Shown piece by piece: positions 1 to 64,000 of a stretch of DNA of 64,000 bases; the first letter of the stretch is position 1; the number at the start of each line of letters is the position of its first letter. The position numbers were made by a program, and so were the translations under genes. Source of the stretch: Halobacteriovorax sp. JY17 (lineage in GTDB: Bacteria; Bdellovibrionota; Bacteriovoracia; Bacteriovoracales; Bacteriovoracaceae); contig NZ_NJER01000002.1 in assembly GCF_002753895.1 (NCBI RefSeq), positions 1 through 64,000 of the forward strand, in the 5' to 3' direction. Under the pieces are notes generated by a model. That model was not told the DNA's origin. It did no database searches and was given only the letters and a program-made list of their open reading frames with translations.

Positions 1-1581
1 ATGAGCCAAGAGTTCCCTTTCGAGCACTTTCTAAAGTCCAACAGTAGCCACAACACAAGTGATGTTTTCAATGAAAACAAAAGCTTAAAAGAACTTAAGT
101 TCTTAAATGAAGGAATTCAAGAACAATCCACTCATCATAGTGAAGAAATTTTCTCTGCTGAAGAATTTCATACAATTGAAACTTCTTTTCTAGATACACT
201 AAAAAGTAGTCTAAACCCTCAAAAATACAATGCGTATTTCTCAGGAGTCTTCAAGCTCACAAATATCACAATGGATTCAATTGTCTTCAATGTAAGTAAT
301 CAACTTATAAAGACAATGATTGAAAAACATAGCTTAAACGAAGTTAAAGCGGCCATTAAAGAAGTTCTTGGAAAAGAATATGAAGTCATCATCAATATCG
401 TTAACCAAAATGATGACCAAACTCTAACAAATGAAACAATAAATAATGAAAAACCAAAATCAGCAGGAGAAGCTACTTTTACGCTAGATCTCTCCCCTAC
501 AACCAACGACAAACTTTCAAAAATTGAAAGCCAGTATATTCAGCACATGAGTGATCCCGGAATGAATATAGACCCAACGAAAACATTTGATAATTTTATC
601 GTTGGCCCATCTAATAACCTTGCTCATGCGACAGCTGTTGCTATTTCAAGAACACCAGGTGATCAAGGGAAATATCCTTCTCTTTATATACATTCTAATT
701 CAGGACTTGGAAAAACACACTTACTCTACGCTGTTGCAAACGGTATTAAAGATAATTTTCCTCAGTATGTTGTCTACTTAACAACCGCTAGAGACTTTAT
801 GAAAGAGTATATTGAATCTGTTAAAACTAAGACAGTAGATGCTTTTCAAGAAAAATTCACCAAGAAGATAGATGTCTTAATGATTGATGATATTCATGAA
901 TTAAAAGGAAAGAAAGGAACACAGGACGAGCTTTTCCACGTCTTCAATGGTCTTTATACCAATGGGAAGCAACTTATTTTTACTTCTGATAAATCTCCCG
1001 AAGAAATCGACGGTATTGAAGAAAGAATTAAGACTAGGCTTCAATGGGGACTTGTCATTGATATTCAAAAGCCTGATTTTGAAACAAGAATTGCGATACT
1101 AAAAAGAAAAGCCTATGAACTAGATCTCTATCTTCAAGATGATATTTTAACATTGATTGCAAACTCAATTAAAACAAACATAAGAGAACTTGAAGGATCT
1201 CTTGTAAAGCTCTGCGCTTATGCTGATGTAATGAATGTTGAAGTCGATACTGAAATGGTTAAAGACATTCTTGGATTAAGCTCAAGTGATGTAGAAAGAA
1301 AAATAACTTTAGATATAGTTGCAAAGGTAACATCACAACACTTCAAGATACCTGTTCCCGACCTCAAATCCAAAGCTAGAACTAAAGATATAGTTAATGC
1401 TAGATTTGTGGCAATGTATCTCTCAAGAAAAATTGTAAATGCAACACAAGAAGAAATTGGACGTTTCTACGGCGGAAGAGATCATAGCTCGGTCGTTCAC
1501 GCGGAGAGAACAATTAAAGAAAAAATGATCAATGATATCTCACTCTCGAGAGACTTAATCACAATTGAAAATACTCTTTAA
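1..1581 (+). CDS. dnaA: Chromosomal replication initiator protein DnaA
   Basis: DnaA is the AAA+ ATPase that binds DnaA boxes at oriC and melts the origin. The 526-residue product has the domain I-like start (FLDTLKSSLNPQKYNAYF, about residues 62-80), a linker, and the AAA+ core with Walker A (SGLGKTH, about 234-240) and Walker B (VLMIDDIHEL, about 292-301). It ends with the domain IV DnaA-box binding signature (GGRDHSSVVHAE, about 491-502). The N-terminus, with about 60 residues before domain I, is longer than in most DnaA proteins. The gene begins at base 1, so upstream signals are not visible. It is followed by a terminator and an origin-like intergenic region, the usual dnaA-oriC-dnaN order. 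Identification is certain; only the start codon could be disputed. Confidence 0.98.
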   Translation: MSQEFPFEHFLKSNSSHNTSDVFNENKSLKELKFLNEGIQEQSTHHSEEIFSAEEFHTIETSFLDTLKSSLNPQKYNAYFSGVFKLTNITMDSIVFNVSNQLIKTMIEKHSLNEVKAAIKEVLGKEYEVIINIVNQNDDQTLTNETINNEKPKSAGEATFTLDLSPTTNDKLSKIESQYIQHMSDPGMNIDPTKTFDNFIVGPSNNLAHATAVAISRTPGDQGKYPSLYIHSNSGLGKTHLLYAVANGIKDNFPQYVVYLTTARDFMKEYIESVKTKTVDAFQEKFTKKIDVLMIDDIHELKGKKGTQDELFHVFNGLYTNGKQLIFTSDKSPEEIDGIEERIKTRLQWGLVIDIQKPDFETRIAILKRKAYELDLYLQDDILTLIANSIKTNIRELEGSLVKLCAYADVMNVEVDTEMVKDILGLSSSDVERKITLDIVAKVTSQHFKIPVPDLKSKARTKDIVNARFVAMYLSRKIVNATQEEIGRFYGGRDHSSVVHAERTIKEKMINDISLSRDLITIENTL

Positions 1582-1605
1582 CATTTACTAAAATTTATCA
1601 AATAC

Positions 1606-1632
1606 AAGGGCCTTCATATGAAGGCCTTTTTA
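1606..1632 (+). terminator. Rho-independent terminator after dnaA
   Basis: A perfect 16-base palindrome (GCCTTCATATGAAGGC, 1610-1625), extended by one G-C pair and flanking A/T pairs, is followed by a run of five T. It lies 25 bases after the dnaA stop codon and should end the dnaA transcript before the origin. Confidence 0.8.
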
Positions 1633-2287
1633 TTAATTATTAACTTATCAACAAATGAGTAGTCATTTATCCACGTTAATTTATGAATAAATGAATAATC
1701 AAAAAAAGTTATCAACACAGACATTATGAATAACTAGTAGAACTATTAACAATTCACGGCCAATAAATTTTATAAACAACTTACTAACAAAGATTGTGAA
1801 TAAAAAATAATAATAAAAACAAATAGTTAATAGTAATTTGAAGGCTTATTAACAGTAGTGGAAAAAGACTATCAACAGATTGATTCATGTTAATAAAAAA
1901 ATTATCAACAAGTGAGTAAATTGTGAGTAAAGGGAGTAGATTTTCAGGAAATAACAAGTAGCATAAATCATAATGCGAAGTATTGTGAATAAGAGTGTGA
2001 ATTGTTCTGTATAAGATTTTTTTTTTATGAGTAAAAAAATAATATACGAAACAGAATTTTCATATCCCCAAAGTTTTCCATATTAACTCATAATAACGAG
2101 GGCCACTAAACGCCCATTAATACTCAAAAAACTGAACTTATAAACTTATCCACACTGTATATATAATATATATAAATTAAATATAAATATATAAAGGAAA
2201 GAGAATCTAAAAGAATTCAAAAAAGTACATTGATTTAGTAATCTGATAAGGCTAAAAATTAGATTAAGAAATTACAGGAAAATAAAA
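1633..2287. other. oriC: Replication origin region (oriC)
   Basis: This 655-base AT-rich gap between dnaA and dnaN has no credible ORF. It carries a cluster of DnaA-box-like 9-mers. Forward: TTATCAACA at 1645-1653, 1709-1717 and 1902-1910, TTATCCACG at 1667-1675, CTATCAACA at 1869-1877, and a perfect TTATCCACA at 2146-2154. Reverse: TGTGAATAA (TTATTCACA) at 1795-1803 and 1984-1992. The perfect box sits directly beside a run of almost pure A/T (about 2157-2195), the best candidate for the unwinding element. Box clustering, AT-rich tract and the dnaA/dnaN context together support oriC. Exact box usage is inferred. Confidence 0.88.
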
Positions 2288-3403
2288 ATGAAAATCAAAC
2301 TTCACACAGAAGATTTAAAATCAGCATTAAACAAAGTTTTATCGGTCGTAGACAAGAGAAACTCTAGACCAATTCTAACTTACACTTTGATTGAAACAGC
2401 AAACGGTCAATTAAATATATCAGCAACAGATTTAGAAGTTTCGTCAAAAGTAGTTATCAACGCTCAAGTGGATAACCCAGGTAAATTTTGTGTAAATGCT
2501 AAGAATATATTTGATATTTTGAAAGAACTACCAGGAACAGAAATAGAACTTTCCCTAGACGATCAATCAAATACTTTAAAATTAAATTGTGGAGATATTC
2601 ACTATTCGCTTTTAATCTACAAAGCTGATGACTTTCCACAGCTAGTGTTTAACCAAGAAGTGAATAAATTCAAACTTTCTAGTGAACAACTTGCAAATAT
2701 AATTAACAAAACTTCGTACGCAGTTTTAAACGATGAAACAAGACTTTACTTAAACGGAATCTACTTACAAGAAATTGATTCTAAACTTAGAGCTGTTGCT
2801 ACTGATGGTCACAGACTTTCATTACTTGAAACAGATCTCTCTGAAAGCAACAATGAGACTTTAATTAATGGAATTATTATTCCAAGAAAAGGTATTTTTG
2901 AAATTAAGAAAATTTCGGAAACATACCCAGATACCCAAATAGAACTATCAGTTGACGATACATTTCTCTACATAAACGCAAAAAATGAATACTTTTTGTC
3001 TGTTAGATTAATTGCAAGAGAATACCCAAAGTATCAAGCAGTAATTCCAAATAAGACAACTTACACAATGACTACAGATAGAAATTCTTTCTTTGATGCA
3101 ATTAGAAGAATTAAAATTATGTCTAACGAGAAATCAAATGGTGTAAGACTTAAGCTTGCTGATCAGACGATGACTCTAACAGCTAATCACCCTTCTTTAG
3201 GTGATGCTATGGAGACAATGCCAGTAGATTACAACGGTAAGGAAATGGAAATTGGCTTCAATGCAAAGTACCTAATTGATACTTTACATTCATTTGATGA
3301 AGGAGAAATTTCTCTTGAGTTAAATAATGAATTAAGTCCTATAATTATTAAATCAAATTCACTTCCTAATTATTTAGGAATAATTATGCCTCTGAAACTT
3401 TAA
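2288..3403 (+). CDS. dnaN: DNA polymerase III beta subunit (sliding clamp)
   Basis: DnaN forms the ring-shaped homodimer that tethers polymerase III to DNA. At 371 residues the length is typical of beta clamps. It starts MKIKLHTEDLKSALNKVL and ends MPLKL, the usual form of the C-terminal MPMRL-type motif; TDGHRLSLLE around residues 173-182 is the family signature. An AGGA ribosome site (about 2275-2278) precedes the ATG. The stop codon overlaps the recF start by one base (TAATG), so the two are probably translationally coupled. The promoter must lie within the origin region upstream. Confidence 0.97.
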   Translation: MKIKLHTEDLKSALNKVLSVVDKRNSRPILTYTLIETANGQLNISATDLEVSSKVVINAQVDNPGKFCVNAKNIFDILKELPGTEIELSLDDQSNTLKLNCGDIHYSLLIYKADDFPQLVFNQEVNKFKLSSEQLANIINKTSYAVLNDETRLYLNGIYLQEIDSKLRAVATDGHRLSLLETDLSESNNETLINGIIIPRKGIFEIKKISETYPDTQIELSVDDTFLYINAKNEYFLSVRLIAREYPKYQAVIPNKTTYTMTTDRNSFFDAIRRIKIMSNEKSNGVRLKLADQTMTLTANHPSLGDAMETMPVDYNGKEMEIGFNAKYLIDTLHSFDEGEISLELNNELSPIIIKSNSLPNYLGIIMPLKL

Positions 3404-4515
3404 TGCAAAGTTTTAAAATTTCTAAGCTGCAAGTGACAAACTTTAGAAACTTGCAGCCAGACATAATAGAATTCAATAGTGGTATTAATTGTATTCTAGG
3501 TGAAAATGGAAATGGCAAAACAAATATCTTAGAAGCCCTTCACGTTTTAACAACCAGAAAATCATTTCGTAAAAATACAGGTTTTCCACAATTCCTAGGT
3601 ATTGATTGTGAAAAACCTGAAATAATATTTTCATCTGTTTTCTTAGATGATCAAGAAAATAGAATTAGTATTTCTGGAAAGATGGATTCAACAGCAACGC
3701 ACTGGTTTGTTGATGGGCATCCAATGAAAAGAAAAATTGATCTTAAATTAGTGTTTATAAATCCTTTTGATTCTTATTCCTTTCATAACACGTCAAGTTT
3801 TAGAAGACAGTGGATGGACCAGCATATTTCTCAATTAGATGGGAATTATAAGAAATGTCTTTCGAGATATAACTCATCATTAAGATTTAGAAATTCTCTA
3901 CTAAACAAGAAGCCTGCAATGTTTAGAGAGCAAATTAAGGCCATCGATATTGAACTTGCTCGGTATAGCGCTATACTCACAAATATACGGCTAAAGTTCT
4001 TATTAGATATCGAAGATTTTTGTACTCAAACTTTTAAAGAAATTTTCAGTGAAGAACATCTATTAAAAATTTCGCTCGATTCAAGAGTAATTGGTTTAAC
4101 CGAAGAAGATATTTTTAACATGTTGCAAGAGAGACTTCCTAAAGACGAAATTGTTGGACACACAACTTACTGTGTTCACAAGGATGACTATGTGCTTCTT
4201 TTTGATGGTTTAAATTCTTTTGAATATTGCTCTCTAGGGCAACAAAAAATGAGCTATTTGAGCCTCTTATTTGCCTATATCAAGCTGTTTAGGTATAACT
4301 TTAACTCCTTTCCCATGGTCTTAATTGATGACGTCTCAGGCGAGCTAGATAGAAACCGATGGCAGAAGTTAATTGAGTTCTTAGAAAGGAGTTCGTTTCA
4401 AGTTTTAATAACAACAGCAAACGAAAAATTTAAAGAAGAATTAGAAACCATTCATGGTGCTAATAAAATTTATGTCCAAGCAGGTTCAATCGCGAACATG
4501 CCTAATTTAAGATGA
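3403..4515 (+). CDS. recF: DNA replication and repair protein RecF
   Basis: RecF is an SMC-like ATPase that helps load RecA at single-strand gaps. The 370-residue protein has an N-terminal Walker A (GENGNGKTN, about 33-41), an ABC-type signature region (SLGQQKMSYLSL, about 277-288) and Walker B (VLIDDVSGELD, about 305-315). Its ATG overlaps the dnaN stop codon by one base. It sits in the classic dnaN-recF-gyrB order, 32 bases before gyrB. Length and motifs match the family. Confidence 0.95.
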   Translation: MQSFKISKLQVTNFRNLQPDIIEFNSGINCILGENGNGKTNILEALHVLTTRKSFRKNTGFPQFLGIDCEKPEIIFSSVFLDDQENRISISGKMDSTATHWFVDGHPMKRKIDLKLVFINPFDSYSFHNTSSFRRQWMDQHISQLDGNYKKCLSRYNSSLRFRNSLLNKKPAMFREQIKAIDIELARYSAILTNIRLKFLLDIEDFCTQTFKEIFSEEHLLKISLDSRVIGLTEEDIFNMLQERLPKDEIVGHTTYCVHKDDYVLLFDGLNSFEYCSLGQQKMSYLSLLFAYIKLFRYNFNSFPMVLIDDVSGELDRNRWQKLIEFLERSSFQVLITTANEKFKEELETIHGANKIYVQAGSIANMPNLR

Positions 4516-4520
4516 ATTAG

Positions 4521-7001
<2,481 letters not shown>

Positions 7002-7010
7002 GGAATTAGT

Positions 7011-9509
7011 ATGTCAGATGAAAATAATACACCTGGAAATGGTGACGGAATAAATCACGGTAATATTGCTCCAATTGCCATCCAAGATGAGATGAAGAGC
7101 TGTTACCTTGATTACGCAATGTCTGTAATTATTGGGCGAGCTCTACCAGACGTTAGAGATGGTTTGAAGCCTGTTCATAGAAGAGCTTTATACGCGATGT
7201 ATGCTCTTAATAATTATCATAATAAGCCATATATGAAGTCTGCCCGTGTGGTTGGTGACGTTATTGGTAAATATCACCCACATGGTGATTCTGCTGTTTA
7301 TAATACGATTGTACGTATGGCCCAAGATTTTTCAATGAGATACGTTCTTGTTGATGGTCAGGGGAACTTTGGTTCTGTTGATGGTGATGCAGCTGCGGCC
7401 ATGAGATATACAGAAATTAGAATGAAGAAACTTTCAGAAGAAATGCTGAGAGATTTAGACAAGGACACTGTAGACTGGCAACCAAACTACGATGATTCTT
7501 TAAAAGAGCCAAAAGTTCTACCAACGAAAGTCCCTACCCTTTTAGTGAATGGTTCTTCAGGTATTGCTGTTGGTATGGCCACAAATATTCCTCCACATAA
7601 TTTAACAGAAGTAATGGGTGCTCTTTCTGAATTAATTGATAATAGAGAAATGACTATTAATGAATTGATGGCCCATATTCCAGGTCCAGACTTTCCAACT
7701 TACGGTTCGATTCACGGAACTGAGGGAATAAAGTCTGCATATCATACTGGCCGTGGGATTATTCAAATTAGAGCGAAAGTAGATATTGAAGTTCATGGTA
7801 AACAAGAAAGAGAACGAATTGTTATTACTGAACTTCCGTACCAAGTTAATAAAGCAAAATTAATAGAGAAAATTGCTGACCTTGTTAACAATAAAGATAT
7901 CGAAGGTATTTCTGATATTAGAGATGAGTCTTCAAGAGAAGGTATTAGAGTTGTTATTGATTTAAAGAAGGGAGAAATTTCTTCTGTGATCGTTAATAGA
8001 TTATTTAAAGCAACTCAACTTCAAGTTTCATTTGGTATTATATTCTTATCAATTTCTAACGGTAGTCCAAAAGTGATGAACCTAAAAGAAATGCTAGAGT
8101 GTTTTATTGATCATAGAAGAGAAGTTGTCATTAGAAGAACTGTTTATGAGTTAAAGAAAGCAAAAGAAAAAGCTCATATTTTAGAAGGTCTAAAAGTTGC
8201 TGTTGAAAATATTGATGAAGTTGTAGAAATTGTTAAAAAATCTGAAGGTCCTGCGGATGCTAAGGCAAAACTTATTTCAAGATTTTCTTTAAGTGATATT
8301 CAATCACAAGCAATCCTCGATATGAGACTGCAGAGATTAACAGGTCTTGAAAGAGATAAGATTGTTGCAGATTACGAAGCAATTATGAAAGAAATTGCTA
8401 GATTAGAAGAAATTCTAGGTTCAGAAGATCTGATTAAAGGAATCATTAAGGGCGAATTCGAAGACATCGTTGAAAACTACGGTGATGAAAGAAGAACTTC
8501 AATTGTTGCAAAAGCTGATGAAATTCAAATTGAAGACCTAGTAAAGAATGAAGATGTTCTAGTAACAATCACTCATAAAGGTTATTTAAAGAGAATGACA
8601 ATGGACACTTACCGTACTCAAAAAAGAGGAGGTAAAGGTGTTAAAGGTGCTAATAATACTGATGAGGATTTCTACACAGATATCTTTACAGCAAATACGC
8701 ACTCTACAATTCTATTCTTCACAAATAGAGGCTCTGTATTCTCTAAGAAAGTTTATAATATTCCAGAAGGTACAAGAACGGCTAAAGGTAGAAATATCGC
8801 TAACCTTATTCCAGTTCCTCCAGGTGATAAAATTAAAGAGATTATGTGTATTCCGCCAGAAGAAGAAAGAGAAGGTAAATTCCTAATGTTCGCAACGGAA
8901 AAAGGTCTTGTAAAAAAATCTGCTCTTACTGATTACAATAATATTAAGCAATCAGGTCTTAGAGCTATTAAAGTTCAAGATGGAGATTCTGTTTGTAGCG
9001 TAAGAGTAAGTGATGGATCTAAAGATGTTTTACTTTGTTCTACTTCTGGAAAAATTATTAGATTTGACGAAAGTGATGCCAGACCAATGGGTAGAGTTTC
9101 TCAAGGTGTTAAGGGAATCAATATCGATGATAATGAAAGAATCATTGGTATGGAGCTCATTGACGATAGCGTAGAAATTTTATCTATCACTGAAAATGGT
9201 TACGGTAAGAGAACGGCAGCTAGCCAGTATCGTAAACAAACTCGTGGTGGAAAAGGTATCTTGGCCATGAGACTTACAGAGAAAAATGGTGAGATTAAGC
9301 AAATTAAACCTGTAACAGATAAAGATGATCTAATGGTTATCACTGATAAAGGACAGGTTGTTAGAACTAAAATTTCTGGAATTTCACTTATGGGTCGAGC
9401 TACTCAAGGTGTAAGAATCATCAAACTTAAAGAGGGAGAAGCAGTTGTTTCAGTAGAAAAAATTGTAGAACCTGATGATGATATCGATGATACAAACTCA
9501 GAAGATTAA
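7011..9509 (+). CDS. gyrA: DNA gyrase subunit A
   Basis: GyrA is the DNA-cleaving subunit of gyrase. The 832-residue protein contains the breakage-reunion core ([17 protein letters not shown], about 35-51), the active-site Tyr in [11 protein letters not shown] (about residue 133), and a C-terminal beta-pinwheel with a GyrA box (KRGGKGVKG, about 538-546), which marks it as gyrase rather than topoisomerase IV. In the quinolone-resistance-determining region the sequence reads HGDSAVYNT: Ser94 (E. coli Ser83) is kept, but the E. coli Asp87 position is Asn98 (codon 7302-7304). An AAGGA site precedes the ATG. The 3' end overlaps the next gene's start region. Confidence 0.97.
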
Positions 9510-10287
9510 AATATTGGCGCTGATTCTGATCAGCGCCTTTTTTCTTTCTTGCGATTTTACTCCGCGGCTCCATAAGAAAATTTTAGGGGCTCAAGAATAT
9601 ATTCGTCTTCAGCAATATAGAAAAGCTATTTCCCAGTATGAATTAATTTTAAAAGATAATCCTCCTAATGATATTAAAGTAAAAATTTATTATCAACTTG
9701 GAGAACTCTATTCTATTAATCTTGGTGAAAATAGAAAGGCCATTAATTATTATAGAGAAATTAAGAATTTTACTGATTCACCGATTTGGTTAGTAAAGTC
9801 GGAAGAAAGAATTGGAGAAATTTCTTTTACCTATCTTAAAGACTATAAGTTGAGTGAGAAGAGTTATAAACTTCTTGTAGACTTTACTCCAAGGCTTGAG
9901 AGATTTGATTTCTATCAATTTAGATTGGCACAAAACTTTCTACGAGCAAATGAATATGAGCAAGCTTATGGTGAGTTTTTAAAAATTCAAGTAAGTACAA
10001 ACCATAAGTTCTACGTAGAATCTTTTTATCAGATGGGGCTTTTAAATTTTCAAAAAAAGAACTGGAAAGAAGCTGTTGAAGATTGGAAAGAGTACTTAAA
10101 AAGAGAAACTAGAAAAGAGAATCTTGTTCAAACTAAGTTTTTAATGGCCAATGCTTATGAAACAATGGAAGAGCTCAAGAAGGCCTACAACCTCTATTAT
10201 TCAATTCTGGGAGAATACCCAAATACAGAAGTTTTACAAAATAGATTAAATTCAATTTTTCACCGCCGTGTTTCAAGGAAACGTTAG
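9487..10287 (+). CDS. TPR-repeat lipoprotein
   Basis: This is a predicted outer- or inner-membrane lipoprotein of about 266 residues. A short positively charged start (MIQTQKIK) is followed by a hydrophobic stretch ending in FFLSC, a lipobox-like site. Several helical TPR-like repeats follow (for example [18 protein letters not shown] and AYGEFLKIQ), a layout resembling BamD/YfgC-type scaffold lipoproteins, but no family could be assigned. In-frame starts at 9475, 9478 and 9487 all lie inside the 3' end of gyrA. I prefer 9487 because it gives the shortest standard signal peptide. No Shine-Dalgarno site is visible, so translation probably depends on ribosomes finishing gyrA. The signal-peptide codons coincide with the gyrA terminator hairpin. 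Confidence 0.78.
9516..9543 (+). terminator. Rho-independent terminator after gyrA, inside the next gene
   Basis: A perfect 9-bp stem (GGCGCTGAT at 9516-9524, ATCAGCGCC at 9529-9537) with a TCTG loop is followed by six T. It starts 7 bases after the gyrA stop. The same bases encode the hydrophobic core of the downstream lipoprotein signal peptide (ALILISA, then FFLS from the T-tract). It probably acts as an attenuating terminator between gyrase and the downstream gene. Confidence 0.8.
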
Positions 10288-10490
10288 TGCTAGATAAGAA
10301 ATGGGTTCAAGTCACTGGCCTTGCCTTGAGTTTTCCCTCAACAATTTTAGTTTCTGCTTGGGCGATGAAAATTTTAGTAGAAAAAGATTACCTTAGCAAA
10401 ACTGCAGGGGTGTTGATTTTTCTGGCCATCATCTTCAATACAATATACTTGATGGTCTACTATGCTTTTAAAAACAAAAATAAATCTTAA
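10287..10490 (+). CDS. AtpZ/AtpI-like small membrane protein
   Basis: A 67-residue protein with two predicted membrane helices (about 8-29 and 37-59), the size and layout of AtpZ-type proteins that precede atpB in many bacteria and are linked to ATP synthase assembly or Mg/Ca transport. It starts with GTG that overlaps the preceding TAG stop (TAGTG), so it is translationally coupled to the TPR lipoprotein. The family call rests on size, topology and position before atpB; sequence similarity alone would not be decisive. Confidence 0.7.
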   Translation: MLDKKWVQVTGLALSFPSTILVSAWAMKILVEKDYLSKTAGVLIFLAIIFNTIYLMVYYAFKNKNKS

Positions 10491-10836
10491 AAAATTCTTC
10501 CTGCTCTCAATATCAACAACGATATTATTTCTCCTCTTTTCAAGAGGATGGAATGACATAATAGGAATTTTAATTGTTTATGTCGCCACAGTGCTGCATC
10601 TTGGCATGCTTGCAGAAGCTGTATTTGAACTCGTTAAAAGCCAAGTTTCTGAAGGGCATATCCATAATGTGAAAGATAAGATCATGTATTTATTCGCAGG
10701 AAAATTACTGATTCTAATTTTAAGCCTAGTAATTAGTCGACAGATTATGGGAAATAGGATAATTATACCTGTGATAAATTACGTAATTCAGATATTTATA
10801 TTAACTTTTAGTATTAGATCTAAAGGTCGAGAGTAA
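10462..10836 (+). CDS. AtpI-like four-helix membrane protein
   Basis: A 124-residue protein with four hydrophobic segments (about 12-26, 32-58, 72-90 and 97-116). It lies between the AtpZ-like gene and atpB, where atpI is found in many ATP synthase operons, so an AtpI-type assembly role is inferred from topology and position. Its ATG lies 29 bases inside the upstream gene in another frame and no clear ribosome site is visible, so translational coupling is likely. It ends 2 bases before atpB. Confidence 0.65.
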   Translation: MLLKTKINLKKFFLLSISTTILFLLFSRGWNDIIGILIVYVATVLHLGMLAEAVFELVKSQVSEGHIHNVKDKIMYLFAGKLLILILSLVISRQIMGNRIIIPVINYVIQIFILTFSIRSKGRE

Positions 10837-10838
10837 AC

Positions 10839-11630
10839 ATGAGAAATTTTTTAGCGCTTTTAACACTACTTACTTCTTCAAATGTACTTGCTGCAGGTGG
10901 ATTCACTTGGATTGGTGCTGCTCAAGAAGCACTTCATACTCACTACCCATCGCATGTAATCACGTTCGTTTTGATCGGAATACTGCTAGCTGTGGTAGGT
11001 GTGATTTATAGAATGAAGGTTTCAACTGTTACTAATCCTGTAATTCCAGATAAAGGTTTTACTTTTAGAAATATCGTAGAAGCTTACGGAAAATTTATCT
11101 ATACGCAATGTAATGCTGTCCTAGGTGAAAAAGATGCTCCAGTTTATTTTAAATTTGTTGCAACTACTTTCATTTTGATTTTTGCTTCAAACCTTATTGG
11201 ACTAATTCCTGGATTCTTACCACCTACTGAATACTTGTCTACAACTCTAGCTTTGGGATGTTTTTCATTTATTTACTTCAATGCTAAAGGTTGTAAAGAA
11301 TTAGGAACAATAAACTATTTAAAGCATTTTGCTGGACCTCTTTGGTATATGGCAGTGCTAATTTTTCCAATTGAAATTTTATCAACTTGTATTCGTCCAG
11401 TTTCATTAGCACTTCGTCTAAATGGTAACATGATGGGTGATCACAAGGTTTTAACAACGTTCTTAAATCTAGAAGTTATGGGATTTAATATTGCTTGGTT
11501 ATTTGGAGCAGTACCTTTCTACTTACTTGGTTTACTAGTTTGTTTTATCCAAGCATATGTTTTTACAATGTTATCAATGGTTTATATTAGTTTAGCGACT
11601 GCACATCACGATCATGCTGAGCACCACTAA
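10839..11630 (+). CDS. atpB: ATP synthase Fo subunit a
   Basis: Subunit a forms the ion half-channels against the c-ring. The 263-residue multi-helix protein has the essential arginine in the conserved segment SLALRLNGNMMGDH (about residues 188-201) and ends with a His-rich tail (HHDHAEHH). The start MRNFLALLTLL with a following VLAAGG looks like a cleavable signal peptide. Only atpB and atpE of the Fo/F1 genes are here; the b, delta and F1 genes must lie elsewhere, as in other bacteria with split ATP synthase operons. Confidence 0.94.
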   Translation: MRNFLALLTLLTSSNVLAAGGFTWIGAAQEALHTHYPSHVITFVLIGILLAVVGVIYRMKVSTVTNPVIPDKGFTFRNIVEAYGKFIYTQCNAVLGEKDAPVYFKFVATTFILIFASNLIGLIPGFLPPTEYLSTTLALGCFSFIYFNAKGCKELGTINYLKHFAGPLWYMAVLIFPIEILSTCIRPVSLALRLNGNMMGDHKVLTTFLNLEVMGFNIAWLFGAVPFYLLGLLVCFIQAYVFTMLSMVYISLATAHHDHAEHH

Positions 11631-11655
11631 GAGAATATAAACTAATAATTTTTTC

Positions 11656-11680
11656 CTCGGTAGAGAGATGCCGAGATTTT
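11656..11680 (+). promoter_or_regulatory. Hairpin in the atpB-atpE gap
   Basis: CTCGGTA (11656-11662) can pair with TGCCGAG (11669-11675), giving seven pairs (one G-U) around a GAGAGA loop, followed by five T. The GGAG ribosome site of atpE begins just after it. This could be a partial terminator, an RNA processing or stability element that raises atpE expression over atpB, or a translation control element. It is seen directly; its role is inferred. Confidence 0.5.
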
Positions 11681-11691
11681 TGGAGTTCAAA

Positions 11692-11991
11692 ATGAGAAAT
11701 ATCGTTTTAGGTTTCGCAGTAGCAGTACCACTTTTATTCACTTGGAAAGCATTTGGTGCAGAAGGTGGAATGGATACTCAATCTGTTAAGTACTTAGCTT
11801 ACTTCTTCGCAATGGCAATCGCTGCTTTTGGTGGAACAGCTGCTCAATCAAATGCTGCTTCTGTAGCTCTAGAAGGTATCGCAAGAAACCCATCTGCTGC
11901 TGACAAGATTCAAACACCAATGATTCTTGCTCTTGCTCTTATGGAATCACTTGTTATCTTTACTCTTATCTCAGTTTTCCTAGTAGGGTAA
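11692..11991 (+). CDS. atpE: ATP synthase Fo subunit c
   Basis: Subunit c forms the rotating ring of Fo. The start is taken at 11692, preceded by TGGAG at a good distance, giving 99 residues; an in-frame ATG at 11668 lies inside the hairpin and has no ribosome site. The first about 23 residues resemble a signal peptide (ending AFGAEGG). The mature part is the two-helix hairpin with the polar loop EGIARNPSA and the ion-binding carboxylate Glu85 in ALALMESLV. Gln52 in helix 1 and Ser86 next to Glu85 align with the Gln and Ser that bind Na+ in the Ilyobacter/Propionigenium c-rings. Confidence 0.95.
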   Translation: MRNIVLGFAVAVPLLFTWKAFGAEGGMDTQSVKYLAYFFAMAIAAFGGTAAQSNAASVALEGIARNPSAADKIQTPMILALALMESLVIFTLISVFLVG

Positions 11992-12020
11992 TTAAGATAG
12001 TTTAAAACAAGATCTTAATG

Positions 12021-12046
12021 AGGCCACTCTTTGAGTGGCCTTTTTA
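12021..12046 (+). terminator. Rho-independent terminator after atpE
   Basis: GGCCACTC (12022-12029) pairs perfectly with GAGTGGCC (12033-12040) around a three-base loop, with a flanking A-T pair and five T. It ends the atp transcript 30 bases after the atpE stop. Confidence 0.9.
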
Positions 12047-12067
12047 TTTGTATCTACCGTTAAAGTA

Positions 12068-12436
12068 CTAAATCATTTCAATATCTTTTTCAATCTGATC
12101 AAGCTTTGTGTAAATCATGTCAAATGATCTTTGGTAAGTTAGTGAATCGATATCTTTTTTTACGCTTTCTAAGTCTCTTTCAACTTGATTTGCAATAACT
12201 GCTATAATTTTTCCTTCATTATGATCAATATCCATTGGTAGCGAATCTAAGGTATTTTCTAATTTCTTACCAAGTCTTGCTACTTCTCTATTTAAAAAAT
12301 CTGTTTCAGCAGCAATAATTTTTCCGGCCATAATTTCACTATTAACCAGTGACTCTGACTCGTGTGGGCTCTTTGCAAAATTATTAGTACTAGCAAAAAT
12401 TGTTAAAAGTAAAATGGCGCACTTTAAAGTTTTCAT
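12068..12436 (-). CDS. Small secreted helical protein, unknown function
   Basis: About 122 residues beginning MKTLKCAILLLTIFAS with a Sec signal peptide (likely cut after NNFAK or nearby), then a charged, mostly helical, coiled-coil-prone body with no cysteines in the mature part. I do not recognise a family. The ATG at 12436 has AAAGGAG just upstream; a TTG at 12451 in the same frame would place the ribosome site inside the gene and is rejected. It is divergent from ribD across a 204-base gap and convergent with the atp operon terminator. Probably periplasmic. Confidence 0.75.
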   Translation of the reverse strand: MKTLKCAILLLTIFASTNNFAKSPHESESLVNSEIMAGKIIAAETDFLNREVARLGKKLENTLDSLPMDIDHNEGKIIAVIANQVERDLESVKKDIDSLTYQRSFDMIYTKLDQIEKDIEMI

Positions 12437-12640
12437 GGTTTCTCCTTTCAATGTTGAATAATTAAATTATAAAACTTTAAGGAATAGAAATGTTGAGGCT
12501 TGAAACCTTTTCACAGGGTGTACAAGTATTAGACATACTTAAAATATATTCAATAAAAACGGATACTTATACACATTATCTGCTATGAAAAAAAGACCAT
12601 AACTATCTGAAAGATGTAGATTATATGCTATAAGCACCCC

Positions 12641-13777
12641 ATGGATATAAAAGTCGATGAACAATATATAAAGATGTGTTTTACACTTGCAAGAAATGGA
12701 TTGGGAGAAGTATCCCCAAACCCATTAGTGGGCTCTGTTATTGTTCAGGATAATATTATAATTGGTAGAGGGTTTCATGAATTTTATGGGGGCCCTCATG
12801 CTGAACCAAATGCGATTAATAATGCTATTGAATCAGTGGAAGGTGCTACCCTTTACTGTAATCTTGAGCCTTGCTGTCATACAAATAAACAAACTCCACC
12901 GTGCACAAGTAAAATAATTGAAAGTAAAATTAAAAGAGTGGTCATTTCAAACCTAGACCCCAATCCTCTCGTTGCAGGAAAGGGTGTTAAAAAGTTAAGA
13001 GAAGCAGGAATTGCTGTGACTGTTGGTGTTCTTGAAGAAGAAGGTAGAGAGCTAAATGAAGTCTTCTTTAAATATATTCAATCAGAAAAACCGTTTGTTC
13101 ATATAAAGCTCGCTCAAACATTAGATGGAAAAATTGCTACAAGCACAGGTGATTCAAAGTGGATTAGCAGCGACTCTGCAAGAGTTAGAGTTCACGAGTG
13201 GAGAAAAAAATACGATGCGATCTTAATTGGAAGAAATACTCTAGAGAAAGATGATCCTACCTTGAATATTAGAATGGGAGTCGAGGGTAATGGAAAAATT
13301 CCTTATCGAGTTGTTATCGGATCAATAGAAAAAATTAATCTTGAATTTAAATTATTCCAAGATGAGAATTCTCATAAGACGATAATCGCTACAACTAAGG
13401 AGTCTTATGAAAATTGCCAGCAAGAAAAGCTTACAATACTAGAAGAAAGAAAGGTTAAAATCCTTCTTATCAAAGAAATAGATGAAAGCTTAGATTTAGA
13501 TGACCTCCTTCAGAAACTAGGAGCACTTAAAATTACTTCTGTATTAGTTGAAGGTGGGCAAAGTGTAATCACCTCTTTCATTGATCAGAGACAATACGAC
13601 AAGTTGAGTTTATTTATATGTCCAAAAATAATAGGTAATGGGATTTCATATTATAGAAATGATAAAAAACAAAATATGAAAGAAGCGATTGAATTTACAA
13701 ATTCTCAAATTGAAAACCTAGACGGGCAAATTATTTATCATACGTATTCTGGAGGACATAAATGTTTACAGGATTAG
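12641..13777 (+). CDS. ribD: Bifunctional riboflavin deaminase/reductase RibD
   Basis: RibD carries out the deamination and side-chain reduction of the GTP-derived pyrimidine in riboflavin synthesis. The 378-residue protein has the zinc deaminase motifs HAEPNAI (about 50-56) and LEPCCHTNKQTPPC (about 76-89), then the reductase domain (IKLAQTLDGKIAT, about 148-160, and VEGGQSVITSF, about 305-315). It is the first gene of a compact rib operon and overlaps ribE by 16 bases. No FMN riboswitch is recognisable in the 204 bases upstream. Confidence 0.96.
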   Translation: MDIKVDEQYIKMCFTLARNGLGEVSPNPLVGSVIVQDNIIIGRGFHEFYGGPHAEPNAINNAIESVEGATLYCNLEPCCHTNKQTPPCTSKIIESKIKRVVISNLDPNPLVAGKGVKKLREAGIAVTVGVLEEEGRELNEVFFKYIQSEKPFVHIKLAQTLDGKIATSTGDSKWISSDSARVRVHEWRKKYDAILIGRNTLEKDDPTLNIRMGVEGNGKIPYRVVIGSIEKINLEFKLFQDENSHKTIIATTKESYENCQQEKLTILEERKVKILLIKEIDESLDLDDLLQKLGALKITSVLVEGGQSVITSFIDQRQYDKLSLFICPKIIGNGISYYRNDKKQNMKEAIEFTNSQIENLDGQIIYHTYSGGHKCLQD

Positions 13778-14418
13778 TTAAAGAGATTGGTATTGTAAAA
13801 TCTATAAATGGTAATCAAGAAGGGAAAGAGCTTGTCATTTATTCAAAGTCTTTAATTAAAGAAATTTCTATTGATGATTCTATTTCTATTAATGGAGCTT
13901 GCCAGACTGCTACGAGAGTTTCAGACGATCATTTTTGTGTTCAAACTGTTCATACGAGTTTAGATAAAACAACACTTGGGAGTTTAAGAGTTGGAGAAGA
14001 GGTAAACTTAGAGTTAGCTCTACAATTAAGTGACAGACTGGGTGGTCACCTAGTTCAAGGTCATGTGAATTCTATGGCCACTATTGTTGATATTCAAAAT
14101 AAGGGAAAGAACTATACTGTTAAATCAAAAATAAATAGAGATCAGATGAAGTATATAGTTTCTGAGGGATCAATTACTATTGACGGAATTTCATTGACTG
14201 TTGCAGCCATTGATAGAGACCAAAATACATTTACAGTATCGGTTATCCCTCACACATGGCTAAATACAGTTCTTAGAAATAGAAAAATAGGTTCAATAAT
14301 AAATATAGAAGTAGATATCTTAGGCAAGTATGTTGAAAACTTGCTTTTTTATAAGGGAAGTCATAAAACGTCAGAATCACAGATGAGTGAGGAATGGCTA
14401 AGGTCTAAAGGTTTTTAA
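13762..14418 (+). CDS. ribE: Riboflavin synthase alpha chain
   Basis: Riboflavin synthase makes riboflavin by dismutation of two 6,7-dimethyl-8-ribityllumazine molecules. The 218-residue protein shows the typical start MFTGLVKEIG and two tandem lumazine-binding repeats, with the motif GHLVQGHVN in the first-to-second repeat junction (about 93-101) and SITIDGISLTV (about 136-146) in the second. A GGAGG ribosome site lies inside the end of ribD. It abuts ribBA with no gap. Confidence 0.95.
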   Translation: MFTGLVKEIGIVKSINGNQEGKELVIYSKSLIKEISIDDSISINGACQTATRVSDDHFCVQTVHTSLDKTTLGSLRVGEEVNLELALQLSDRLGGHLVQGHVNSMATIVDIQNKGKNYTVKSKINRDQMKYIVSEGSITIDGISLTVAAIDRDQNTFTVSVIPHTWLNTVLRNRKIGSIINIEVDILGKYVENLLFYKGSHKTSESQMSEEWLRSKGF

Positions 14419-15621
14419 ATGTTTGATAGTATTGAAAGTGCCATTGAGGATATTAAGCTCGGAAAAATTATTATCGTAATTGATGATGAAGATAGAGAGA
14501 ATGAAGGTGACTTCATTATGGCAGCAGATAAAGTTACACCAGAAGCGATTAATTTTATGGCCACTTATGGGAGAGGGTTAATTTGTACTCCTATAACAGA
14601 AGATAGGGCCAACGAGCTTGAATTAGATATTATGGTTAAGTCGAGTGGCTGCGTGAATAATACGGCCTTTACGGTATCAATCGATTTAAATAATGGTGGT
14701 ACAGGGATTTCATGTGAAGATAGATCTCTTACAACTCTAGCTCTAACTGAAAACTCAACAAAGGCCTCAGATTTTGTTAGACCGGGTCATATTTTCCCTC
14801 TTATTGCTAGAGATGGTGGAGTTTTAGAGAGAAATGGTCATACGGAAGCAGCAGTTGATTTTGCGAGACTTGCGGGCTGTCATCCATCAGGGGTGATTTG
14901 TGAGATCATGAATGAAGACGGAACAATGGCCAGAACTGAAGACTTAAAAAAAGTTGCAGATAAGCATGGTTTAAAGTTTGTTACAATTAAAGACCTTGTT
15001 AATTATAGAAATAAATTGAATTCTAAAAGTATTCAGATGACTTCAGAAATTGATTTTCCAAATAAGTTTGGAAACTTCAAGCTTAGAATGTATGAAGTTG
15101 AAGATTCAGGAGAGCACCACATTGCTTTAGTAAAAGGGAAAATTTCAAAGAACTCCCCTACTTTAGTTCGCATACATTCAGAGTGTTTCACTGGCGATAT
15201 ATTTGGCTCAATGAGATGTGACTGTGGTGAGCAATTAGAAAATTCAATGAAGAAAATAGAAGAGGCTGGATCAGGAGTCATCCTCTATATGAGACAAGAA
15301 GGAAGAGGGATTGGCCTTCCAAATAAAATCAAAGCCTACTCTCTTCAAGATACAGGCCTTGATACTGTAGACGCCAATAGAGCATTGGGATTTGCAGATG
15401 ACTTAAGAACTTATGATGCGGCAATTGCAATGTTAGAAGATATTGGGGTTAGCAAGGTTGAACTTCTTACCAATAATCCACTCAAGTTTACTTCTCTTTC
15501 TGAAGCAAACTTTGAAATTGTTAATAGACATCCAATTGAAACGCTGGCTAATGATATTAATATAAATTATTTAAGAACTAAGAAAAATAGAATGAATCAT
15601 TTGTTTGATTCAATAAATTAG
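14419..15621 (+). CDS. ribBA: Fused DHBP synthase / GTP cyclohydrolase II
   Basis: This fusion supplies both starting branches of riboflavin synthesis: 3,4-dihydroxy-2-butanone 4-phosphate from ribulose 5-phosphate, and the pyrimidine from GTP. The N-terminal half (1-200) has DDEDRENEGDFIMAADKV (about 21-38) and GHTEAAVDF (about 140-148). The C-terminal half keeps the zinc cysteines and catalytic region HSECFTGDIFGSMRCDCGEQ (about 253-272) and RQEGRGIGL (about 291-299), so both activities look intact. It follows ribE directly and precedes ribH by 9 bases. Confidence 0.96.
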   Translation: MFDSIESAIEDIKLGKIIIVIDDEDRENEGDFIMAADKVTPEAINFMATYGRGLICTPITEDRANELELDIMVKSSGCVNNTAFTVSIDLNNGGTGISCEDRSLTTLALTENSTKASDFVRPGHIFPLIARDGGVLERNGHTEAAVDFARLAGCHPSGVICEIMNEDGTMARTEDLKKVADKHGLKFVTIKDLVNYRNKLNSKSIQMTSEIDFPNKFGNFKLRMYEVEDSGEHHIALVKGKISKNSPTLVRIHSECFTGDIFGSMRCDCGEQLENSMKKIEEAGSGVILYMRQEGRGIGLPNKIKAYSLQDTGLDTVDANRALGFADDLRTYDAAIAMLEDIGVSKVELLTNNPLKFTSLSEANFEIVNRHPIETLANDININYLRTKKNRMNHLFDSIN

Positions 15622-15630
15622 GAGAAATCT

Positions 15631-16098
15631 ATGGCCAATTTAATTGAGGGAAACCTATCGGCTGAAGGTAAGAAGTTTGCAATAATCTCTGCTCGTTTTA
15701 ATGAATTCATTACAGGGAAATTAGTAAATGGTGCAATCGATTGTTTGAAAAGACACCAAGCTTCTGAAAACGATATTGATGTTGCTTGGGTACCAGGTGC
15801 ATTTGAAATTAGTTTAATGGCGCAAAAACTAGCAAAGACAAATAAGTATGATGCAGTTATTTGTCTTGGCGCAGTTATTAGAGGAACGACTCCACATTTT
15901 GATTATGTATGTTCTGAAGTAGCAAAAGGTGTTTCAAAAATCTCATTAGATACAGAAGTTCCAGTAATTTTTGGAGTCATCACTACTGATTCTATTGAGC
16001 AGGCAATTGAAAGAGCGGGAACTAAGGCCGGAAATAAAGGCTGGGATGCTGCTATGTCTGGAATTGAAATGGCCAGCCTAATGGCTCAATTTAATTAA
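15631..16098 (+). CDS. ribH: 6,7-dimethyl-8-ribityllumazine synthase
   Basis: RibH condenses the two RibBA/RibD branch products into lumazine, the substrate of RibE. The 155-residue length is typical. Signature segments are SARFNEFIT (about 20-28), [16 protein letters not shown] (about 51-66), [14 protein letters not shown] (about 81-94) and [17 protein letters not shown] (about 112-128). An AGGAG ribosome site precedes the ATG. Its stop overlaps the following gene's start by one base (TAATG). Confidence 0.96.
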
Positions 16099-16763
16099 TG
16101 AGTTTAGACGCAAATATTGAAGGAGTAGGCTCTTCATTTAGTGAAGAGCTTTTTCTAAAATGTAGAATAAAGACTATTGAAGCTGTGAAGTTAATAGCTG
16201 AGCAAATTAAGCCAGGTATGACAGAAGCTAATGGTCATAAAATAATAGATGAAACCCTTGAAAGCTTAGGATGTGAGAAGAAATGGCATCCAAGTAAGTT
16301 TAGAATAGGTAAAAATACACTCAAATCTTTTAAAGAAAAATCAGACCCTACATTAGTTTTAAAAGAAAACGATATTTTCTTTATAGATATTGGACCAGTT
16401 TTCTATGGTCACGAAGGTGATTATGGAGAGACTTTTGTTCTTGGTGAATCTAAAGAATTTACTGAGATTAAATTGGCGAGTGAGGAAATCTTTAAAGTTT
16501 CAGCTGAAGTAGCGGAAAGAGAAAAACTCACTGGACCGGCTCTCTATGACTTTGCAGAGGCCCACGCTAAAAAGCTGGGGTATAAGTTTAACGATAAAAT
16601 GAAAGGTCATAGGCTCGGAGATTTTCCACACGCTATTTTTACAAGATCTAACCTAGCAGAAACAGAAATTATTCCAAATGGTAACCTTTGGGTATTAGAA
16701 ATTTTGATTACTCATCCAGAAGAAAAATTCGGGGCCTTTTTCGAAGACCTTATAAAAATTTAA
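16098..16763 (+). CDS. M24-family metallopeptidase-like protein
   Basis: The 221-residue protein has the pita-bread fold signature of methionine aminopeptidase/Xaa-Pro peptidases: metal-ligand segment FIDIGPVFYGHEGDYGET (about 94-111), a histidine in GHRLGDFPHA (about 174-183), and acidic residues near the end (LEILITHPEEKFGAFFEDL). It lacks an N-terminal domain. The substrate is unknown. It is translationally coupled to ribH, so it travels with riboflavin synthesis, but a role there is not established. Its TAA stop shares TTAA (16760-16763) with the convergent methyltransferase gene. Confidence 0.82.
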   Translation: MSLDANIEGVGSSFSEELFLKCRIKTIEAVKLIAEQIKPGMTEANGHKIIDETLESLGCEKKWHPSKFRIGKNTLKSFKEKSDPTLVLKENDIFFIDIGPVFYGHEGDYGETFVLGESKEFTEIKLASEEIFKVSAEVAEREKLTGPALYDFAEAHAKKLGYKFNDKMKGHRLGDFPHAIFTRSNLAETEIIPNGNLWVLEILITHPEEKFGAFFEDLIKI

Positions 16764-17530
16764 AGAGAAAATTGATAGAGAACAATTGAACTTGAGCAAG
16801 CTGCATTTAAATGGGCAACTTCATCATTAATTGGAATTCTAATAATATCATCACTTATATCTAGAACTTCACTTTGAATTCCATGTCCTTCACTCCCGAT
16901 AATTACACAGGCCTTATTAGAAAATTTATATGTGGGAAGATTGATGGCACCGGGCTGATTCGCTGTACTTATCACACGGTATTTTCTCTGCTGAAGGAGA
17001 TTTAAGTCTCTTAATAAATCATCGCTTTTATAGATCTTTACTTTAAAAATATTCCCCATAGATACTCGGATACATCTTCTGGCATAAGGAGAGCATGTTC
17101 TGGAATCTATAATTATTGAATTAATATTAAAGGCAGCACTATTTCGTATAATAGTTCCAATATTTTCGGGAGAAGTAAGACCATTCAATACAAGAACTTT
17201 ATCTTCTAACTCATCAATTGAAATATAGGATGGTCTCTTCGCAAGCGCCATCACTCCATGATGAAGCTTATGCCCTACGATATCTTCCATCACTTCTTTG
17301 GGAGCAGTATAAATTTCAGTATTCTTTGTCTCAAGAATTGTTGAATATTTTTCTATAAACTCTCTATGGGCAAATATTTTTTGAACTTTAGTATTAGAAT
17401 TTAAAAGTTTTAAGATAACTTTTTCAGATTCAACAATGATCTGTTTATTTATACTTAATGATTTGTCTTTAAGAGAGAGAAACTCTTTAATATTTGGATC
17501 TTCAACTGTTTGAACTTCTATTATCTTCAC
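16760..17530 (-). CDS. SpoU/TrmH-family RNA methyltransferase
   Basis: The 256-residue protein has an N-terminal substrate-binding domain and a C-terminal SPOUT domain with the three motifs LNGLTSPENIGTIIRNSAAF (about 112-131), VIIGSEGHGI (about 210-219) and IPINDEVAHLNAACSSSIVLY (the last part, about 232-252). These bind S-adenosylmethionine in the knotted fold. Members 2'-O-methylate tRNA or rRNA; which one cannot be told here. The GTG start overlaps the uvrA stop (GTGA), so it is the last gene of the minus-strand mfd operon. Confidence 0.88.
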   Translation of the reverse strand: MKIIEVQTVEDPNIKEFLSLKDKSLSINKQIIVESEKVILKLLNSNTKVQKIFAHREFIEKYSTILETKNTEIYTAPKEVMEDIVGHKLHHGVMALAKRPSYISIDELEDKVLVLNGLTSPENIGTIIRNSAAFNINSIIIDSRTCSPYARRCIRVSMGNIFKVKIYKSDDLLRDLNLLQQRKYRVISTANQPGAINLPTYKFSNKACVIIGSEGHGIQSEVLDISDDIIRIPINDEVAHLNAACSSSIVLYQFSL

Positions 17531-20331
17531 TTAAGGAACCTTTTTAGGTATTTACCAGTGTAAGAACCTTTTGTCTTAGCAACCTCTTCAGGGGTTCCCT
17601 CTGCGATAATTTCACCACCATTCTTCCCCCCTTCAGGCCCTAAATCAATTACATAGTCAGCAGTTTTAATAACATCTAAATTATGTTCAATAATTAAAAC
17701 GGAATGACCTTGGTCGACAAGGGTATGAACTGCATCTAGGAGAATTTTAATATCTTGAAAATGTAGTCCTGTTGTCGGCTCATCTAAGACATAGAGGCAG
17801 TGACCTTTAGTCATCTTTGAAAGCTCTTTTGATAGTTTAAGTCTTTGAGCTTCTCCTCCAGAGAGAGTTGTGGCTGATTGACCTAGTTTTATATAACCAA
17901 GTCCTACAGAGACCATTGTACTTAGAATTCTGTGCATTTTCTTATGATTTTCAAAAAAAGCTGAGGCCTCTTCAATACTCATAGCTAAGACATCGGCAAT
18001 ATTCTTACCACGATATAAGACAGATAAAGTTTCATTATTATATCTTGAGCCATGGCACTCGCTACAGGTTATAAAGACATCAGGAAGAAAGTGCATTTCA
18101 ATTTTCTTAACACCATTACCTTCACATTCTTCGCAGCGCCCACCCTTTACATTAAAACTAAATCTCCCCTGCTTATATCCTCTAACTTGAGACTCAGAGG
18201 TCTTTGCAAAGAGCTTTCTCACTTCATCAAATAGACCTGAGTAAGTGGCGGGATTTGAGTTTGGAGTTCTACCTATTGGGCTTTGATCTAACTCTATAAT
18301 TGACTTTAAAATATCTGTTCCAACGATAGAGTGATAATTTGAGCGTCGATAAAGATTTCTGTTTGCTCGAAGGATATTTGTTTTAATTGCAGGAACAAGT
18401 ACTTCATGTACAAGGGATGACTTACCAGAACCACTAACACCAGTGACACAGATAAGTCCTCCAAGAGGAAGTTTTAGCGTCACCTCTTTTAGATTGTTAT
18501 GTTTAGCCTTCTTTAGTTGAATATAATTTTTAAACTCTTTCCTACTCTCTGGAATATCTATTTTAATTGCGCCACTTAAATATTTTGCAGTCAGAGATTT
18601 TTTATTCTTAAGAATTTGATCAAGAGTACCTTCCGCAACAATTGTTCCACCGTGAATACCTGCCCCAGGTCCTATATCCACAATATGGTCGGCTTCTCTC
18701 ATTGTATCTTCATCATGTTCTACGACGAGAACAGTATTACCTAGGTCTCTTAAAGATTTTAAGGTTTCAATCAATCGATCATTATCTCTTTGATGAAGCC
18801 CTATACTAGGCTCGTCTAGAACATAGAGAACACCCGAAAGGGCAGAACCAATTTGAGTAGCTAGCCTAATTCTCTGGCTTTCACCGCCGGAAAGTGTTGC
18901 AGCACTTCTATTTATTGTAAGGTAGTCAAGACCAACATTTATTAAGAACTCAAGCCTGTTTTCAATTTCTTTAAGGAGTTTTTCAGCAATAAGTTTCTTC
19001 TCACCGCTTAGCTTTATAGATTTGATAAAATCATAAGCAGCTTTAATATCCATTTCTGATATATCCATTATGTTCTTTTTAGCAAGCTTAGTACTAAGAG
19101 CAATGGCCTTAAGTCTATGTCCCTTGCAAGAAGAGCATGTATTTATGTGCATATACTCTTCTAGTTCTTTTCTTACTTTTTCTGAACCAGATTCAGAATA
19201 TTTTTTTTCAAACCAAGAAGTAATTCCTGGAAATTCTTTTGAAAATTCATAGTAAGAGCTATCGGAAGAAAATTTATACTTATAGACTTTATCACTTCCT
19301 TTATAAAGAATATTAGTGAAGGTCTTAGGTAGTTTTTTAAGAGGAATAGAAAGATCAACCTTTTCTTTATCTGCAATACTTAAAATCATTTTATAGAGGA
19401 AAGAATTTTTCTTGCTTAGTGGTTTGATTGCACCATCAAGAATTGAAATATTCTCATCTGTAATCATAAGATTTAAGTCAAAATCTTTCATTTGACCAAT
19501 ACCATTACAGGTCTCACACGCACCTAATGGAGAATTAAAAGAGAAGAGTCTTGGTTCTAGATCTGGGAAAACTTCCCCTGTTACTGGAGAAATATTTCTC
19601 TCACTAAAAGTAAGAAGCTTATCTTCACCAACTAAAATATTTACAATTCCATTACTAAGTTTAAGTGCGTGCTCAACAGAATCAGTGATCCTTTTTTCAA
19701 TCCCCTCTTTTATAAGAACTCTATCAATGACGATATCAAATTGATTTGCAGTTTTTGGTGCATCATCTAGTTGAACAACTTCTCCATCAATATAGGCCCT
19801 TACAAATCCCATCGTGAGGTACTTTGTGACTTCTGATTTTAAGTTCACTTTATTACCACTAAGTATTGGTGACATTATATGAAGCTTTGTTTTTTCTGGA
19901 AGATTCTGTAATTCTCTAACTATTTGTGTCGGAGTATATCTCTTTATTTCTTTTCCTGAATCAGGATCATATAAAGTTCCAACTCTTGCATAGAGAACTC
20001 TCATGTAATCATAAATTTCGGTAATTGTTCCAACTGTTGAACGAGGATTTCTACTACTAGACTTTTGATCGATAGCAATAGCAGGTGAAAGTCCGGTAAT
20101 AGACTCAACTTCTGGAGGTTGATACTGACCTAGAAATTGTCTTGCATAACTCGAAAGACTTTCAATATATCTTCTTTGTCCCTCAACATATATTGTATCA
20201 AAAGCTAGAGAACTTTTACCAGAACCTGAAGGGCCAGTTATAACAGTAATTGTATTTTTTGGAATCTTTAGAGAAACCTCTTTAAGGTTATGAACTTTGG
20301 CTTTATAAATATCGATAAACTTATTATTCAT
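17527..20331 (-). CDS. uvrA: Excinuclease ABC subunit A
   Basis: UvrA recognises DNA lesions for nucleotide excision repair. The 934-residue protein has two ABC ATPase modules: first Walker A GPSGSGKSS (about 33-41), second GVSGSGKSS (about 627-635), and two signature segments (LSGGESQRIRLA and LSGGEAQRLKLS). Zinc-finger cysteines are visible in CETCNGIG and CEECEGNG...CSECHG. It overlaps pdxA by 8 bases and the methyltransferase by 4. It shares an operon with mfd, its partner in transcription-coupled repair. Confidence 0.97.
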   Translation of the reverse strand: MNNKFIDIYKAKVHNLKEVSLKIPKNTITVITGPSGSGKSSLAFDTIYVEGQRRYIESLSSYARQFLGQYQPPEVESITGLSPAIAIDQKSSSRNPRSTVGTITEIYDYMRVLYARVGTLYDPDSGKEIKRYTPTQIVRELQNLPEKTKLHIMSPILSGNKVNLKSEVTKYLTMGFVRAYIDGEVVQLDDAPKTANQFDIVIDRVLIKEGIEKRITDSVEHALKLSNGIVNILVGEDKLLTFSERNISPVTGEVFPDLEPRLFSFNSPLGACETCNGIGQMKDFDLNLMITDENISILDGAIKPLSKKNSFLYKMILSIADKEKVDLSIPLKKLPKTFTNILYKGSDKVYKYKFSSDSSYYEFSKEFPGITSWFEKKYSESGSEKVRKELEEYMHINTCSSCKGHRLKAIALSTKLAKKNIMDISEMDIKAAYDFIKSIKLSGEKKLIAEKLLKEIENRLEFLINVGLDYLTINRSAATLSGGESQRIRLATQIGSALSGVLYVLDEPSIGLHQRDNDRLIETLKSLRDLGNTVLVVEHDEDTMREADHIVDIGPGAGIHGGTIVAEGTLDQILKNKKSLTAKYLSGAIKIDIPESRKEFKNYIQLKKAKHNNLKEVTLKLPLGGLICVTGVSGSGKSSLVHEVLVPAIKTNILRANRNLYRRSNYHSIVGTDILKSIIELDQSPIGRTPNSNPATYSGLFDEVRKLFAKTSESQVRGYKQGRFSFNVKGGRCEECEGNGVKKIEMHFLPDVFITCSECHGSRYNNETLSVLYRGKNIADVLAMSIEEASAFFENHKKMHRILSTMVSVGLGYIKLGQSATTLSGGEAQRLKLSKELSKMTKGHCLYVLDEPTTGLHFQDIKILLDAVHTLVDQGHSVLIIEHNLDVIKTADYVIDLGPEGGKNGGEIIAEGTPEEVAKTKGSYTGKYLKRFLK

Positions 20332-21247
20332 GTGTAATTTTCCTATGCACTTTGATTGCTTCTTTTAGCATATAAAAACATCCACTAAAGTCGGCAATAT
20401 TTTTCCCAAAAAGATCAAAAGCAGTTCCGTGATCAACGCTCATTCTTAAGAATGGTAATCCTAGGGTTATATTTAAACCAATTGTTCTGTACTTATCTTT
20501 AAATTGAGGAAGACCTTGATCATGATACATATAAACCTTTAACTGAGCTTTATTTGAATCTGTATGAAAATGTAGAGTATCTCCACTAATCGGTCCAACT
20601 ATCCTTACGTTATGAATTTTTTTTAAGGCAGGTGCAATGACTTGATCTTCTGTCCCAAGTAACCCACCTTCACCGCAGTGAGGATTTATTCCTGAAACGA
20701 TAACTTCAGAGACTGAATGAAAATACTCACTAAGGCCTTTAAGAGTTATCTCAATCTTCTCTTTTATCATTTGAGATGTAATAACCTTACCAACTTCTGA
20801 TAAAGGAATATGGTCAGTAATAAGAAGAGTAGTATCTTGGAAAGCTTTGAAAACCATGCAGAGGTTAGCTTTCATATAGCGATGTCTTAGAAATTCGGTA
20901 TAGCCTTTTTTAAGTTCACCATTATCGATAAGTTGATCTTTGGAGGTTGGTAAAGTTAAAAGTATATCTGTAGATTGAATTTTATTAAGAGCGATATTTA
21001 AAGAAGACGTGCTCTCTGGTATTTCTGACTTTGGGAAATCTATAAAGTGAAGTAAATTTGAATTATAGACAATTCGATCGCCATGAATTTGATAATCAAA
21101 AGAAAGTGTCTGGAGGTTATTTTCAACAGTTTCTTTACTCGCAATAAGTGTGAACGATTTTTGCTGAGTGGAATTTAAAAGAGAAAATGATTTTAAAAAA
21201 ACCTCAATACCAATTCCTAATTCATGGCCCTGAGTTATATAAATCAT
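20324..21247 (-). CDS. pdxA: 4-hydroxythreonine-4-phosphate dehydrogenase
   Basis: PdxA oxidises 4-phosphohydroxy-L-threonine in DXP-dependent pyridoxal phosphate synthesis. Metal-ligand motifs are visible: GINPHCGEGGLLGTED (about 183-198), MYHDQGLPQFK (about 251-261) and DHGTAFDLFGK (about 285-295). The usual first metal histidine lies in the segment around HIPLSE. At 307 residues it is slightly shorter than typical PdxA (about 330). Its ATG overlaps the upstream SurA-like stop by one base, so the genes are co-translated. In E. coli pdxA also lies beside surA. Confidence 0.92.
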   Translation of the reverse strand: MIYITQGHELGIGIEVFLKSFSLLNSTQQKSFTLIASKETVENNLQTLSFDYQIHGDRIVYNSNLLHFIDFPKSEIPESTSSLNIALNKIQSTDILLTLPTSKDQLIDNGELKKGYTEFLRHRYMKANLCMVFKAFQDTTLLITDHIPLSEVGKVITSQMIKEKIEITLKGLSEYFHSVSEVIVSGINPHCGEGGLLGTEDQVIAPALKKIHNVRIVGPISGDTLHFHTDSNKAQLKVYMYHDQGLPQFKDKYRTIGLNITLGLPFLRMSVDHGTAFDLFGKNIADFSGCFYMLKEAIKVHRKITHE

Positions 21248-22158
21248 TATTTAACAAATGTTTTAATATAGTGTTTACTTCTTTCTCTCTTATACCATAG
21301 GTCAGTCACTTCACCGGCCTGGACGCCCATTAATTGACCACGTATTTGATCTTTTGATCTTAGGTAGATATCTGACTCAACTAGATCTTTCTTTTTTACA
21401 AAAAATACATGATAAGTATCACCAAGCTTTATAGACTTAGTAAATTTTCCTTCGTCAGTACTCTTTAGTAAGACTTTTAAATCTTTAGTAAGTCCATCCT
21501 CTGTAATATCTCCAAGAACATTTGTTTGAACATCTTCAAAATTCTTTGGAAGTATTCCATTTACTTGAAACTTTTCTAAAATAGTTGGAAATGTATTAAG
21601 CATTCCTTTTTTCATTTTAGAATCTTCAAGAGAGAAATCTACGATTGTATATTTAAACGCAAGAGTTTTATCTTTTGAAGTCTTGTAGAAGTAATTTTTA
21701 ACTTCTTGATCTGTAACTGAAATAAGAGGTCTAATTATTCTTCCATTGAAAATATTAAACTCAATTGTTTCACGTATAATTTCAAAGTATTCATCAAAGC
21801 TCATATTATTTGATTTAAGAAAACTTAGTAGTTGAGTTCGAGACAGCCCTAGCCTCTTTTCAATATTATTAATCTCACTTTCAACTTGCTCATCATTTCT
21901 AACGTAACCAACTTCACTTAACTTTTCTCTAATCAGAAGTCTCTCAATCATTAATTCAAGAATTTCTTCTTGTGTGTAATTTGTTTTCTTATAAATCAGA
22001 GGAGATATATTCTTTCGACTAGCGATATTATTTTGAACTCTTTTTACTTGGCTTAAAGTAATAACTGAATCGTTAAATATTGCGATTGTTTTGTCTAATA
22101 ACTTTGCGTGGGTTTGTGAAAAAGTGAGAAATATAAATGCGAGTATTAGTTGCTTCAT
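21247..22158 (-). CDS. SurA-like periplasmic chaperone
   Basis: The protein (303 residues from the ATG at 22158; an in-frame ATG at 22179 is also possible) begins with a Sec signal peptide (MKQLILAFIFLTFSQTHA). A SurA N-terminal chaperone domain follows (DKTIAIFNDSVITLSQ, VQNNIAS, EEILELMIERLLIREKL). The C-terminal part (about 165-290) is similar in length to a parvulin domain but lacks its usual conserved motifs, so peptidyl-prolyl isomerase activity is doubtful. It should escort outer-membrane proteins across the periplasm. It lies between the PPIase and pdxA, echoing the surA-pdxA arrangement of E. coli. Confidence 0.85.
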   Translation of the reverse strand: MKQLILAFIFLTFSQTHAKLLDKTIAIFNDSVITLSQVKRVQNNIASRKNISPLIYKKTNYTQEEILELMIERLLIREKLSEVGYVRNDEQVESEINNIEKRLGLSRTQLLSFLKSNNMSFDEYFEIIRETIEFNIFNGRIIRPLISVTDQEVKNYFYKTSKDKTLAFKYTIVDFSLEDSKMKKGMLNTFPTILEKFQVNGILPKNFEDVQTNVLGDITEDGLTKDLKVLLKSTDEGKFTKSIKLGDTYHVFFVKKKDLVESDIYLRSKDQIRGQLMGVQAGEVTDLWYKRERSKHYIKTFVK

Positions 22159-22221
22159 TGTTAATCCATTTTTTATCATTTTTGATATTTAAAAATAGAT
22201 TAACAAGAAGCATTATTCAAG

Positions 22222-23037
22222 TTATTTAAGGTATTCTTCGTTTATTTTAACATTTGATTTTGCGCGCAACTCTCTGAAGTAATTATCTAGTATAGCGTCA
22301 CGCTTTTGGTCATAGACAATTTTCTTATAAAGGGCATTATTTATACTTTTTACGCTCTTAACCGCCATTACCTTAATAATGTGGTAACCAAATTGAGTTT
22401 TTACTGGAGGAGTGATGAAATTGTCGCTCTTTCCTTTAATAGCATTAAAGTATTCGGGAGCCAATCTAATCGCTGGCTGGAATCCCATATCTCCCCCATT
22501 TGGAGCAGTACTACTTTGAGAAAATTTATTGGCAAGTTCAGAAAAGAGGTCAGGCTTAGTTTTTAAAGTATTATAAACCTTAAGGGCCTGGTTAAGGGCC
22601 GCTTCATTTTCTTCTTTTTCTGGATTTGTTCTAACTCTAAAAAGAATATGAGCTGTTCTATATTCTTGGTGATCTTTATAGTACTTATCCACATCAGTGT
22701 CAGTTACAACAATTTTCTTGAGTCTTGGCTCTAAATCCTTTGAGATTTGAGCATGGTACATAATATCTTCCATCTTTTGCTTAACGATTGGATCTTTATC
22801 AAGATTACCTTTCTTAGCTCTTTTGATTCCAAGATTACGATTTATAATATCGTTTAAAACTTTTTCCCTTGTAACTCTCTTGTCTGAAACAAACATTAAG
22901 TTTTCTTGGTAAGTTTTTTCAAGTTCTGATTTCTTAATACCGACCCCATCAACTGTTGCCACAATTGGGTCTTTCGCACCTAGTGTTGCAGTTGATAGTA
23001 ATAGTACAGAAGTTAAAGCGAGTGTTTTTCTTAGCAT
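22222..23037 (-). CDS. PpiC-type peptidyl-prolyl isomerase (SurA/PrsA family)
   Basis: A 271-residue periplasmic foldase. The start is placed at 23037 (MLRKTLALTSVLLL), which has AGGG upstream and gives a proper signal peptide; the longer frame from 23112 would add 25 residues before it. A SurA-type N-terminal helical domain is followed by an intact parvulin domain: RTAHILFRV (about 124-132), LANKFSQSSTAPNGGDMGF (about 166-184) and TQFGYHIIKV (about 219-228). Together with the next gene it forms a pair of outer-membrane-protein chaperones behind mfd. Confidence 0.9.
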   Translation of the reverse strand: MLRKTLALTSVLLLSTATLGAKDPIVATVDGVGIKKSELEKTYQENLMFVSDKRVTREKVLNDIINRNLGIKRAKKGNLDKDPIVKQKMEDIMYHAQISKDLEPRLKKIVVTDTDVDKYYKDHQEYRTAHILFRVRTNPEKEENEAALNQALKVYNTLKTKPDLFSELANKFSQSSTAPNGGDMGFQPAIRLAPEYFNAIKGKSDNFITPPVKTQFGYHIIKVMAVKSVKSINNALYKKIVYDQKRDAILDNYFRELRAKSNVKINEEYLK

Positions 23038-23108
23038 ATCGCAATTCCCTAAATGGTTATTATTCCTTAATAGTTTATCAAAAAAAAAGATAAACTGTGG
23101 AAAAAACA

Positions 23109-26100
23109 TCAACGGGGAAGAATTTTCTCAGCTAATTCTTTAGAAAACTTGAGGAAATCACTCTGAGTTAGTTCGCTTTTATGCGTGTAAATGACTTTAA
23201 AGTCTGGTGTTAGCTGATAAGTTCTAGGCCTTGATAAGAAGAAGTCGAGCATACGATTTCTAAGCTCAGTATTTTCCTCAACATACTTTTTATCAAAACT
23301 TAGGGTGGCCAATCTTCCGCCAACTTGTATTGTTTTTAGAGATGCATCAATGAGAGTCATTCTAACTTCTAATGTAGTGAATAGATTCTCTAATTCCTCA
23401 GGTATTGCTCCGTAAACATCTACAAATTCATCTTTTATATCAAAGAGGGTTTCAAGTTCATCGCAGTTTGAAAGCCTCTTGTATTGCTTAAGTCTCTCGC
23501 TTGAATCTTTAATATAATTAGCAGGAATATAACTTGGAAAAGGAGTTTTAACTTCGACATCTTGTTTAATTAATTTCTTTTCACCACGAAGCTCTTGAAT
23601 GGCCTCTTTAAGAAGTTGCATATAAAGCTCAAGACCAACATTATCGATTTGACCAGATTGCTCTGCCCCTAGAATATCTCCAGCGCCTCTAATTTCTAAA
23701 TCGCAAGTGGCAATATTAAACCCCGATCCCATATCAGCGTATGTTTGCAGTGCCTTCAATCTTCTCTGAGCAATTTCTGATATTGGCTTATGCTTTGGAA
23801 TAACAAAATAAGCGTAGGCCTTCTTGTCTGATCTTCCAATTCTTCCTCTTAGTTGATGAAGTTGAGCAAGTCCATAATTATCGGCCCTATCAATAATCAT
23901 TGTATTTGCATTGGGAATATCAATTCCTGATTCAATGATTGTTGTAGAAATTAGTATTTGATAAGTACCATTATAGAAAGCACTCATTTTTTGCTCGAGT
24001 TCTTTTTCAGACATTTGTCCGTGAGCATATACAATCTTTGCTTCGGGAACGAGTTCTTGAATATAATTTGAAAAATGATCTATATCGCTTACTTTATTGT
24101 GAACAATGAAAACTTGCCCTCCCCTATTTAGCTCTTTCTTAATCGCTGTTTGTAGAGTGAGGTCATCTTCCTTAATGAGATAAGACTTAATACTTTGTCT
24201 TCTTGGTGGAGCCGTTTGAATAAGTGACATTTCCCTAATTCCAAGAAAAGATAATTGAAGAGTTCTAGGAATTGGTGTCGCAGTCAGAGTTAGAAAGTCT
24301 ACGTTCGCTTTTAAAAGTTTTAACTTTTCTTTATGTCCAACTCCAAAGCGTTGTTCTTCATCAACAATGACTAGTCCTAGATCCTTATATTTTACAGTTG
24401 AGCTTAGTAATTTATGAGTACCAATTAAGATATCAATTTTACCATCTTGTAGCTTTTCCAATACTTCTTTAGTTTGTTTAGGAGATTTGAAGCGAGAAAG
24501 AAATTCAATCTCGACAGGAAATTTATTAAACCTTTTTACAAAAGAATTATAATGTTGAAGAGCTAGAACGGTTGTTGGAACAAGTATACAAACCTGTTTT
24601 CTATCTAGAACTGCTTTAAAGGCAGCTCTCATTGCAACTTCCGTTTTTCCAAAACCAACATCGCCACATACTAGATGATCCATGGCAATTGGTTTTTGCA
24701 TCGATTCAATAACTTCATTAATCGCATTTGACTGATCAGGAGTTTCTTGAAATGGAAAGGCCATCTCAAAGTCTCTGTACTCCTGTTCTGGAGGGCTAAA
24801 AGCATAGCCTGCTGAGGATTGTCTTTCGGCCTGAAGCTTTAATAAATCAAAAGCAAGCTTCTTTGCTGAATTTCTCGCTTTTGATTTTAAAGTAGCAAAT
24901 TTATTTGTTCGAAGACTATCTGTTGTGACGGTAGCATTTCCATCAGCGTGTTTTTGAATCTGATTCATTTTATAAACAGGAACGTAAACCTTATCGTTAC
25001 CTTTATAAATTAAAACAATATAGTCAGACATCGAGCCACCAATATCAAGTGATTCTAAACCTTCATAAACTCCGACACCATGTTCATTATGTATGACATA
25101 ATCACCCTTTTTAAGGGTTGCTAACTGTTCTGCAAAAACGTCAACACTAACTTTCTTAATTGTCTTTGTCTTTCTAAGCTTCGTACTGAAAATATCAGCT
25201 TCAGATAGAATAAGAGTTTTCTCTCTTTCGTAGAAAAAGCCTTGCGATAGTTTTGATTTCGTAAAATGAAATCTCTTTTTTAAATTTGGATCGAGTTTGA
25301 ATACTTCCATTAAGTGAAAGAATTCATTCTTAGAATTATCATGTTCATATGAAAAATAAATTTCACCACTTGATCTAAATTCATTAATCAAGAACTCAAA
25401 CATAGCTTTTGTGTATTCAGGCTTATTCAAAGAGGGGTTAATTGACTGATTGAGATATCCTGTAGATGGAAGAACTTTGAGCTCAATTGTATTCTTTAAA
25501 TCGTCACGAATTACATTGGCAAAATTTAAATCGTCTATAGAAATATGTGGAGTTTTCTCCAGAGTCTTCTCTAATAATGTGTCATAAAGTTTGATTGGCT
25601 CTGGAAGTAAATTATCATTATCTAGGTTTTGCCATTCAAGTTCAAATTCAATTCTTAGTTGCTCAAAGAATTCGCTATAGGCCCTCGAAAACTCAACGTC
25701 ATTAAAAAGAACTTTGATAGAATTGGTAGGAAGATAATCGAGAAGAACTTCGCTCTCTTCAAAGAAAAGTGGAGCAAAGGCAGCGTAATTATCAAATAAG
25801 TAGTTATCTGATAGTGAAGAAAAAATTTCCTTTCTCTTGCTAAAGCGGTTCTTTTGCGCGGTACTTGGCATAGGAATATTTTCTCTGAGCTTGTGAGCAA
25901 AAGAGTCTTGCATTCCAAATATTTGAGGAGTTGGAGTTATATTTATAAATTCTAGCTTACTTTCTTTCTTTGACTTTTGAGTCTCTAGATCAATTAGAAA
26001 AATCTCTTCAATCATATCGTCAAAGTAATGAATTCTTAAAGGTGTTGAATCAACAGTATAGATATCAAAAATTTCTCCCTTGGAGGAAAAGGTTCCTGGC

Positions 26101-26609
26101 TCTTCAATACTTGGTGAAGAACTATAGCCAAGAGAGACGAGCTTAGCCGCAAGTTCGCTTGGGGGAATGATGTCGGAAACTTCTATTTTAAAATTTTGTT
26201 CTTTAAAGAACTCTCTAGGAGGAATACGAAGAGAGAAAGATTCGAACGTTGAAATTAGAATAAAGGTTTCATTTTCTTTAATGGAAGTTAAAAAACTTAA
26301 AACTTTAAACCTTTCAAAAAGAGCACGTTGTGAGCTTACAGCTTCTGAGTACGGACTCAAATCATGGCCAGGAAAGAAAAGTAATTTCTTAGTAATCCTT
26401 GAGGCCTTGAAGCTTTCATGTAGATTCTCAGCTTGATCGATTGAGTCACAAATAAAGACAAAACTATTTTTCTTTACAAAATCCATGTCTTTTTCACATT
26501 CATTAATTATGAATGAAAATTGCGCACTGTTTAATCCTGTTATGTGTAGATTATCCGTATTAGAATTGTGCCAAGAGTTAATTTTTGTGATGACCGATTC
26601 AAAAATCAT
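23109..26609 (-). CDS. mfd: Transcription-repair coupling factor Mfd
   Basis: Mfd removes RNA polymerase stalled at lesions and recruits UvrA. The 1166-residue protein has the UvrB-like N-terminal half, the RNA-polymerase-interacting CarD-like domain (GDYVIHNEHGVGVYEGLE, about 519-536), and the RecG-like translocase with Walker A GDVGFGKTEVA (about 654-664) and DEEQ box (DEEQRFGVGHK, about 754-764). The TRCF C-terminal domain ends the protein. It is the first gene of the minus-strand operon, divergent from nuoA across 223 bases. Confidence 0.97.
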   Translation of the reverse strand: MIFESVITKINSWHNSNTDNLHITGLNSAQFSFIINECEKDMDFVKKNSFVFICDSIDQAENLHESFKASRITKKLLFFPGHDLSPYSEAVSSQRALFERFKVLSFLTSIKENETFILISTFESFSLRIPPREFFKEQNFKIEVSDIIPPSELAAKLVSLGYSSSPSIEEPGTFSSKGEIFDIYTVDSTPLRIHYFDDMIEEIFLIDLETQKSKKESKLEFINITPTPQIFGMQDSFAHKLRENIPMPSTAQKNRFSKRKEIFSSLSDNYLFDNYAAFAPLFFEESEVLLDYLPTNSIKVLFNDVEFSRAYSEFFEQLRIEFELEWQNLDNDNLLPEPIKLYDTLLEKTLEKTPHISIDDLNFANVIRDDLKNTIELKVLPSTGYLNQSINPSLNKPEYTKAMFEFLINEFRSSGEIYFSYEHDNSKNEFFHLMEVFKLDPNLKKRFHFTKSKLSQGFFYEREKTLILSEADIFSTKLRKTKTIKKVSVDVFAEQLATLKKGDYVIHNEHGVGVYEGLESLDIGGSMSDYIVLIYKGNDKVYVPVYKMNQIQKHADGNATVTTDSLRTNKFATLKSKARNSAKKLAFDLLKLQAERQSSAGYAFSPPEQEYRDFEMAFPFQETPDQSNAINEVIESMQKPIAMDHLVCGDVGFGKTEVAMRAAFKAVLDRKQVCILVPTTVLALQHYNSFVKRFNKFPVEIEFLSRFKSPKQTKEVLEKLQDGKIDILIGTHKLLSSTVKYKDLGLVIVDEEQRFGVGHKEKLKLLKANVDFLTLTATPIPRTLQLSFLGIREMSLIQTAPPRRQSIKSYLIKEDDLTLQTAIKKELNRGGQVFIVHNKVSDIDHFSNYIQELVPEAKIVYAHGQMSEKELEQKMSAFYNGTYQILISTTIIESGIDIPNANTMIIDRADNYGLAQLHQLRGRIGRSDKKAYAYFVIPKHKPISEIAQRRLKALQTYADMGSGFNIATCDLEIRGAGDILGAEQSGQIDNVGLELYMQLLKEAIQELRGEKKLIKQDVEVKTPFPSYIPANYIKDSSERLKQYKRLSNCDELETLFDIKDEFVDVYGAIPEELENLFTTLEVRMTLIDASLKTIQVGGRLATLSFDKKYVEENTELRNRMLDFFLSRPRTYQLTPDFKVIYTHKSELTQSDFLKFSKELAEKILPR

Positions 26610-26832
26610 ATTATTCGCCTTGTTAAGCCATCTTTAATAACACAGGGCCGAAAAAGTTCCAAGTTTTGATGATGAAGCCTCGATGATTTTAGTTTTTACG
26701 CGCAGCTATGTTTTTTAGGGTGACGATAAAGTAGAAGGTAAGTGCGTAAAAAAAAGATTTCAAAATGTTTCCAACATGTTAAGTATCATGTATTCTTTTA
26801 GGACCGAAAAAGTATTTAAAATGGAGCAATGA
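26610..26832. promoter_or_regulatory. Divergent mfd / nuo promoter region
   Basis: This 223-base gap must hold the promoters of the mfd operon (leftward) and of the 14-gene nuo operon (rightward). It is AT-rich. A ten-base string CCGAAAAAGT occurs twice, near 26648 and 26804, and ATG-rich near-palindromes lie around 26771-26791. I could not fix -35/-10 boxes with confidence. A GGAG site precedes the nuoA ATG; the ATG at 26821 is closed by TGA after three codons. Confidence 0.45.
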
Positions 26833-27258
26833 ATGTCGTCATTCAATCTAGACGTCTACATGCCTGTACTAATCCTCGTGGCCTTTGCCGTCATTATGGT
26901 AGTCGGAGTTTTAGTAGTAGGTATTTTAGTAAGACCTAACAATCCTAATGATCTCAAGTTATCCGCATATGAATGTGGTGAAGAGGCCGTAGGAACTGCT
27001 TGGTCCAACTTTAACATTCGATTCTATGTAATCGCACTTATCTTTATCATCTTTGATGTTGAAGGTGCACTTATGTTTCCAGTCGCTGTTGTCTTTAAGA
27101 AGTTTAATGAAATGGGTGAAGGAACAGTGGTTCTGGCCAGTTTACTATTATTCATTTCTATCTTAATTGAAGGTGTTGTTTATTGCTGGAAAAAAGGCGA
27201 TCTGGACTGGGTAAGAAGTTATCAAACACCTGAAGCAGAAAAGAAAGAGGTTAACTAA
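26833..27258 (+). CDS. nuoA: NADH-quinone oxidoreductase subunit A
   Basis: NuoA is a three-helix subunit near the junction of the complex I arms. The 141-residue protein keeps the Cys-containing loop SAYECGEEAVG (about 44-54) and the motif FNIRFYVIALIFIIFDVEGA (about 60-79). It heads an operon that carries only membrane-arm genes (A, H, J, K, L, M, N). It is directly followed by nuoH with no gap. Confidence 0.95.
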   Translation: MSSFNLDVYMPVLILVAFAVIMVVGVLVVGILVRPNNPNDLKLSAYECGEEAVGTAWSNFNIRFYVIALIFIIFDVEGALMFPVAVVFKKFNEMGEGTVVLASLLLFISILIEGVVYCWKKGDLDWVRSYQTPEAEKKEVN

Positions 27259-28422
27259 ATGAATAGCAGTATCGTTAGTTTTTTTGCAGATAATTTAGGC
27301 TTTGAGGCGACGTCATTTTATGCATTTCTAATTTATGGTTTTGCTTGTTTTATAGTTGTAAATGTTTGCGCTGTAATTGGTGGTTTAGGAACATACGCAG
27401 AAAGAAAAATTTCAGCGGATCTTCAAATGAGACATGGACCAAATAGAGTTGGACCATTTGGGATTCTTCAGTTTCTTGCGGATGGTGTAAAGCTTGTGCT
27501 TAAAGAAGTTATTATTCCAACACAATCAGATAGATTTCTCTTCTTGATTGCACCTCTACTTTGTATGGTTGGAGTATTTGCAACTCTGGCAGTAGTTCCG
27601 TTCTCTAGTGGATTTATTCTTTCAGATTTAAATATTGGTATCTTCTACATTCTTGGTGTTTCATCGCTTGTAGGAGTTGGAATTTTTCTTGGTGGTTATT
27701 CTTCAAATTCTAAGTGGGCAATGCTTGGTGGAATGAGAGGTGCAGCTCAAATTATTTCTTACGAAGTTCCAGTAACTCTTTGTATTCTTTCTATCGTTGT
27801 AATGGCCGGTGGTCTTTCAATGACAACGTTAGTTGAAGGTCAAGGCGGACTTCCACACCAATGGTATATTTTTCATAACCCTTTTACTTTTATTGGGTTC
27901 TTCATTTTCTTTATTGGTATCTTAGCTGAAACAAATAGAGCTCCTTTTGATTTACCCGAAGCGGAATCAGAGCTTGTTTCTGGTTATCATACAGAATATT
28001 CAGGTATGGCCTTCTCGTTTTTCGCATTAGCAGAATATGTAGAAGTATTCGTTGTTTGCGGTGTTGCAGCAGCTCTTTACCTTGGTGGTTACAAGGTTCC
28101 ATTTGATTTAGGCAATGGGGTTTTAATTTCTGAAATTACTGGGGCGCCTAAAATTGTAAGCAACGGTATTGGTCAAATGCTTCAAATTGGTTCATTTTTT
28201 ACAAAGACATTTGCTCTTTACTACGTTGTTATCTGGGTTAGATGGACATTACCAAGACTTAGAATCGATCAGCTAGTAGCACTTTGTTGGAAGTACTTAA
28301 CACCAATTTGTATTTTTAACTTAATTGCAATTGCTACTTGGATGTGGGCTTTTGAAGGTCAATCTGTATACGAATTATTTACTACATGGCTTCACTCCTT
28401 GAGTGCTGGCGGTGGTCACTAA
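27259..28422 (+). CDS. nuoH: NADH-quinone oxidoreductase subunit H
   Basis: NuoH forms part of the quinone-binding chamber. The 387-residue protein shows the signature AERKISADLQMRHGPNRVGPF (within about 47-68; shown in part), FLADGVKLVLKE (about 72-83) and the acidic loop AETNRAPFDLPEAESELV (about 223-240). It ends with the usual helix plus tail (RLRIDQLVALCWKYLTP). Position between nuoA and nuoJ is a reduced version of the standard nuoA-N order. Confidence 0.96.
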   Translation: MNSSIVSFFADNLGFEATSFYAFLIYGFACFIVVNVCAVIGGLGTYAERKISADLQMRHGPNRVGPFGILQFLADGVKLVLKEVIIPTQSDRFLFLIAPLLCMVGVFATLAVVPFSSGFILSDLNIGIFYILGVSSLVGVGIFLGGYSSNSKWAMLGGMRGAAQIISYEVPVTLCILSIVVMAGGLSMTTLVEGQGGLPHQWYIFHNPFTFIGFFIFFIGILAETNRAPFDLPEAESELVSGYHTEYSGMAFSFFALAEYVEVFVVCGVAAALYLGGYKVPFDLGNGVLISEITGAPKIVSNGIGQMLQIGSFFTKTFALYYVVIWVRWTLPRLRIDQLVALCWKYLTPICIFNLIAIATWMWAFEGQSVYELFTTWLHSLSAGGGH

Positions 28423-28443
28423 AATATTAAAGAGGACTTTAGC

Positions 28444-28968
28444 ATGTTTATTAATATCATGTTCATTCTATCTGCCCTATTAGCTCTTGCTGGAGCATAT
28501 GGTGTGGTAGCAAGTAAAAACATTATGCACGCTTGTGTATATTTATTAGCAAGTCTTTTTGGTGTAGCTGGTTTATACGCAACTCTTGGAGCGGATTTCT
28601 TAGCTGCAACTCAGATGGTTGTTTATGCTGGTGGAGTTGTTATCTTAATGCTTTTCGCAGTAATGCTAACAGGTGGACATAGCGAAGCAGTTAATAAGTT
28701 CGGAATAAATAAAATTCCTTCTATGGGAACAGTTAGAACTTTCATTATAGGTACTCTATCTGCTCTAGTTTTAGGTTCTGCAACTTTTAAAATCATTGCA
28801 GGAATGACTAAGCATGTTCAAGGGGAGCTTCCTGCTTTTACATCTTCAGTTGAGAAGATTGGAGTTCTACTTTTAACAGATCATATTTTAGCATTTGAAA
28901 TTTCATCAGTATTACTGCTTGGTGCTCTTGTTGGAGCTGCGGTAATTTCTAGACCAAGGAAACAATAA
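28444..28968 (+). CDS. nuoJ: NADH-quinone oxidoreductase subunit J
   Basis: NuoJ is a five-helix membrane-arm subunit whose third helix changes shape during coupling. The 174-residue protein keeps the pi-bulge helix ATQMVVYAGGVVILMLF (about 56-72). An AGAGGA site precedes the ATG. The stop overlaps the nuoK ATG (TAATG), so J and K are coupled. The normal neighbours nuoI and nuoG are missing. Confidence 0.95.
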   Translation: MFINIMFILSALLALAGAYGVVASKNIMHACVYLLASLFGVAGLYATLGADFLAATQMVVYAGGVVILMLFAVMLTGGHSEAVNKFGINKIPSMGTVRTFIIGTLSALVLGSATFKIIAGMTKHVQGELPAFTSSVEKIGVLLLTDHILAFEISSVLLLGALVGAAVISRPRKQ

Positions 28969-29273
28969 TGGTATCACTTCCATCATTCTTAGTTGTTTCA
29001 CTAATTCTCTTTCTCGCTGGTATTACAGTGATGATTGCAAGAAAGAACGTGATTGCAATTTTACTAGGTATTGAATTGATTCTTAATGCTGCAGCATTAA
29101 ATTTTGCGGCCTATACAAGATTTATAAATAACAATCTTGATGGTCACATTATGTCATTGTTCATCATTGTTATTGCAGCGGCTGAAGCAGCTGTTGGATT
29201 AGCAATTGTTATTAGATTCTATCAAATTAGAGAAAGTATCCATATTGATGATGCTACTCAATTACAAAGCTAA
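28968..29273 (+). CDS. nuoK: NADH-quinone oxidoreductase subunit K
   Basis: NuoK is a three-helix subunit with two membrane glutamates required for proton translocation. In this 101-residue protein both are present: Glu36 in LLGIELILNAAALNF and Glu73 in AAAEAAVGLAIVIRF. Length and topology are standard. Its start overlaps the nuoJ stop by one base. Confidence 0.96.
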   Translation: MVSLPSFLVVSLILFLAGITVMIARKNVIAILLGIELILNAAALNFAAYTRFINNNLDGHIMSLFIIVIAAAEAAVGLAIVIRFYQIRESIHIDDATQLQS

Positions 29274-29290
29274 TTAGGAAGGTTGATTAA

Positions 29291-31471
29291 ATGGATTATA
29301 CTATTTCAACTATTGCACCGATTGTCTTATTTCCGTTCATCGCGTTTGCTATCAATGCATTCATAGCGCGTAAAGCAACAAAAGTCGCAGTATTCATTAG
29401 TTGTGCTGCAATTGCTTTATCGTCGATTTGGGCAATTAGAATTTTTAAAGACTTTATTTTTGGTAATTACTCCACCGATCACTATGTACATAAAGTATTT
29501 ACTTGGTTTGATCTGAATGGAGCAGGTTTAAAATTTAATGTAGATATGGGTGTCTATATAGATAATATGACAGCTGTTATGCTTTTAATGGTAACTGTTG
29601 TTGCAACACTCATTCATATTTTTTCTACTTATTATATGAAAGATGACATGAACTACGGAAGAAACGGAAGGTTCTTTACGTATATGTCTCTTTTTACTTC
29701 AGCAATGCTAGGGCTAGTTCTTTCGGACAACCTCTTTTCAGTATTTATCTTTTGGGAATTAATGGGATTTTGCTCATATAGCTTAATTGGTCACTATTAT
29801 GAAAAAGAAAAAGCTGGAGACGCAAATGTAAAAGCTTTCATGACAACAAGGGTTGGGGATGTATTTTTCTTACTCGGTATTCTAGCTATCTGGACAAATA
29901 TTGGTTCTGTGGGATTCGTAGATATTTATGCTTCTATAGCTGACGGATCATTTGCAACTCATACAGCCCTTGGTATTCCATTGGCTACGTTTGCAGGTCT
30001 TGCAATTTTCATGGGAACAATCGGTAAATCAGCTCAGTTCCCACTTCAAGTTTGGCTTCCAGACGCGATGAATGGGCCTACTCCTTGTTCTGCTCTAATT
30101 CACGCGGCAACAATGGTTGCTGGTGGTGTTTACTTATCACTTAGAATTTATCCAATATTAGACTTGGGTGGGCTTACTACTTTAGTTGCTTATATCGGTG
30201 GGATTACAGCTTTTGGTGCGGCGACAATTGCACTCGTTCAAACAGATTTTAAGGCAGTACTTGCATATTCAACAATTTCTCAACTTGGGTATATGGTTCT
30301 TGGTGTTGGTGTTGGATCTTATAATGCAGCTTTCATGCACTTGATTACTCACGCTATCTTTAAGGCATGTTTATTCCTAAGCGCAGGTTCAGTAATTCAT
30401 TCATTACACGATCACCATACTCATGAGCATGTTCAAGAAATGCCAAGAATGGGTGGTCTTAGACATAAGATGAAATTTACTTGGTTTGCTATGTGGTGTT
30501 GTACTCTTGCGATTGCAGGGATCCCTTTCTTCTCAGGATTTGTATCAAAAGATAGAATTTTAGGTGATGCTCTAATTATGGCCCTTGAAAATAAGGCAAT
30601 GATTGTTCCAGCTCTTCTAGGTTTTGGTGGAGCACTTCTAACAGCATTTTATATGTGTAGAATGATGTTCTTAGCATTTCACGGAGAACCAAGAGATAAG
30701 GATCTGTATGATCATACTCATGAAGAGAAATTCTCATGGAATAGAAACCTTCCACTTTTAATACTTGCTGTATTTACATTGGGTGTTTGGTTTTCAGGAT
30801 CTTTAACAGGTCAAAAATTAATCAAAGTGGCTTCTCCTGAAGGGAAATTAGAATGGTTCTCAACTCTTGTTGCGAAGCCAGATGTATCGAAGTTTTCAGC
30901 TTATAAGAGAGAAGCATGGGCAAGTACTGATACTCGTGAAAAAGTTGCTCCTACTCATTCTCATTATGATCCAGATCATGGAATGACTGAAGAGGAAGCA
31001 CATCATGTTCATCATATACATCATATAGGCGCGATAGTATCAATCATCATTGCTTTTAGTGGTGTATTCATTGCGTATATGATGTATATCAGAAAGTCTT
31101 GGAATCCAGGTTGGTGGGTATCAACTTTTTCTGGTTGGTACAGAGCACTTCAAAATAAATACTATATGGATGACCTTTATATTAAAGGAATTATTCAGAA
31201 AGGGTTACTACCTTTGAATAACTTCCTAGCTTGGTTAGATATGGGGATTTATGACCGTTTCATCGTTGATGGATGGGTAACTGTAAATAGAGGCCTTTAC
31301 ACATTTTCGAAATGGTTTGATGACCTTTGGGTTGATACGATTGCGGTTGATGGAACAGGAGCGAGTGTAAGATTGTTTAATGTTGTTTTAAGAACATTAC
31401 AATCTGGAAAGATTCAGTTCTATTTCATTATGATTATTGTTGTTTTAGCTGGTTACATATTAGCATTATAA
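29291..31471 (+). CDS. nuoL: NADH-quinone oxidoreductase subunit L
   Basis: NuoL is the distal antiporter-like subunit with the long lateral helix. The 726-residue protein has the key helix-5 glutamate in FIFWELMGFCSYSLIGHYY (about 153-171), the lysine segment GKSAQFPLQVWLPDAM (about 239-254) and the C-terminal amphipathic helix and last membrane segment (LQSGKIQFYFIMIIVVLAG, about 703-721). An unusual His-rich segment lies before the lateral helix (THSHYDPDHG, then HHVHHIHHIG, about residues 556-583). AGGA-type ribosome site upstream. Confidence 0.96.
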   Translation: MDYTISTIAPIVLFPFIAFAINAFIARKATKVAVFISCAAIALSSIWAIRIFKDFIFGNYSTDHYVHKVFTWFDLNGAGLKFNVDMGVYIDNMTAVMLLMVTVVATLIHIFSTYYMKDDMNYGRNGRFFTYMSLFTSAMLGLVLSDNLFSVFIFWELMGFCSYSLIGHYYEKEKAGDANVKAFMTTRVGDVFFLLGILAIWTNIGSVGFVDIYASIADGSFATHTALGIPLATFAGLAIFMGTIGKSAQFPLQVWLPDAMNGPTPCSALIHAATMVAGGVYLSLRIYPILDLGGLTTLVAYIGGITAFGAATIALVQTDFKAVLAYSTISQLGYMVLGVGVGSYNAAFMHLITHAIFKACLFLSAGSVIHSLHDHHTHEHVQEMPRMGGLRHKMKFTWFAMWCCTLAIAGIPFFSGFVSKDRILGDALIMALENKAMIVPALLGFGGALLTAFYMCRMMFLAFHGEPRDKDLYDHTHEEKFSWNRNLPLLILAVFTLGVWFSGSLTGQKLIKVASPEGKLEWFSTLVAKPDVSKFSAYKREAWASTDTREKVAPTHSHYDPDHGMTEEEAHHVHHIHHIGAIVSIIIAFSGVFIAYMMYIRKSWNPGWWVSTFSGWYRALQNKYYMDDLYIKGIIQKGLLPLNNFLAWLDMGIYDRFIVDGWVTVNRGLYTFSKWFDDLWVDTIAVDGTGASVRLFNVVLRTLQSGKIQFYFIMIIVVLAGYILAL

Positions 31472-31502
31472 AAATTATTTTCTATATAAAGAGGAGTTGA
31501 CG

Positions 31503-33044
31503 GTGAGTGGAACGTCGAATTTATTAAACTGGATTCTTTGGATGCCGATGCTTGGTGCTCTAGGTGTATTACTTATTCCTAAAGCAAAAGAAAACGCGAT
31601 TAGATTTTGGGCCCTAGCAAATACTGCTATAACAATGGTTCTTACTGCTAAGCTTTGGATGGGATTTGATAATTCTATCGCAGGTATGCAAGAAGCATTT
31701 ACAGTAAAAATTCCTTGGATTAAGCAATTCAATATTTTCTATCACCTCGGTGTAGATGGAATTTCACTTCCAATGATACTTCTAACTTCAGTTATACTAT
31801 TTATTTGTATTCTAAGTTCATGGACAGTTAAGAAACAAATTAAAGGATACTTTGCTTTAATTCTCTTCTTACAAAGTACTATTTACGGAGTGTTCTTCTC
31901 CTTAGATTTTTTCTTATTCTATGTTTACTGGGAAGTAATGCTAATTCCAATGTTCTTCTTAATCGGTATTTGGGGTGGAGAGAACAGAGAGTATGCCGCT
32001 GTTAAGTTTTTTCTTTATACATTCTTTGGTTCAATCCTAATGCTTGTTGGTATGGTTGCTCTTTATCACGCAACTGGAAAAGGAGTAGACTCATTTGATC
32101 TACTTGCTCTTAAGGCCAGTGCTGATGAATTTATTAAAATGAAAGTAAGCCTATTTGGAACAGAAGTAGCATTTGATAAACTATTCTTCATGTTTATGTT
32201 CATTGGTTTTGCAATTAAGGTTCCAGTATTTCCATTCCACACGTGGCTACCACATGCTCACGTTCAGGCACCAACAGCAATTTCAGTAATTCTGGCAGGT
32301 GTTCTACTTAAAATGGGTACATACGGTTTCTTAAGAATTGCCTTCCCTATTTTTCCAGGTGCAGCAGTTTACTTTTCTAACTTCATAGCAATTCTTGGAT
32401 TAATAAATATTATCTATGGTGCTTTCTGTGCAATGGCACAAACAGATGTTAAGAAGCTTATCGCATACTCTTCAGTATCTCACATGGGATTTGTGATGAT
32501 TGGTATGGCCGCAATGACTTCTCAGGGTCTTAACGGTGCAGTTCTTCAGATGTTTAACCACGGTACTTCTGCAGCAATGATGTTCCTTCTAATTGGTGTT
32601 CTTTATGAAAGATCTCACCATAGATGGATTGTTAGACCAGATGGATCTAAAGGTTTTGGTGGTCTTTATACTCAGATGCCAACATTTTCGATTGTATTTA
32701 TTATCGGAATGTTCGCGGCCATGGGTCTTCCAGGATTGTCAGGATTTATTTCAGAAGCATTAATCTTCTTTGGAATTTATCAGAAATTTACAACAATGAC
32801 TGTTCTAGCACTTCTAGGTCTTCTTATTGGTGCAGCTTACCTACTGTGGATGTTCAAGAGAATGTTCTTTGGAGAAGTTGTTGAAGAATGTAAATCATAT
32901 ACAGATATGAATGCGAGAGAAATTTTCTATATGCTGCCACTTTGTATTGCTGTAATTCTTTTTGGAATTTGGCCATCACCAATTTTGGACATCATGAAAG
33001 CTTCAGTTAATTCTCTAGTTACTTTATTGGCGAATTATCAGTAA
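31503..33044 (+). CDS. nuoM: NADH-quinone oxidoreductase subunit M
   Basis: NuoM is the middle antiporter-like subunit. The 513-residue protein has the helix-5 glutamate (YVYWEVMLIPMFFLIGIWGG, about 140-159), the helix-7 lysine (GFAIKVPVFPFHTWLPHAH, about 236-254) and ISEALIFFG near the helix-12 region. I place the start at GTG 31503: GAGGAG at 31491-31496 is then 6 bases upstream, whereas TTG at 31497 would touch the ribosome site directly. Confidence 0.95.
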   Translation: MSGTSNLLNWILWMPMLGALGVLLIPKAKENAIRFWALANTAITMVLTAKLWMGFDNSIAGMQEAFTVKIPWIKQFNIFYHLGVDGISLPMILLTSVILFICILSSWTVKKQIKGYFALILFLQSTIYGVFFSLDFFLFYVYWEVMLIPMFFLIGIWGGENREYAAVKFFLYTFFGSILMLVGMVALYHATGKGVDSFDLLALKASADEFIKMKVSLFGTEVAFDKLFFMFMFIGFAIKVPVFPFHTWLPHAHVQAPTAISVILAGVLLKMGTYGFLRIAFPIFPGAAVYFSNFIAILGLINIIYGAFCAMAQTDVKKLIAYSSVSHMGFVMIGMAAMTSQGLNGAVLQMFNHGTSAAMMFLLIGVLYERSHHRWIVRPDGSKGFGGLYTQMPTFSIVFIIGMFAAMGLPGLSGFISEALIFFGIYQKFTTMTVLALLGLLIGAAYLLWMFKRMFFGEVVEECKSYTDMNAREIFYMLPLCIAVILFGIWPSPILDIMKASVNSLVTLLANYQ

Positions 33045-33056
33045 AAAGGTGAAGAA

Positions 33057-34532
33057 ATGCTTTTAAATTATTTAGCAAGTATAGGTCGATTTATCCCAGA
33101 GATTGTTCTGGTTGTAACAATGATTGGCCTTCTGTTTGTTGAGTCTACTTATGGCGAAAATGATAAAGGAAGCAAGAAAGGCTACCTTTATGCTACAGCC
33201 TATATAGGTTTAATCCTTTCGTTGGCTCAACTTGTTGGTTCTCTTGGAGATGCTCCAGGTGGAATATTTACAAATTCTCTGACTATTGATCCTTTTAGTA
33301 CTCTAGCTAAAATCATTATGGTGATCGGAACAGCTGGAGCAACTTATCTAAGTCGTAGATCAAGTGATATTTACAGCGAGCTAAAAGGTGAATTTGTTAT
33401 TATATCAATTGGTGTTTTAATTGGTGGAATGCTCTTAGCTTCTGCTAATAATATGCTTATGCTGTATATAGGAATTGAAACTCTTTCAATTCTTTCTTAT
33501 GTTCTTGCATCTTTAAAAAAGAACGATGATAGATCATCTGAAGCAGGACTTAAATATTCACTATATGGCGGAATTTCAGCAGGGATTATGCTCTTTGGTT
33601 TAAGTCATATCTTTGGTGTTGTTGGAACAATCCAATTTACAGGTATGATTGCTAAGTTACAGACCTTAGATACAATGCAAATAGCTATCCTAATGCCGTC
33701 GTTCTTAATGTTCTTCGCAGGTATCGGATACAAGATTGCTTGTGTTCCATTTCATATGTGGGCTCCAGATGTCTACGAAGGTTCGCCTCTTCCTGTCACA
33801 ACTTTCTTCTCCATAGTGCCTAAGATTGCAGGAATTGCAGTATTAGTTAGAGTTACTATGGCGTTCTTTGGTGGGGAGACAACAGCTCTTCAGATGACTT
33901 GGGTGGGAACTTTAAGTGTAATCGCAGCTCTAACAATGACAGTTGGAAATGTTTCAGCAATTGGGCAAAGATCAGTTAAAAGAATGTTAGCTTACTCATC
34001 AATTAGTCATGCAGGTATGATGATGATGGGTGTCGTTTGCTTGACTGAAATTGGAGTTACAGGAATTCTGTTCTACGGTATCACTTACCTATTTATGACT
34101 CTTGTTGCTTTCTTTATTACATCTTTTGTTCAAGACGAATATGGAAATGATCATTTTGAAAGATTTAATGGCCTTATTTTTAAGCACCCATTAATGGCCA
34201 TTTTTATGATTATCACAATGTTCTCACTTGCTGGAATTCCTCCATTTAGTGGATTCGTAGCAAAGTTTAATATTTTTAATGCTTTAATTGATAAGAACTT
34301 CTATGTTTTAGCAATCATAGCGGGATTAAATTCTGTTGTAGCTCTATACTACTATCTTAAGATTGTAAGATTAATGGTATTTAAGCAGAGCGAGAGTGAT
34401 GAGAAGATTGGAGGATTTGTTTTTTCTAATCAAGTCGCTATTGCAGTACTAACTGTTCCAGTCGTCTTACTCGGTGTATTCTGGGAAAGTATCATTCATG
34501 TTGCTAATGGAGCTAAGATCTTTATCCAATAA
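33057..34532 (+). CDS. nuoN: NADH-quinone oxidoreductase subunit N
   Basis: NuoN is the proximal antiporter-like subunit. The 491-residue protein has the helix-5 glutamate (MLYIGIETLSILSYVLASL, about 137-155), the lysine segment GIGYKIACVPFHMWAPDVYEG (within about 222-242; shown in part) and the late helix SLAGIPPFSGFVAKFNIF (about 388-405). It is the last recognisable nuo gene. Its stop overlaps the start of the first gene of a second seven-gene membrane cluster (TAATG), so transcription and translation run on. Confidence 0.96.
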   Translation: MLLNYLASIGRFIPEIVLVVTMIGLLFVESTYGENDKGSKKGYLYATAYIGLILSLAQLVGSLGDAPGGIFTNSLTIDPFSTLAKIIMVIGTAGATYLSRRSSDIYSELKGEFVIISIGVLIGGMLLASANNMLMLYIGIETLSILSYVLASLKKNDDRSSEAGLKYSLYGGISAGIMLFGLSHIFGVVGTIQFTGMIAKLQTLDTMQIAILMPSFLMFFAGIGYKIACVPFHMWAPDVYEGSPLPVTTFFSIVPKIAGIAVLVRVTMAFFGGETTALQMTWVGTLSVIAALTMTVGNVSAIGQRSVKRMLAYSSISHAGMMMMGVVCLTEIGVTGILFYGITYLFMTLVAFFITSFVQDEYGNDHFERFNGLIFKHPLMAIFMIITMFSLAGIPPFSGFVAKFNIFNALIDKNFYVLAIIAGLNSVVALYYYLKIVRLMVFKQSESDEKIGGFVFSNQVAIAVLTVPVVLLGVFWESIIHVANGAKIFIQ

Positions 34533-34855
34533 TGGAAGGTCTAAACTTCAATATATTTATAATTATTTCATCAGGTCTAAGCATTTTCTTAATTGTTTGG
34601 GCCTTTTTTATTAAAACACAGAAAAAAGACTTTCAAACAGATAGCGCGAAGCAATTCGTAACCAGCTCTGTTTTAAACCTCAGAACAACCTTGCAAATCT
34701 CACTTAGTATTTTATCAATTTTTATTTTAACTCTGATCATAAGAGGTTGGGAGTTGGGCGAGCTTTTTACAAGGGAAAACCTTTTATTAATAGTACCTTT
34801 TATTCTATCATTAGTTGTAGTTTTACTAATGGAACCACTGTCACGGAAGAGCTAG
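34532..34855 (+). CDS. Three-helix membrane protein, diverged NuoA-like
   Basis: A 107-residue protein with three hydrophobic helices (about 7-26, 53-70 and 82-101), the size and layout of NuoA. Its start LNFNIFIIIS resembles the FNLDVYMPVL start of the operon's own NuoA. The conserved NuoA Cys loop and FxxRFY motif are absent. The NuoA-like call rests mainly on position: it is first of seven genes whose order and sizes parallel nuoA-H-J-K-L-M-N immediately upstream. The ATG overlaps the nuoN stop. Not recognisable on its own. Confidence 0.6.
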   Translation: MEGLNFNIFIIISSGLSIFLIVWAFFIKTQKKDFQTDSAKQFVTSSVLNLRTTLQISLSILSIFILTLIIRGWELGELFTRENLLLIVPFILSLVVVLLMEPLSRKS

Positions 34856-34856
34856 T

Positions 34857-35753
34857 TTGGATAGTATAAGTAATGGGTTCGCTCCTGTTGTGGCCACAAC
34901 ATTTATGATCTTATTGTTTACTGTGATGATAGGATTTATTGATAAAGCTCTTAGACACGAGGCTTTGGATACTTATAAGGAATCGCTAAGGAACTTTAGA
35001 ATAGTTAGGACCTTTAAGATAAGCTTCTTAAACACTTCTATTTTCTCTCTCACACTTTCTTTAATAAGATTTAATATACTTTTTTACCTTTCAATTAAAA
35101 CGATTGGAAATATGCTTTATGGGAGTGATATTTTTCTTTTTGATTTAACTTACATAATCACTTTCGTAATAGTCTGCGAGTTTTTATTTTTTTTAAAAAC
35201 CAAGAAAAAGAATGAGATAAATGAAGTCTCTACACTTCCACTAGTAATAGTGATTACTCTTTCTTTAATTGGAGCTTTAAAATTAAGTTCAAACCTCATA
35301 CTTGAAAAAAATATATTCTGGCTACCGAGTGGCCTTTACTTAAGTAATTGGACAATATTAGAGTTTCCTTTGATCTTAATTCCTATGTTCTATATTCTGA
35401 TTGCTCTTTATACAAGAATAATAAAATCATCTGTCGCTTTAAGATATAATACCCTTGACCGTTTATTTGATTTTTTAAGTAATAATTTGCTCTATATTTA
35501 TATGGCCTGCTTCTTTCTTAGGTCAGTTATGGGGGGAGTCATTGATATAAACTTAATAGGATTTAAAGAATTAGCTTTTTTAAACTCTTTTCTATCGTTT
35601 CTAATTAAGTTTGGAGTAATAACAGTTGGGACAAGACTGCTAATAAGATTTTTACCATCTATTGTGGACGTAAGGAAAAAGAACTTGCTCCCATTAGCAG
35701 TTCTGATTTTATTTAATATACTTCTCGTGCATTTTGCGAAAGGAAGCTTATGA
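34857..35753 (+). CDS. Multi-helix membrane protein, diverged NuoH-like
   Basis: A 298-residue protein with about eight hydrophobic helices, starting at TTG 34857 after GGAAGAG. Its C-terminus (FLPSIVDVRKKNLLPLAVL, about 265-283) lines up with the NuoH end (TLPRLRIDQLVALCWKYL): a basic cytoplasmic turn between the last two helices. The NuoH quinone-site loops (ERKxSADLQ, AETNRAPFD) are not present, so it cannot act as a normal NuoH. Second in a seven-gene set collinear with nuoAHJKLMN. It overlaps the next gene by four bases (ATGA). Confidence 0.65.
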   Translation: MDSISNGFAPVVATTFMILLFTVMIGFIDKALRHEALDTYKESLRNFRIVRTFKISFLNTSIFSLTLSLIRFNILFYLSIKTIGNMLYGSDIFLFDLTYIITFVIVCEFLFFLKTKKKNEINEVSTLPLVIVITLSLIGALKLSSNLILEKNIFWLPSGLYLSNWTILEFPLILIPMFYILIALYTRIIKSSVALRYNTLDRLFDFLSNNLLYIYMACFFLRSVMGGVIDINLIGFKELAFLNSFLSFLIKFGVITVGTRLLIRFLPSIVDVRKKNLLPLAVLILFNILLVHFAKGSL

Positions 35754-36217
35754 TTACTTTCTTAATTGTCATCGTTTTTATTATTGCAAACTTCTCAATG
35801 ATAATTTCAAATAAATCTAACTTTAAAATTTTATTTAGTTTTTTAGTAAGTTTGATTGTCTTTATATTTTTAAATAACTTGAAATATGAATATGCAGATC
35901 TTTATCTGAATTTTATTACACTAATGAATTTTATGGCGCTTAGTTATGTGAAATTTTCTCAAACGGGACGCATCCGCGTGTTACCCTCAAAACGTAATAA
36001 TAAAACAAATAATATGATGCCAATCGTAAGCTCACTTGTTTCAACACTTTTAGTATTAATTCTTTTGAATGGAGTTAGTGATGAAATTCTAGAAAGAGAT
36101 ATTCTTTCGTTAAGAGAGACGAGTCAGGATTACTTTCATGATGTGAATATAATGTTTGTTGCAGGAATTAGTTTCACTGTACTCTTTATATTCCTGATGA
36201 AAAGAGTGAGAGAATAA
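35750..36217 (+). CDS. Membrane protein, diverged NuoJ-like
   Basis: A 155-residue protein with five hydrophobic segments. Its first 75 residues align in spacing with NuoJ: ISNKSNFKILFSFLVSLIV against ASKNIMHACVYLLASLFGV, then ADLYLNFITLMNFMALS against ADFLAATQMVVYAGGVV, and a final helix followed by a basic tail (FLMKRVRE against VISRPRKQ). The glycine pair of the NuoJ third helix is lost. Third of seven collinear genes. Its stop overlaps the next start by one base. Confidence 0.68.
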   Translation: MITFLIVIVFIIANFSMIISNKSNFKILFSFLVSLIVFIFLNNLKYEYADLYLNFITLMNFMALSYVKFSQTGRIRVLPSKRNNKTNNMMPIVSSLVSTLLVLILLNGVSDEILERDILSLRETSQDYFHDVNIMFVAGISFTVLFIFLMKRVRE

Positions 36218-36498
36218 TGACATATATACTACTCATCTCTTTAATTTTGATCACATCTATAGTTTCAATTTATATGATGTTTGCAAGACAAAATGCAATT
36301 GACTATTTCTTGGGTCTCACCCATATATTTACACTATTCATACTTGTTACTTACTATATAGAATTAGTGCATAAAGTATCATTTGAAGGGTCTTTAATAA
36401 CTATTTTTGGAGTTATCTTCTCAGTGGCGATTCCTTCTGCTGTGATAATAAGATTTAAGTATTATCAAGACAAAGGTAATAGTAATATAGAAGGATAA
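36217..36498 (+). CDS. Three-helix membrane protein, diverged NuoK-like
   Basis: The 93-residue protein is the clearest shadow copy. ARQNAIDYFLGLTHI (about 23-37) aligns with NuoK ARKNVIAILLGIELI, and the end SAVIIRFKYYQD (about 74-85) aligns with LAIVIRFYQIRE. Both membrane glutamates essential in NuoK are replaced: the Glu36 position is Thr35, and the Glu73 position is about Ser69. It should therefore not carry protons as NuoK does. It sits fourth of seven, where nuoK sits in the upstream set. Confidence 0.78.
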   Translation: MTYILLISLILITSIVSIYMMFARQNAIDYFLGLTHIFTLFILVTYYIELVHKVSFEGSLITIFGVIFSVAIPSAVIIRFKYYQDKGNSNIEG

Positions 36499-36499
36499 G

Positions 36500-38020
36500 A
36501 TGTTTGAATTAATTATACTTATTTCTATGGCCCTTGTTGTAATGTCTAAAAAGATTACAAATAAGTATGTGCCAATTTTTGGAAGATTACTTCAGATGGT
36601 AATTTCCATTTACTGTCTAAGTTCAGGTAAATTGGGCCTTGGTGCAAACCTTCTAGGATTTGAAGAAACCTCTTCACTTATTTATATCTTTACGATAGCT
36701 CTAATTTCTTTTGATCTTGATATAAATCTTAAAGATATAAAAATAAGAGAAATATTATTTCTATGTTCTAATGCCTTACTCTTGTCTGATCAAATTTCAA
36801 CAATTCTTATCACTATATTCTTAATTTTATTAATTTATCTCACTACACGCAGGGCTTATTTAATTGATTATATTTCAATATTTATTTTTAGTCTTATTTC
36901 TTTGATTTACTATGCTGAACTTTCGACAACAATATTAACTCTAAAAGATAGCTATTATCTTTATTTGACACCAACGTCTGAGTATTTATTCTTCCCTCTT
37001 TTAATTGCTTTTTGTTTTATAGAGTACATGAGGCTCTGGGGAAATCTAAGAAGAATAAGTACACTTCTTGTCGTAACTCCATTGTTTCTTATTTATAAAC
37101 TAAAGTTAGCAAATAATATTGATACTCAAGTAGCACTCTTTCTTCTTCCTTTATTCCTGCTTCCAATACTTGGTGAATGTTGCAAGCTATTTAAGAAAAA
37201 AACGATATCTTACGCAATTAATATATTATTTCAAACATCCTTAATGGCGAGTTTTACTTATGTATTATTTGCCAAGTATGAGTTGGCAATTGTTTCAAGT
37301 CTAGTTCTTCTCTTAATTTTGACTATTTATTCAGTTATGAAAAAGATGGTGGAAAGAAATGAGAGAATAATCATAACTTATTTTACGCTAATTAACTTGG
37401 CCGCAATTCCTCTTAGTTATTCAGGTCTTCTCTTTATTGATCTGATAAGTCTTAGTGGAAATTTTGTTGTAACAATTTCTTTGTTAGTAGGAGCTTTAGT
37501 CTCGTGGATAATCTTCGGTTTTGTAATACGAAAACACTCTGATGAACTTTTTATAAACGTACTTGAATCAACGTTTGAAGTGAAGCTTACTACTGGATTA
37601 GCTTTTATCCTAACAATATTAATTATATTCTTTAATCTATCTTTATTTGTAAGCAGTGAGAAGAATGGTTATAAGTTGATGCAAGTATTATTTCATACTA
37701 AAGAAAAAGTCGCAGAGGTAGGCCTTTTAAGTTATAACCTGAATTTTATAATCTATATTCTTTTGTTTGTTGTTGTAGGATATTTTCTCAAAGTAATAGA
37801 TGAGCGAAAAGCATGGCGTGGAGCATTCGTTCTTAATGAAGCCGTTAAAAGTGTAACACCTTCAAGAATTGAGGTTATAAATACATTAAAGATATCTAAA
37901 GAAAAAGATACACTTAATAAGGTGAACTTTTCTACAGAGGGGCAGACTTCAAGCTTTCAAATTTCATTCTATATACTAATTTTATTTTTGATTGTTAGTT
38001 TAGCGATAATTGAGTTTTAA
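36500..38020 (+). CDS. Multi-helix membrane protein, diverged NuoL-like
   Basis: A 506-residue protein with about 15 hydrophobic helices. LLLSDQISTILITIFLILL (about 93-111) aligns with NuoL LVLSDNLFSVFIFWELMGF, but the key glutamate is replaced. A segment NLAAIPLSYSGLLFID near residue 300 resembles the antiporter-family motif SLAGIPPFSGFVAK. The C-terminus keeps a charged amphipathic stretch and a last helix (SSFQISFYILILFLIVSLA) matching NuoL GKIQFYFIMIIVVLAG, so a lateral helix may be retained. About 220 residues shorter than NuoL. Confidence 0.7.
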   Translation: MFELIILISMALVVMSKKITNKYVPIFGRLLQMVISIYCLSSGKLGLGANLLGFEETSSLIYIFTIALISFDLDINLKDIKIREILFLCSNALLLSDQISTILITIFLILLIYLTTRRAYLIDYISIFIFSLISLIYYAELSTTILTLKDSYYLYLTPTSEYLFFPLLIAFCFIEYMRLWGNLRRISTLLVVTPLFLIYKLKLANNIDTQVALFLLPLFLLPILGECCKLFKKKTISYAINILFQTSLMASFTYVLFAKYELAIVSSLVLLLILTIYSVMKKMVERNERIIITYFTLINLAAIPLSYSGLLFIDLISLSGNFVVTISLLVGALVSWIIFGFVIRKHSDELFINVLESTFEVKLTTGLAFILTILIIFFNLSLFVSSEKNGYKLMQVLFHTKEKVAEVGLLSYNLNFIIYILLFVVVGYFLKVIDERKAWRGAFVLNEAVKSVTPSRIEVINTLKISKEKDTLNKVNFSTEGQTSSFQISFYILILFLIVSLAIIEF

Positions 38021-38818
38021 ATGATACTAATTTTTTTAATTTTTACAATATTCACAATTTTTCTTCGCTTAAGAGAATCGAGAAGCATACAAGAATCAAT
38101 TCCTTTTCTTATTGTAAGTATTATTTCTTGGATTTCATTCTTATTCTATATTTACTTAGATAATGAATATTATCTACTTGCTACATACGAAATAACATCA
38201 TTTGTGATTATTCTTCTTTTTGGAATAAGACTTGAGAGGTTCTTTCAACTTAAGTTTTTGGGGTTCTTTTTTCTTTCCTTAGTCTTTATATTTGGCGGTA
38301 TTTTTAAACAAGAAATATTATTCATGTATGTCGTTCTATCAACGATAGTTGCCCTCTCATCTAATTTTCTGGCTGATAGTAAGGTAAAGTATCCTTTCAT
38401 TCAGTTTAATATTATATCATTGATGAAGGCAAGAGAGTTTATCACTTCTCCAGTTGCTGTGGATGTTTTTCTCATTGCAATGGCTTTCTTGTTAATTTTT
38501 CTAATAGTAAATAAGTGTAGAAAATTCTCATCGGAGTCAATTTTTATCATGACAATACTTTGGCTAGGAGTATTTACATTCTCTATTAATGTTTATTTCT
38601 TACTTCTTGCTATTTTTCTATTACTATTGATTTCTCTTTTAGAGGTATTTAAAATAGGACTCTTTAGAAAAAAAGAAGATTTATTCATTTATATTGTTTC
38701 TCTAATAATTACCATTCCTTTAGCAAGGGCTTCTCTTACTTCTGCGATGGCCTCTCTCGCAATTTTTACATTCTGTCTTTTTATAAATAGAAGAATGATT
38801 GAAGGAGAAGAGCTATGA
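38021..38818 (+). CDS. Multi-helix membrane protein, diverged NuoM-like
   Basis: A 265-residue protein with about eight helices, half the length of NuoM. YIYLDNEYYLLATYEITSF (about 43-61) then ILLFGIRLERFFQLKFLGF aligns with NuoM FFSLDFFLFYVYWEVMLIP then FFLIGIWGGENREYAAVKF, keeping the helix-5 glutamate as Glu57. The matching helix-7 lysine and the later half of the antiporter fold are not evident. Sixth of seven collinear genes: it starts directly after the previous stop and overlaps the next gene by four bases. Confidence 0.65.
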   Translation: MILIFLIFTIFTIFLRLRESRSIQESIPFLIVSIISWISFLFYIYLDNEYYLLATYEITSFVIILLFGIRLERFFQLKFLGFFFLSLVFIFGGIFKQEILFMYVVLSTIVALSSNFLADSKVKYPFIQFNIISLMKAREFITSPVAVDVFLIAMAFLLIFLIVNKCRKFSSESIFIMTILWLGVFTFSINVYFLLLAIFLLLLISLLEVFKIGLFRKKEDLFIYIVSLIITIPLARASLTSAMASLAIFTFCLFINRRMIEGEEL

Positions 38819-39819
38819 ATGAATTTATTAATAAATATGATTGGCAGATGACATCACAAATTTTTCTTATTATAGGAATAGTGGTTTCGATAGTGTTTCA
38901 TAAGAGATTTAAAAAGTATGATGAAGCCCTTGTTTCTTTACCCTTTTGTTTCTGTTTGGGCATTTCTATTTTTAATTCAGATAATTTAATAGCATTTATA
39001 TTTTTTTCGGAGATTATTTTTAATCTTTCAAATATCTTATTTAGAAATAGATTTAAGCAGTATGATAATAAATTCTTTGAAAATGTTCGTTATGTGTTTT
39101 GGGTTATACTTCTATTTTGTTATTACTACTCCTTTAACACCTTTACTTTTAATGCGGTTCCAAAGAATACGGGGCTTGAGCTAACGTTTATTGTTGTTTT
39201 GCTATTGAGCATTGTGTTTATTAAAATAATTTACTTCTTTTTAAGAAGTGATCATATAAAAGAAAGCATCAACGAAGTTGTTGGTTATGAAATATTTACT
39301 GTTTTTGTATTTAGCCTGAAGTCTATTCATATCTCTTCTGGCTTAATGGATTCGATTCTTCCAAGGCATCACGGTGTAATTGATGTACTTATTCTTCTCT
39401 ATATTGTTTTGGGAAGTGTTCTATGTATTAAGTTTTATAAAAGCGAAAGTATAGAAAAGTTAAAATCAATGATACGTGGCCTTGTTATCATATCTCTATT
39501 TCCTCTTCTTGTGATAGGAGAGAATGTATTTTGGGAGGATTATATAGCTTTTTCAGTATTATTAGTCACGACACTTCTCTTCTTTGATCTAGTTGTAAGT
39601 TTTGCTAAGAGTGGAAGATTTAAGTCATTACTTGTCTTCGTTCTTCTTTGTTTACTCTCAGGAGTGAGTCCCTTTGGACATCTTTTTAAGATTTTTAAAA
39701 GCTTAGTTGATAATGGTAGTCAGGAACTGTTCTTCTTAGGAATAACAATTAGCACTTTAACATTGGCACTTATTTCAAAGAAGCTTTTCATGCTTTGTCT
39801 TAATGAGCGTGAAGCTTAA
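38815..39819 (+). CDS. Multi-helix membrane protein, diverged NuoN-like
   Basis: A 334-residue protein with about ten helices. NSDNLIAFIFFSEIIFNLS (about 54-72) aligns with NuoN SANNMLMLYIGIETLSILS, keeping the helix-5 glutamate as Glu66. VFIKIIYFF aligns with the GYKIACVPF lysine segment (Lys137), and FSLKSIHISSG with IVPKIAGIAVL (Lys169). LLSGVSPFGHLFKIFKSL near 285-302 matches SLAGIPPFSGFVAKFNIF. It retains more of the ion-pathway residues than the other shadow genes. Last gene of the operon. Confidence 0.72.
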   Translation: MNEFINKYDWQMTSQIFLIIGIVVSIVFHKRFKKYDEALVSLPFCFCLGISIFNSDNLIAFIFFSEIIFNLSNILFRNRFKQYDNKFFENVRYVFWVILLFCYYYSFNTFTFNAVPKNTGLELTFIVVLLLSIVFIKIIYFFLRSDHIKESINEVVGYEIFTVFVFSLKSIHISSGLMDSILPRHHGVIDVLILLYIVLGSVLCIKFYKSESIEKLKSMIRGLVIISLFPLLVIGENVFWEDYIAFSVLLVTTLLFFDLVVSFAKSGRFKSLLVFVLLCLLSGVSPFGHLFKIFKSLVDNGSQELFFLGITISTLTLALISKKLFMLCLNEREA

Positions 39820-39922
39820 GCATTTGAAATAATAGGAAATTCTTTCCACACTCCTCATTAAACACTTAGCGCTATTATGCGATATAATTACTTAGTATAA
39901 GTATTTATTTTAATAGGCTTTG

Positions 39923-42900
39923 ATGGGTAAGAAATACAGAGTTAAATTATTAAATGATCGTGTGGTTGGTCCTTTTGTTACGGAGCAAATCGGTGAGTTA
40001 TTCGCTAAGGGTCACCTTTTAGGGGATGAGAGGTGCCAAATTTTTCCTGTCGGCGATTGGCAGAGTTTAAAAGACTTTGCAGAAATTAAAGCAATGCTCC
40101 TAAAAGTTACTCAAGAGGGGAATTTATCTGTTGAAAATTCTGGAGACAGAACTCAAACTTTCGCAAGAATAAATAAGCCTAAAAATGATAGTAATAAAAA
40201 TCCAGTGAAAGATAAAAACTTTCAAGAATTTCAATATAAGAAAGAAGATTTAAGTCGTGTAGATTATGGAGCGTTAGAAGAAAAGTATCAAGAAGATGTA
40301 AAAGATTTAGAGTCCATTGAGGAAGAACTTGGGCACGTAAAGGAAGAGGAAAAATCGGAGAATGATGACGGAATTGAAAAAACAAGAATTATCAATCGAA
40401 GTGCATTGAATAATGTTGATGTTGATAAAACAGTCATTGTAAACCCCAATCCTTTTCTAGAAAAAATAGAGGAAGTTGAAAATCCGTTAGAAGTAGAGAG
40501 TAATTCAGAAGAAGACGATAAAGAGGAAGAGAAAAAAGAAGAAGTTCTAAACACAAGTGAAGCAACAGAGTTTATAAATGTAAGAGAGTTGTTACCAGAT
40601 TTAAAACAAGTTGTAAGTGTTGCAGAGAAAGAATTTGAAGATAAAGTTCGAGAAGAAGCCTTAGATGACGAAGAGCCTGTTAATAAAAAAGAAGAAGAAG
40701 TTGAAGAGGTAAAGAAAGCTAAGAGAAAGAAGACAACTCCTATTGTGGCACTTGCCTTTATTGTTATTCTTTGGGTATTACTTTTTCCTGAAAAAGAAGT
40801 TAAAAGTCTAGATCCAGTTAGAGTTAAAATCCAATTTCCAATACAGGCCGAATTCTTAGATAGTGTCAAAAGTGTTGAAGCTTTAAATAAAGGACTTGAA
40901 TACTACTCTCAGGGAACATACTTATCCAAAATAAAGGCCTCCTTAGAATTTAGTAAATCTTTACATCATCAATTCAAAAACAACAAAGCATTAGGTTATT
41001 TGATACTTTCTTATGCTGAAGTTTTTGAAAATTCTAGTGATGAAAATAAAGCGGTCAGAACTCTTTTTAAATTAATTGAAATTGCTCGTAGTAAACTTTT
41101 GTCAGATGCTAACGTCGCTGCAGGAAGTGCACTTTTCTATAAAAAGATAGGCAAAGCTCAGAGTGCAAATAGAATTCTTGAAAATTTTATTAGAATTAAT
41201 AAACCTACAGTAAGTGTCCTAACGATTTATCTAGATGTCCTCATTGAAGTGGGTAACTATATAGAAGCAAGGAAAGTTTTTGATCTTCTTTTAAAAGTTA
41301 AAAAGAAGAGAGAGGCAACATACTTAAGCCTTATCAATTTCTATGAAGAAAATGACTTACAAGATAAAGTAAGTGAACTTCTTACTGAGGCGAGAAACTC
41401 TTATCCAAAGTCAATTCCTCTTCTTCTTAAATATGCCAAGTACCAATTCGATATTGGAGATTACAAGAAGTATGAGGCAGTATTAAAAGTTATTAAGACT
41501 CTAAACTCTGGTAGATCACCCAGATACTACGCAAAATTTCTTGAATATACGGGTATACTTGCGGCAATTAAAAAAGATAACAACCAAGCAGCGAAACTTT
41601 TTAAGCTAGCTCTTAGGATTCATGAATCTGATGAATTGAGGTCTAAACTTTCTCTTTTAGAGCTTGGTGGGTCAACTAACGTCGAGAAGATTATTCTCGA
41701 AAGTAAGATTGTTGAGCTAATGAAAAAAGCGAAAAATGCAGTAAAAGAAAGAAAGTGGGAGACAGCTTTTATTAATGCAATTAAGGCTTCAGATTTGGAC
41801 AGCTCTTATATTCCCTCACAACTTCTTCTCGGAAATATTCAGGTTAAGCGAGGATATTATGAGGATGCCATAGGTACATTCAACAGAATGAAAAAAGAAT
41901 ACCCACTTAATAAGAAGATAAATGTCTATCTTGTTGAGGCCTATATCAAAGCATTCAAATTGAATAAGGCAGAAATTGAGCTTAGGACAATCTCTCAGTC
42001 TAAATTAAGTGATAGTTATATTTTTTACTCTCTTCAAGCTAAGTACTATTTAAGAAGAGAATTTTATGAGAATGCTATTTCTAAATTTAAAGAAAGTATA
42101 AAGAGAAATCCAGTAAATGATGATGATTACTTTCAGCTTGCTAAAATCTATCTTAAGTTTAGAAAGTTCAAGGCCGCAAAGAATATGCTAACGAGATCTA
42201 TTGCTCTTGATCCTGTTAACGTTGAGTATCACACAGCCTACGCAAATATTCTCTACGAGCTAGAGGGAGCTGAAACAGCAATTGGTTATCTTAGAAACTT
42301 ATTAAAGCAAAATAGAGATAATCCAAAAATTCTCGGTGACATTGCAATCTACTACTATAAGAATGGAGAGAATCTAGAGTTTCAAGAGTATAAGAAAAGA
42401 ATTGAAAAACTTGCAAGTACCGACGCTAGTTTCTATGAATTTTTAATTTATTCTGCCGAGTTAGATGATCGTGATGATGATGTTATTAAATACGGAAAAG
42501 AGTTAATTAAAATTAACCCAGGTGATTTAGACGTACAAATAAAACTTGGAAAAAGCCTTTATGACAAGGGACTTTATAAAGAAGCTCTTGCTATGTTCGA
42601 GTCAATCCTTGCTCGTTTAGCTTCTTTTCCAAGAGCGAACTACTATCTTGCTAAAACATATATAAAATTAAAAGATATTAAGAAGGCCAAGGAAATGGCA
42701 GATAAGGAAGTGGCAAATAATCCGACACTAGAGTTTGGTTATTTTATTTTAGGGGAAGTTTTTCGAATTCAAAAAAAATATAGAGAAGCAGAATTAAACT
42801 TCAAGAAGTCGATCTCAAGAAATGGCCGCTATGTTGAGGCCTTAATGGGGATGGGTTGGATAAAGTGGAAGCAAGGCTATCTTGATCGTGCTAGAGAATA

Positions 42901-43081
42901 TTATTTAAAGGCCCTTAAAGAAAATCAGAATAATGGTGAAATCCATAGAGCGCTTGGTTATATCTACAAAGAGATTGGTCAGAGTACTTTAGCTATTGAC
43001 TCTTTTAGAGTTTATCTTGATCTAACACCAGCGGCGAAAGATAGAGCACAAATTCAAAATTTAATGAAGAGTTTAAGGTAG
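39923..43081 (+). CDS. GYF-domain, membrane-anchored TPR protein
   Basis: A 1052-residue protein, start at ATG 39923 (a TTG lies just before it). Residues about 4-60 form a GYF_2-like domain (VVGPFVTEQIGELFAKGHL, WQSLKDF). A long acidic linker (about 90-265) contains three threonine motifs of similar form (DRTQTFARI, EKTRIINRS, DKTVIVNPN). One membrane helix follows (TTPIVALAFIVILWVLLF, about 271-288), then about 20 TPR-like repeats to the end (for example LGKSLYDKGLYKEALAMFE). The protein should have a cytoplasmic adaptor head and a periplasmic TPR scaffold. Domain style recalls gliding/envelope proteins of myxobacteria and Bdellovibrio. Function unknown. Confidence 0.85.
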   Translation: MGKKYRVKLLNDRVVGPFVTEQIGELFAKGHLLGDERCQIFPVGDWQSLKDFAEIKAMLLKVTQEGNLSVENSGDRTQTFARINKPKNDSNKNPVKDKNFQEFQYKKEDLSRVDYGALEEKYQEDVKDLESIEEELGHVKEEEKSENDDGIEKTRIINRSALNNVDVDKTVIVNPNPFLEKIEEVENPLEVESNSEEDDKEEEKKEEVLNTSEATEFINVRELLPDLKQVVSVAEKEFEDKVREEALDDEEPVNKKEEEVEEVKKAKRKKTTPIVALAFIVILWVLLFPEKEVKSLDPVRVKIQFPIQAEFLDSVKSVEALNKGLEYYSQGTYLSKIKASLEFSKSLHHQFKNNKALGYLILSYAEVFENSSDENKAVRTLFKLIEIARSKLLSDANVAAGSALFYKKIGKAQSANRILENFIRINKPTVSVLTIYLDVLIEVGNYIEARKVFDLLLKVKKKREATYLSLINFYEENDLQDKVSELLTEARNSYPKSIPLLLKYAKYQFDIGDYKKYEAVLKVIKTLNSGRSPRYYAKFLEYTGILAAIKKDNNQAAKLFKLALRIHESDELRSKLSLLELGGSTNVEKIILESKIVELMKKAKNAVKERKWETAFINAIKASDLDSSYIPSQLLLGNIQVKRGYYEDAIGTFNRMKKEYPLNKKINVYLVEAYIKAFKLNKAEIELRTISQSKLSDSYIFYSLQAKYYLRREFYENAISKFKESIKRNPVNDDDYFQLAKIYLKFRKFKAAKNMLTRSIALDPVNVEYHTAYANILYELEGAETAIGYLRNLLKQNRDNPKILGDIAIYYYKNGENLEFQEYKKRIEKLASTDASFYEFLIYSAELDDRDDDVIKYGKELIKINPGDLDVQIKLGKSLYDKGLYKEALAMFESILARLASFPRANYYLAKTYIKLKDIKKAKEMADKEVANNPTLEFGYFILGEVFRIQKKYREAELNFKKSISRNGRYVEALMGMGWIKWKQGYLDRAREYYLKALKENQNNGEIHRALGYIYKEIGQSTLAIDSFRVYLDLTPAAKDRAQIQNLMKSLR

Positions 43082-43185
43082 ATTTGTTTTGACGCACGTC
43101 TCGTACTCTTCTTTTTTTAACTTTCTTCTTTTTACCGTATTGCTATTTTGCCAACAATTTCGTAATATGATGTTTCCTAATAAGC

Positions 43186-43273
43186 GGAGGATTGGCTGAG
43201 TGGTCGAAAGCGGTGGTTTTGAAAACCATTGACCCGCAAGGGTCCGCAGGTTCGAATCCTGTGTCCTCCGCCA
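43186..43273 (+). tRNA. tRNA-Ser (anticodon UGA)
   Basis: A class II tRNA with a 7-bp acceptor stem (GGAGGAT with GTCCTCC, one G-U pair), a D-loop TGGCTGAGTGG, anticodon loop TTTGAAA (anticodon TGA), long variable arm and T-loop GGTTCGAATCC. Discriminator G and encoded CCA follow. Reads UCA-family serine codons. Confidence 0.97.
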
Positions 43274-43304
43274 TTATTATTTGGAGTCTTTGAAATTCAA
43301 TTGC

Positions 43305-43395
43305 GGAGACATGCCCGAGTGGCCGAAGGGAGCACCTTGCTAAGGTGTCGAACCGTTTGACGGTTCCTAGAGTTCGAATCTCTATGTCTCCGCCA
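43305..43395 (+). tRNA. tRNA-Ser (anticodon GCU)
   Basis: Class II tRNA 31 bases after the previous one, probably co-transcribed. Acceptor GGAGACA pairs with TGTCTCC, the anticodon loop is TTGCTAA (anticodon GCT), the long variable arm contains CCGTTTGACGG, T-loop AGTTCGAATCT, discriminator G, encoded CCA. Reads AGC/AGU serine codons. Confidence 0.97.
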
Positions 43396-43455
43396 TTTTA
43401 GAATCTCTGTTACATCGCACTTACATTTAAATTTTAACTACTAGGTTCACGGTAT

Positions 43456-43951
43456 ATGAATAATTCTGACTTATTGTTTTGGGAAGAGCAGTTTCATCAA
43501 CATCTTTATGAAAAAAGCATAGATGATAAAAGTCATGACATAAATCACTTCAAAAGAGTTTGGAAGCTTTGTTTGAAGTTTTCCAGAAGAGTTAATTGAA
43601 AATGTAAAACATTGTATTGAGTCCCATTCATTTTCTGCAGAAATAAGGCCGCAAACACTGGAGGCTGAAATATTGCAAGATGCAGATAGGATGGAATCCC
43701 TAGGAGCGATTGGTCTCGCTCGCACGTTCTATGTTGCTGGAAGAATGGGTAGTTCTCTTTTTCATGAAGATGATCCCTTTGCATTAAGTAGAGATTTGGA
43801 CGATAGAAGCTTTGCTATTGATCATTTCAAGGTAAAGCTCTATAGAATTTCAGAAACGATGAATACTCGTGGTGGTAGGATCGAGGCAAGAAAAAGAGTG
43901 ATGATTCTTGAAAGATTCATGGAAGACTTGAAGGGCGAGTTAGGCTTTTAA
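43456..43951 (+). pseudogene. Broken HD-domain phosphohydrolase (YedJ/YpgQ-like)
   Basis: Two parts of one gene lie in different frames. The first frame (43456-43599, 47 residues) starts MNNSDLLFWEEQF and carries the SHDINHFKRV segment typical of the first HD-family histidine/aspartate region, then hits TGA. A second frame, shifted by one base and open from about 43577, reads PEELIENVKHCIESHSFSA and continues through LQDADRMESLGAIGLARTF to the normal family end (MNTRGGRIEARKRVMILERF). The middle of the family, including the central LHD motif, is missing. A deletion of about 50 codons plus a frameshift is the best reading. The stop shares TTAA with the convergent anti-sigma-like gene. Confidence 0.8.
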
Positions 43952-44262
43952 TTGTCTACCTCTACCCAAGCGTAAGAGCTCTCACCGTTATTTAAATAAG
44001 CATCCTCAAGCATATATTCAATTAACTCTTGTTGTTCTGCCTCTGTAAGTACGGGAGTAGAAAAACTATTAATACTAAATTTAACTCCTGATATAACAAT
44101 TACTAAGCAGCAAGCGAGAGCAAGAGATTTAATATTAAAAAATGTGCTCAGATCAAATGTCTCACTCGCAATTCTTTGGTGAATTTGATTAAGCTCGCTT
44201 GAGGGAGCCTTTGGAACACTATCATCTTTCTTGAGTAGCTTTTTTAAGTCTAGATCATTCAT
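43948..44262 (-). CDS. Small membrane protein, likely anti-sigma factor
   Basis: A 104-residue protein with a cytoplasmic N-terminal part (MNDLDLKKLLKKDDSVPKAP), one membrane helix (about 46-62, ALACCLVIVISGVKFSI) and a short acidic periplasmic tail. It starts within the end of the ECF sigma gene (8-base overlap), the usual arrangement for an anti-sigma factor. No zinc-binding ZAS motif is visible, so the assignment rests on topology and position. Confidence 0.65.
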   Translation of the reverse strand: MNDLDLKKLLKKDDSVPKAPSSELNQIHQRIASETFDLSTFFNIKSLALACCLVIVISGVKFSINSFSTPVLTEAEQQELIEYMLEDAYLNNGESSYAWVEVDN

Positions 44263-44785
44263 TTTCTACTCCATTGTTTTTTAGAAAAAGTGTAAACTTT
44301 TCTTTAGCATAGTAAATTCTCGATTTCGCCGTTCCTTCTGAGATGGATAAAATTTCAGCAATTTCTTTTTGCCCATATTCAAATTTATAGAATAAAATAA
44401 AGGCTTCTCTGTGCTTTAGATTTAGCGATAAAATTCCTTGAGATATTAAATCCTTCAAGGCCTTATCCTCGTAAGGAGCTTGAGTTTCCACTTCACTTTC
44501 AACTCTTATTTTATTCTTTCTTAGATAGTCATAGGTTGTATTCATTGCAATTCTATAAAGCCACGTTCTAAAGTTTGATTTATTATTGAATTGATCAAAA
44601 CTCTTCCATGCCTTTAGAAAACTATCTTGAACAATATCATCAATGTTTTGATCACGAACCATCCAGTAGATACTAGATCTAATAAACTCTGCATGATCTA
44701 TGTAGAGTTTATTAAACCCCTCTTTCTTCTCTTCAAGTGAAGAATCTGAAAGAGGGGTGAAAATATCTTTTAGTATCTTAAGCAA
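44255..44785 (-). CDS. ECF RNA polymerase sigma factor
   Basis: A 176-residue sigma-70 family protein with region 2 (DQNIDDIVQDSFLKAWKSF and FRTWLYRIAMNTTYDYLRK, about 45-93) and region 4 (LNLKHREAFILFYKFEYGQKE then AEILSISEGTAKSRIYYAK, about 125-165). It starts with TTG at 44785 after AGGAAA. It lies 9 bases after the Spy-like gene and overlaps its likely anti-sigma gene by 8 bases. It probably controls an envelope-stress regulon that includes this operon. Confidence 0.9.
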   Translation of the reverse strand: MLKILKDIFTPLSDSSLEEKKEGFNKLYIDHAEFIRSSIYWMVRDQNIDDIVQDSFLKAWKSFDQFNNKSNFRTWLYRIAMNTTYDYLRKNKIRVESEVETQAPYEDKALKDLISQGILSLNLKHREAFILFYKFEYGQKEIAEILSISEGTAKSRIYYAKEKFTLFLKNNGVENE

Positions 44786-44794
44786 GTCTATTTC

Positions 44795-45382
44795 CTATTT
44801 CTTGTCTTTCTTATTCTTCTTGTGTTTTCCATTTCTTTTTTTAAACTTCTCTTTTCGACTCTCTTCTAGTTCCATGAACTTCTTTCTTTGTTCTTCATTT
44901 AAAACATTTTTCATGGTGATCATTTTAGAGAATCGAATTTCTTCGAGCTTTGCTCTATTGGCAGAAATTTCTCTATGAATTTCCAGCATTTTTTCGTCTG
45001 AAATATTACTGATAAAGCCCTTCTTTATATCTTCCCTAAGAGATTTAATTTTTTCTTTCAAAGGTTTTCTCTCATCTTTCTTTGCTTTTTCTGCTTCTCT
45101 ATAAACTTTGAGTTTTGCGAATTGTTCCTTTGAAAGATTGAGCTCTTTTAACATTCCGTGCTTACCCTTTCTTTCTCCAAAGCACATGAGAACTTCTTTA
45201 TTCTTCTTTCCTTCTTTGCAGGTTCCTTTCTTTTCTCCTTTCTTGGTTTGAAAAGAGCATGTGTCACCTACTGCTTTTTCAGCGCAGGCCGTTTTTCTAG
45301 CAGCAAAGTTCATTTCTTTTTTGGCATAAGTTGGGGAAGTGAATAAAAGAGTGATTAATGTAAGGCTAAATAATGACTTCAT
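44795..45382 (-). CDS. Spy/CpxP-like periplasmic protein
   Basis: About 195 residues with a Sec signal peptide (MKSLFSLTLITLLFTSPTYA). A cysteine-containing segment follows (ACAEKAVGDTCSF...GTCKEGKK...VLMCFG), then a helical region with LNLSKEQFAKLKVYREAE and LNEEQRKKFMELEE, the LTxxQ-type motifs of Spy/CpxP/ZraP proteins, and a very basic tail. Such proteins act as periplasmic chaperones or stress and metal sensors. The four-cysteine insertion before the Spy region is unusual. ATG 45382 follows GGAG at 7 bases; 45394 is too close to the site. First gene of the sigma operon. Confidence 0.78.
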   Translation of the reverse strand: MKSLFSLTLITLLFTSPTYAKKEMNFAARKTACAEKAVGDTCSFQTKKGEKKGTCKEGKKNKEVLMCFGERKGKHGMLKELNLSKEQFAKLKVYREAEKAKKDERKPLKEKIKSLREDIKKGFISNISDEKMLEIHREISANRAKLEEIRFSKMITMKNVLNEEQRKKFMELEESRKEKFKKRNGKHKKNKKDKK

Positions 45383-45584
45383 ATATATCTCCATGTTGAT
45401 AGCTTCTGTTGCTATATACTGCTTAGACGTTTGAGCTGGCCAAAAAGTTCATTCTTTTTTACTGACTTAAATATCTGATTTTACGGAATACTTAGACTTT
45501 ATTATAAACTAAATTGGGATTATTGGGAGACTTGAATTTAGGGAGTAAAAGCCATAATGGTATGAAGTTGTTACTTTTGCTAAC

Positions 45585-45613
45585 TTGACAGTAGCTCGCC
45601 TAACCGCTAATTT
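45585..45613 (+). promoter_or_regulatory. Promoter of tRNA-Arg
   Basis: A perfect TTGACA (45585-45590) is followed after 17 bases by TAATTT (45608-45613). The predicted start is about 7 bases before the mature tRNA-Arg 5' end at 45627. The boxes are seen directly; use in vivo is inferred. Confidence 0.7.
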
Positions 45614-45626
45614 AAGCACTCAATGT

Positions 45627-45703
45627 GCACCCTTGGCTCAGCTGGATAGAGCATCTGACTACGAATCAGAAGGTCGGGAGTTCGAATCTCTCAGGGTGCG
45701 CCA
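45627..45703 (+). tRNA. tRNA-Arg (anticodon ACG)
   Basis: A 77-base tRNA: acceptor GCACCCT with AGGGTGC, D-arm GGCTCAGCTGGATAGAGC, anticodon stem-loop TCTGACTACGAATCAGA (anticodon ACG), T-loop GAGTTCGAATCTC, discriminator G, encoded CCA. Adenosine 34 should be edited to inosine by TadA, encoded 3.5 kb downstream, to read CGU/CGC/CGA. Confidence 0.97.
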
Positions 45704-45712
45704 TTTTTCTTC

Positions 45713-47302
45713 TTACAATCCACTTTTGCCATAATTCGGAAGCGCCCTAGCACTTGGATCACTTACCTTACAGTTTTCCCACTCTTGATTTGGAAGCCAA
45801 ATGGCTTTTATTAAGTGTGATTGACTAGGATAGTGTTTTTCAAAAATTCTTCTATAAAGGAAAGACTCCTTTGTTGTTGGTGTGCAGTGAGGAAAAAGTT
45901 CTTTAGCCGCAGCAAGCTCGTCTTCAGTAATTGTGATCTCGGCCAATGTCTTTAAAAAGTCCACACTTGAATGTCCAACGGCATCGCTAAAAGCAGCTTT
46001 CTGTCTAAAGAGTATGTCTTGGGGAAGATAGTCTTCAAGATCGAAAGCGGCCCTAAGAAGATACTTTCCATGCCCTGTTGTATTCATCTTTAGTTCTGGT
46101 GGAATACTCATGACAAACTTTGCAAAAGACTTGTCACTAAAAGGAACTCTGGCTTCAAGTGAATTTGAGCTAATACATCTATCAGCTCTAAGAACATCAT
46201 AAATATAAAGTTCTTCTACTCTTTTAGAGGCTTCTTTTTGAAACTCATTTGGAGATGGTGCGAAGTCTGTGTACTTATAACCAAACATTTCATCACTACA
46301 CTCGCCAGTCATAAGAACTTTAATATCTGTTGTATCTTTGATGTGTCTACAGATGAGATCCATTCCAAGGGAAGCTCTGATTGTTGTTATATCAAAGCTC
46401 TCAAGTCTATAAATGAGGTCATCTAAAGTTTCAAGTAAGTCTGACTTGGAAAATAGGTATTCTGTATGGTCTGACCCGATATGGTCAGCAACGATCTTTG
46501 CGTACTTTGCATCGATTGGGTCTTCATTAATTCCAACAGCAAAAGTTTTAATAGGCTCTTTACTCTCTCTCGCTGCGATAGCGCAGACAAGACTGCTATC
46601 TAGACCACCACTTAGAAGATAGCCAACTTTGGCATCGGAATCCATTCTCTTAATTACTGCTTGTTCTAGCAATTGTTTTATTCCATGAAGAGCATCTTCT
46701 TTGGTGATCTCTTCGTTAACTTCAACCTTATGGATTGAATCAAATTCATAGAAACCTCTTCCATCAAAGTAGTGGCCAGGAAGAAAAGGCTTAATGTCAT
46801 CGCAGAAGTCTTGTAGGGCCTTAACCTCTGAAGCGAATGCAATCGAGGAATCCTCACGTTTATATCCATAAAAGAGAGGTCTAATTCCAAACTGATCTCT
46901 AGCCGCTTGAAAGGTTTGTTTCTCTGAGTCCCAAATAACAAAGGCAAATTCTCCATCAAGATTCTTACAAAGCTTTTCTAGTCCAAATTTCTTATAAAGG
47001 GGAAGAATAACTTCGCAGTCTGACTTTGAGATGAACTCTTCTTTAGATAGTAGTGTGTCCTTAATTTGTTGGTAGTTATAAATTTCTCCGTTACAAATAA
47101 GGGCATCTTTAGATGAATTTTGAAAAGGTTGCATTCCATCAGTGGAGAGATCCATGATTGAAAGTCTGTGGAATCCGAGTACGACGTCTTCTTCGAGCTT
47201 TAGAAGCCTTGATTGATCTGGACCTCGGTAGAGAATTTTATCAAAGCTATCTCTTTCTACTTTTGAAATCTCTTTACTTCTAAATGCTAAAAAACCACAC
47301 AT
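45713..47302 (-). CDS. asnB: Asparagine synthase (glutamine-hydrolysing)
   Basis: AsnB makes asparagine from aspartate, ATP and glutamine. I start it at ATG 47302, preceded by AGGAG, so that the protein begins MCGFLAF and Cys2 becomes the N-terminal nucleophile; upstream in-frame residues are leader only. The glutaminase domain shows RGPDQSRLL, FHRLSIMD and CNGEIYNYQ. The synthetase domain shows the PP-loop YLLSGGLDSSLVCAI (about 228-242). The 529-residue length fits the AsnB family. It is divergent from an Lrp/AsnC-family regulator, which probably controls it. Confidence 0.94.
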   Translation of the reverse strand: MCGFLAFRSKEISKVERDSFDKILYRGPDQSRLLKLEEDVVLGFHRLSIMDLSTDGMQPFQNSSKDALICNGEIYNYQQIKDTLLSKEEFISKSDCEVILPLYKKFGLEKLCKNLDGEFAFVIWDSEKQTFQAARDQFGIRPLFYGYKREDSSIAFASEVKALQDFCDDIKPFLPGHYFDGRGFYEFDSIHKVEVNEEITKEDALHGIKQLLEQAVIKRMDSDAKVGYLLSGGLDSSLVCAIAARESKEPIKTFAVGINEDPIDAKYAKIVADHIGSDHTEYLFSKSDLLETLDDLIYRLESFDITTIRASLGMDLICRHIKDTTDIKVLMTGECSDEMFGYKYTDFAPSPNEFQKEASKRVEELYIYDVLRADRCISSNSLEARVPFSDKSFAKFVMSIPPELKMNTTGHGKYLLRAAFDLEDYLPQDILFRQKAAFSDAVGHSSVDFLKTLAEITITEDELAAAKELFPHCTPTTKESFLYRRIFEKHYPSQSHLIKAIWLPNQEWENCKVSDPSARALPNYGKSGL

Positions 47303-47442
47303 ACGGACTCCTGTCGTTAGCAATTCATCGGTATATGGTATAATTATATGAGAAATTATCAATAGAGTTTGGTCTTTGGTGATAATTATTTAATAAATAA
47401 CGTTTTTATGTGATAAAATGATAGAAAAGTATGGAGAAAGTA

Positions 47443-47901
47443 ATGAATAATTATCAAATTGATAGTCTCGATAGGCGAATAATTGAAGAACTTCAAAAAG
47501 ATGCTAGGAAACCTTTTCTTGATATTGCTAGAAAGTGCCAAGTTGCTGGAGGAACGATTCATCAGAGAATTGAAAAACTTCGGGAAAGAGGGATTATCAC
47601 AGGTAGTAAAATAACTATAAATCATAAGAAATTAGGATATGGCGTTGAGGTTCTTCTTGGTATTCACCTTGTAAATGCAAAAGTCGTTTCTAAAGTTGTA
47701 AAGAAGCTAGAGAAATTTCCAGAAGTTGTTCAGTCTTTATATACAACTGGAAATTATGCCCTCTTTGTTAAAATTGTAACGAAGGATATTGATCACTTTC
47801 ATAACTTCTTAGTTAAGAAGTTACAGGCCATCGAAGAGATTAGATCGACAGAATCTTTTATTTGTCTGGAAACGCCAATTGATAGAGAGTTGCAGGTCTA
47901 A
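47443..47901 (+). CDS. Lrp/AsnC-family transcriptional regulator
   Basis: A 152-residue protein from ATG 47443, which has GGAG 6 bases upstream; the in-frame ATG at 47431 lies in the ribosome site. The N-terminal HTH (DSLDRRIIEELQKDARKPF, then GGTIHQRIEKLRERGIITG) is followed by an amino-acid-binding RAM domain (VVQSLYTTGNYALFVKIVTKD). Divergent from asnB across 140 bases, so control of asparagine synthesis in response to asparagine is likely by analogy with AsnC. Its stop is one base from the convergent response-regulator stop. Confidence 0.9.
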   Translation: MNNYQIDSLDRRIIEELQKDARKPFLDIARKCQVAGGTIHQRIEKLRERGIITGSKITINHKKLGYGVEVLLGIHLVNAKVVSKVVKKLEKFPEVVQSLYTTGNYALFVKIVTKDIDHFHNFLVKKLQAIEEIRSTESFICLETPIDRELQV

Positions 47902-47902
47902 T

Positions 47903-48337
47903 TTATTCTCCGTGCTTTCTCATCATCATTTGAGTGAAGACATTATTCCAGTTGATGAGATTCTTGTGAGAGTTCTCCACAGTTGTTAGAAAAGAATCTT
48001 TATCAAATGGCTTGAATATAAAACCATTTGCGCGAAGTTTATAACAGGCCGTGAAATTAAGAAGGTTATCTGAAGCTGTAATAACTATCAATTCGGTTCC
48101 CTGTTCAAGCTTGATGATATGATCGAGTAACCTATCCCCATACATCTCTTTCATATTAATATCGATGATCGCAATTTGAGTTTCATTCTCTGTCATAAAG
48201 CTTAAGGCCTCTTTTGGGGAGGTAAATGAGCTGACGGCAAATGACTCGTTACCTTTGAGGTAATTGCTCATTAGACTTAATGAATCAGGATCATCATCAA
48301 CGAGGACTATTTTAATAGGGTATTGTAGTAAGAACAT
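47903..48337 (-). CDS. Single-domain response regulator
   Basis: A 144-residue CheY-like receiver with the acidic pocket (VLVDDDPDSLSL, about 11-22), the phosphorylatable aspartate in IAIIDINMKEMYGDR (about 55-69), Thr in VITASDN and Lys in FKPFDKDSF (about 113-121). There is no output domain, so it should act by protein contact. GGAGATATCT precedes the ATG. No cognate kinase is nearby; the partner is unknown. Confidence 0.9.
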   Translation of the reverse strand: MFLLQYPIKIVLVDDDPDSLSLMSNYLKGNESFAVSSFTSPKEALSFMTENETQIAIIDINMKEMYGDRLLDHIIKLEQGTELIVITASDNLLNFTACYKLRANGFIFKPFDKDSFLTTVENSHKNLINWNNVFTQMMMRKHGE

Positions 48338-48437
48338 AGATATCTCCTAATAGTATTATATCGGAAAATTAGTCGTATACTTGGTAAAAGAGGTAAAAAT
48401 TAAGATAATATTACCTTATCACCGCAAGGAAAATGAA

Positions 48438-49175
48438 ATGATTGATATTTCAAATTTAAAGATAAGACAGGATATTGATAGGGTCCATTTATTGCAATGG
48501 GGACATTTCTCGATTTTATCTCTGGCCTTTATTGTTGAAGGTTTTTTTAACGTTAAAATCTTTTGGACAATCTTTAGTCTATTAGGATTAATGGTTTTCT
48601 ATAAACTTTACTTTAAAACTCTAAGTGATCTTTATTACTCATTCTGGACTTTCTCTTTCGCAACAGCGTGTCTGATTGTTTATAAGCTCTATCATATTAT
48701 TATGTCTCAAAGTGATCTTCAGCTCTTCTATTTATATTTAATCGCTGGAATTATTCTAACAATTGAAACCTATATCTTATTATCCCCTATTTACTACCCT
48801 AGAGTTTCTTGGTGGGAGTATGATTTTAGATTTAGGGATGACTTAAAAGTAAAATTTCGTTACGAAGATAAGAAGCACGAAGCAAGGCTGACGGATCTTA
48901 GGCGAAATGCTGGTTGCCTAGCTTCTTTTGAAGAAATTGTTGTTGGCGATAAAGTGGAGGTTCTTGCTTCAAATGGAGTTCGTGAATTTAACTTCTTAGT
49001 GGAAATAATGAGTAAGAGAAGATACTCACTTGGTAGACCTTCTACTCATGGAGTGAGGTTTATTTTCAATGATGATTTTCCAGAGTCTGAGCATGAAGAA
49101 TTCCATAATTACTGGATAAATGAGAAAGTATTTAAGAATAAGACCAGATTTAAAAAGCAAGGCGAGAATGCATAA
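48438..49175 (+). CDS. Membrane protein with PilZ-like C-terminal domain
   Basis: About 245 residues from ATG 48438 (AAGGAAAA upstream); a TTG at 48381 would add 19 residues. Four hydrophobic helices (about residues 22-130) are followed by a soluble domain of about 100 residues resembling PilZ (VKFRYEDKKHEARLTDLRR, NAGCLASFEEIVVGDKVEV, HGVRFIF). The RxxxR and DxSxxG c-di-GMP contacts are degenerate, so nucleotide binding is uncertain. It overlaps tadA by 8 bases. Confidence 0.68.
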   Translation: MIDISNLKIRQDIDRVHLLQWGHFSILSLAFIVEGFFNVKIFWTIFSLLGLMVFYKLYFKTLSDLYYSFWTFSFATACLIVYKLYHIIMSQSDLQLFYLYLIAGIILTIETYILLSPIYYPRVSWWEYDFRFRDDLKVKFRYEDKKHEARLTDLRRNAGCLASFEEIVVGDKVEVLASNGVREFNFLVEIMSKRRYSLGRPSTHGVRFIFNDDFPESEHEEFHNYWINEKVFKNKTRFKKQGENA

Positions 49176-49644
49176 CTTTGAAGAATATAAATGGCTTATG
49201 AGTGTGGCAATGGATGAGGCCTATAAAGCCTACTCCATTGATGAAGTTCCAATTGGAGCTGCCATTGTTGATGAGTCAGGAAATATTTTAAGCCAATCTC
49301 ATAATGAAAAAGAACATAATAACGATCCTTGCGGTCACGCAGAAATTCTTGCAATAAGAGAAGCATGTAAGAAAAAAGGAAGCTGGAGGCTCACGGGTTG
49401 CACAATATTTGTGACTTTGGAGCCTTGTCCAATGTGTCTTAGTGCACTTATTCAATCACGAGTAGATAAACTTGTTTTTGCTGCCTACGACCCTAAAGGG
49501 GGAGCAATAAGCCTCAATTACAATTTGTATAAAGACAAGAGACTAAATCATAACTTTAGTGTGGTCGGAGGTGTAGGACACTTTGAATCTTCTAAAATCC
49601 TTTCACGTTTCTTTAGAGAAAAACGCGCTTCTTATAAGAAGTAA
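49168..49644 (+). CDS. tadA: tRNA-specific adenosine deaminase
   Basis: TadA converts A34 to inosine in tRNA-Arg(ACG). The 158-residue protein, starting at ATG 49168 (GGCGAG upstream), has the zinc deaminase motifs CGHAEILAIREA (about 55-66, Glu as proton shuttle) and LEPCPMCLSALIQSR (about 86-100). A longer in-frame start at 49120 would run far into the upstream gene and lacks a ribosome site. Its substrate tRNA gene lies at 45627-45703 in this window. Confidence 0.93.
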   Translation: MHNFEEYKWLMSVAMDEAYKAYSIDEVPIGAAIVDESGNILSQSHNEKEHNNDPCGHAEILAIREACKKKGSWRLTGCTIFVTLEPCPMCLSALIQSRVDKLVFAAYDPKGGAISLNYNLYKDKRLNHNFSVVGGVGHFESSKILSRFFREKRASYKK

Positions 49645-49726
49645 CATATATTGTGACTTTTACTTACACTCCCTAGCTAGATAACTTTTCTCACGTTAGC
49701 CTTAATGAAATATTTTAGGGAGAAAA

Positions 49727-50623
49727 ATGAGAAATTTATTTAAGGTTCTAATCTGCTTTTTTGTTCTAGCTACAACTTTTGCTATTTCTGAATTTGCATC
49801 TTCTTTAGAGAAAACAATAGGCATAAGTCGTTCAAGAATTGAAATGGTTGCTAAGAATATAAGAGTAAAGTTTGGAACATTCCCTAGAGGCTCTACGGCC
49901 GCAGCTTCTTACAATCCTCTTTTTAATACAATTAAACTTAATAAGTCATTACAGTCTAAAGTTACAAAGAGATTACAAACAATAGAAGAGTTAAAAGCCG
50001 AGAGCCCATATGCTTATCAAGTTTCTCTTGCAACAATCTTTCATGAGTTCGGTCATGCAGAGTTAGATACAATTATTGAAGAGTCTAGAGAATATGAAGA
50101 AAGAAAGCTCTATGAAGTTTTAAAATTTGAAGTGGCTCCTTGGTTTAAGAGAAACTTTCCAAAGACGAAGTCCTGGGATGCAGTTCATGAACTCTATGGA
50201 TATTATAGGACAGATATTATTGAAAGAATGTTTATAGAGGCAGAAAATATTCTTCTACAAAATGGAATTAATCAATATCAGAGTCGCTGCTTTCTTGGAA
50301 ACAACTTAAAAGAAGTAATTGGAGAACAGTCTCGTGAAGAATTTTCTAAATTGCAAATCTTTGATGAAATCGATAGAGATGAATTTAAGAAGAAGGTGAA
50401 GGTGAAATATATTTTCATCAGAGGAAGAGATCTCAACTTAAGTGAAGCAAAAGAAGTCTTTAAGCAAGAGTGGTTCAATGCCATTTGGGATCATTTGGAG
50501 AAGTCTTATAAGCTTCCTGGTAACAGAAGAGAGTTATTGGCTTACATAAGTAAGTGGCCAGAACTTTCGTTTGTGACTAAGTGCAGGGAAGATCAGTGGG
50601 ATAAATATCATTCTACTAAATAG
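49727..50623 (+). CDS. Secreted protein with HEXXH metalloprotease motif
   Basis: A 298-residue protein with an N-terminal signal peptide or anchor (MRNLFKVLICFFVLATTFA) and the zinc-protease motif HEFGH at residues 106-110, in the context LATIFHEFGHAELD. The rest is charged, helical, and not recognised. A third zinc ligand could be one of the glutamates in the following helix. AGGGAGAAAA precedes the ATG. A predatory-type bacterium would be expected to encode many such hydrolases, but the substrate is unknown. Confidence 0.72.
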   Translation: MRNLFKVLICFFVLATTFAISEFASSLEKTIGISRSRIEMVAKNIRVKFGTFPRGSTAAASYNPLFNTIKLNKSLQSKVTKRLQTIEELKAESPYAYQVSLATIFHEFGHAELDTIIEESREYEERKLYEVLKFEVAPWFKRNFPKTKSWDAVHELYGYYRTDIIERMFIEAENILLQNGINQYQSRCFLGNNLKEVIGEQSREEFSKLQIFDEIDRDEFKKKVKVKYIFIRGRDLNLSEAKEVFKQEWFNAIWDHLEKSYKLPGNRRELLAYISKWPELSFVTKCREDQWDKYHSTK

Positions 50624-50659
50624 ACACTTCTCGTCTTAATTGATAAATATATAGCTCAA

Positions 50660-50679
50660 TAAATGCGGAGAATTGGCCG
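50660..50679 (+). repeat. Copy of the tRNA-Ser(GGA) 5' end
   Basis: TAAATGCGGAGAATTGGCCG at 50660-50679 is repeated exactly at 50791-50810, where it covers the leader and first 13 bases of the intact tRNA-Ser(GGA). The upstream copy is not followed by the rest of a tRNA. It looks like the remnant of a duplicated or recombined tRNA gene. Confidence 0.85.
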
Positions 50680-50797
50680 TGCGATGAGAGAAAATACAAA
50701 GTATTTTAATTATCGCTTTACCGTAATGAGTTGCAGTAGCGTTAGCGCCTGCAACGCATGGGCGGAGACGAGGCTCTCAAGTTTATCATTTAAATGC

Positions 50798-50887
50798 GGA
50801 GAATTGGCCGAGTGGTCGAAGGCGCACGCTTGGAAAGCGTGTAAGGGGGCAACTCCTTCGAGGGTTCGAATCCCTTGTTCTCCGCCA
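50798..50887 (+). tRNA. tRNA-Ser (anticodon GGA)
   Basis: Class II tRNA with acceptor GGAGAAT/GTTCTCC (one G-U pair), D-arm GGCCGAGTGGTCGAAGGC, anticodon stem-loop CACGCTTGGAAAGCGTG (anticodon GGA), long variable arm, T-loop GGGTTCGAATCCC, discriminator G and encoded CCA. It reads UCC/UCU. It borders the accessory island and is the probable integration target. Confidence 0.97.
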
Positions 50888-50898
50888 TTTCAAGTACT

Positions 50899-50926
50899 AA
50901 AAAGCCTCTTTTCGAAGAGGCTTTTT
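50899..50926 (+). terminator. Rho-independent terminator after tRNA-Ser(GGA)
   Basis: A perfect 12-bp stem (AAAAAGCCTCTT, 50899-50910; AAGAGGCTTTTT, 50915-50926) with a TTCG tetraloop. A-tract and T-tract flank it, so it can act in both directions. It ends the tRNA transcript 11 bases after CCA. Confidence 0.92.
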
Positions 50927-50928
50927 AA

Positions 50929-50949
50929 TGCACGCAAATTGCACGCAAA
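50929..50949 (+). repeat. Direct repeat beside the tRNA, possible attachment-site element
   Basis: TGCACGCAAA occurs at 50929-50938 and again at 50940-50949, one base apart. It lies just beyond the tRNA terminator at the island boundary. It could be part of the att region or an integrase-binding site. Only the repeat itself is certain. Confidence 0.55.
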
Positions 50950-51000
50950 CTTTTATTTTTAAAAATTTTCGAATAGCTCATTTTGGCGTGTAAGCGGAAG

Positions 51001-51963
51001 CTAATTCATGACGATCTGAGGTTTGTCTTTAGAAGTGATTTCAGGATTTGTTTTAATCATCTCATCAACAAGATTAAAGTCATCTATTTCACAGTAGACT
51101 TGTCTTTGGGCTTGATAAACCTGCATGCTGTTAATGTATCTAATGTACTCATCAGGAAGCTCATAAATACAATCTTCCTTGATCTCTGAACGTACTTGAG
51201 TCCTATATAGTCCCTCTTCAAATAACATCAAGACAATCCTAGATGAGATAGGAAAATATATTTCAATATTGGGTGATCCAAGACCATATCCTCTTACAGG
51301 TGATTTAAACTGGGAGTGTTTAACAACAGGATTGTCAGAAGTATAAAGAAGTGATTCTGAAGTGCAATAACCAATGACCCACACCTTGTTGTAAAATAGG
51401 TCAGAAAACCGTTCTATGGTTTCATCCTTAAACATAAACTCAGCATGATGAATGGGAGCATATTCTTCATTATATTCTGCATATATATCATCAACATTTA
51501 GACCTTCTGGTGGTGGCGGTGCATGGTGCTCTAGAAAGTGAGGCAGCATCCAGTTTACTGTCCCTATCATCATGTCTTGAATAGCACGTCTATGCGTTGG
51601 AGTTCTAAAATATTGCACAGACAGATAGAGAGAGAATGCATCTTTTAAATCCTTAGTTATAATCCTTGCATCCTTATTTGGTGATAATAAATAACCACTC
51701 TGAACGTTATTTATAAGCCTTTTGAGATAAGTGGCATAATTACCTTCAATCTTTGAAAATGTTTTTTCTATGACTTGAAAATTAGAATCATCTTGATCTG
51801 GGAAATCATAAAAATATTTTTGTTGAGCAATGTTTTCGATATTAGGCTTAAATACACTTCCAGAAACTAAATCCTTGCAACAGAGATAGGTCTGATCCTT
51901 ATCAAAAGTAAAGTTTCTCAAATAGCACTGTGGTACATAATGCTGCTTTTTAACTTCACTCAT
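51001..51963 (-). CDS. DUF4238 family protein
   Basis: A 320-residue protein starting KKQHYVPQCYLRNF close to the N-terminus, the hallmark of DUF4238, a family of unknown biochemical function often seen in mobile and defence regions. Another typical segment is YTSDNPVVKH (about residues 204-213). The ATG at 51963 overlaps the upstream gene's TGA by one base, so the two are coupled. No catalytic motif is known for the family. Confidence 0.82.
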   Translation of the reverse strand: MSEVKKQHYVPQCYLRNFTFDKDQTYLCCKDLVSGSVFKPNIENIAQQKYFYDFPDQDDSNFQVIEKTFSKIEGNYATYLKRLINNVQSGYLLSPNKDARIITKDLKDAFSLYLSVQYFRTPTHRRAIQDMMIGTVNWMLPHFLEHHAPPPPEGLNVDDIYAEYNEEYAPIHHAEFMFKDETIERFSDLFYNKVWVIGYCTSESLLYTSDNPVVKHSQFKSPVRGYGLGSPNIEIYFPISSRIVLMLFEEGLYRTQVRSEIKEDCIYELPDEYIRYINSMQVYQAQRQVYCEIDDFNLVDEMIKTNPEITSKDKPQIVMN

Positions 51964-52622
51964 CAAAAAAGCCCTATCGGTTGAATAGGTTTAATATCGA
52001 TATTTATTTGGAAAAGCCTCAGGCTTTTCTCATTTGCCGAAACTTCAACAAAAGAATTTATAAAACGTGGTGCAACCAGAATCAGTTTGTTCTTTTTGCC
52101 AAGCTTGTCAGAGAGAGTTGATAGGAGAATTTTAACTTTCCCGTATTCATCTGTGGCAACAGTCTTTTTATAATATTTAACAGCTATATGATTACCACTT
52201 TTATCTTTAAATAAGGCATCGATATCTAAGGCTGAAGGAATTCTTTTAAGTGGCCTTAATCCATCTTCAATCAGATGAGGATTTTGGAGAAGATGCTTTT
52301 TTAGATAATCTTCATTTTGAAGGGAGATCTCTGCTCCACTAAGCATTTGAATAGTGTGATCCCATCCTTTCCAGAGAGGAGACTTTTTAAGAGTAACTAG
52401 TGTTTTAATGATTTCACTAGTATGGCAGTGGGCACTAGCTGAAATTTTTTTGATGATAGAGGAAATCTCATTGATCCTGTCAATATTGTCTTGTGAGATC
52501 TCCATTTCATCATTGATCCAACGATGAATAGTTGCTGGATTTACCTCTATTAAGGTTGCGAGCCCACTAATACTGGCATCAAAGTCTTTAAGAATATCAT
52601 TTATAAATTTAGAACTTTTCAT
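51963..52622 (-). CDS. XRE-type HTH protein with nuclease-like C-terminus
   Basis: A 219-residue protein. Residues about 14-50 form an XRE/Cro-type helix-turn-helix (ASISGLATLIEVNPATIHRW). The C-terminal half resembles the NucS/DUF91 PD-(D/E)XK fold: HLLQNPHLIEDGLRPL (about 110-125) and LDIDALFKDKSGNHIAVKYYK (132-152 region), with Asp133/Asp135. The usual acidic residue of the ExK pair appears replaced (VKYYK), so cleavage activity is doubtful. Coupled to the DUF4238 gene. Possibly autoregulating, or binding the operator upstream of the excisionase gene. Confidence 0.7.
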   Translation of the reverse strand: MKSSKFINDILKDFDASISGLATLIEVNPATIHRWINDEMEISQDNIDRINEISSIIKKISASAHCHTSEIIKTLVTLKKSPLWKGWDHTIQMLSGAEISLQNEDYLKKHLLQNPHLIEDGLRPLKRIPSALDIDALFKDKSGNHIAVKYYKKTVATDEYGKVKILLSTLSDKLGKKNKLILVAPRFINSFVEVSANEKSLRLFQINIDIKPIQPIGLF

Positions 52623-52681
52623 ATTAATAATATATTTACCTAATTTTAAACGCTTAGCAATAAAAAAGTCTTAATAATTAA

Positions 52682-52731
52682 ACGCAATGAAAAAGTGTTG
52701 CGTACAGTGGAGTGTTGTGTTAACATTGCGT
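52682..52731. promoter_or_regulatory. Inverted-repeat operator before xis/int
   Basis: ACGCAATG (52682-52689) and its exact complement CATTGCGT (52724-52731) flank a 34-base spacer between the divergent XRE/nuclease-like gene and the excisionase-like gene; the right arm ends two bases before the latter's ATG. A related TGTTGCGTA string lies inside. Likely an operator for the XRE protein or the excisionase-like protein. Confidence 0.6.
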
Positions 52732-52732
52732 C

Positions 52733-53026
52733 ATGAAAAAGAATAAAGGGATATTCGAAAAGGCGAACAAGAATTCTCCAGTAGTTGTATATGACTACTC
52801 TCAGTTTAAGCTTATGTATCAATTAGCTGAGTCGTTGAAAGTCCCCAAATCGATATTTACAGAAGAAGAAGCTGCAGATTATTTGAGGGTTGAACTTCAA
52901 ACACTAAAGAATTATGCCAAGAAAAAGAAAATAACATGGAAGCTTATCGGTAAAGATAAAATCTATACTCAAAAGGATCTTGATGAATTTCTAGAGAGAA
53001 AATCTCGATTTCATCAAGATTTTTAG
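52733..53026 (+). CDS. Excisionase-type HTH_17 DNA-binding protein
   Basis: A 97-residue protein whose second half is the MerR-like/excisionase helix-turn-helix: FTEEEAADYLRVELQTLKNY (about 42-61), then WKLIGKDKIYTQKDLDEFL (about 68-86). It lies 11 bases before the integrase, so a directionality factor or regulator of integrase is likely. No Shine-Dalgarno site precedes the ATG, and the operator ends two bases before it; it may be leaderless, or translation may start further in. Confidence 0.8.
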   Translation: MKKNKGIFEKANKNSPVVVYDYSQFKLMYQLAESLKVPKSIFTEEEAADYLRVELQTLKNYAKKKKITWKLIGKDKIYTQKDLDEFLERKSRFHQDF

Positions 53027-53037
53027 ACGGAGGCCAA

Positions 53038-54477
53038 ATGTTAAATTGTTTATATCTAAATGGGAGTGATTTTAAGAAAACCAACTTTAAGTACAGTGGA
53101 ATTGTTTCTCCTAACCCTAAGATTGAGAAATATCGTAATGGATACAGAATCACTTTTTATTTAACCACTGGCAAAAGAGAGCATTATTATGGGCTTATGA
53201 CTGATAGCTGCAAGACAGAAGCTACTAGAAACAAGACGGTACGGGAGTTTGAATCACTTGTTAGAAATGGATGTTTTCCTCTTAAATCAATACCAAAGCT
53301 TGAAAAGTTCGAAGTAAAGTCCAAAAAAGGCCAAACTCTATTTTTAGATGGAATGATTTTGTATTACACAGATTTTAATAAGGGAAGGCACCGTAAAAGA
53401 GATAGCAATATCGCAAGGCAAGAGCCAACTTTAAAATATCTTTTGAAAACTGTTAGTAAACGTACAGGTAAGCGATACTTAGAAGAGGTCGATACAAATG
53501 ACCTACAACAAATAGAAGATAATCTTCAAAAGTGGTGTGCTGAAAATGGGAAGCCTATTAATATTGTAACGGCAGCATCTTACAAAAGATTATTAAAAGC
53601 CTATTTTAATTGTCTGGCAAAAAAACTTGGCCTTAATATGAATCCAGCAGTTATTAGCTCTACTCCAGAAACTAATGGTCATGAAAATGAGACAGTTGGA
53701 ACAAGAACTGTAACCTATCCTGAAGAATTATTGTCAGCAGTTGATAAGTATCCTTTTGAAACCCCGTACAATTATCCAGATAGAAAAGAGATGATTTATC
53801 TTTATAGAACAACAGGTATTGCTAAGGGAGAGATGTCTACTCTTAGTGAAGAAAACCTCTACCCCGATAAGTACAATTTTGACAGCATCATTTTAATGGA
53901 TAAGCCTGATTGCCCGACTAATATTGAAATGGGGTTTCAGGTTAAAACTCATAATAGGCATAAAAGAATTATTCCTTTGGATGAAAGATGTATTGCCTAT
54001 ATAAAATCTCAGCAAATAAAACATAGAAATCATGAAATATATGGAAGAATAACCCCAAAGGGTGGAACGACCTCTTACAAAAAGTATCGTTTCCTATTCC
54101 CAATTTATAGACATGGTAAATGGCAACGCTGTGATGATTTCTTAAAAGGTATTCAAGAGCTAGTTGATGAAGCTAGCAAACACTTTGGTCTTCCCTATAG
54201 AGGAAAAGATTATCAGGTTCATGATTTTAGAAATACGTTGAATGAAGAAATGGGAGATAAGGGCATATCAGCAGAGGATAGAGCTTATATCTTGGGTCAC
54301 AGCAAGGAAGTTAATGAGAAAAACTATATGAACGCTGATAAGAGAAAAGAGCTGCGTGCTAGAACAGCTCACGCAGCCTTTAGAGAAAAAATGATTAACA
54401 ATGATGAATCCACTGGGCCATCGGGAAAATCATCAATCGCCCAAGCACCTAATTTACGCTTGATTGTCGATCAGTGA
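53038..54477 (+). CDS. Tyrosine recombinase / integrase
   Basis: A 479-residue phage-type integrase with a perfect GGAGG ribosome site. A SAM-like core-binding domain (about 100-215) precedes the catalytic domain. Catalytic residues visible are His395-Arg398 (VHDFRNTLNEE), His421 (ILGHSKE) and Tyr430 (KNYMN). The segment where Arg I normally lies reads TTGIAKGEM (about 258-266), with Ala262 in the Arg position. So the enzyme may be impaired or the Arg may come from another position. It belongs with the excisionase-like gene. Convergent with the zinc-finger gene, overlapping 24 bases. Confidence 0.88.
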   Translation: MLNCLYLNGSDFKKTNFKYSGIVSPNPKIEKYRNGYRITFYLTTGKREHYYGLMTDSCKTEATRNKTVREFESLVRNGCFPLKSIPKLEKFEVKSKKGQTLFLDGMILYYTDFNKGRHRKRDSNIARQEPTLKYLLKTVSKRTGKRYLEEVDTNDLQQIEDNLQKWCAENGKPINIVTAASYKRLLKAYFNCLAKKLGLNMNPAVISSTPETNGHENETVGTRTVTYPEELLSAVDKYPFETPYNYPDRKEMIYLYRTTGIAKGEMSTLSEENLYPDKYNFDSIILMDKPDCPTNIEMGFQVKTHNRHKRIIPLDERCIAYIKSQQIKHRNHEIYGRITPKGGTTSYKKYRFLFPIYRHGKWQRCDDFLKGIQELVDEASKHFGLPYRGKDYQVHDFRNTLNEEMGDKGISAEDRAYILGHSKEVNEKNYMNADKRKELRARTAHAAFREKMINNDESTGPSGKSSIAQAPNLRLIVDQ

Positions 54478-54732
54478 TGAGATGAGATCAAGGCTTTCAT
54501 CAAAGGTGATATCTTTAAAGTTCATAACAAAGCTAATGGCATCACCACCACCACCATCTTCACTACAGTAGTAGATGGATTTATGATCATCTACAAAGAG
54601 TGTCTCTTTTCGATTGTGACAAAAAGGGCATAGTCCCCTATATTTATTTTGATGTACTTTTAGGTGTATAAAGTGCCCAAGTATTGATGATATATCTACA
54701 TTTTTAATTTTATCAATCTTATCTCGCATCAT
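54454..54732 (-). CDS. Stand-alone CHC2-type (DnaG-like) zinc-finger protein
   Basis: The 92-residue protein is almost only a primase zinc-binding domain: YRGLCPFCHNRKETLFVDD (about 34-52), YYCSEDGGGGDAISFVM (about 57-73), FDESLDLISSL (about 80-90). DnaG uses Cys-His-Cys-Cys; here CPFCH supplies the first ligands and the final CxxC cysteine is missing (CSED). There is no TOPRIM or polymerase domain. GGAG lies 7 bases before ATG 54732. Such single domains occur in phages and integrative elements; the role is unknown. Confidence 0.82.
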   Translation of the reverse strand: MMRDKIDKIKNVDISSILGHFIHLKVHQNKYRGLCPFCHNRKETLFVDDHKSIYYCSEDGGGGDAISFVMNFKDITFDESLDLISSLIDNQA

Positions 54733-54736
54733 AACT

Positions 54737-55027
54737 TTACTCCTTCAAAATTTTATCAATACTGCCTTGGGGAACGTTACGATAACCAGTAAGAATTCCT
54801 GTTTCAATCACGGCAAACTCACTTCCTAAATTGATAATGGTAAGACCAGAGTTAAAAGCACACTCTTGTAGTTGAAATAAGAATGTGGGGTTGATTATTG
54901 TTTTTCCAGTTACCTGCTGCATTCTTTGGTAGCAGATTTTAAATCTGCCGTTAGGTTTTCCACCAAACTCCATCTCGTAAATTTTCATTAATCTTGAAAC
55001 GATAGTGTCTACATAAATAGAACTCAT
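54737..55027 (-). CDS. Hypothetical island protein
   Basis: A 96-residue soluble protein (MSSIYVDTIVSRLMKIYEME) of mixed helices and strands without a recognised motif. A strong AAGGAG site precedes the ATG. It ends 4 bases before the zinc-finger gene starts, so both form an operon; the pair might act together in element replication, which is an inference from context only. Confidence 0.7.
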   Translation of the reverse strand: MSSIYVDTIVSRLMKIYEMEFGGKPNGRFKICYQRMQQVTGKTIINPTFLFQLQECAFNSGLTIINLGSEFAVIETGILTGYRNVPQGSIDKILKE

Positions 55028-55088
55028 TAATAATCTCCTTATATAAATTGTTTAAGCTCACATAAGGATCTACAAATTAATGAATTAT

Positions 55089-55365
55089 CATGGTAATTTG
55101 GAATTGCTCTAGAAATGACCTAAGTGATTGATATTATTAAAGAATGATCACATGGTAATAAAAGAGCAAAAATTCATTACCATAATTATTCGAATTACAA
55201 TCTAAGCTATTGAAAACAAAAGGTTTTTTCCACAATACTAGTATCTGAGTTACATGAACTACCTGATAAAAGAGTTGGTAATTTGGGGAGCTTTTCTAGC
55301 TCTGGCCATGTATCTTTACCCTATAGCTGGATCTAAGTTTCTGATATCACTGAGAAATTACCATG
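55089..55365. repeat. Repeated CATGGTAAT motif cluster
   Basis: In the 402-base gap between the zinc-finger operon and abiE, the 9-mer CATGGTAAT occurs at 55089-55097 and 55151-55159 and inverted at 55357-55365; a shorter inverted ATTACCAT is at 55176-55183. GGTAATTTGG occurs at 55093 and 55277. Such spaced direct and inverted copies suggest protein-binding sites, for a regulator or integrase arm binding. The rest of the gap holds a small ORF and the abiE operator. Confidence 0.6.
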
Positions 55366-55382
55366 CTCGATTTAAAACTTAA
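55254..55382 (+). CDS. Possible 42-residue membrane peptide
   Basis: An ORF of 42 codons begins MNYLIKELVIWGAFLALAM and ends RNYHARFKT, with one predicted membrane helix (about 5-28) and a basic C-terminus. The repeat element at 55357 lies in its 3' end. No good ribosome site is visible, so it could be a chance frame. If real it would be a small membrane protein, perhaps a toxin or phage-type peptide. Confidence 0.3.
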   Translation: MNYLIKELVIWGAFLALAMYLYPIAGSKFLISLRNYHARFKT

Positions 55383-55383
55383 T

Positions 55384-55416
55384 ATATGCACCCACTTGTT
55401 TAAACTGGGTACATAT
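55384..55416. promoter_or_regulatory. Inverted-repeat operator before abiEi
   Basis: ATATGCACCCA (55384-55394) and TGGGTACATAT (55406-55416) are inverted copies with 10 of 11 matching positions, around an 11-base spacer that contains GTTTAAAC. It lies 14 bases before the abiEi ATG. AbiEi antitoxins are known to repress their own promoter through inverted repeats, so this is the likely operator. Confidence 0.65.
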
Positions 55417-55429
55417 GTTAAAATAAATT

Positions 55430-56026
55430 ATGAACAATAATACGCAATTTCAGAAACTTAAACCACTACTAAAGAAAACAGTCTTTAGAGCAAGTGAGGC
55501 CAGAGAGCTAGGTATAAGCCCGAGCCTGATAAATTATTATATCAAAAAAGGAATGATTGAGCGTGTTGATAGAGGTGTATACAGAAGTTCTAATCAAGAC
55601 CTTGATGTTGATTTTCGTTATGAAGATCTTGTTCTTGTATCAAAAAGTATACCTGATGGTGTGATCTGTCTTATTTCTGCTCTCACCCTTTATGAGCTAA
55701 CAGATGAAATTCCACGTGCTCACTGGATTGCTGTTTCACATAGCTCAAGAGCACCAAGAAGAAGTGGGGCCAGAATAGTTAGAATGAGAAATATCGATCT
55801 AGGTAAAACGGAACTTACTCTTGGAAGTGAAAAGGTTCAAATTTTTGACGTAGAACGTACAATTCTCGATTCTTTTAGATATCTTGGAGTTGAGATAGGA
55901 GTTAAGGCCCTTAAGGCTGCACTGGCCAGAAGTGGAAAAGATAAGCTTGATCTTAAAAAGCTTCAAAAATATGCAAAAGAGCTAAGAGTTAAAATAGCTC
56001 CTTATATTATGGCGGTCACAACATGA
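55430..56026 (+). CDS. abiEi: AbiEi-family antitoxin / autorepressor
   Basis: A 198-residue protein with an N-terminal winged helix (FRASEARELGISPSLINYYI then GMIERVDRGVYR, about 20-55) and the AbiEi C-terminal domain (VICLISALTLYELTDEIP, about 75-92; DVERTILDSFRY, about 143-154). It is the antitoxin of a type IV AbiE system and probably represses the operon. The toxin gene overlaps by four bases (ATGA). Confidence in the family is high; the symbol follows the AbiE naming. Confidence 0.88.
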   Translation: MNNNTQFQKLKPLLKKTVFRASEARELGISPSLINYYIKKGMIERVDRGVYRSSNQDLDVDFRYEDLVLVSKSIPDGVICLISALTLYELTDEIPRAHWIAVSHSSRAPRRSGARIVRMRNIDLGKTELTLGSEKVQIFDVERTILDSFRYLGVEIGVKALKAALARSGKDKLDLKKLQKYAKELRVKIAPYIMAVTT

Positions 56027-56877
56027 ATGAGCAGGCACTTAAAGAGAGAATTAAAAGCATTGCTAAGGATGAAGGTAAAGACTTTGGTGAAGTGTGGCGT
56101 TCTTTAGTGCTAGAAAGGTTTCTTGCAAGAATTTCAGGCTCTGAATATAGGGATCAATTTATATTTAAAGGTGGTCTACTTCTTTCCCATTATATTGATA
56201 TTGGTAGAGAAACAAAGGATGTAGATTTTCTTGCAAATAAAATTAATGCTGATGTCCCAAATATAGAAAAATCATTTATTGAAATTTGTAGTGTACAAAT
56301 TGAAGATGGATTTAGTTTTAAGTTTGCTGAAGTTGTCCCTCTTGAACAACCTCATATGAATTATCCTGGATATAGATTAAATATTGATCTGACATTCGGT
56401 CAAAAGATGAAGGATAAGATCCAAGTAGATATTGGAGTTGGAGATCTTGTTGATCCAAAGCTTGAGTCATTAGAATTGTATGAATACAAAGGAAAGCCAA
56501 TCTTTGAGGGAGCAATAACACTTCAAATATATCCAGTTGAGACAATTTTTGCAGAGAAGCTTGAAACTGTAGTATCAAAAGGAGCTGCTAACAGCAGAAT
56601 GAAGGATTTTCATGATCTTCTTTTGCTCAGCAGAGAGAATAGTCTTCTAGATATAGCCAAACTACAAAACAGTATTGATACTACTTTTACAACACGTAAT
56701 ACGAATAAAGAGCTTCCTGTGTCCTTTGAGGAAGATGAATTTGCAGCAATGCAGACGCTTTGGGCAGCTCACTTAAGAAAGCTTGGAAAGGTAGCAAGCC
56801 AATTATCAATACCTGCTACCTTAGAGTCAGTCGTAACAGAAATTAATGACTGGCTTGCAGATAAGAAAATTTCTTAA
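56023..56877 (+). CDS. abiEii: AbiEii-family nucleotidyltransferase toxin
   Basis: A 284-residue nucleotidyltransferase-like toxin. Motifs are FKGGLLLSHY (about 48-57), the metal-binding TKDVDFL (Asp66, Asp68), the conserved AEKLETV (177-183) and RMKDFHDLLLL (192-202). Members transfer nucleotides to tRNA 3' ends or similar targets and stop growth on phage infection. It forms a translationally coupled pair with AbiEi. Its TAA stop shares TTAA with the convergent recombinase gene. Confidence 0.9.
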   Translation: MNEQALKERIKSIAKDEGKDFGEVWRSLVLERFLARISGSEYRDQFIFKGGLLLSHYIDIGRETKDVDFLANKINADVPNIEKSFIEICSVQIEDGFSFKFAEVVPLEQPHMNYPGYRLNIDLTFGQKMKDKIQVDIGVGDLVDPKLESLELYEYKGKPIFEGAITLQIYPVETIFAEKLETVVSKGAANSRMKDFHDLLLLSRENSLLDIAKLQNSIDTTFTTRNTNKELPVSFEEDEFAAMQTLWAAHLRKLGKVASQLSIPATLESVVTEINDWLADKKIS

Positions 56878-58904
56878 CTTACAAGAGATAAACTTTTATC
56901 TCCTACTTTAACAAGTTTCTCTTGAGCTTCAATAAGCATTTTTTCAAGCTCTTTATTTTTAATAAGAAGATCGTGATAATCAATTTCATCAACCTGTATC
57001 TTCCTTCTTTCCCCTTCTGGCATAGATAAAATTCCTGCATGTTGAAGACGAGCAACATAATGCTCAAATGCAGCTTCAATTTCATTGGCAGCATAAGAGG
57101 TTCTACTAACTTCTGGTGTATGCATGGCCAGGGTTGCAGCATTATCAAAGTCTGCGATGTCACGCTTTCTATCGAGAACTGATGTAATAATTTTTCTTAC
57201 AGCATGTGGGCCAAACCCTGTAGAGCTATTTGAATAGAGAGTCATTAAACCTTTAAAGGCGTAGGATAAGGACCTTGACTGTACACCATTAACTGATTCA
57301 GGAGTTTTTCTTCCAGAAGGATTTGAAAGGAAAACCTTATTACTTTCTTTGGCACCATAAAGATGTGGTCGATGGATGTTTTTGTACTCTGTTATTTGTG
57401 CAGCAACATCCTTTGGTATCGTTAATGTAACATAAGGAGACTTCAGAACTTCAGGACGCTTAAGTTCATCTCTAAATATTCTAAACTTTAACTCACCATC
57501 TTTTTCAAATATATGCTTACCAAATTCCATAGTGGCATAATGATCGATTCTTAATTCAAATAAAAAGATTAACATAGAAAGTAGAGAGTCTCTTTTCTTA
57601 TTGGCAGTGGTTACAGGTCCTAGTCCTTTTAAAGATGCATCTAACTTGACCCAGTCTAAGATATCTTTTATTTGAGGCATAATATTGGTTTCAACAATAT
57701 TTTCAATGGATTTAAATGTATCAACATCAGATCTAAAGTTAGAAGACTCAACTGTTTCATCAAGATATTCATGAGTGTTTTCACATATTTGATCCCACAG
57801 GTCATTCCAATCTGATGGTTCACAAGATCTGTATGGATAAATATATTGTCCATTTTGAATGAAGAAATATTCTTGTCCTAGCTTAGTATGTTGCCTTATA
57901 TAACCATACTTTTTACGACAAAATACTTTAAACTGATCTAAGATTCTTTTAACTCCTGTCGTAAGACATTCTTTTCGATCCATTCTGAACTTCACATATT
58001 TTCCAATAAACTGAGGATTCATTAGTAACGATAAAGATAGTTTTTCAACTGGGATTCCTAGTCCTCGTTGAAGGGGATTTTTATTATTTGGTGACAAAGA
58101 AAGAAAACCAAGAAATTGCTCAAGATCCTTAATAACCATCTTTGCTTTCCCGCTTTCATTTTTATGTGCTTTGGTTTTCCAAAATTGTTTCTTTGCTCTT
58201 TTGAATTTAGGGTGTACCAGTTGTGGAAAATCAGATGTAAAAAAAGCAATCATGGTTGCGATATCATCTTGTAACTTTTGTGGCATTTCATTTAATGAAA
58301 TTTTGTATGGAATGGTACTTAATTCTTGGTTTTTAACACCATGAGGAGTTCTCTCCCTTTCAGCAATTAGCTTTCCTTTTTGCCCATGTACGACTCGACC
58401 AAGTTTACTTTTGAGAATGCCTCTAGGAACTTCAAGAATATCTTCAATTTTGCCAATAACCCGAAGATGTTTATAAGAAGGTAGGTTTTTACCAGACATC
58501 CACTCTGTAACAGTTTGTGGCCTTAGGTTTAGTTGTTGAGCTAGTTTTCTTCCACTAATTTTTTTGATCTTCATGATATGTGAAAGAGAATCTCCAAATT
58601 GCAGTTTTACAATATCATGATTACAACTGAGCTTAATGCCAAAATCTCTAATCTTTCTTAGTTTGGACTTTATTCCTGGAGTTGTAGAACCACTGTACTT
58701 TCCTTCTAGAGATTCAAAGTACATACCAAGTTTTTCAATGTCATAGAGTTCTTCACCCACTGGTGATGCTTGAGATAGCCCATAATAATCCAGATACTGA
58801 TTAAGAATCGAAGAGTATACAGGGCCCAAAGCATCTCTTTTGTCTTCTGTGATCTCTTTTGAAACAAACTCGTTTAAAAGTGTTGAGTAATAAATTCTAA
58901 GCAT
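56874..58904 (-). CDS. Large XRE-HTH / tyrosine-recombinase-like fusion
   Basis: A 676-residue protein. Residues about 105-158 form an XRE helix-turn-helix (ISGRKLAQQLNLRPQTVTEW, LPSYKHLRVIGKIEDIL). The C-terminal part has a tyrosine-recombinase arrangement: Arg452 (IFLFELRIDHYATMEF), His567 and Arg570 (FGPHAVRKIITS), His595 (LAMHTPEVS) and Tyr604 (RTSYA). A predicted coiled coil ends it (about 645-665). Middle segments are not recognised. Such an XRE-recombinase fusion is unusual. GGAGATTATT precedes the ATG. It may move or regulate this module. Confidence 0.72.
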   Translation of the reverse strand: MLRIYYSTLLNEFVSKEITEDKRDALGPVYSSILNQYLDYYGLSQASPVGEELYDIEKLGMYFESLEGKYSGSTTPGIKSKLRKIRDFGIKLSCNHDIVKLQFGDSLSHIMKIKKISGRKLAQQLNLRPQTVTEWMSGKNLPSYKHLRVIGKIEDILEVPRGILKSKLGRVVHGQKGKLIAERERTPHGVKNQELSTIPYKISLNEMPQKLQDDIATMIAFFTSDFPQLVHPKFKRAKKQFWKTKAHKNESGKAKMVIKDLEQFLGFLSLSPNNKNPLQRGLGIPVEKLSLSLLMNPQFIGKYVKFRMDRKECLTTGVKRILDQFKVFCRKKYGYIRQHTKLGQEYFFIQNGQYIYPYRSCEPSDWNDLWDQICENTHEYLDETVESSNFRSDVDTFKSIENIVETNIMPQIKDILDWVKLDASLKGLGPVTTANKKRDSLLSMLIFLFELRIDHYATMEFGKHIFEKDGELKFRIFRDELKRPEVLKSPYVTLTIPKDVAAQITEYKNIHRPHLYGAKESNKVFLSNPSGRKTPESVNGVQSRSLSYAFKGLMTLYSNSSTGFGPHAVRKIITSVLDRKRDIADFDNAATLAMHTPEVSRTSYAANEIEAAFEHYVARLQHAGILSMPEGERRKIQVDEIDYHDLLIKNKELEKMLIEAQEKLVKVGDKSLSLVS

Positions 58905-58919
58905 AATAATCTCCTTTGA

Positions 58920-58941
58920 TACTAATTCCCTCGTATTAGTA
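58920..58941. promoter_or_regulatory. Short inverted repeat before the recombinase gene
   Basis: TACTAAT (58920-58926) and ATTAGTA (58935-58941) form a perfect 7-bp inverted repeat with an 8-base loop, located between the propeller gene's stop and the recombinase ribosome site. It could be an operator or RNA hairpin. Confidence 0.45.
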
Positions 58942-58946
58942 GATTA

Positions 58947-59876
58947 TCAATCCATGATGAACTTCAGTGATTGCTTCCTAAAGTCATAAATGCTTAAAAC
59001 ATTGTCGTAGACGCAGATTACGTGGTATTTGAGCACTTTTACGATGTTTGGATTATCTAGCTTAGTTTGAAACTTATAGCTCTCCTTTGTATCATAATTA
59101 ACCATTTTAAGTTGAGTTGGGTTAAGAAAAGCAATCCAGCTACCTCTTTTAGCAATCGCCCCATGAGTTGCTTCTTCATTTCTAAAAAAGCAAAGTTTCT
59201 CCATGTACCTAGAAGGTTCAAGATCAGCTTTTACTCTTCCTGTCATGTTATCGATTAAAAACCTCTTTGACTCAGCCAGTAATTGAGAATAGTTTAACTC
59301 CCTACCTTCACTTTCTTCAGAATAGTTCTGAATATTAATTAATTCCTGCCCCTCAACTTTTAAAAGAGAAAGTCCTGATTTTGAGCAACAGGCTAGAAAT
59401 ACATGGCCATCATGTTTAAATGCAACTGAGCTAATAATTGGGGTCTTTGGCCCATAGAAACCAGTTGCTAGAATATTTAACTCTGGCAGTGAACGATACT
59501 CAAAGAAAGATTGATTCGTTTGCTGATCAAAGTAAGAAATAACCAAAGCAGACCTATCCTCTAGTGGGGCAACGGAGGTGGCCACATGATCTAGTGAGAA
59601 TGATTGTGCAATTTGAAGCTGTGGATTGATAACATAGATATGCTTATCAGTTGTTGTAAACCAGAACTCTTCTTCATACTCTACAAAGCTTAAGATTTCA
59701 GTGCTTGGGAGAAGCAAGACAGAATTAAGAATATTTCCATCAAGGTCTATAGTAATGGCCATAGCATTATTTGATATTAATATAGTATTACCATTAGGGC
59801 TTTCTATAATTCCCTTGATTTGCTTAACAGGTACATCGATATTTTTAATAGTTGGGTCTTGGCATTGATCAAACAT
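58947..59876 (-). CDS. Beta-propeller-like cytoplasmic protein
   Basis: A 309-residue protein without signal peptide. Repeated short beta-strand units (GNTILISNNAMAITIDLDG, FWFTTTDKHIYVINPQ, GSWIAFLNPTQLKMVNYDT, YHVICVYDNVLSIYDF) suggest a WD40/PQQ-like propeller. No enzymatic motif is seen; it is probably a protein-binding platform. It lies between the GIY-YIG gene and the recombinase gene on the same strand with short gaps, so the three likely form one operon. Confidence 0.6.
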   Translation of the reverse strand: MFDQCQDPTIKNIDVPVKQIKGIIESPNGNTILISNNAMAITIDLDGNILNSVLLLPSTEILSFVEYEEEFWFTTTDKHIYVINPQLQIAQSFSLDHVATSVAPLEDRSALVISYFDQQTNQSFFEYRSLPELNILATGFYGPKTPIISSVAFKHDGHVFLACCSKSGLSLLKVEGQELINIQNYSEESEGRELNYSQLLAESKRFLIDNMTGRVKADLEPSRYMEKLCFFRNEEATHGAIAKRGSWIAFLNPTQLKMVNYDTKESYKFQTKLDNPNIVKVLKYHVICVYDNVLSIYDFRKQSLKFIMD

Positions 59877-59900
59877 AATATTCTCCTATTTATTAATAAA

Positions 59901-60452
59901 TTATTTTAGATTTTCACAAAACTCTTGGATTTTATTTAAAAACTCATTAACGTTCTCAACATTAAAGAGTTCGGTGTTACCGATTCTTTTGCAGAACTTT
60001 CCATTGATGTATTTTAAAAGGACTTGTTCTTCAGAAATACCAAGCTCCATTGTCATGACGATGGCAGCCTCAGGGTTACTCACTCTATAATCTTTTTCTC
60101 TTTTTTTTGGAGACCTTGAAGTGTAACCAATCTTGAAGCGTTTCTGTTTTTGACCATTGATTACAGTAAAGCCATTTGGACAAAGGTCGACGACATAGAC
60201 ACAATCTTTGCCATCCATTGGATCATCATTATTTTCAAAATTAGGGTCACTTTCAATTTTCTCCTTCAAGTAATCATACTGTTCTTGGCTTAAAACCTTG
60301 GCTGGGGAGCCTTTTGAAACGCCGTTTGGAAGCTCAGACATCGTTTTGATTCTAAACTTTTTATAGAAAGCATTATTCCTAATGTATTTATAAATATTTC
60401 TTCTCGAAACTCCTGTTTCTCGTTCGAGATCAGAAATAAATAGTTTTTTCAT
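59901..60452 (-). CDS. HTH plus GIY-YIG (T5orf172/MUG113-like) nuclease
   Basis: A 183-residue protein. The N-terminal part resembles a MerR-like HTH (ISDLERETGVSRRNIYKYI, about 6-24). The C-terminal part has the GIY-YIG layout: VYVV (85-88), FKIGYTSRSPKKREKDY with KIGYT (107-111) and Arg118, and an acidic residue in GNTELFNV (Glu161). Members are DNA-cutting or DNA-binding proteins of phages and islands. It is upstream of the propeller gene. Confidence 0.78.
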   Translation of the reverse strand: MKKLFISDLERETGVSRRNIYKYIRNNAFYKKFRIKTMSELPNGVSKGSPAKVLSQEQYDYLKEKIESDPNFENNDDPMDGKDCVYVVDLCPNGFTVINGQKQKRFKIGYTSRSPKKREKDYRVSNPEAAIVMTMELGISEEQVLLKYINGKFCKRIGNTELFNVENVNEFLNKIQEFCENLK

Positions 60453-60550
60453 TTTTACCTCGTATGAAAAAAGTTAAAGTTGTCCACTTACTCATAAACA
60501 GAGCATTGTGTCGGTCATAAATTGTTAATAAGTGAGAAATTTATCTAGAT

Positions 60551-61930
60551 CTATTCATGGCAAACCTCCCGCAGAGCTTCCACGATTGCATACATCGCAT
60601 ACGTGTCCATTTTGCAGTATTGCAGAAGCGAGTTATAGATTTCTCGTTTCTTCCTTGAGGTTGTTTTATCATCAATCATTTGAAGATAACTTATAAAAGC
60701 ATCAGCCCCATTTGATATATTAAGATCTTGATAGCTTAATGCTGGAACAAGAACAGGAAGTACTTTTTTAATACTTGTACTGCCATTAAATTTAGATGAA
60801 AGGTAGTGGCCCTTTGTAAAAATAGTTTCAAGATCCCATAAGCGACTTATAAGACCATTCATCTTGATTGAATATTCAGGATATCTATCAGAGATTTCTT
60901 TTAGTCGCCCTTTTTCATAACTGGCATGATAAACAACAATAGATCCCTGTTCGTTTATCTTTTGATCTAGAAACTGAGCAAGGCCACGGCGAGGATCTGT
61001 ATCTTGATCGTGCAAAAACTCAATATGCTTAAGTTTAGCTCCTGCTGATTCCTCAATATGAATTGATACTTGAAAAGTTATCTGTTCATAAGGAGAAGAA
61101 CCCTTATATCTAGGAATTAAGATTGGAGCTGCTTCAAAATCCAAATAATATATGGGATATCTCAAAGTATTCAAAGTAGCATTAATGCTATCCCTGTTAA
61201 TAATATCACCACTACCAGATGCCTTTACTTGAAGCTCTTGATAGCCTGAAAGCTTAGTAGAAGACGGAATATCTTTTAGATGATTAACACCATCGTTTAA
61301 GAGTTCATCAATCTTCTTCCCACCCCTTCTAAGATGGAATATTGAATAATCCAATAGTTCTGGAGAACAGCTTTCAATAAATTGGCATGATAAACAGTGA
61401 CGGCCAACTTCCCTTTCAGGAGACCTCTTCGCATTAGCTGTCTTTCTAGCAATTTTTATAAGATCTTCAACTTCTGGATGGATTTCATCTACCAAAGCAG
61501 TCACGTCCTCAAATCGAACTAAGCGATTAATATCAAGGCTAGAAGCTAATGAATAAGTGTTATCAACAAAGGCCAACTTGTATACACCAGGATCATTGCC
61601 CGTCTCTTTTAGAATACATGCTTGTATTGCAATATCTAAAATGTCTTCGTTTCTAACGCTTGTGGATGACTTTACTTCAATTAGTGAATCATCAGTTAAT
61701 ATATCTGTACGAACAAGTACGCCATTACTAGTAAATGTCGCTTGGAGATTCGCATTAGGAAAAAGCGAAATAACAATATCCTCAAATTTATAACCCTCAC
61801 TAGCTAAATATGACAGAAATGGATCATCCTTAAGATTTTTTAACTCTGGATTATTAAGCTCTAGATATAAACCCTTTTGGCAGTCTATATAAGATTTAAT
61901 CAATGTTTTGGTTATAAGTTTCTTTGTCAT
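60551..61930 (-). CDS. Cas4/RecB-like plus DUF2779 nuclease fusion
   Basis: A 459-residue protein with two nuclease-like modules. N-terminal: a RecB/Cas4-type PD-(D/E)XK core (Asp76, then IEVKSS with Glu85 and Lys87) and a cysteine cluster Cys17 with HCLSCQFIESC (Cys179, Cys182, Cys188), suited to an Fe-S cluster. C-terminal: DUF2779, an exonuclease-like DEDD fold, with YYLDFEA (Asp264, Glu266), VVYHASYEKGRL, WDLETIF (Asp366) and YCKMDTYAMY (Asp442). It should degrade DNA. There is no CRISPR array in the window. Divergent from the restriction genes. Confidence 0.8.
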   Translation of the reverse strand: MTKKLITKTLIKSYIDCQKGLYLELNNPELKNLKDDPFLSYLASEGYKFEDIVISLFPNANLQATFTSNGVLVRTDILTDDSLIEVKSSTSVRNEDILDIAIQACILKETGNDPGVYKLAFVDNTYSLASSLDINRLVRFEDVTALVDEIHPEVEDLIKIARKTANAKRSPEREVGRHCLSCQFIESCSPELLDYSIFHLRRGGKKIDELLNDGVNHLKDIPSSTKLSGYQELQVKASGSGDIINRDSINATLNTLRYPIYYLDFEAAPILIPRYKGSSPYEQITFQVSIHIEESAGAKLKHIEFLHDQDTDPRRGLAQFLDQKINEQGSIVVYHASYEKGRLKEISDRYPEYSIKMNGLISRLWDLETIFTKGHYLSSKFNGSTSIKKVLPVLVPALSYQDLNISNGADAFISYLQMIDDKTTSRKKREIYNSLLQYCKMDTYAMYAIVEALREVCHE

Positions 61931-62068
61931 AGAGAGATTATATCACGTAGCGTTATTTTGTGCAATGATTTATTGTTTAACAATAAAAAATTAACAATAT
62001 TAAATTAGACAATATTTGATATAATAATATATCATTAAATAAGTTATTGAAAACACAAGCTGAGTTTT
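61931..62068. promoter_or_regulatory. Divergent promoter region, DUF2779 / restriction genes
   Basis: A 138-base, very AT-rich gap. It has the palindrome ATTGTTTAACAAT near 61971 and a TATAAT (62020-62025) 43 bases before the next ATG. No matching -35 is convincing. Confidence 0.35.
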
Positions 62069-62314
62069 ATGACAATCGAATTAGAAAAAAAGAAAGATTC
62101 CAATGATTATCCTCTCGTAGCCTTTAGGGTTAGCCAAGAGGAAAAAGATGAAATCATGCAACAACTAGAGGAACTAGTTGAAATCATTAATATGAATAAA
62201 AGTGAAGATGAGAAAGCAATAAGGAAGAACAAGATATTTGTAGAGGCCATGAGGCGTGGAATCGCAGATATCAAAAAAGGTTATTCAAAATTAAAACAAA
62301 AGAAAAATAAATAG
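62069..62314 (+). CDS. Small charged protein preceding hsdR
   Basis: An 81-residue highly charged protein (MTIELEKKKDSNDYPLVAFR, then VSQEEKDEIMQQLEELVE) with a strand-helix start, like a ribbon-helix-helix regulator, and a basic tail. It ends 8 bases before hsdR and shares its direction, so it may control or accompany the restriction system. The family is not certain. Confidence 0.6.
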   Translation: MTIELEKKKDSNDYPLVAFRVSQEEKDEIMQQLEELVEIINMNKSEDEKAIRKNKIFVEAMRRGIADIKKGYSKLKQKKNK

Positions 62315-62322
62315 GAAAAAGA

Positions 62323-64000
62323 ATGACTTTAAATGAAGCTAAAATTGAAGAAGCATTTATTGAGAAGCTTAAAGATCTTAAATATACCTATCGACCTGAT
62401 ATTAGAGATCGTGATGCTCTTGAAAGTAACTTTCGTAAAAAGTTCGAAGCATTAAATCAGGTTAATCTTACAAATTCGGAATTTGAAAGGCTTAAAGATG
62501 AAATTGTAAGCAATGATGTCTTTAAAGCAGCCAAAACATTAAGAGAGAGAAATACCTTCATTCGTGAAGATGGAACACCTCTACAATATACTCTTGTAAA
62601 CATTAAAGACTGGTGTAAAAACGAGTTTGAAGTAATTAACCAGCTAAGAATGAACACAGCTAACAGCCATCATCGATATGATGTTCTTTTGCTCATAAAT
62701 GGTGTTCCTGTTACCCAGATAGAGTTAAAGACTCTTGAAATTAATCCACGACGAGCTATGGAGCAAATTGTTGATTACAAAAATGATGCTGGGAACGGTT
62801 ATACGAATACACTTCTTTGCTTTATCCAACTTTTTATTGTTAGTAATAAAAACAATACATATTATTTTGCAAACAATCATAAGCAACACTTCTCTTTTAA
62901 TGCCGATGAAAGGTTTCTTCCGATTTATCAAATGGCAGATGAAAAAAATAATAAAATTACTCACCTTCATGACTTCTCGGAAAAGTTTTTATCAAAATGT
63001 AAGCTTGGAGAACTAATCAGCCGTTATATGGTTCTCGTGGTAAGTGAACAAAAGCTGATGATCATGAGGCCATATCAAATATATGCAGTAAAAGCTATTG
63101 TAGAGTGTATTAAAGATAATCGTGGAAATGGATATATCTGGCATACAACGGGGTCAGGAAAGACGTTAACCTCTTTTAAAGCTTCAACGCTTCTAAAAGA
63201 AAACAACGATATTCATAAATGTTTATTTGTTGTTGATAGAAAAGATCTAGATCGCCAAACACGTGAAGAGTTTAATAAGTTTCAGGAAGGCTGTGTTGAG
63301 CAGAATACAAATACTGGAGCATTAGTTAAAAGACTTTTATCTGATGATCATGCAGATAAAGTTATTGTAACCACTATTCAAAAGCTAGGAATTGCTCTGG
63401 GTGAAGGTAAATGGAAAGATAAGCTTGAATCACTTAGCTCAAAGCGTGTTGCGATTATTTTTGATGAGTGTCACAGATCTCAGTTTGGAGATAACCATAA
63501 AGCTATAAAAGAGTTTTTTCCTAAGGCCCAGCTATTTGGTTTTACAGGGACTCCAATCTTTGATGACAATGCTACTTATAAGCAAGTTGATGGTAATGAA
63601 GCTACATATAAAACAACTACTGATGTTTTTGAGAAAGAGCTTCATTCTTATACGATAACAAATGCGATTGATGATCGAAACGTCCTACGCTTTCATATTG
63701 ATTATTTTAAATCAGAATTAGATAGCGAGAAGAAGCAAAAAATTAAGCCTGGGGAAGCAGTATCTAAAGAAGCAGTAATTCGTACAATCCTAGATAAGCA
63801 TGATAAAGCTACAAACGATCGCAGGTTTAATGCAGTCTTGGCTACTTCGTCAATTAGTGATGCTATTGACTATTATTATTTGTTTACTGATTATCAAAAT
63901 GAAAGATACAAAAGCGATGATTCATTTATTCCCCTAAATATTGCTTGCGTTTTTTCTCCTCCAGCGGAAGGAAACCAAGATGTAAAACAACTTCAAGAAG
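62323..64000 (+). CDS. hsdR: Type I restriction enzyme R subunit, 5' part (cut by window end)
   Basis: An open frame starting at ATG 62323 (AGGA upstream) runs without stop to the end of the window (559 codons seen). The N-terminal nuclease core has Asp120 and Glu134-Lys136 (YDVLLLINGVPVTQIELKT). The SF2 translocase follows: Walker A HTTGSGKT (Lys280), DECH box IIFDECHRS (381-384) and FGFTGTP (about 397-403 region). It needs HsdM and HsdS, expected downstream of the window. HsdR cuts unmethylated DNA far from its target site. Confidence 0.9.
   Translation, partial: MTLNEAKIEEAFIEKLKDLKYTYRPDIRDRDALESNFRKKFEALNQVNLTNSEFERLKDEIVSNDVFKAAKTLRERNTFIREDGTPLQYTLVNIKDWCKNEFEVINQLRMNTANSHHRYDVLLLINGVPVTQIELKTLEINPRRAMEQIVDYKNDAGNGYTNTLLCFIQLFIVSNKNNTYYFANNHKQHFSFNADERFLPIYQMADEKNNKITHLHDFSEKFLSKCKLGELISRYMVLVVSEQKLMIMRPYQIYAVKAIVECIKDNRGNGYIWHTTGSGKTLTSFKASTLLKENNDIHKCLFVVDRKDLDRQTREEFNKFQEGCVEQNTNTGALVKRLLSDDHADKVIVTTIQKLGIALGEGKWKDKLESLSSKRVAIIFDECHRSQFGDNHKAIKEFFPKAQLFGFTGTPIFDDNATYKQVDGNEATYKTTTDVFEKELHSYTITNAIDDRNVLRFHIDYFKSELDSEKKQKIKPGEAVSKEAVIRTILDKHDKATNDRRFNAVLATSSISDAIDYYYLFTDYQNERYKSDDSFIPLNIACVFSPPAEGNQDVKQLQE

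Follow-up and report, generated by a model that had tools for sequence, protein, structure and literature searches.

We analysed a 64,000-nt window of the Halobacteriovorax sp. JY17 genome and found that the seven membrane genes directly following its canonical nuoAHJKLMN genes are a second, extremely diverged set of the same subunits, most likely forming a membrane assembly derived from complex I that does not pump and has taken on another role. The block is tied to complex I by homology through intermediate genera, by its location and by its gene set, has lost coupling residues, and carries a signature of purifying selection. It seems that an old respiratory engine was superseded and retained for a different job.

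As the original prediction had placed them, the seven genes occupy positions 34532-39819 of the forward strand with intact frames; their starts and stops overlap or lie no more than 3 nt apart, and the first gene begins at the last base of canonical nuoN. They encode the NuoA-like subunit a (34532-34855, 107 aa), NuoH-like h (34857-35753, 298 aa), NuoJ-like j (35750-36217, 155 aa), NuoK-like k (36217-36498, 93 aa), NuoL-like l (36500-38020, 506 aa), the NuoM-position subunit m (38021-38818, 265 aa, about half of NuoM) and NuoN-like n (38815-39819, 334 aa). The canonical nuoA-H-J-K-L-M-N arm (26833-34532, forward strand), of Bacteroidota type in trees, is situated between this block and the anchor gene mfd (23109-26609, reverse strand). 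Downstream, the block is bordered by a gene for a 1053-aa TPR protein (39920-43081, forward strand), which comes directly after nuoN where the block has been lost. The gene-by-gene size order parallels that of the canonical arm, as had been claimed (rho 0.89, permutation P 0.006). Canonical lengths were 141, 387, 174, 101, 726, 515 and 491 aa, in line with the earlier values except for NuoM (513 aa claimed), where the choice of start decides.

Subunit identity was assessed within the window genus (g1). Searched directly against Pfam and NCBIfam, none of the seven proteins gave a match above cut-off, and such annotation shows only anonymous membrane proteins for the block. The best Pfam match of the k protein was Oxidored_q2, in register over residues 8-92 (E 0.038, below cut-off), and k matched the Nuo profile in hhalign at 20% over 34 columns, while the other six proteins were undetectable directly against Nuo profiles, the direct homology of a, l, m and n being below significance. 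The local motif matches originally offered for the pairing were therefore insufficient alone, with only k near detection. Searched across the order, k matched proteins of its own genus only; weak matches in G088, G087, G076, G072 and G064 were located in unrelated regions and were rejected as chance. The h protein matched the H2 profile at E 1.2e-60, but h itself was a row of the query alignment. Predicted transmembrane helices were equal between the canonical and second arms for A (3/3), H (8/8), J (5/5) and K (3/3), and numbered 16/15 for L, 14/10 for M and 14/10 for N. AlphaFold2 (AF2) models of l and n were of low confidence (pLDDT 54.7 and 52.5), and no Foldseek match fell below E 0.001; the fold assignments are taken from a second-look VIA-align ranking of PDB matches. 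For l, the best 50 rows were all antiporter subunits of complex I, Mrp, MBS or FHL (Z 9.7-11.9), and the modelled fold is of the antiporter type. For n, 29 of the 50 rows were antiporter subunits of complex I or related complexes (Z 8-10), many spanning residues 4-334, with designed helical bundles making up most of the others, and the model is likely of the same fold. Subunit m is assigned as the NuoM counterpart by position, order and size only, and a, and largely k, by position, size and helix count, with a weak full-length link to other genera for a.

Intermediate genera supplied the connection that the window proteins do not give directly. The second block of genus g4 is an unmistakable nuoAHJKLMN with highly significant Nuo matches, and when the g4/g19 block was compared with true Nuo subunits by hhalign, the 7 × 7 matrix was diagonal, with all seven pairs at 97.5-100%. 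The profile chain ran from the window-genus block to other genera (81% for H, 91% for J) and from these to the g4/g19 block (98.8% for H, 89.5% for J). Between genera of one set, only H linked reliably in hhalign. Iterative HMMs from g4/g19, for which reversed decoys turned up near threshold, reached about 17 H homologues, the window genus not among them, and nothing beyond g4/g19 for J. These results bear out, by way of the intermediates, the reading of the seven genes as ordered A-H-J-K-L-M-N counterparts, with H and J chained to Nuo by profile-profile comparison. Unrelated transporters that resemble Nuo only in size would account for the missing significant family match, but the intermediates, the helix counts, the fold of l and the linked redox genes described below make this hardly credible.

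Coupling residues were lost in a graded manner. In g4 block 2, all checked pump and Q-chamber residues were kept except NuoJ Tyr59, including the NuoL/M/N pump residues (Glu of TM5, Lys of TM7/8, Lys/Glu of TM12). Several pump and Q-chamber residues were gone in the g19 block, and nearly all in g1, where the NuoL/M/N pump residues were mostly absent, in an L/M/N alignment that is itself uncertain. In the window genus, both channel glutamates of k (E36 and E72 of E. coli) and the Q-chamber acids of h were not conserved, and the pump residues of a complex I membrane arm are not found as a set in the window block. Across about 20 genera, the NADH module, pump and quinone-site residues, and sometimes the N2 cysteines, were lost while gene order persisted. 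The series starts with residue-complete g4, passes half-eroded g19 and ends with the stripped window genus and g36.

The block was present in all five genomes of the genus, with the 14-gene order kept, all frames intact and sizes within a few residues for most genes. Most other genera of the order carried it in this location too, for about 20 genera in all, which answers the earlier proposal to look for this order in relatives. The host is a marine predatory-type bacterium, and the block is kept across a family of predatory-type bacteria. Where computable, dN/dS was about 0.10-0.27, with dS near saturation; these values, well below 1, indicate that the block is under purifying selection. Stepwise residue loss, and the disappearance of the block from g36, g27, g39, g6 and g10, would suit a pseudo-operon decaying towards complete loss, a reading made very improbable by the intact frames and mostly constant sizes in the five genomes, the low dN/dS and the roughly 20 genera that carry the block.

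A second redox core was located elsewhere in the genome, outside the view of the original prediction. At contig C1:1219309-1221831, genes for NuoB-like, fused NuoCD-like and NuoI-like proteins (B2-CD2-I2) adjoin a gene for a conserved lipoprotein of about 500 aa, and NuoE, NuoF and NuoG are absent from this locus. The second set thus comprises ten genes, the seven membrane subunits plus B2, CD2 and I2; the only three PF00361 (antiporter domain) matches in the genome all lie in the canonical arm. In g4 and g28 the second redox locus forms a complete B-CD-E-F-G-I operon; it is degenerate in g42 and g44, and B-CD-I in the remaining genera. All 20 block-bearing genera had CD2, and two of four block-less genera lacked it (Fisher P 0.02, with presence coded by hand). 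CD2 was kept without the block in g36 and g10, and in G028 and G123, where NuoH and NuoN were not detected, so the modules can part.

The same core bears on whether the seven proteins are instead accessory subunits of canonical complex I, which would then have a double membrane arm. Their shared operon and overlapping genes, probably co-expressed, are compatible with this, but G061 and G063 carry mfd, the block and the TPR gene in sequence and yielded no canonical NuoN or NuoD, so the arm does not merely decorate complex I. Together with the dedicated B2/CD2/I2 core and the many genera that keep canonical nuo and lack the block, this renders the accessory role rather unlikely and favours the separate complex of the two options first proposed.

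The second complex of the window genus might also be a working, non-pumping electron carrier, passing electrons from a donor through NuoI-like clusters to N2 and quinone. B2 has all four N2 cysteines, I2 has two complete C-x2-C-x2-C-x3-C (4Fe-4S) motifs, and CD2 keeps the quinone-site Tyr; no NuoF (PF01512) match was found in the genome, so the donor would be other than NADH. We consider this carrier doubtful, since the second quinone-site His of CD2 is replaced by Lys (g4 CD2 keeps both residues), so that the window CD2 lacks the His and Tyr pair, the Q-chamber acids of h are not conserved, and B2/CD2 persist in g3, g35, g44, g24 and g36 despite the loss of the N2 cysteines there.

To place the two arms, trees were built with FastTree (SH-like support). 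In the genera where the block was readable (g4, g19, g35, g18, g23 and g25), it formed a single clade, separate from the adjacent canonical nuo of each genome, which clustered with Bacteroidota-type complex I. In identity, g4 block 2 was closer to an unrelated complete nuo operon in g36 (about 38-39%) than to its own neighbour (31%). CD2 also formed one clade, adjoining the fused CD of other Bdellovibrionota when rooted on canonical/E. coli sequences, a sister placement that depends on rooting. Native-type arms border mfd directly in three genomes, namely G061 and G063 of this family and G262, and among these arms is a nuoA-H-J set of the broader block lineage in another Bdellovibrionota family; other families of the phylum have block-lineage complex I as a B-CD-E-F-G-I operon, with the A-H-J... 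arm by mfd where found. The trees and the mfd-adjacent arms indicate that the block is the native arm, descended from the complex I ancestral to the phylum, and canonical nuo the later arrival; G061 and G063 are nested in a rough species tree, so the newcomer was more likely lost there than never present. The tandem duplication originally proposed, an in-situ copy of the neighbouring arm followed by extreme divergence, would explain the adjacency, shared gene order and common operon, and long-branch artefacts could draw fast sequences from their true sister. It is nevertheless improbable, given the separate clade, the closer match of g4 block 2 to g36, the native-lineage arm by mfd in another family and the separate CD2/B2 lineage common to the phylum.

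We therefore consider it probable that a native arm, replaced by an acquired complex I, eroded and was kept as a non-pumping assembly with another role. An ancestor of the family (order-level group f1) may have acquired a second, NuoEFG-less complex I from another lineage, with the AHJKLMN arm of the newcomer inserted between mfd and the native genes. Once released from energy conservation, the native complex would have lost its NADH module first, next its pump and quinone-site residues and, in some genera, its N2 ligands, while its antiporter subunits shrank. Gene order A-H-J-K-L-M-N in the acquired arm has the same split as in the native one, which simple transfer fails to explain. We infer that the separated modules still come together as a non-pumping membrane body with the shape of complex I, which may act as a structural platform or an anchor and, in the window genus, possibly retains some electron transfer. 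We give an even chance to the reading that the native complex was converted, module by module, into an assembly that does not pump (and in some genera is not redox-active either), has a new cellular role and is still under selection across the family.

Few membrane machines are as conserved and as constrained as complex I. Like the 14-subunit complex I (NDH-1), the second set has seven membrane subunits in order and a NuoB/CD/I-like core, and in g4 it is complete, NuoEFG-like genes included; the window set differs in lacking NuoEFG, in the absence of conservation at nearly all pump and Q-chamber residues, in its shortened antiporter subunits and in having its redox core at another locus. The antiporter-like fold of l recalls Group 4 membrane-bound hydrogenases and Mrp antiporters, but the gene set is of the complex I type, and CD2, which aligns to NuoD, shows no CxxC metal ligands over the aligned N-terminal part, unlike Group 4 [NiFe] hydrogenase. 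In Nitrospira, an unusual complex I has one antiporter subunit added to a working pump; extra membrane-arm gene copies in one genome are common to both cases, whereas in the window genome an entire second arm with a different ancestry persists in a decayed state. The Desulfitobacterium hafniense enzyme consists of A, B, C/D, H, I, J, K, L, M and N without an NADH module and keeps its energy-coupling engine (PMC11238625). The window second set has the same gene set, and canonical nuo is of this kind, but the coupling residues of the relic are mostly not conserved. Searches of the openly accessible literature gave no account of these bacteria having a second or decayed complex I. The locus would provide a clear case in which complex I was replaced and the old one left in place. 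The graded series offers a natural dissection of which parts of complex I can go, and in which order, and points to an undescribed non-respiratory use of the complex I scaffold.

In the window, mfd (23109-26609) alone lies on the minus strand, followed on the plus strand by a densely packed array of canonical nuoA-H-J-K-L-M-N (26833-34532), seven further membrane genes (a, h, j, k, l, m and n; 34532-39819; block 2) and a gene for a 1053-aa TPR protein (39920-43081). Almost every genus has such a TPR protein, roughly 1000 aa long, after its nuo genes, whether or not block 2 is present. Pfam and NCBIfam searches of the seven block 2 proteins gave no match above cut-off; the sole fitting Pfam hint was NuoK for k, the fourth protein (Oxidored_q2, E 0.038, below cut-off). 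The JY17 genome (3.47 Mb, five contigs) contained exactly three PF00361 matches, canonical NuoL, M and N, so block 2 is invisible to family models. The 14-gene order recurred in relatives: block 2 was present with sizes retained in 5/5 genomes of the window genus, and most of the order's remaining genera likewise have seven genes separating nuoN from the TPR gene. Within-genus identity of block 2 proteins ranged from 24-39% (l) to 47-74% (k); that of canonical Nuo proteins was 80-99%.

The proposed gene-by-gene correspondence with NuoA/H/J/K/L/M/N was supported, and the resemblance exceeds chance. The length ranking tracked that of Nuo (rho 0.89, P 0.006). Helix prediction gave identical numbers for A, H, J and K, 15 vs 16 for the L-like protein and 10 vs 14 for each of the M-like and N-like proteins. 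Block 2 of two other genera, g4 and g19, was plainly nuoAHJKLMN, giving a clean diagonal against Nuo in profile comparison (97.5-100%); further genera matched g4/g19 (H 98.8%, J 89.5%), and the window genus matched those genera (H 81%, J 91%). These intermediates bore out H and J; the A-like and largely also the K-like identity in the window genus rests instead on position, size and helix count, and the M-like identity on position and size. Structure prediction pointed the same way for l and n with weak best models (pLDDT 55 and 53): 50/50 second-look structure rows for l were antiporter-like subunits (complex I, Mrp, MBS, formate hydrogenlyase), as were 29/50 for n, the remainder being mostly designed helical bundles.

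The original prediction took block 2 for a tandem duplicate of the neighbouring arm, which the trees contradicted. In the H+L+M+N tree, block 2 of g4, g19, g35 and g18 formed a single clade apart from the neighbouring canonical nuo, which grouped with a Bacteroidota-labelled operon. This Bacteroidota-type comparison, L202, comes from a record labelled as a Phocaeicola massiliensis plasmid. The arms of G061 and G063, genomes of the window's family, also fell inside the block 2 clade (H+L+N tree); in both, block 2 and the TPR gene come straight after mfd, the canonical block is absent, and searches for canonical NuoN and NuoD found neither. In G063 the NuoM slot of the native arm (L208 4933-6388) has the correct length and lacks a long open frame, reflecting a broken gene or an assembly error. 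In G262, from another family, a nuoA-H-J set directly adjoins mfd; its H is 44% identical to the second H of g4 vs 35% to canonical H, and its arm clustered, at support 1.0, with block 2 plus related operons of native type. Because of these trees and the native-type arms directly beside mfd, we conclude that the apparent copy is most likely the native arm and the normal nuo an arrival inserted between mfd and block 2. The same split gene order in newcomer and native arm is an oddity for this replacement. That block 2 is a mere accessory of canonical complex I is argued against by G061 and G063, which hold the native arm without canonical nuo.

A second set of NuoB, NuoC and NuoD domains was found in the JY17 genome, in an operon (C1:1219309-1223412) encoding a lipoprotein (506 aa), a NuoB-like protein (B2, 173 aa), a NuoCD fusion (CD2, 538 aa) and a NuoI-like ferredoxin (I2, 133 aa), with no membrane genes beside it. 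The corresponding locus reads lipoprotein-B-CD-E-F-G-I in g4 and g28, keeps degenerate F- and G-like genes in g42 and g44 (E-like also in g42), and is B-CD-I only in other genera. CD2 proteins formed one clade whose neighbours, once canonical and E. coli sequences served as the root, were fused NuoCD of other Bdellovibrionota families, located in B-CD-E-F-G-I operons in most cases inspected. This core and block 2 would be two halves of one complex, since in a hand-coded table CD2 occurred in 20/20 genera with block 2 and an inspected CD2 locus and was missing in 2/4 genera without block 2 (Fisher P 0.02); g36 and g10, which retain CD2 without block 2, count against this proposal. G028 (L204) and G123 (L205) retain the lipoprotein, CD2 and a small gene at the B position, and neither NuoH nor NuoN was detected in these genomes; the core may therefore have a task of its own. 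The lipoprotein of about 500 aa (L026 10893-12413, minus strand; no Pfam match) lies upstream of B2-CD2-I2 in most genomes and largely co-varies with CD2, except in g39, which has it without CD2.

The functional residues checked (E. coli numbering) were almost intact in g4 block 2: NuoK E36 and E72; NuoL E144, K229 and K399; NuoM E144, K234, K265 and E407; NuoN E133, K217, K247 and K395; NuoH E36, E157, D213 and E216; and NuoA D79 and E81 were kept, the exception being Tyr59 of NuoJ, replaced by Asn. Several were lost in g19 and nearly all in the window genus, where the alignment of L, M and N is insecure. CD2 kept both HPATH and Tyr in g4; window CD2 kept Tyr with the second His changed to Lys, and others had neither. 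Neutral decay was ruled out by the intact block 2 frames, as originally noted, and by dN/dS of 0.10-0.27 where computable (canonical genes: 0.01-0.07; dS near saturation). B2 of the window genus kept all four N2 cysteines and I2 kept both clusters in most genera, so a reduced electron path I2 -> N2 -> quinone may operate in the window genus. However, B2 of g3, g35, g44, g24 and g36 had none of the N2 cysteine pattern; since the genes persist there despite the lost ligands, redox function cannot be the shared cause of retention across genera.

Canonical complex I (26833-34532 with C1:1702902-1705758, L027 8903-11759) lacks NuoEFG. A NuoF (PF01512) search of the 100%-complete genome gave zero matches, so the window's canonical nuo is an 11-subunit type enzyme, like those already described together with NuoEFG loss (PMC11238625). 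Besides canonical nuo, g36 (L129-L134; there also besides CD2 remnants) and some others (L166, L159) have one more complete nuo operon, which includes NuoEFG-like genes. No report of a complex I that was displaced and yet persists in an eroded state was found in the searchable open literature. The second complex set looks to be retained for a role other than pumping and is best read as a non-pumping, complex-I-shaped platform with a presumably repurposed role, giving a credible chance that it carries a new function.

Follow-up and report, generated by a model that had tools for sequence, protein, structure and literature searches.

The window, the whole 64,000-nucleotide stretch of DNA analysed here, lies on contig 2 of the 3.47 Mb genome of Halobacteriovorax sp. 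JY17, which is related to predatory bacteria, and encodes a primary proton pump plus a second, strongly altered copy of the membrane half of complex I (Table 1). The primary nuoA-H-J-K-L-M-N genes are followed by seven ORFs (34532-39819) that start at the final base of the nuoN stop codon, are separated by -4 to +1 bases and repeat the order A-H-J-K-L-M-N. The sizes of the seven ORFs track those of A-H-J-K-L-M-N with a rank correlation of 0.89 (permutation p 0.006). A gene for a 1053-residue TPR protein follows N2. In most of the family genomes read, nuoN or N2 is followed by a protein of similar size, whether or not a second arm is present; none was seen in the genus g4 loci of the second batch of 33 genomes.

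Table 1. Genes of the primary and second membrane arms in the window, with the features by which each was assigned.
Feature	Position	Strand	Length (aa)	Remarks
Primary nuoA-H-J-K-L-M-N	26833..34532	+		Intact, directly upstream of second set; operon context and comparison arm
True nuoK	28968..29273			Carries Glu36 and Glu73
A2, NuoA-position protein	34532..34855	+	107	Three hydrophobic segments; ATG shares one base with nuoN stop; place and size
H2, NuoH-position protein	34857..35753	+	298	Profiles; C-terminal NuoH block recognisable
J2, NuoJ-position protein	35750..36217	+	155	Place and size, weak profile
K2, NuoK-like protein	36217..36498	+	93	Lacks both essential glutamates; profile
L2, NuoL-position protein	36500..38020	+	506	Place and size, weak profile
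M2, NuoM-position protein	38021..38818	+	265	Place; invariant Glu57 and Lys78
N2, NuoN-position protein	38815..39819	+	334	Profile; invariant Glu66 and Lys169
TPR protein	39920..43081		1053	After N2

None of the seven second-arm proteins of the window was named by Pfam or NCBIfam. The seven families were compared 7 x 7 by profile-profile alignment of the first arm, the intact second arms of relatives, the eroded second arms (25 rows) and the rows of the window genus. All seven diagonal pairs between the intact second arm and the first arm scored 99.3-100% (intact A2 to NuoA, 99.9%). The eroded profiles matched the intact second arm at 98.8% for H, 94% for N, 38% for K, 7.4% for J and 3.9% for L, the K, J and L values being the best of their rows; eroded H2 also matched NuoH at 96.4% and eroded N2 matched NuoN at 52%. 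The eroded A and M profiles showed no similarity to intact A2 or M2 or to their first-arm counterparts. When the window-genus rows were compared alone with the first arm, K reached 15.6%, the best of its row and a clear preference for NuoK, and the other diagonals remained below 2%, the H2 rows giving nothing; five-row profiles of the genus recovered K, N faintly and no others. No reliable profile-profile alignment of L2 to NuoL was obtained, which leaves the helix-5 glutamate loss proposed for the L-like protein putative. HMMER iteration seeded with the intact second arms (1545 sequences, 1335 decoys) picked up no window-genus member in any of the seven families, and the AlphaFold2 models of N2 (mean pLDDT 43.8, two rows) and M2 (54.3, one row) were too poor for the fold to be read. 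Because these homology searches fell short, the case for A2, J2, L2 and M2 is made mainly from order and place: H2, N2 and K2 are assigned by sequence and place, J2 and L2 mostly by place with weak profile backing, and A2 and M2 by place alone. Weak matches to K2 and N2 outside the genus (five genomes each, E 1e-3 to 1e-2) were discarded; several contain stop codons.

A reading of the window made from its sequence alone had pictured a shadow membrane arm. The set belongs to something larger, a second complex I with a co-inherited soluble part that includes B, CD and I. The window genome encodes two NuoD proteins: the primary NuoD sits with B, C and I, and the second belongs to a locus elsewhere in the genome made up of a lipoprotein gene, nuoB2, a nuoCD2 fusion and nuoI2. 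B2 and CD2 were above their Pfam cut-offs, and CD2 matched solved NuoCD chains. All four N2-cluster cysteines of B2 and all eight cysteines of I2 were present in the five genus members, and the window genome encodes the B, C, D and I subunits of a complex I Q module with the ligands of clusters N2, N6a and N6b. The second locus of the genus lacked the residues of a complex-I-type quinone reductase: the histidine of the NuoD motif GPxHPxxHG was replaced by lysine in all five members, and its tyrosine partner by phenylalanine in four of them. In complex I, these two residues hold the quinone head. NuoF (PF01512) had no match in any of the five genus genomes, and E2, F2 and G2 were absent from their second soluble loci; the second soluble locus of the relative G004 carries E2, F2, G2 and the NuoD histidine.

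By simple pattern counts over 29 second soluble loci, the four cysteines of B2 were complete in 17 and incomplete in 11, with B2 not found in one; both I2 motifs were present in 20 and none in four, with I2 not identified in five (one at a contig end); and a single locus carried the full NuoD motif. Three relatives (G104, G087 and G024) keep lipoprotein-B2-CD2-I2 and have no membrane arm behind nuoN. Their four-segment gene of about 360 codons behind nuoI2 was considered as a shrunken NuoH and rejected because its profile scores were nil and its His-box pattern fits a fatty-acid desaturase. At L158, L159 and L160, the genes for the lipoprotein, nuoCD2 and nuoI2 remain (B2 in two of the three), and the Fe-S cysteine patterns and the arm behind nuoN are gone. 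The lipoprotein gene that precedes the second soluble nuo genes (L058:11893-13413, - strand) encodes 506 residues with ten cysteines, and the same position is taken by a lipoprotein in other lipoprotein-type second soluble loci. It was dropped as a candidate member of the complex, as the wider gene order around it is also shared and it has no Pfam match.

The K2 ORF, which starts with ATG, was intact in all five genus genomes; its homologues in the genus are 47-74% identical to the window copy, and 30-31 of 93 columns are invariant. K2 scored 14.2 bits against Pfam Oxidored_q2 (PF00420; cut-off 26.1, E 0.038) and had no NCBIfam hit. The earlier observation that Thr35 stands where NuoK has Glu36, and about Ser69 where it has Glu73, was confirmed. 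Thr35 fell on Glu36 whether the eroded K2 profile was aligned to the profile of first-arm NuoK or to that of intact second-arm K2, and Ser69 was placed at the Glu73 site by a gapless count back from the VIIRF block, where MAFFT puts a gap. No genus member carried glutamate at either site, the residues being T, T, S, V and I at the Glu36 site and, by the gapless count, S, V, V, L and F at the Glu73 site. As to whether the replacements are fixed among related genomes, both sites are free in the genus and no single residue has taken the place of glutamate. The last seven residues of K2 (GNSNIEG, 36475-36498) are identical in all five members; a GAAGGA ahead of L2 sits in the same DNA as their codons, so the constraint may act partly on the RNA.

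Among 30 second-arm K2 sequences, both glutamates were kept in four, all from relatives, and Glu36 alone in a fifth; in additional relatives both were present in 14 (nine of the family and five of the outgroup) and neither in two. Every intact K2 seen keeps Glu36 and Glu72 except that of G056 (Glu36 only), and graded intermediates were found in G076, G077 and G078. K2 descends from a NuoK gene, as indicated by its synteny with intact K2, by the graded intermediates, and by the matches of the eroded profile to intact K2 and of the window-genus profile to NuoK. Homologues that keep the glutamates, which the sequence-only reading had held to speak against its claim, exist in deeper relatives; the observation in the window stands, and the loss is derived. 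Indeed, because the same seven genes of relatives form a plain second complex I arm with both glutamates, the window set is a derived and eroded one.

Across the genus, M2 has 13 invariant columns out of 264, in which Glu57 and Lys78 are the only charged residues; N2 has 34 out of 330, Glu66 and Lys169 included. Both profile alignments matched N2 Glu66 to NuoN Glu141 (Glu133 in E. coli); Lys137 and Lys169 fell 2 and 6 residues off the TM7 and TM8 lysines, so that these two assignments are approximate. The statement that the M-like protein keeps Glu57 was borne out in all five members; for the N-like protein it was borne out for Glu66 and Lys169 and failed for Lys137, which is present in the window copy alone. 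The TM7 lysine of NuoN was gone from four of the five members (kept in one) and the TM12 lysine (Lys395 position) from three (kept in two), and the TM5 glutamate of M and N and the TM8-like lysine of N were invariant. Together with the absence of the NuoK glutamates, this pattern supports the selective loss of part of the ion path that had been proposed; the charged central axis that runs through K, L, M and N in proton-pumping complex I was not found in K2 and N2.

The invariant Glu57 and Lys78 of M2 and Glu66 and Lys169 of N2 might be taken to indicate a re-engineered ion transporter, in which these remaining residues still carry ions along a path bypassing NuoK. This is highly improbable, given that the TM12 lysine of N2 survives in two of five members and the NuoK glutamates in none, and that the distal L2 is the least conserved subunit. 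It is further disfavoured by mutants of ordinary complex I: in a study of Paracoccus (PMC9802314), membrane-arm mutants lose activity without uncoupling. A second study (PMC13073174) gives Lys247 and Lys395 of E. coli NuoN as needed for activity and Glu133 as not needed. If the E. coli and Paracoccus data carry over, a complex stripped of these residues would be inactive by the canonical route and not a loose pump.

Between the window and its nearest relative, the proteins of the primary arm are 88-99% identical, and those of the second complex 81% (B2), 76% (CD2), 74% (K2), 72% (A2), 69% (J2), 67% (I2), 66% (H2), 53% (M2), 48% (N2) and 39% (L2), so that conservation declines from the soluble part outwards, down to the distal antiporter subunits. 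In the closest pair, pN/pS was 0.15-0.61 for all ten second-complex genes (each p <= 5e-11), values that the near-saturated synonymous sites bias upwards, not downwards. Purifying selection thus acts on all ten genes; it is several-fold weaker than in the primary arm and greatest close to the soluble part. A dN/dS near 1 had been named as the sign of decay; with pN/pS of 0.28-0.61 for the seven second-arm ORFs of the closest pair at the same significance, decay is unsupported for the genus. In other genera saturated sites make selection hard to see: the pairs L034-L035, L026-L027 and L028-L031 gave pN/pS of 0.57-0.94 with three gene comparisons not significant, and genus g35 gave 0.39-0.70, over distances too great to be decisive.

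The region behind nuoN was examined in 66 family genomes (33 + 33; G119 was read twice). A second arm in some form was present in 44 and absent from 19, and the contig ended too soon in three (G071, G074 and G128). Intact or full-length arms numbered eleven and came from nine genomes of genus g4, from G064 (the part seen before the contig ends inside the arm) and from G056. In intact relatives, complex I profiles detected the second-arm genes. A second arm also follows the first in G291, G251, G236 and other outgroup genomes; between A2 and H2 of G291 and G251 lie three soluble ORFs, with a match to NuoF among them. The 33 eroded sets show every degree of erosion, with NuoH or NuoK profiles still matching in genus g35 (G076-G078) and mostly not elsewhere. 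The K ORF is absent from the listed second-arm ORFs of G055. In G115 (L208), the arm consists of four ORFs of A, H, J and K size and one 214-residue, seven-segment membrane ORF in place of L, M and N, before the TPR gene, a truncation that looks as if the distal subunits go first. Among the four named records nearest by NuoN (L078-L081, Bacteriovoracaceae and Bacteriovoracia MAGs), the arm of L078 was intact as far as the contig goes, that of L081 was eroded, and L079 and L080 had none. Erosion took place in parallel, because the first-arm protein tree places G004 and G056 among the eroded genera.

Such parallel loss in many genera would be expected from slow decay of a redundant complex that is under relaxed selection, has not yet been deleted and works little or not at all. 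The several-fold higher rates relative to the primary arm fit this reading, as do the 19 loci that have no arm, many of them with the TPR gene directly behind nuoN. We nevertheless consider it unlikely, since all seven ORFs were open in 27 of 27 set-bearing loci of the first batch at or near synonymous saturation, pN/pS in the window genus is far below 1, and invariant Glu and Lys residues persist in the otherwise free M2 and N2. As a supernumerary partner, the second arm would be docked on the primary membrane arm, or joined with primary complex I in a hetero-dimer, and would stabilise or regulate that complex; such a role would need shape and could dispense with catalysis. It would suit a set that follows the primary arm in the same orientation in 44 of 66 family loci, with window gaps so small that the two are probably made together, and one that persists in lineages that have lost the Fe-S ligands. 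Two observations make this role somewhat unlikely: conservation peaks at B2 and CD2, which are encoded elsewhere, and not at the membrane arm, and outgroups already carry their intact second arm behind nuoN, a location that therefore needs no new explanation.

A report on Bacteriovorax marinus includes mention of a Na+-NQR (PMC4014512), and a strong match to PF03116 (260 bits or more, our definition of NQR presence) was found in 52 of 77 family genomes. An NQR gene accompanied 31 of 33 eroded and 1 of 11 intact second arms (p 3e-7) and was found in 10 of 19 family genomes without a second arm; by genus, the counts were 17 of 18 eroded and one of three intact (p 0.04). These tests, like the NuoF counts below, are uncorrected for ancestry, and the association between NQR and erosion rests largely on shared ancestry. 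Exceptions were G040 and G041, eroded and without NQR, and G056, full length and with NQR; in G040, NuoF lies next to another NuoD. A NuoF-type match was present in 24 of the 25 family genomes without NQR and in 14 of the 52 with it, counts that overstate NuoF in both groups as PF01512 also hits related flavoproteins. About 26 kb separate an NqrB-type gene (333 bits; G000:C1:1246822-1247865) from the second soluble locus (L058, G000:C1:1210000-1229900), and the spacing is similar in several relatives. The simplest explanation is redundancy, with another NADH dehydrogenase doing the work of the second complex I.

On balance we lean towards the view that the second NADH-driven complex I, once redundant, persists as a non-pumping Fe-S or scaffold complex, a present role that we infer from its genes. 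Its ancestor was an ordinary NADH-driven, proton-pumping second complex I, of a kind that some relatives have kept intact. In this family, NADH oxidation was probably taken over by Na+-NQR or by another classical complex I, and the second complex, probably thereafter, lost NuoE, NuoF and NuoG, the quinone-binding histidine of NuoD and some residues of the proton path, both NuoK glutamates included. What remains in the genus, B2, CD2 and I2 with all Fe-S cysteines together with A2 to N2, is encoded as a set and is under purifying selection. If produced and assembled, it probably does something other than proton pumping, and would most likely be a non-pumping, membrane-anchored Fe-S complex serving in electron transfer or as a docking scaffold beside primary complex I. 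A role as an electron wire cannot hold family-wide, because the Fe-S cysteines have been lost from the loci of other genera. More tentatively, a whole complex I may have become hollow, with no NADH module, no canonical quinone ligand and a broken proton path, and its ten remaining subunits may have been kept by selection for a new non-pumping task, in parallel across the family once Na+-NQR had rendered its NADH oxidation redundant.

Complex I is mostly encountered as the whole enzyme, charged axis included, or not at all. Across the related genomes there is a gradation from a complete pump to a gene set retained without the pump residues, and this series shows which parts of complex I survive once pumping is no longer needed. 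The eroded sets also supply natural variants of the charged positions for comparison with mutagenesis, and hint at a possible second function for the complex I scaffold, in a culturable lineage. Among the titles and abstracts listed from openly licensed papers, none dealt with a second or degenerate complex I in Bacteriovoracaceae.

K2 resembles NuoK (PF00420, PRK05715) in length (93 and 101 residues), in its three hydrophobic segments, in the ARxNxI and RF blocks and in its place between J and L; it differs in lacking Glu36 and Glu72/73 and in scoring below the family cut-off. The second arms of relatives (G004 and genus g4, G064 and the outgroups G291, G251 and G236) likewise lie behind nuoN in the same gene order, and G004 shares the second soluble locus with the window genome; unlike the window set, these arms keep both NuoK glutamates and full-length L, M and N, and G004 also keeps NuoE, NuoF, NuoG and the NuoD histidine. 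The primary complex I of the window genome, and not the second, is of the 11-subunit type without an NADH module (26833-34532 in the window, with B, C, D and I on another contig, L059:6903-9759), NuoF being absent from the genus. The second complex is like the 11-subunit type in having no NADH module and in keeping, in the genus, the Fe-S cysteines of the Q module; however, the 11-subunit type is described as an active energy-coupling engine, whereas the second complex is without the quinone histidine and the proton-path residues. Mrp-type antiporters and membrane-bound hydrogenases share homologues of NuoL, NuoM, NuoN and NuoK. The second complex differs from both in having a NuoH homologue and a NuoC/NuoD fusion that matches complex I best, and not hydrogenase.
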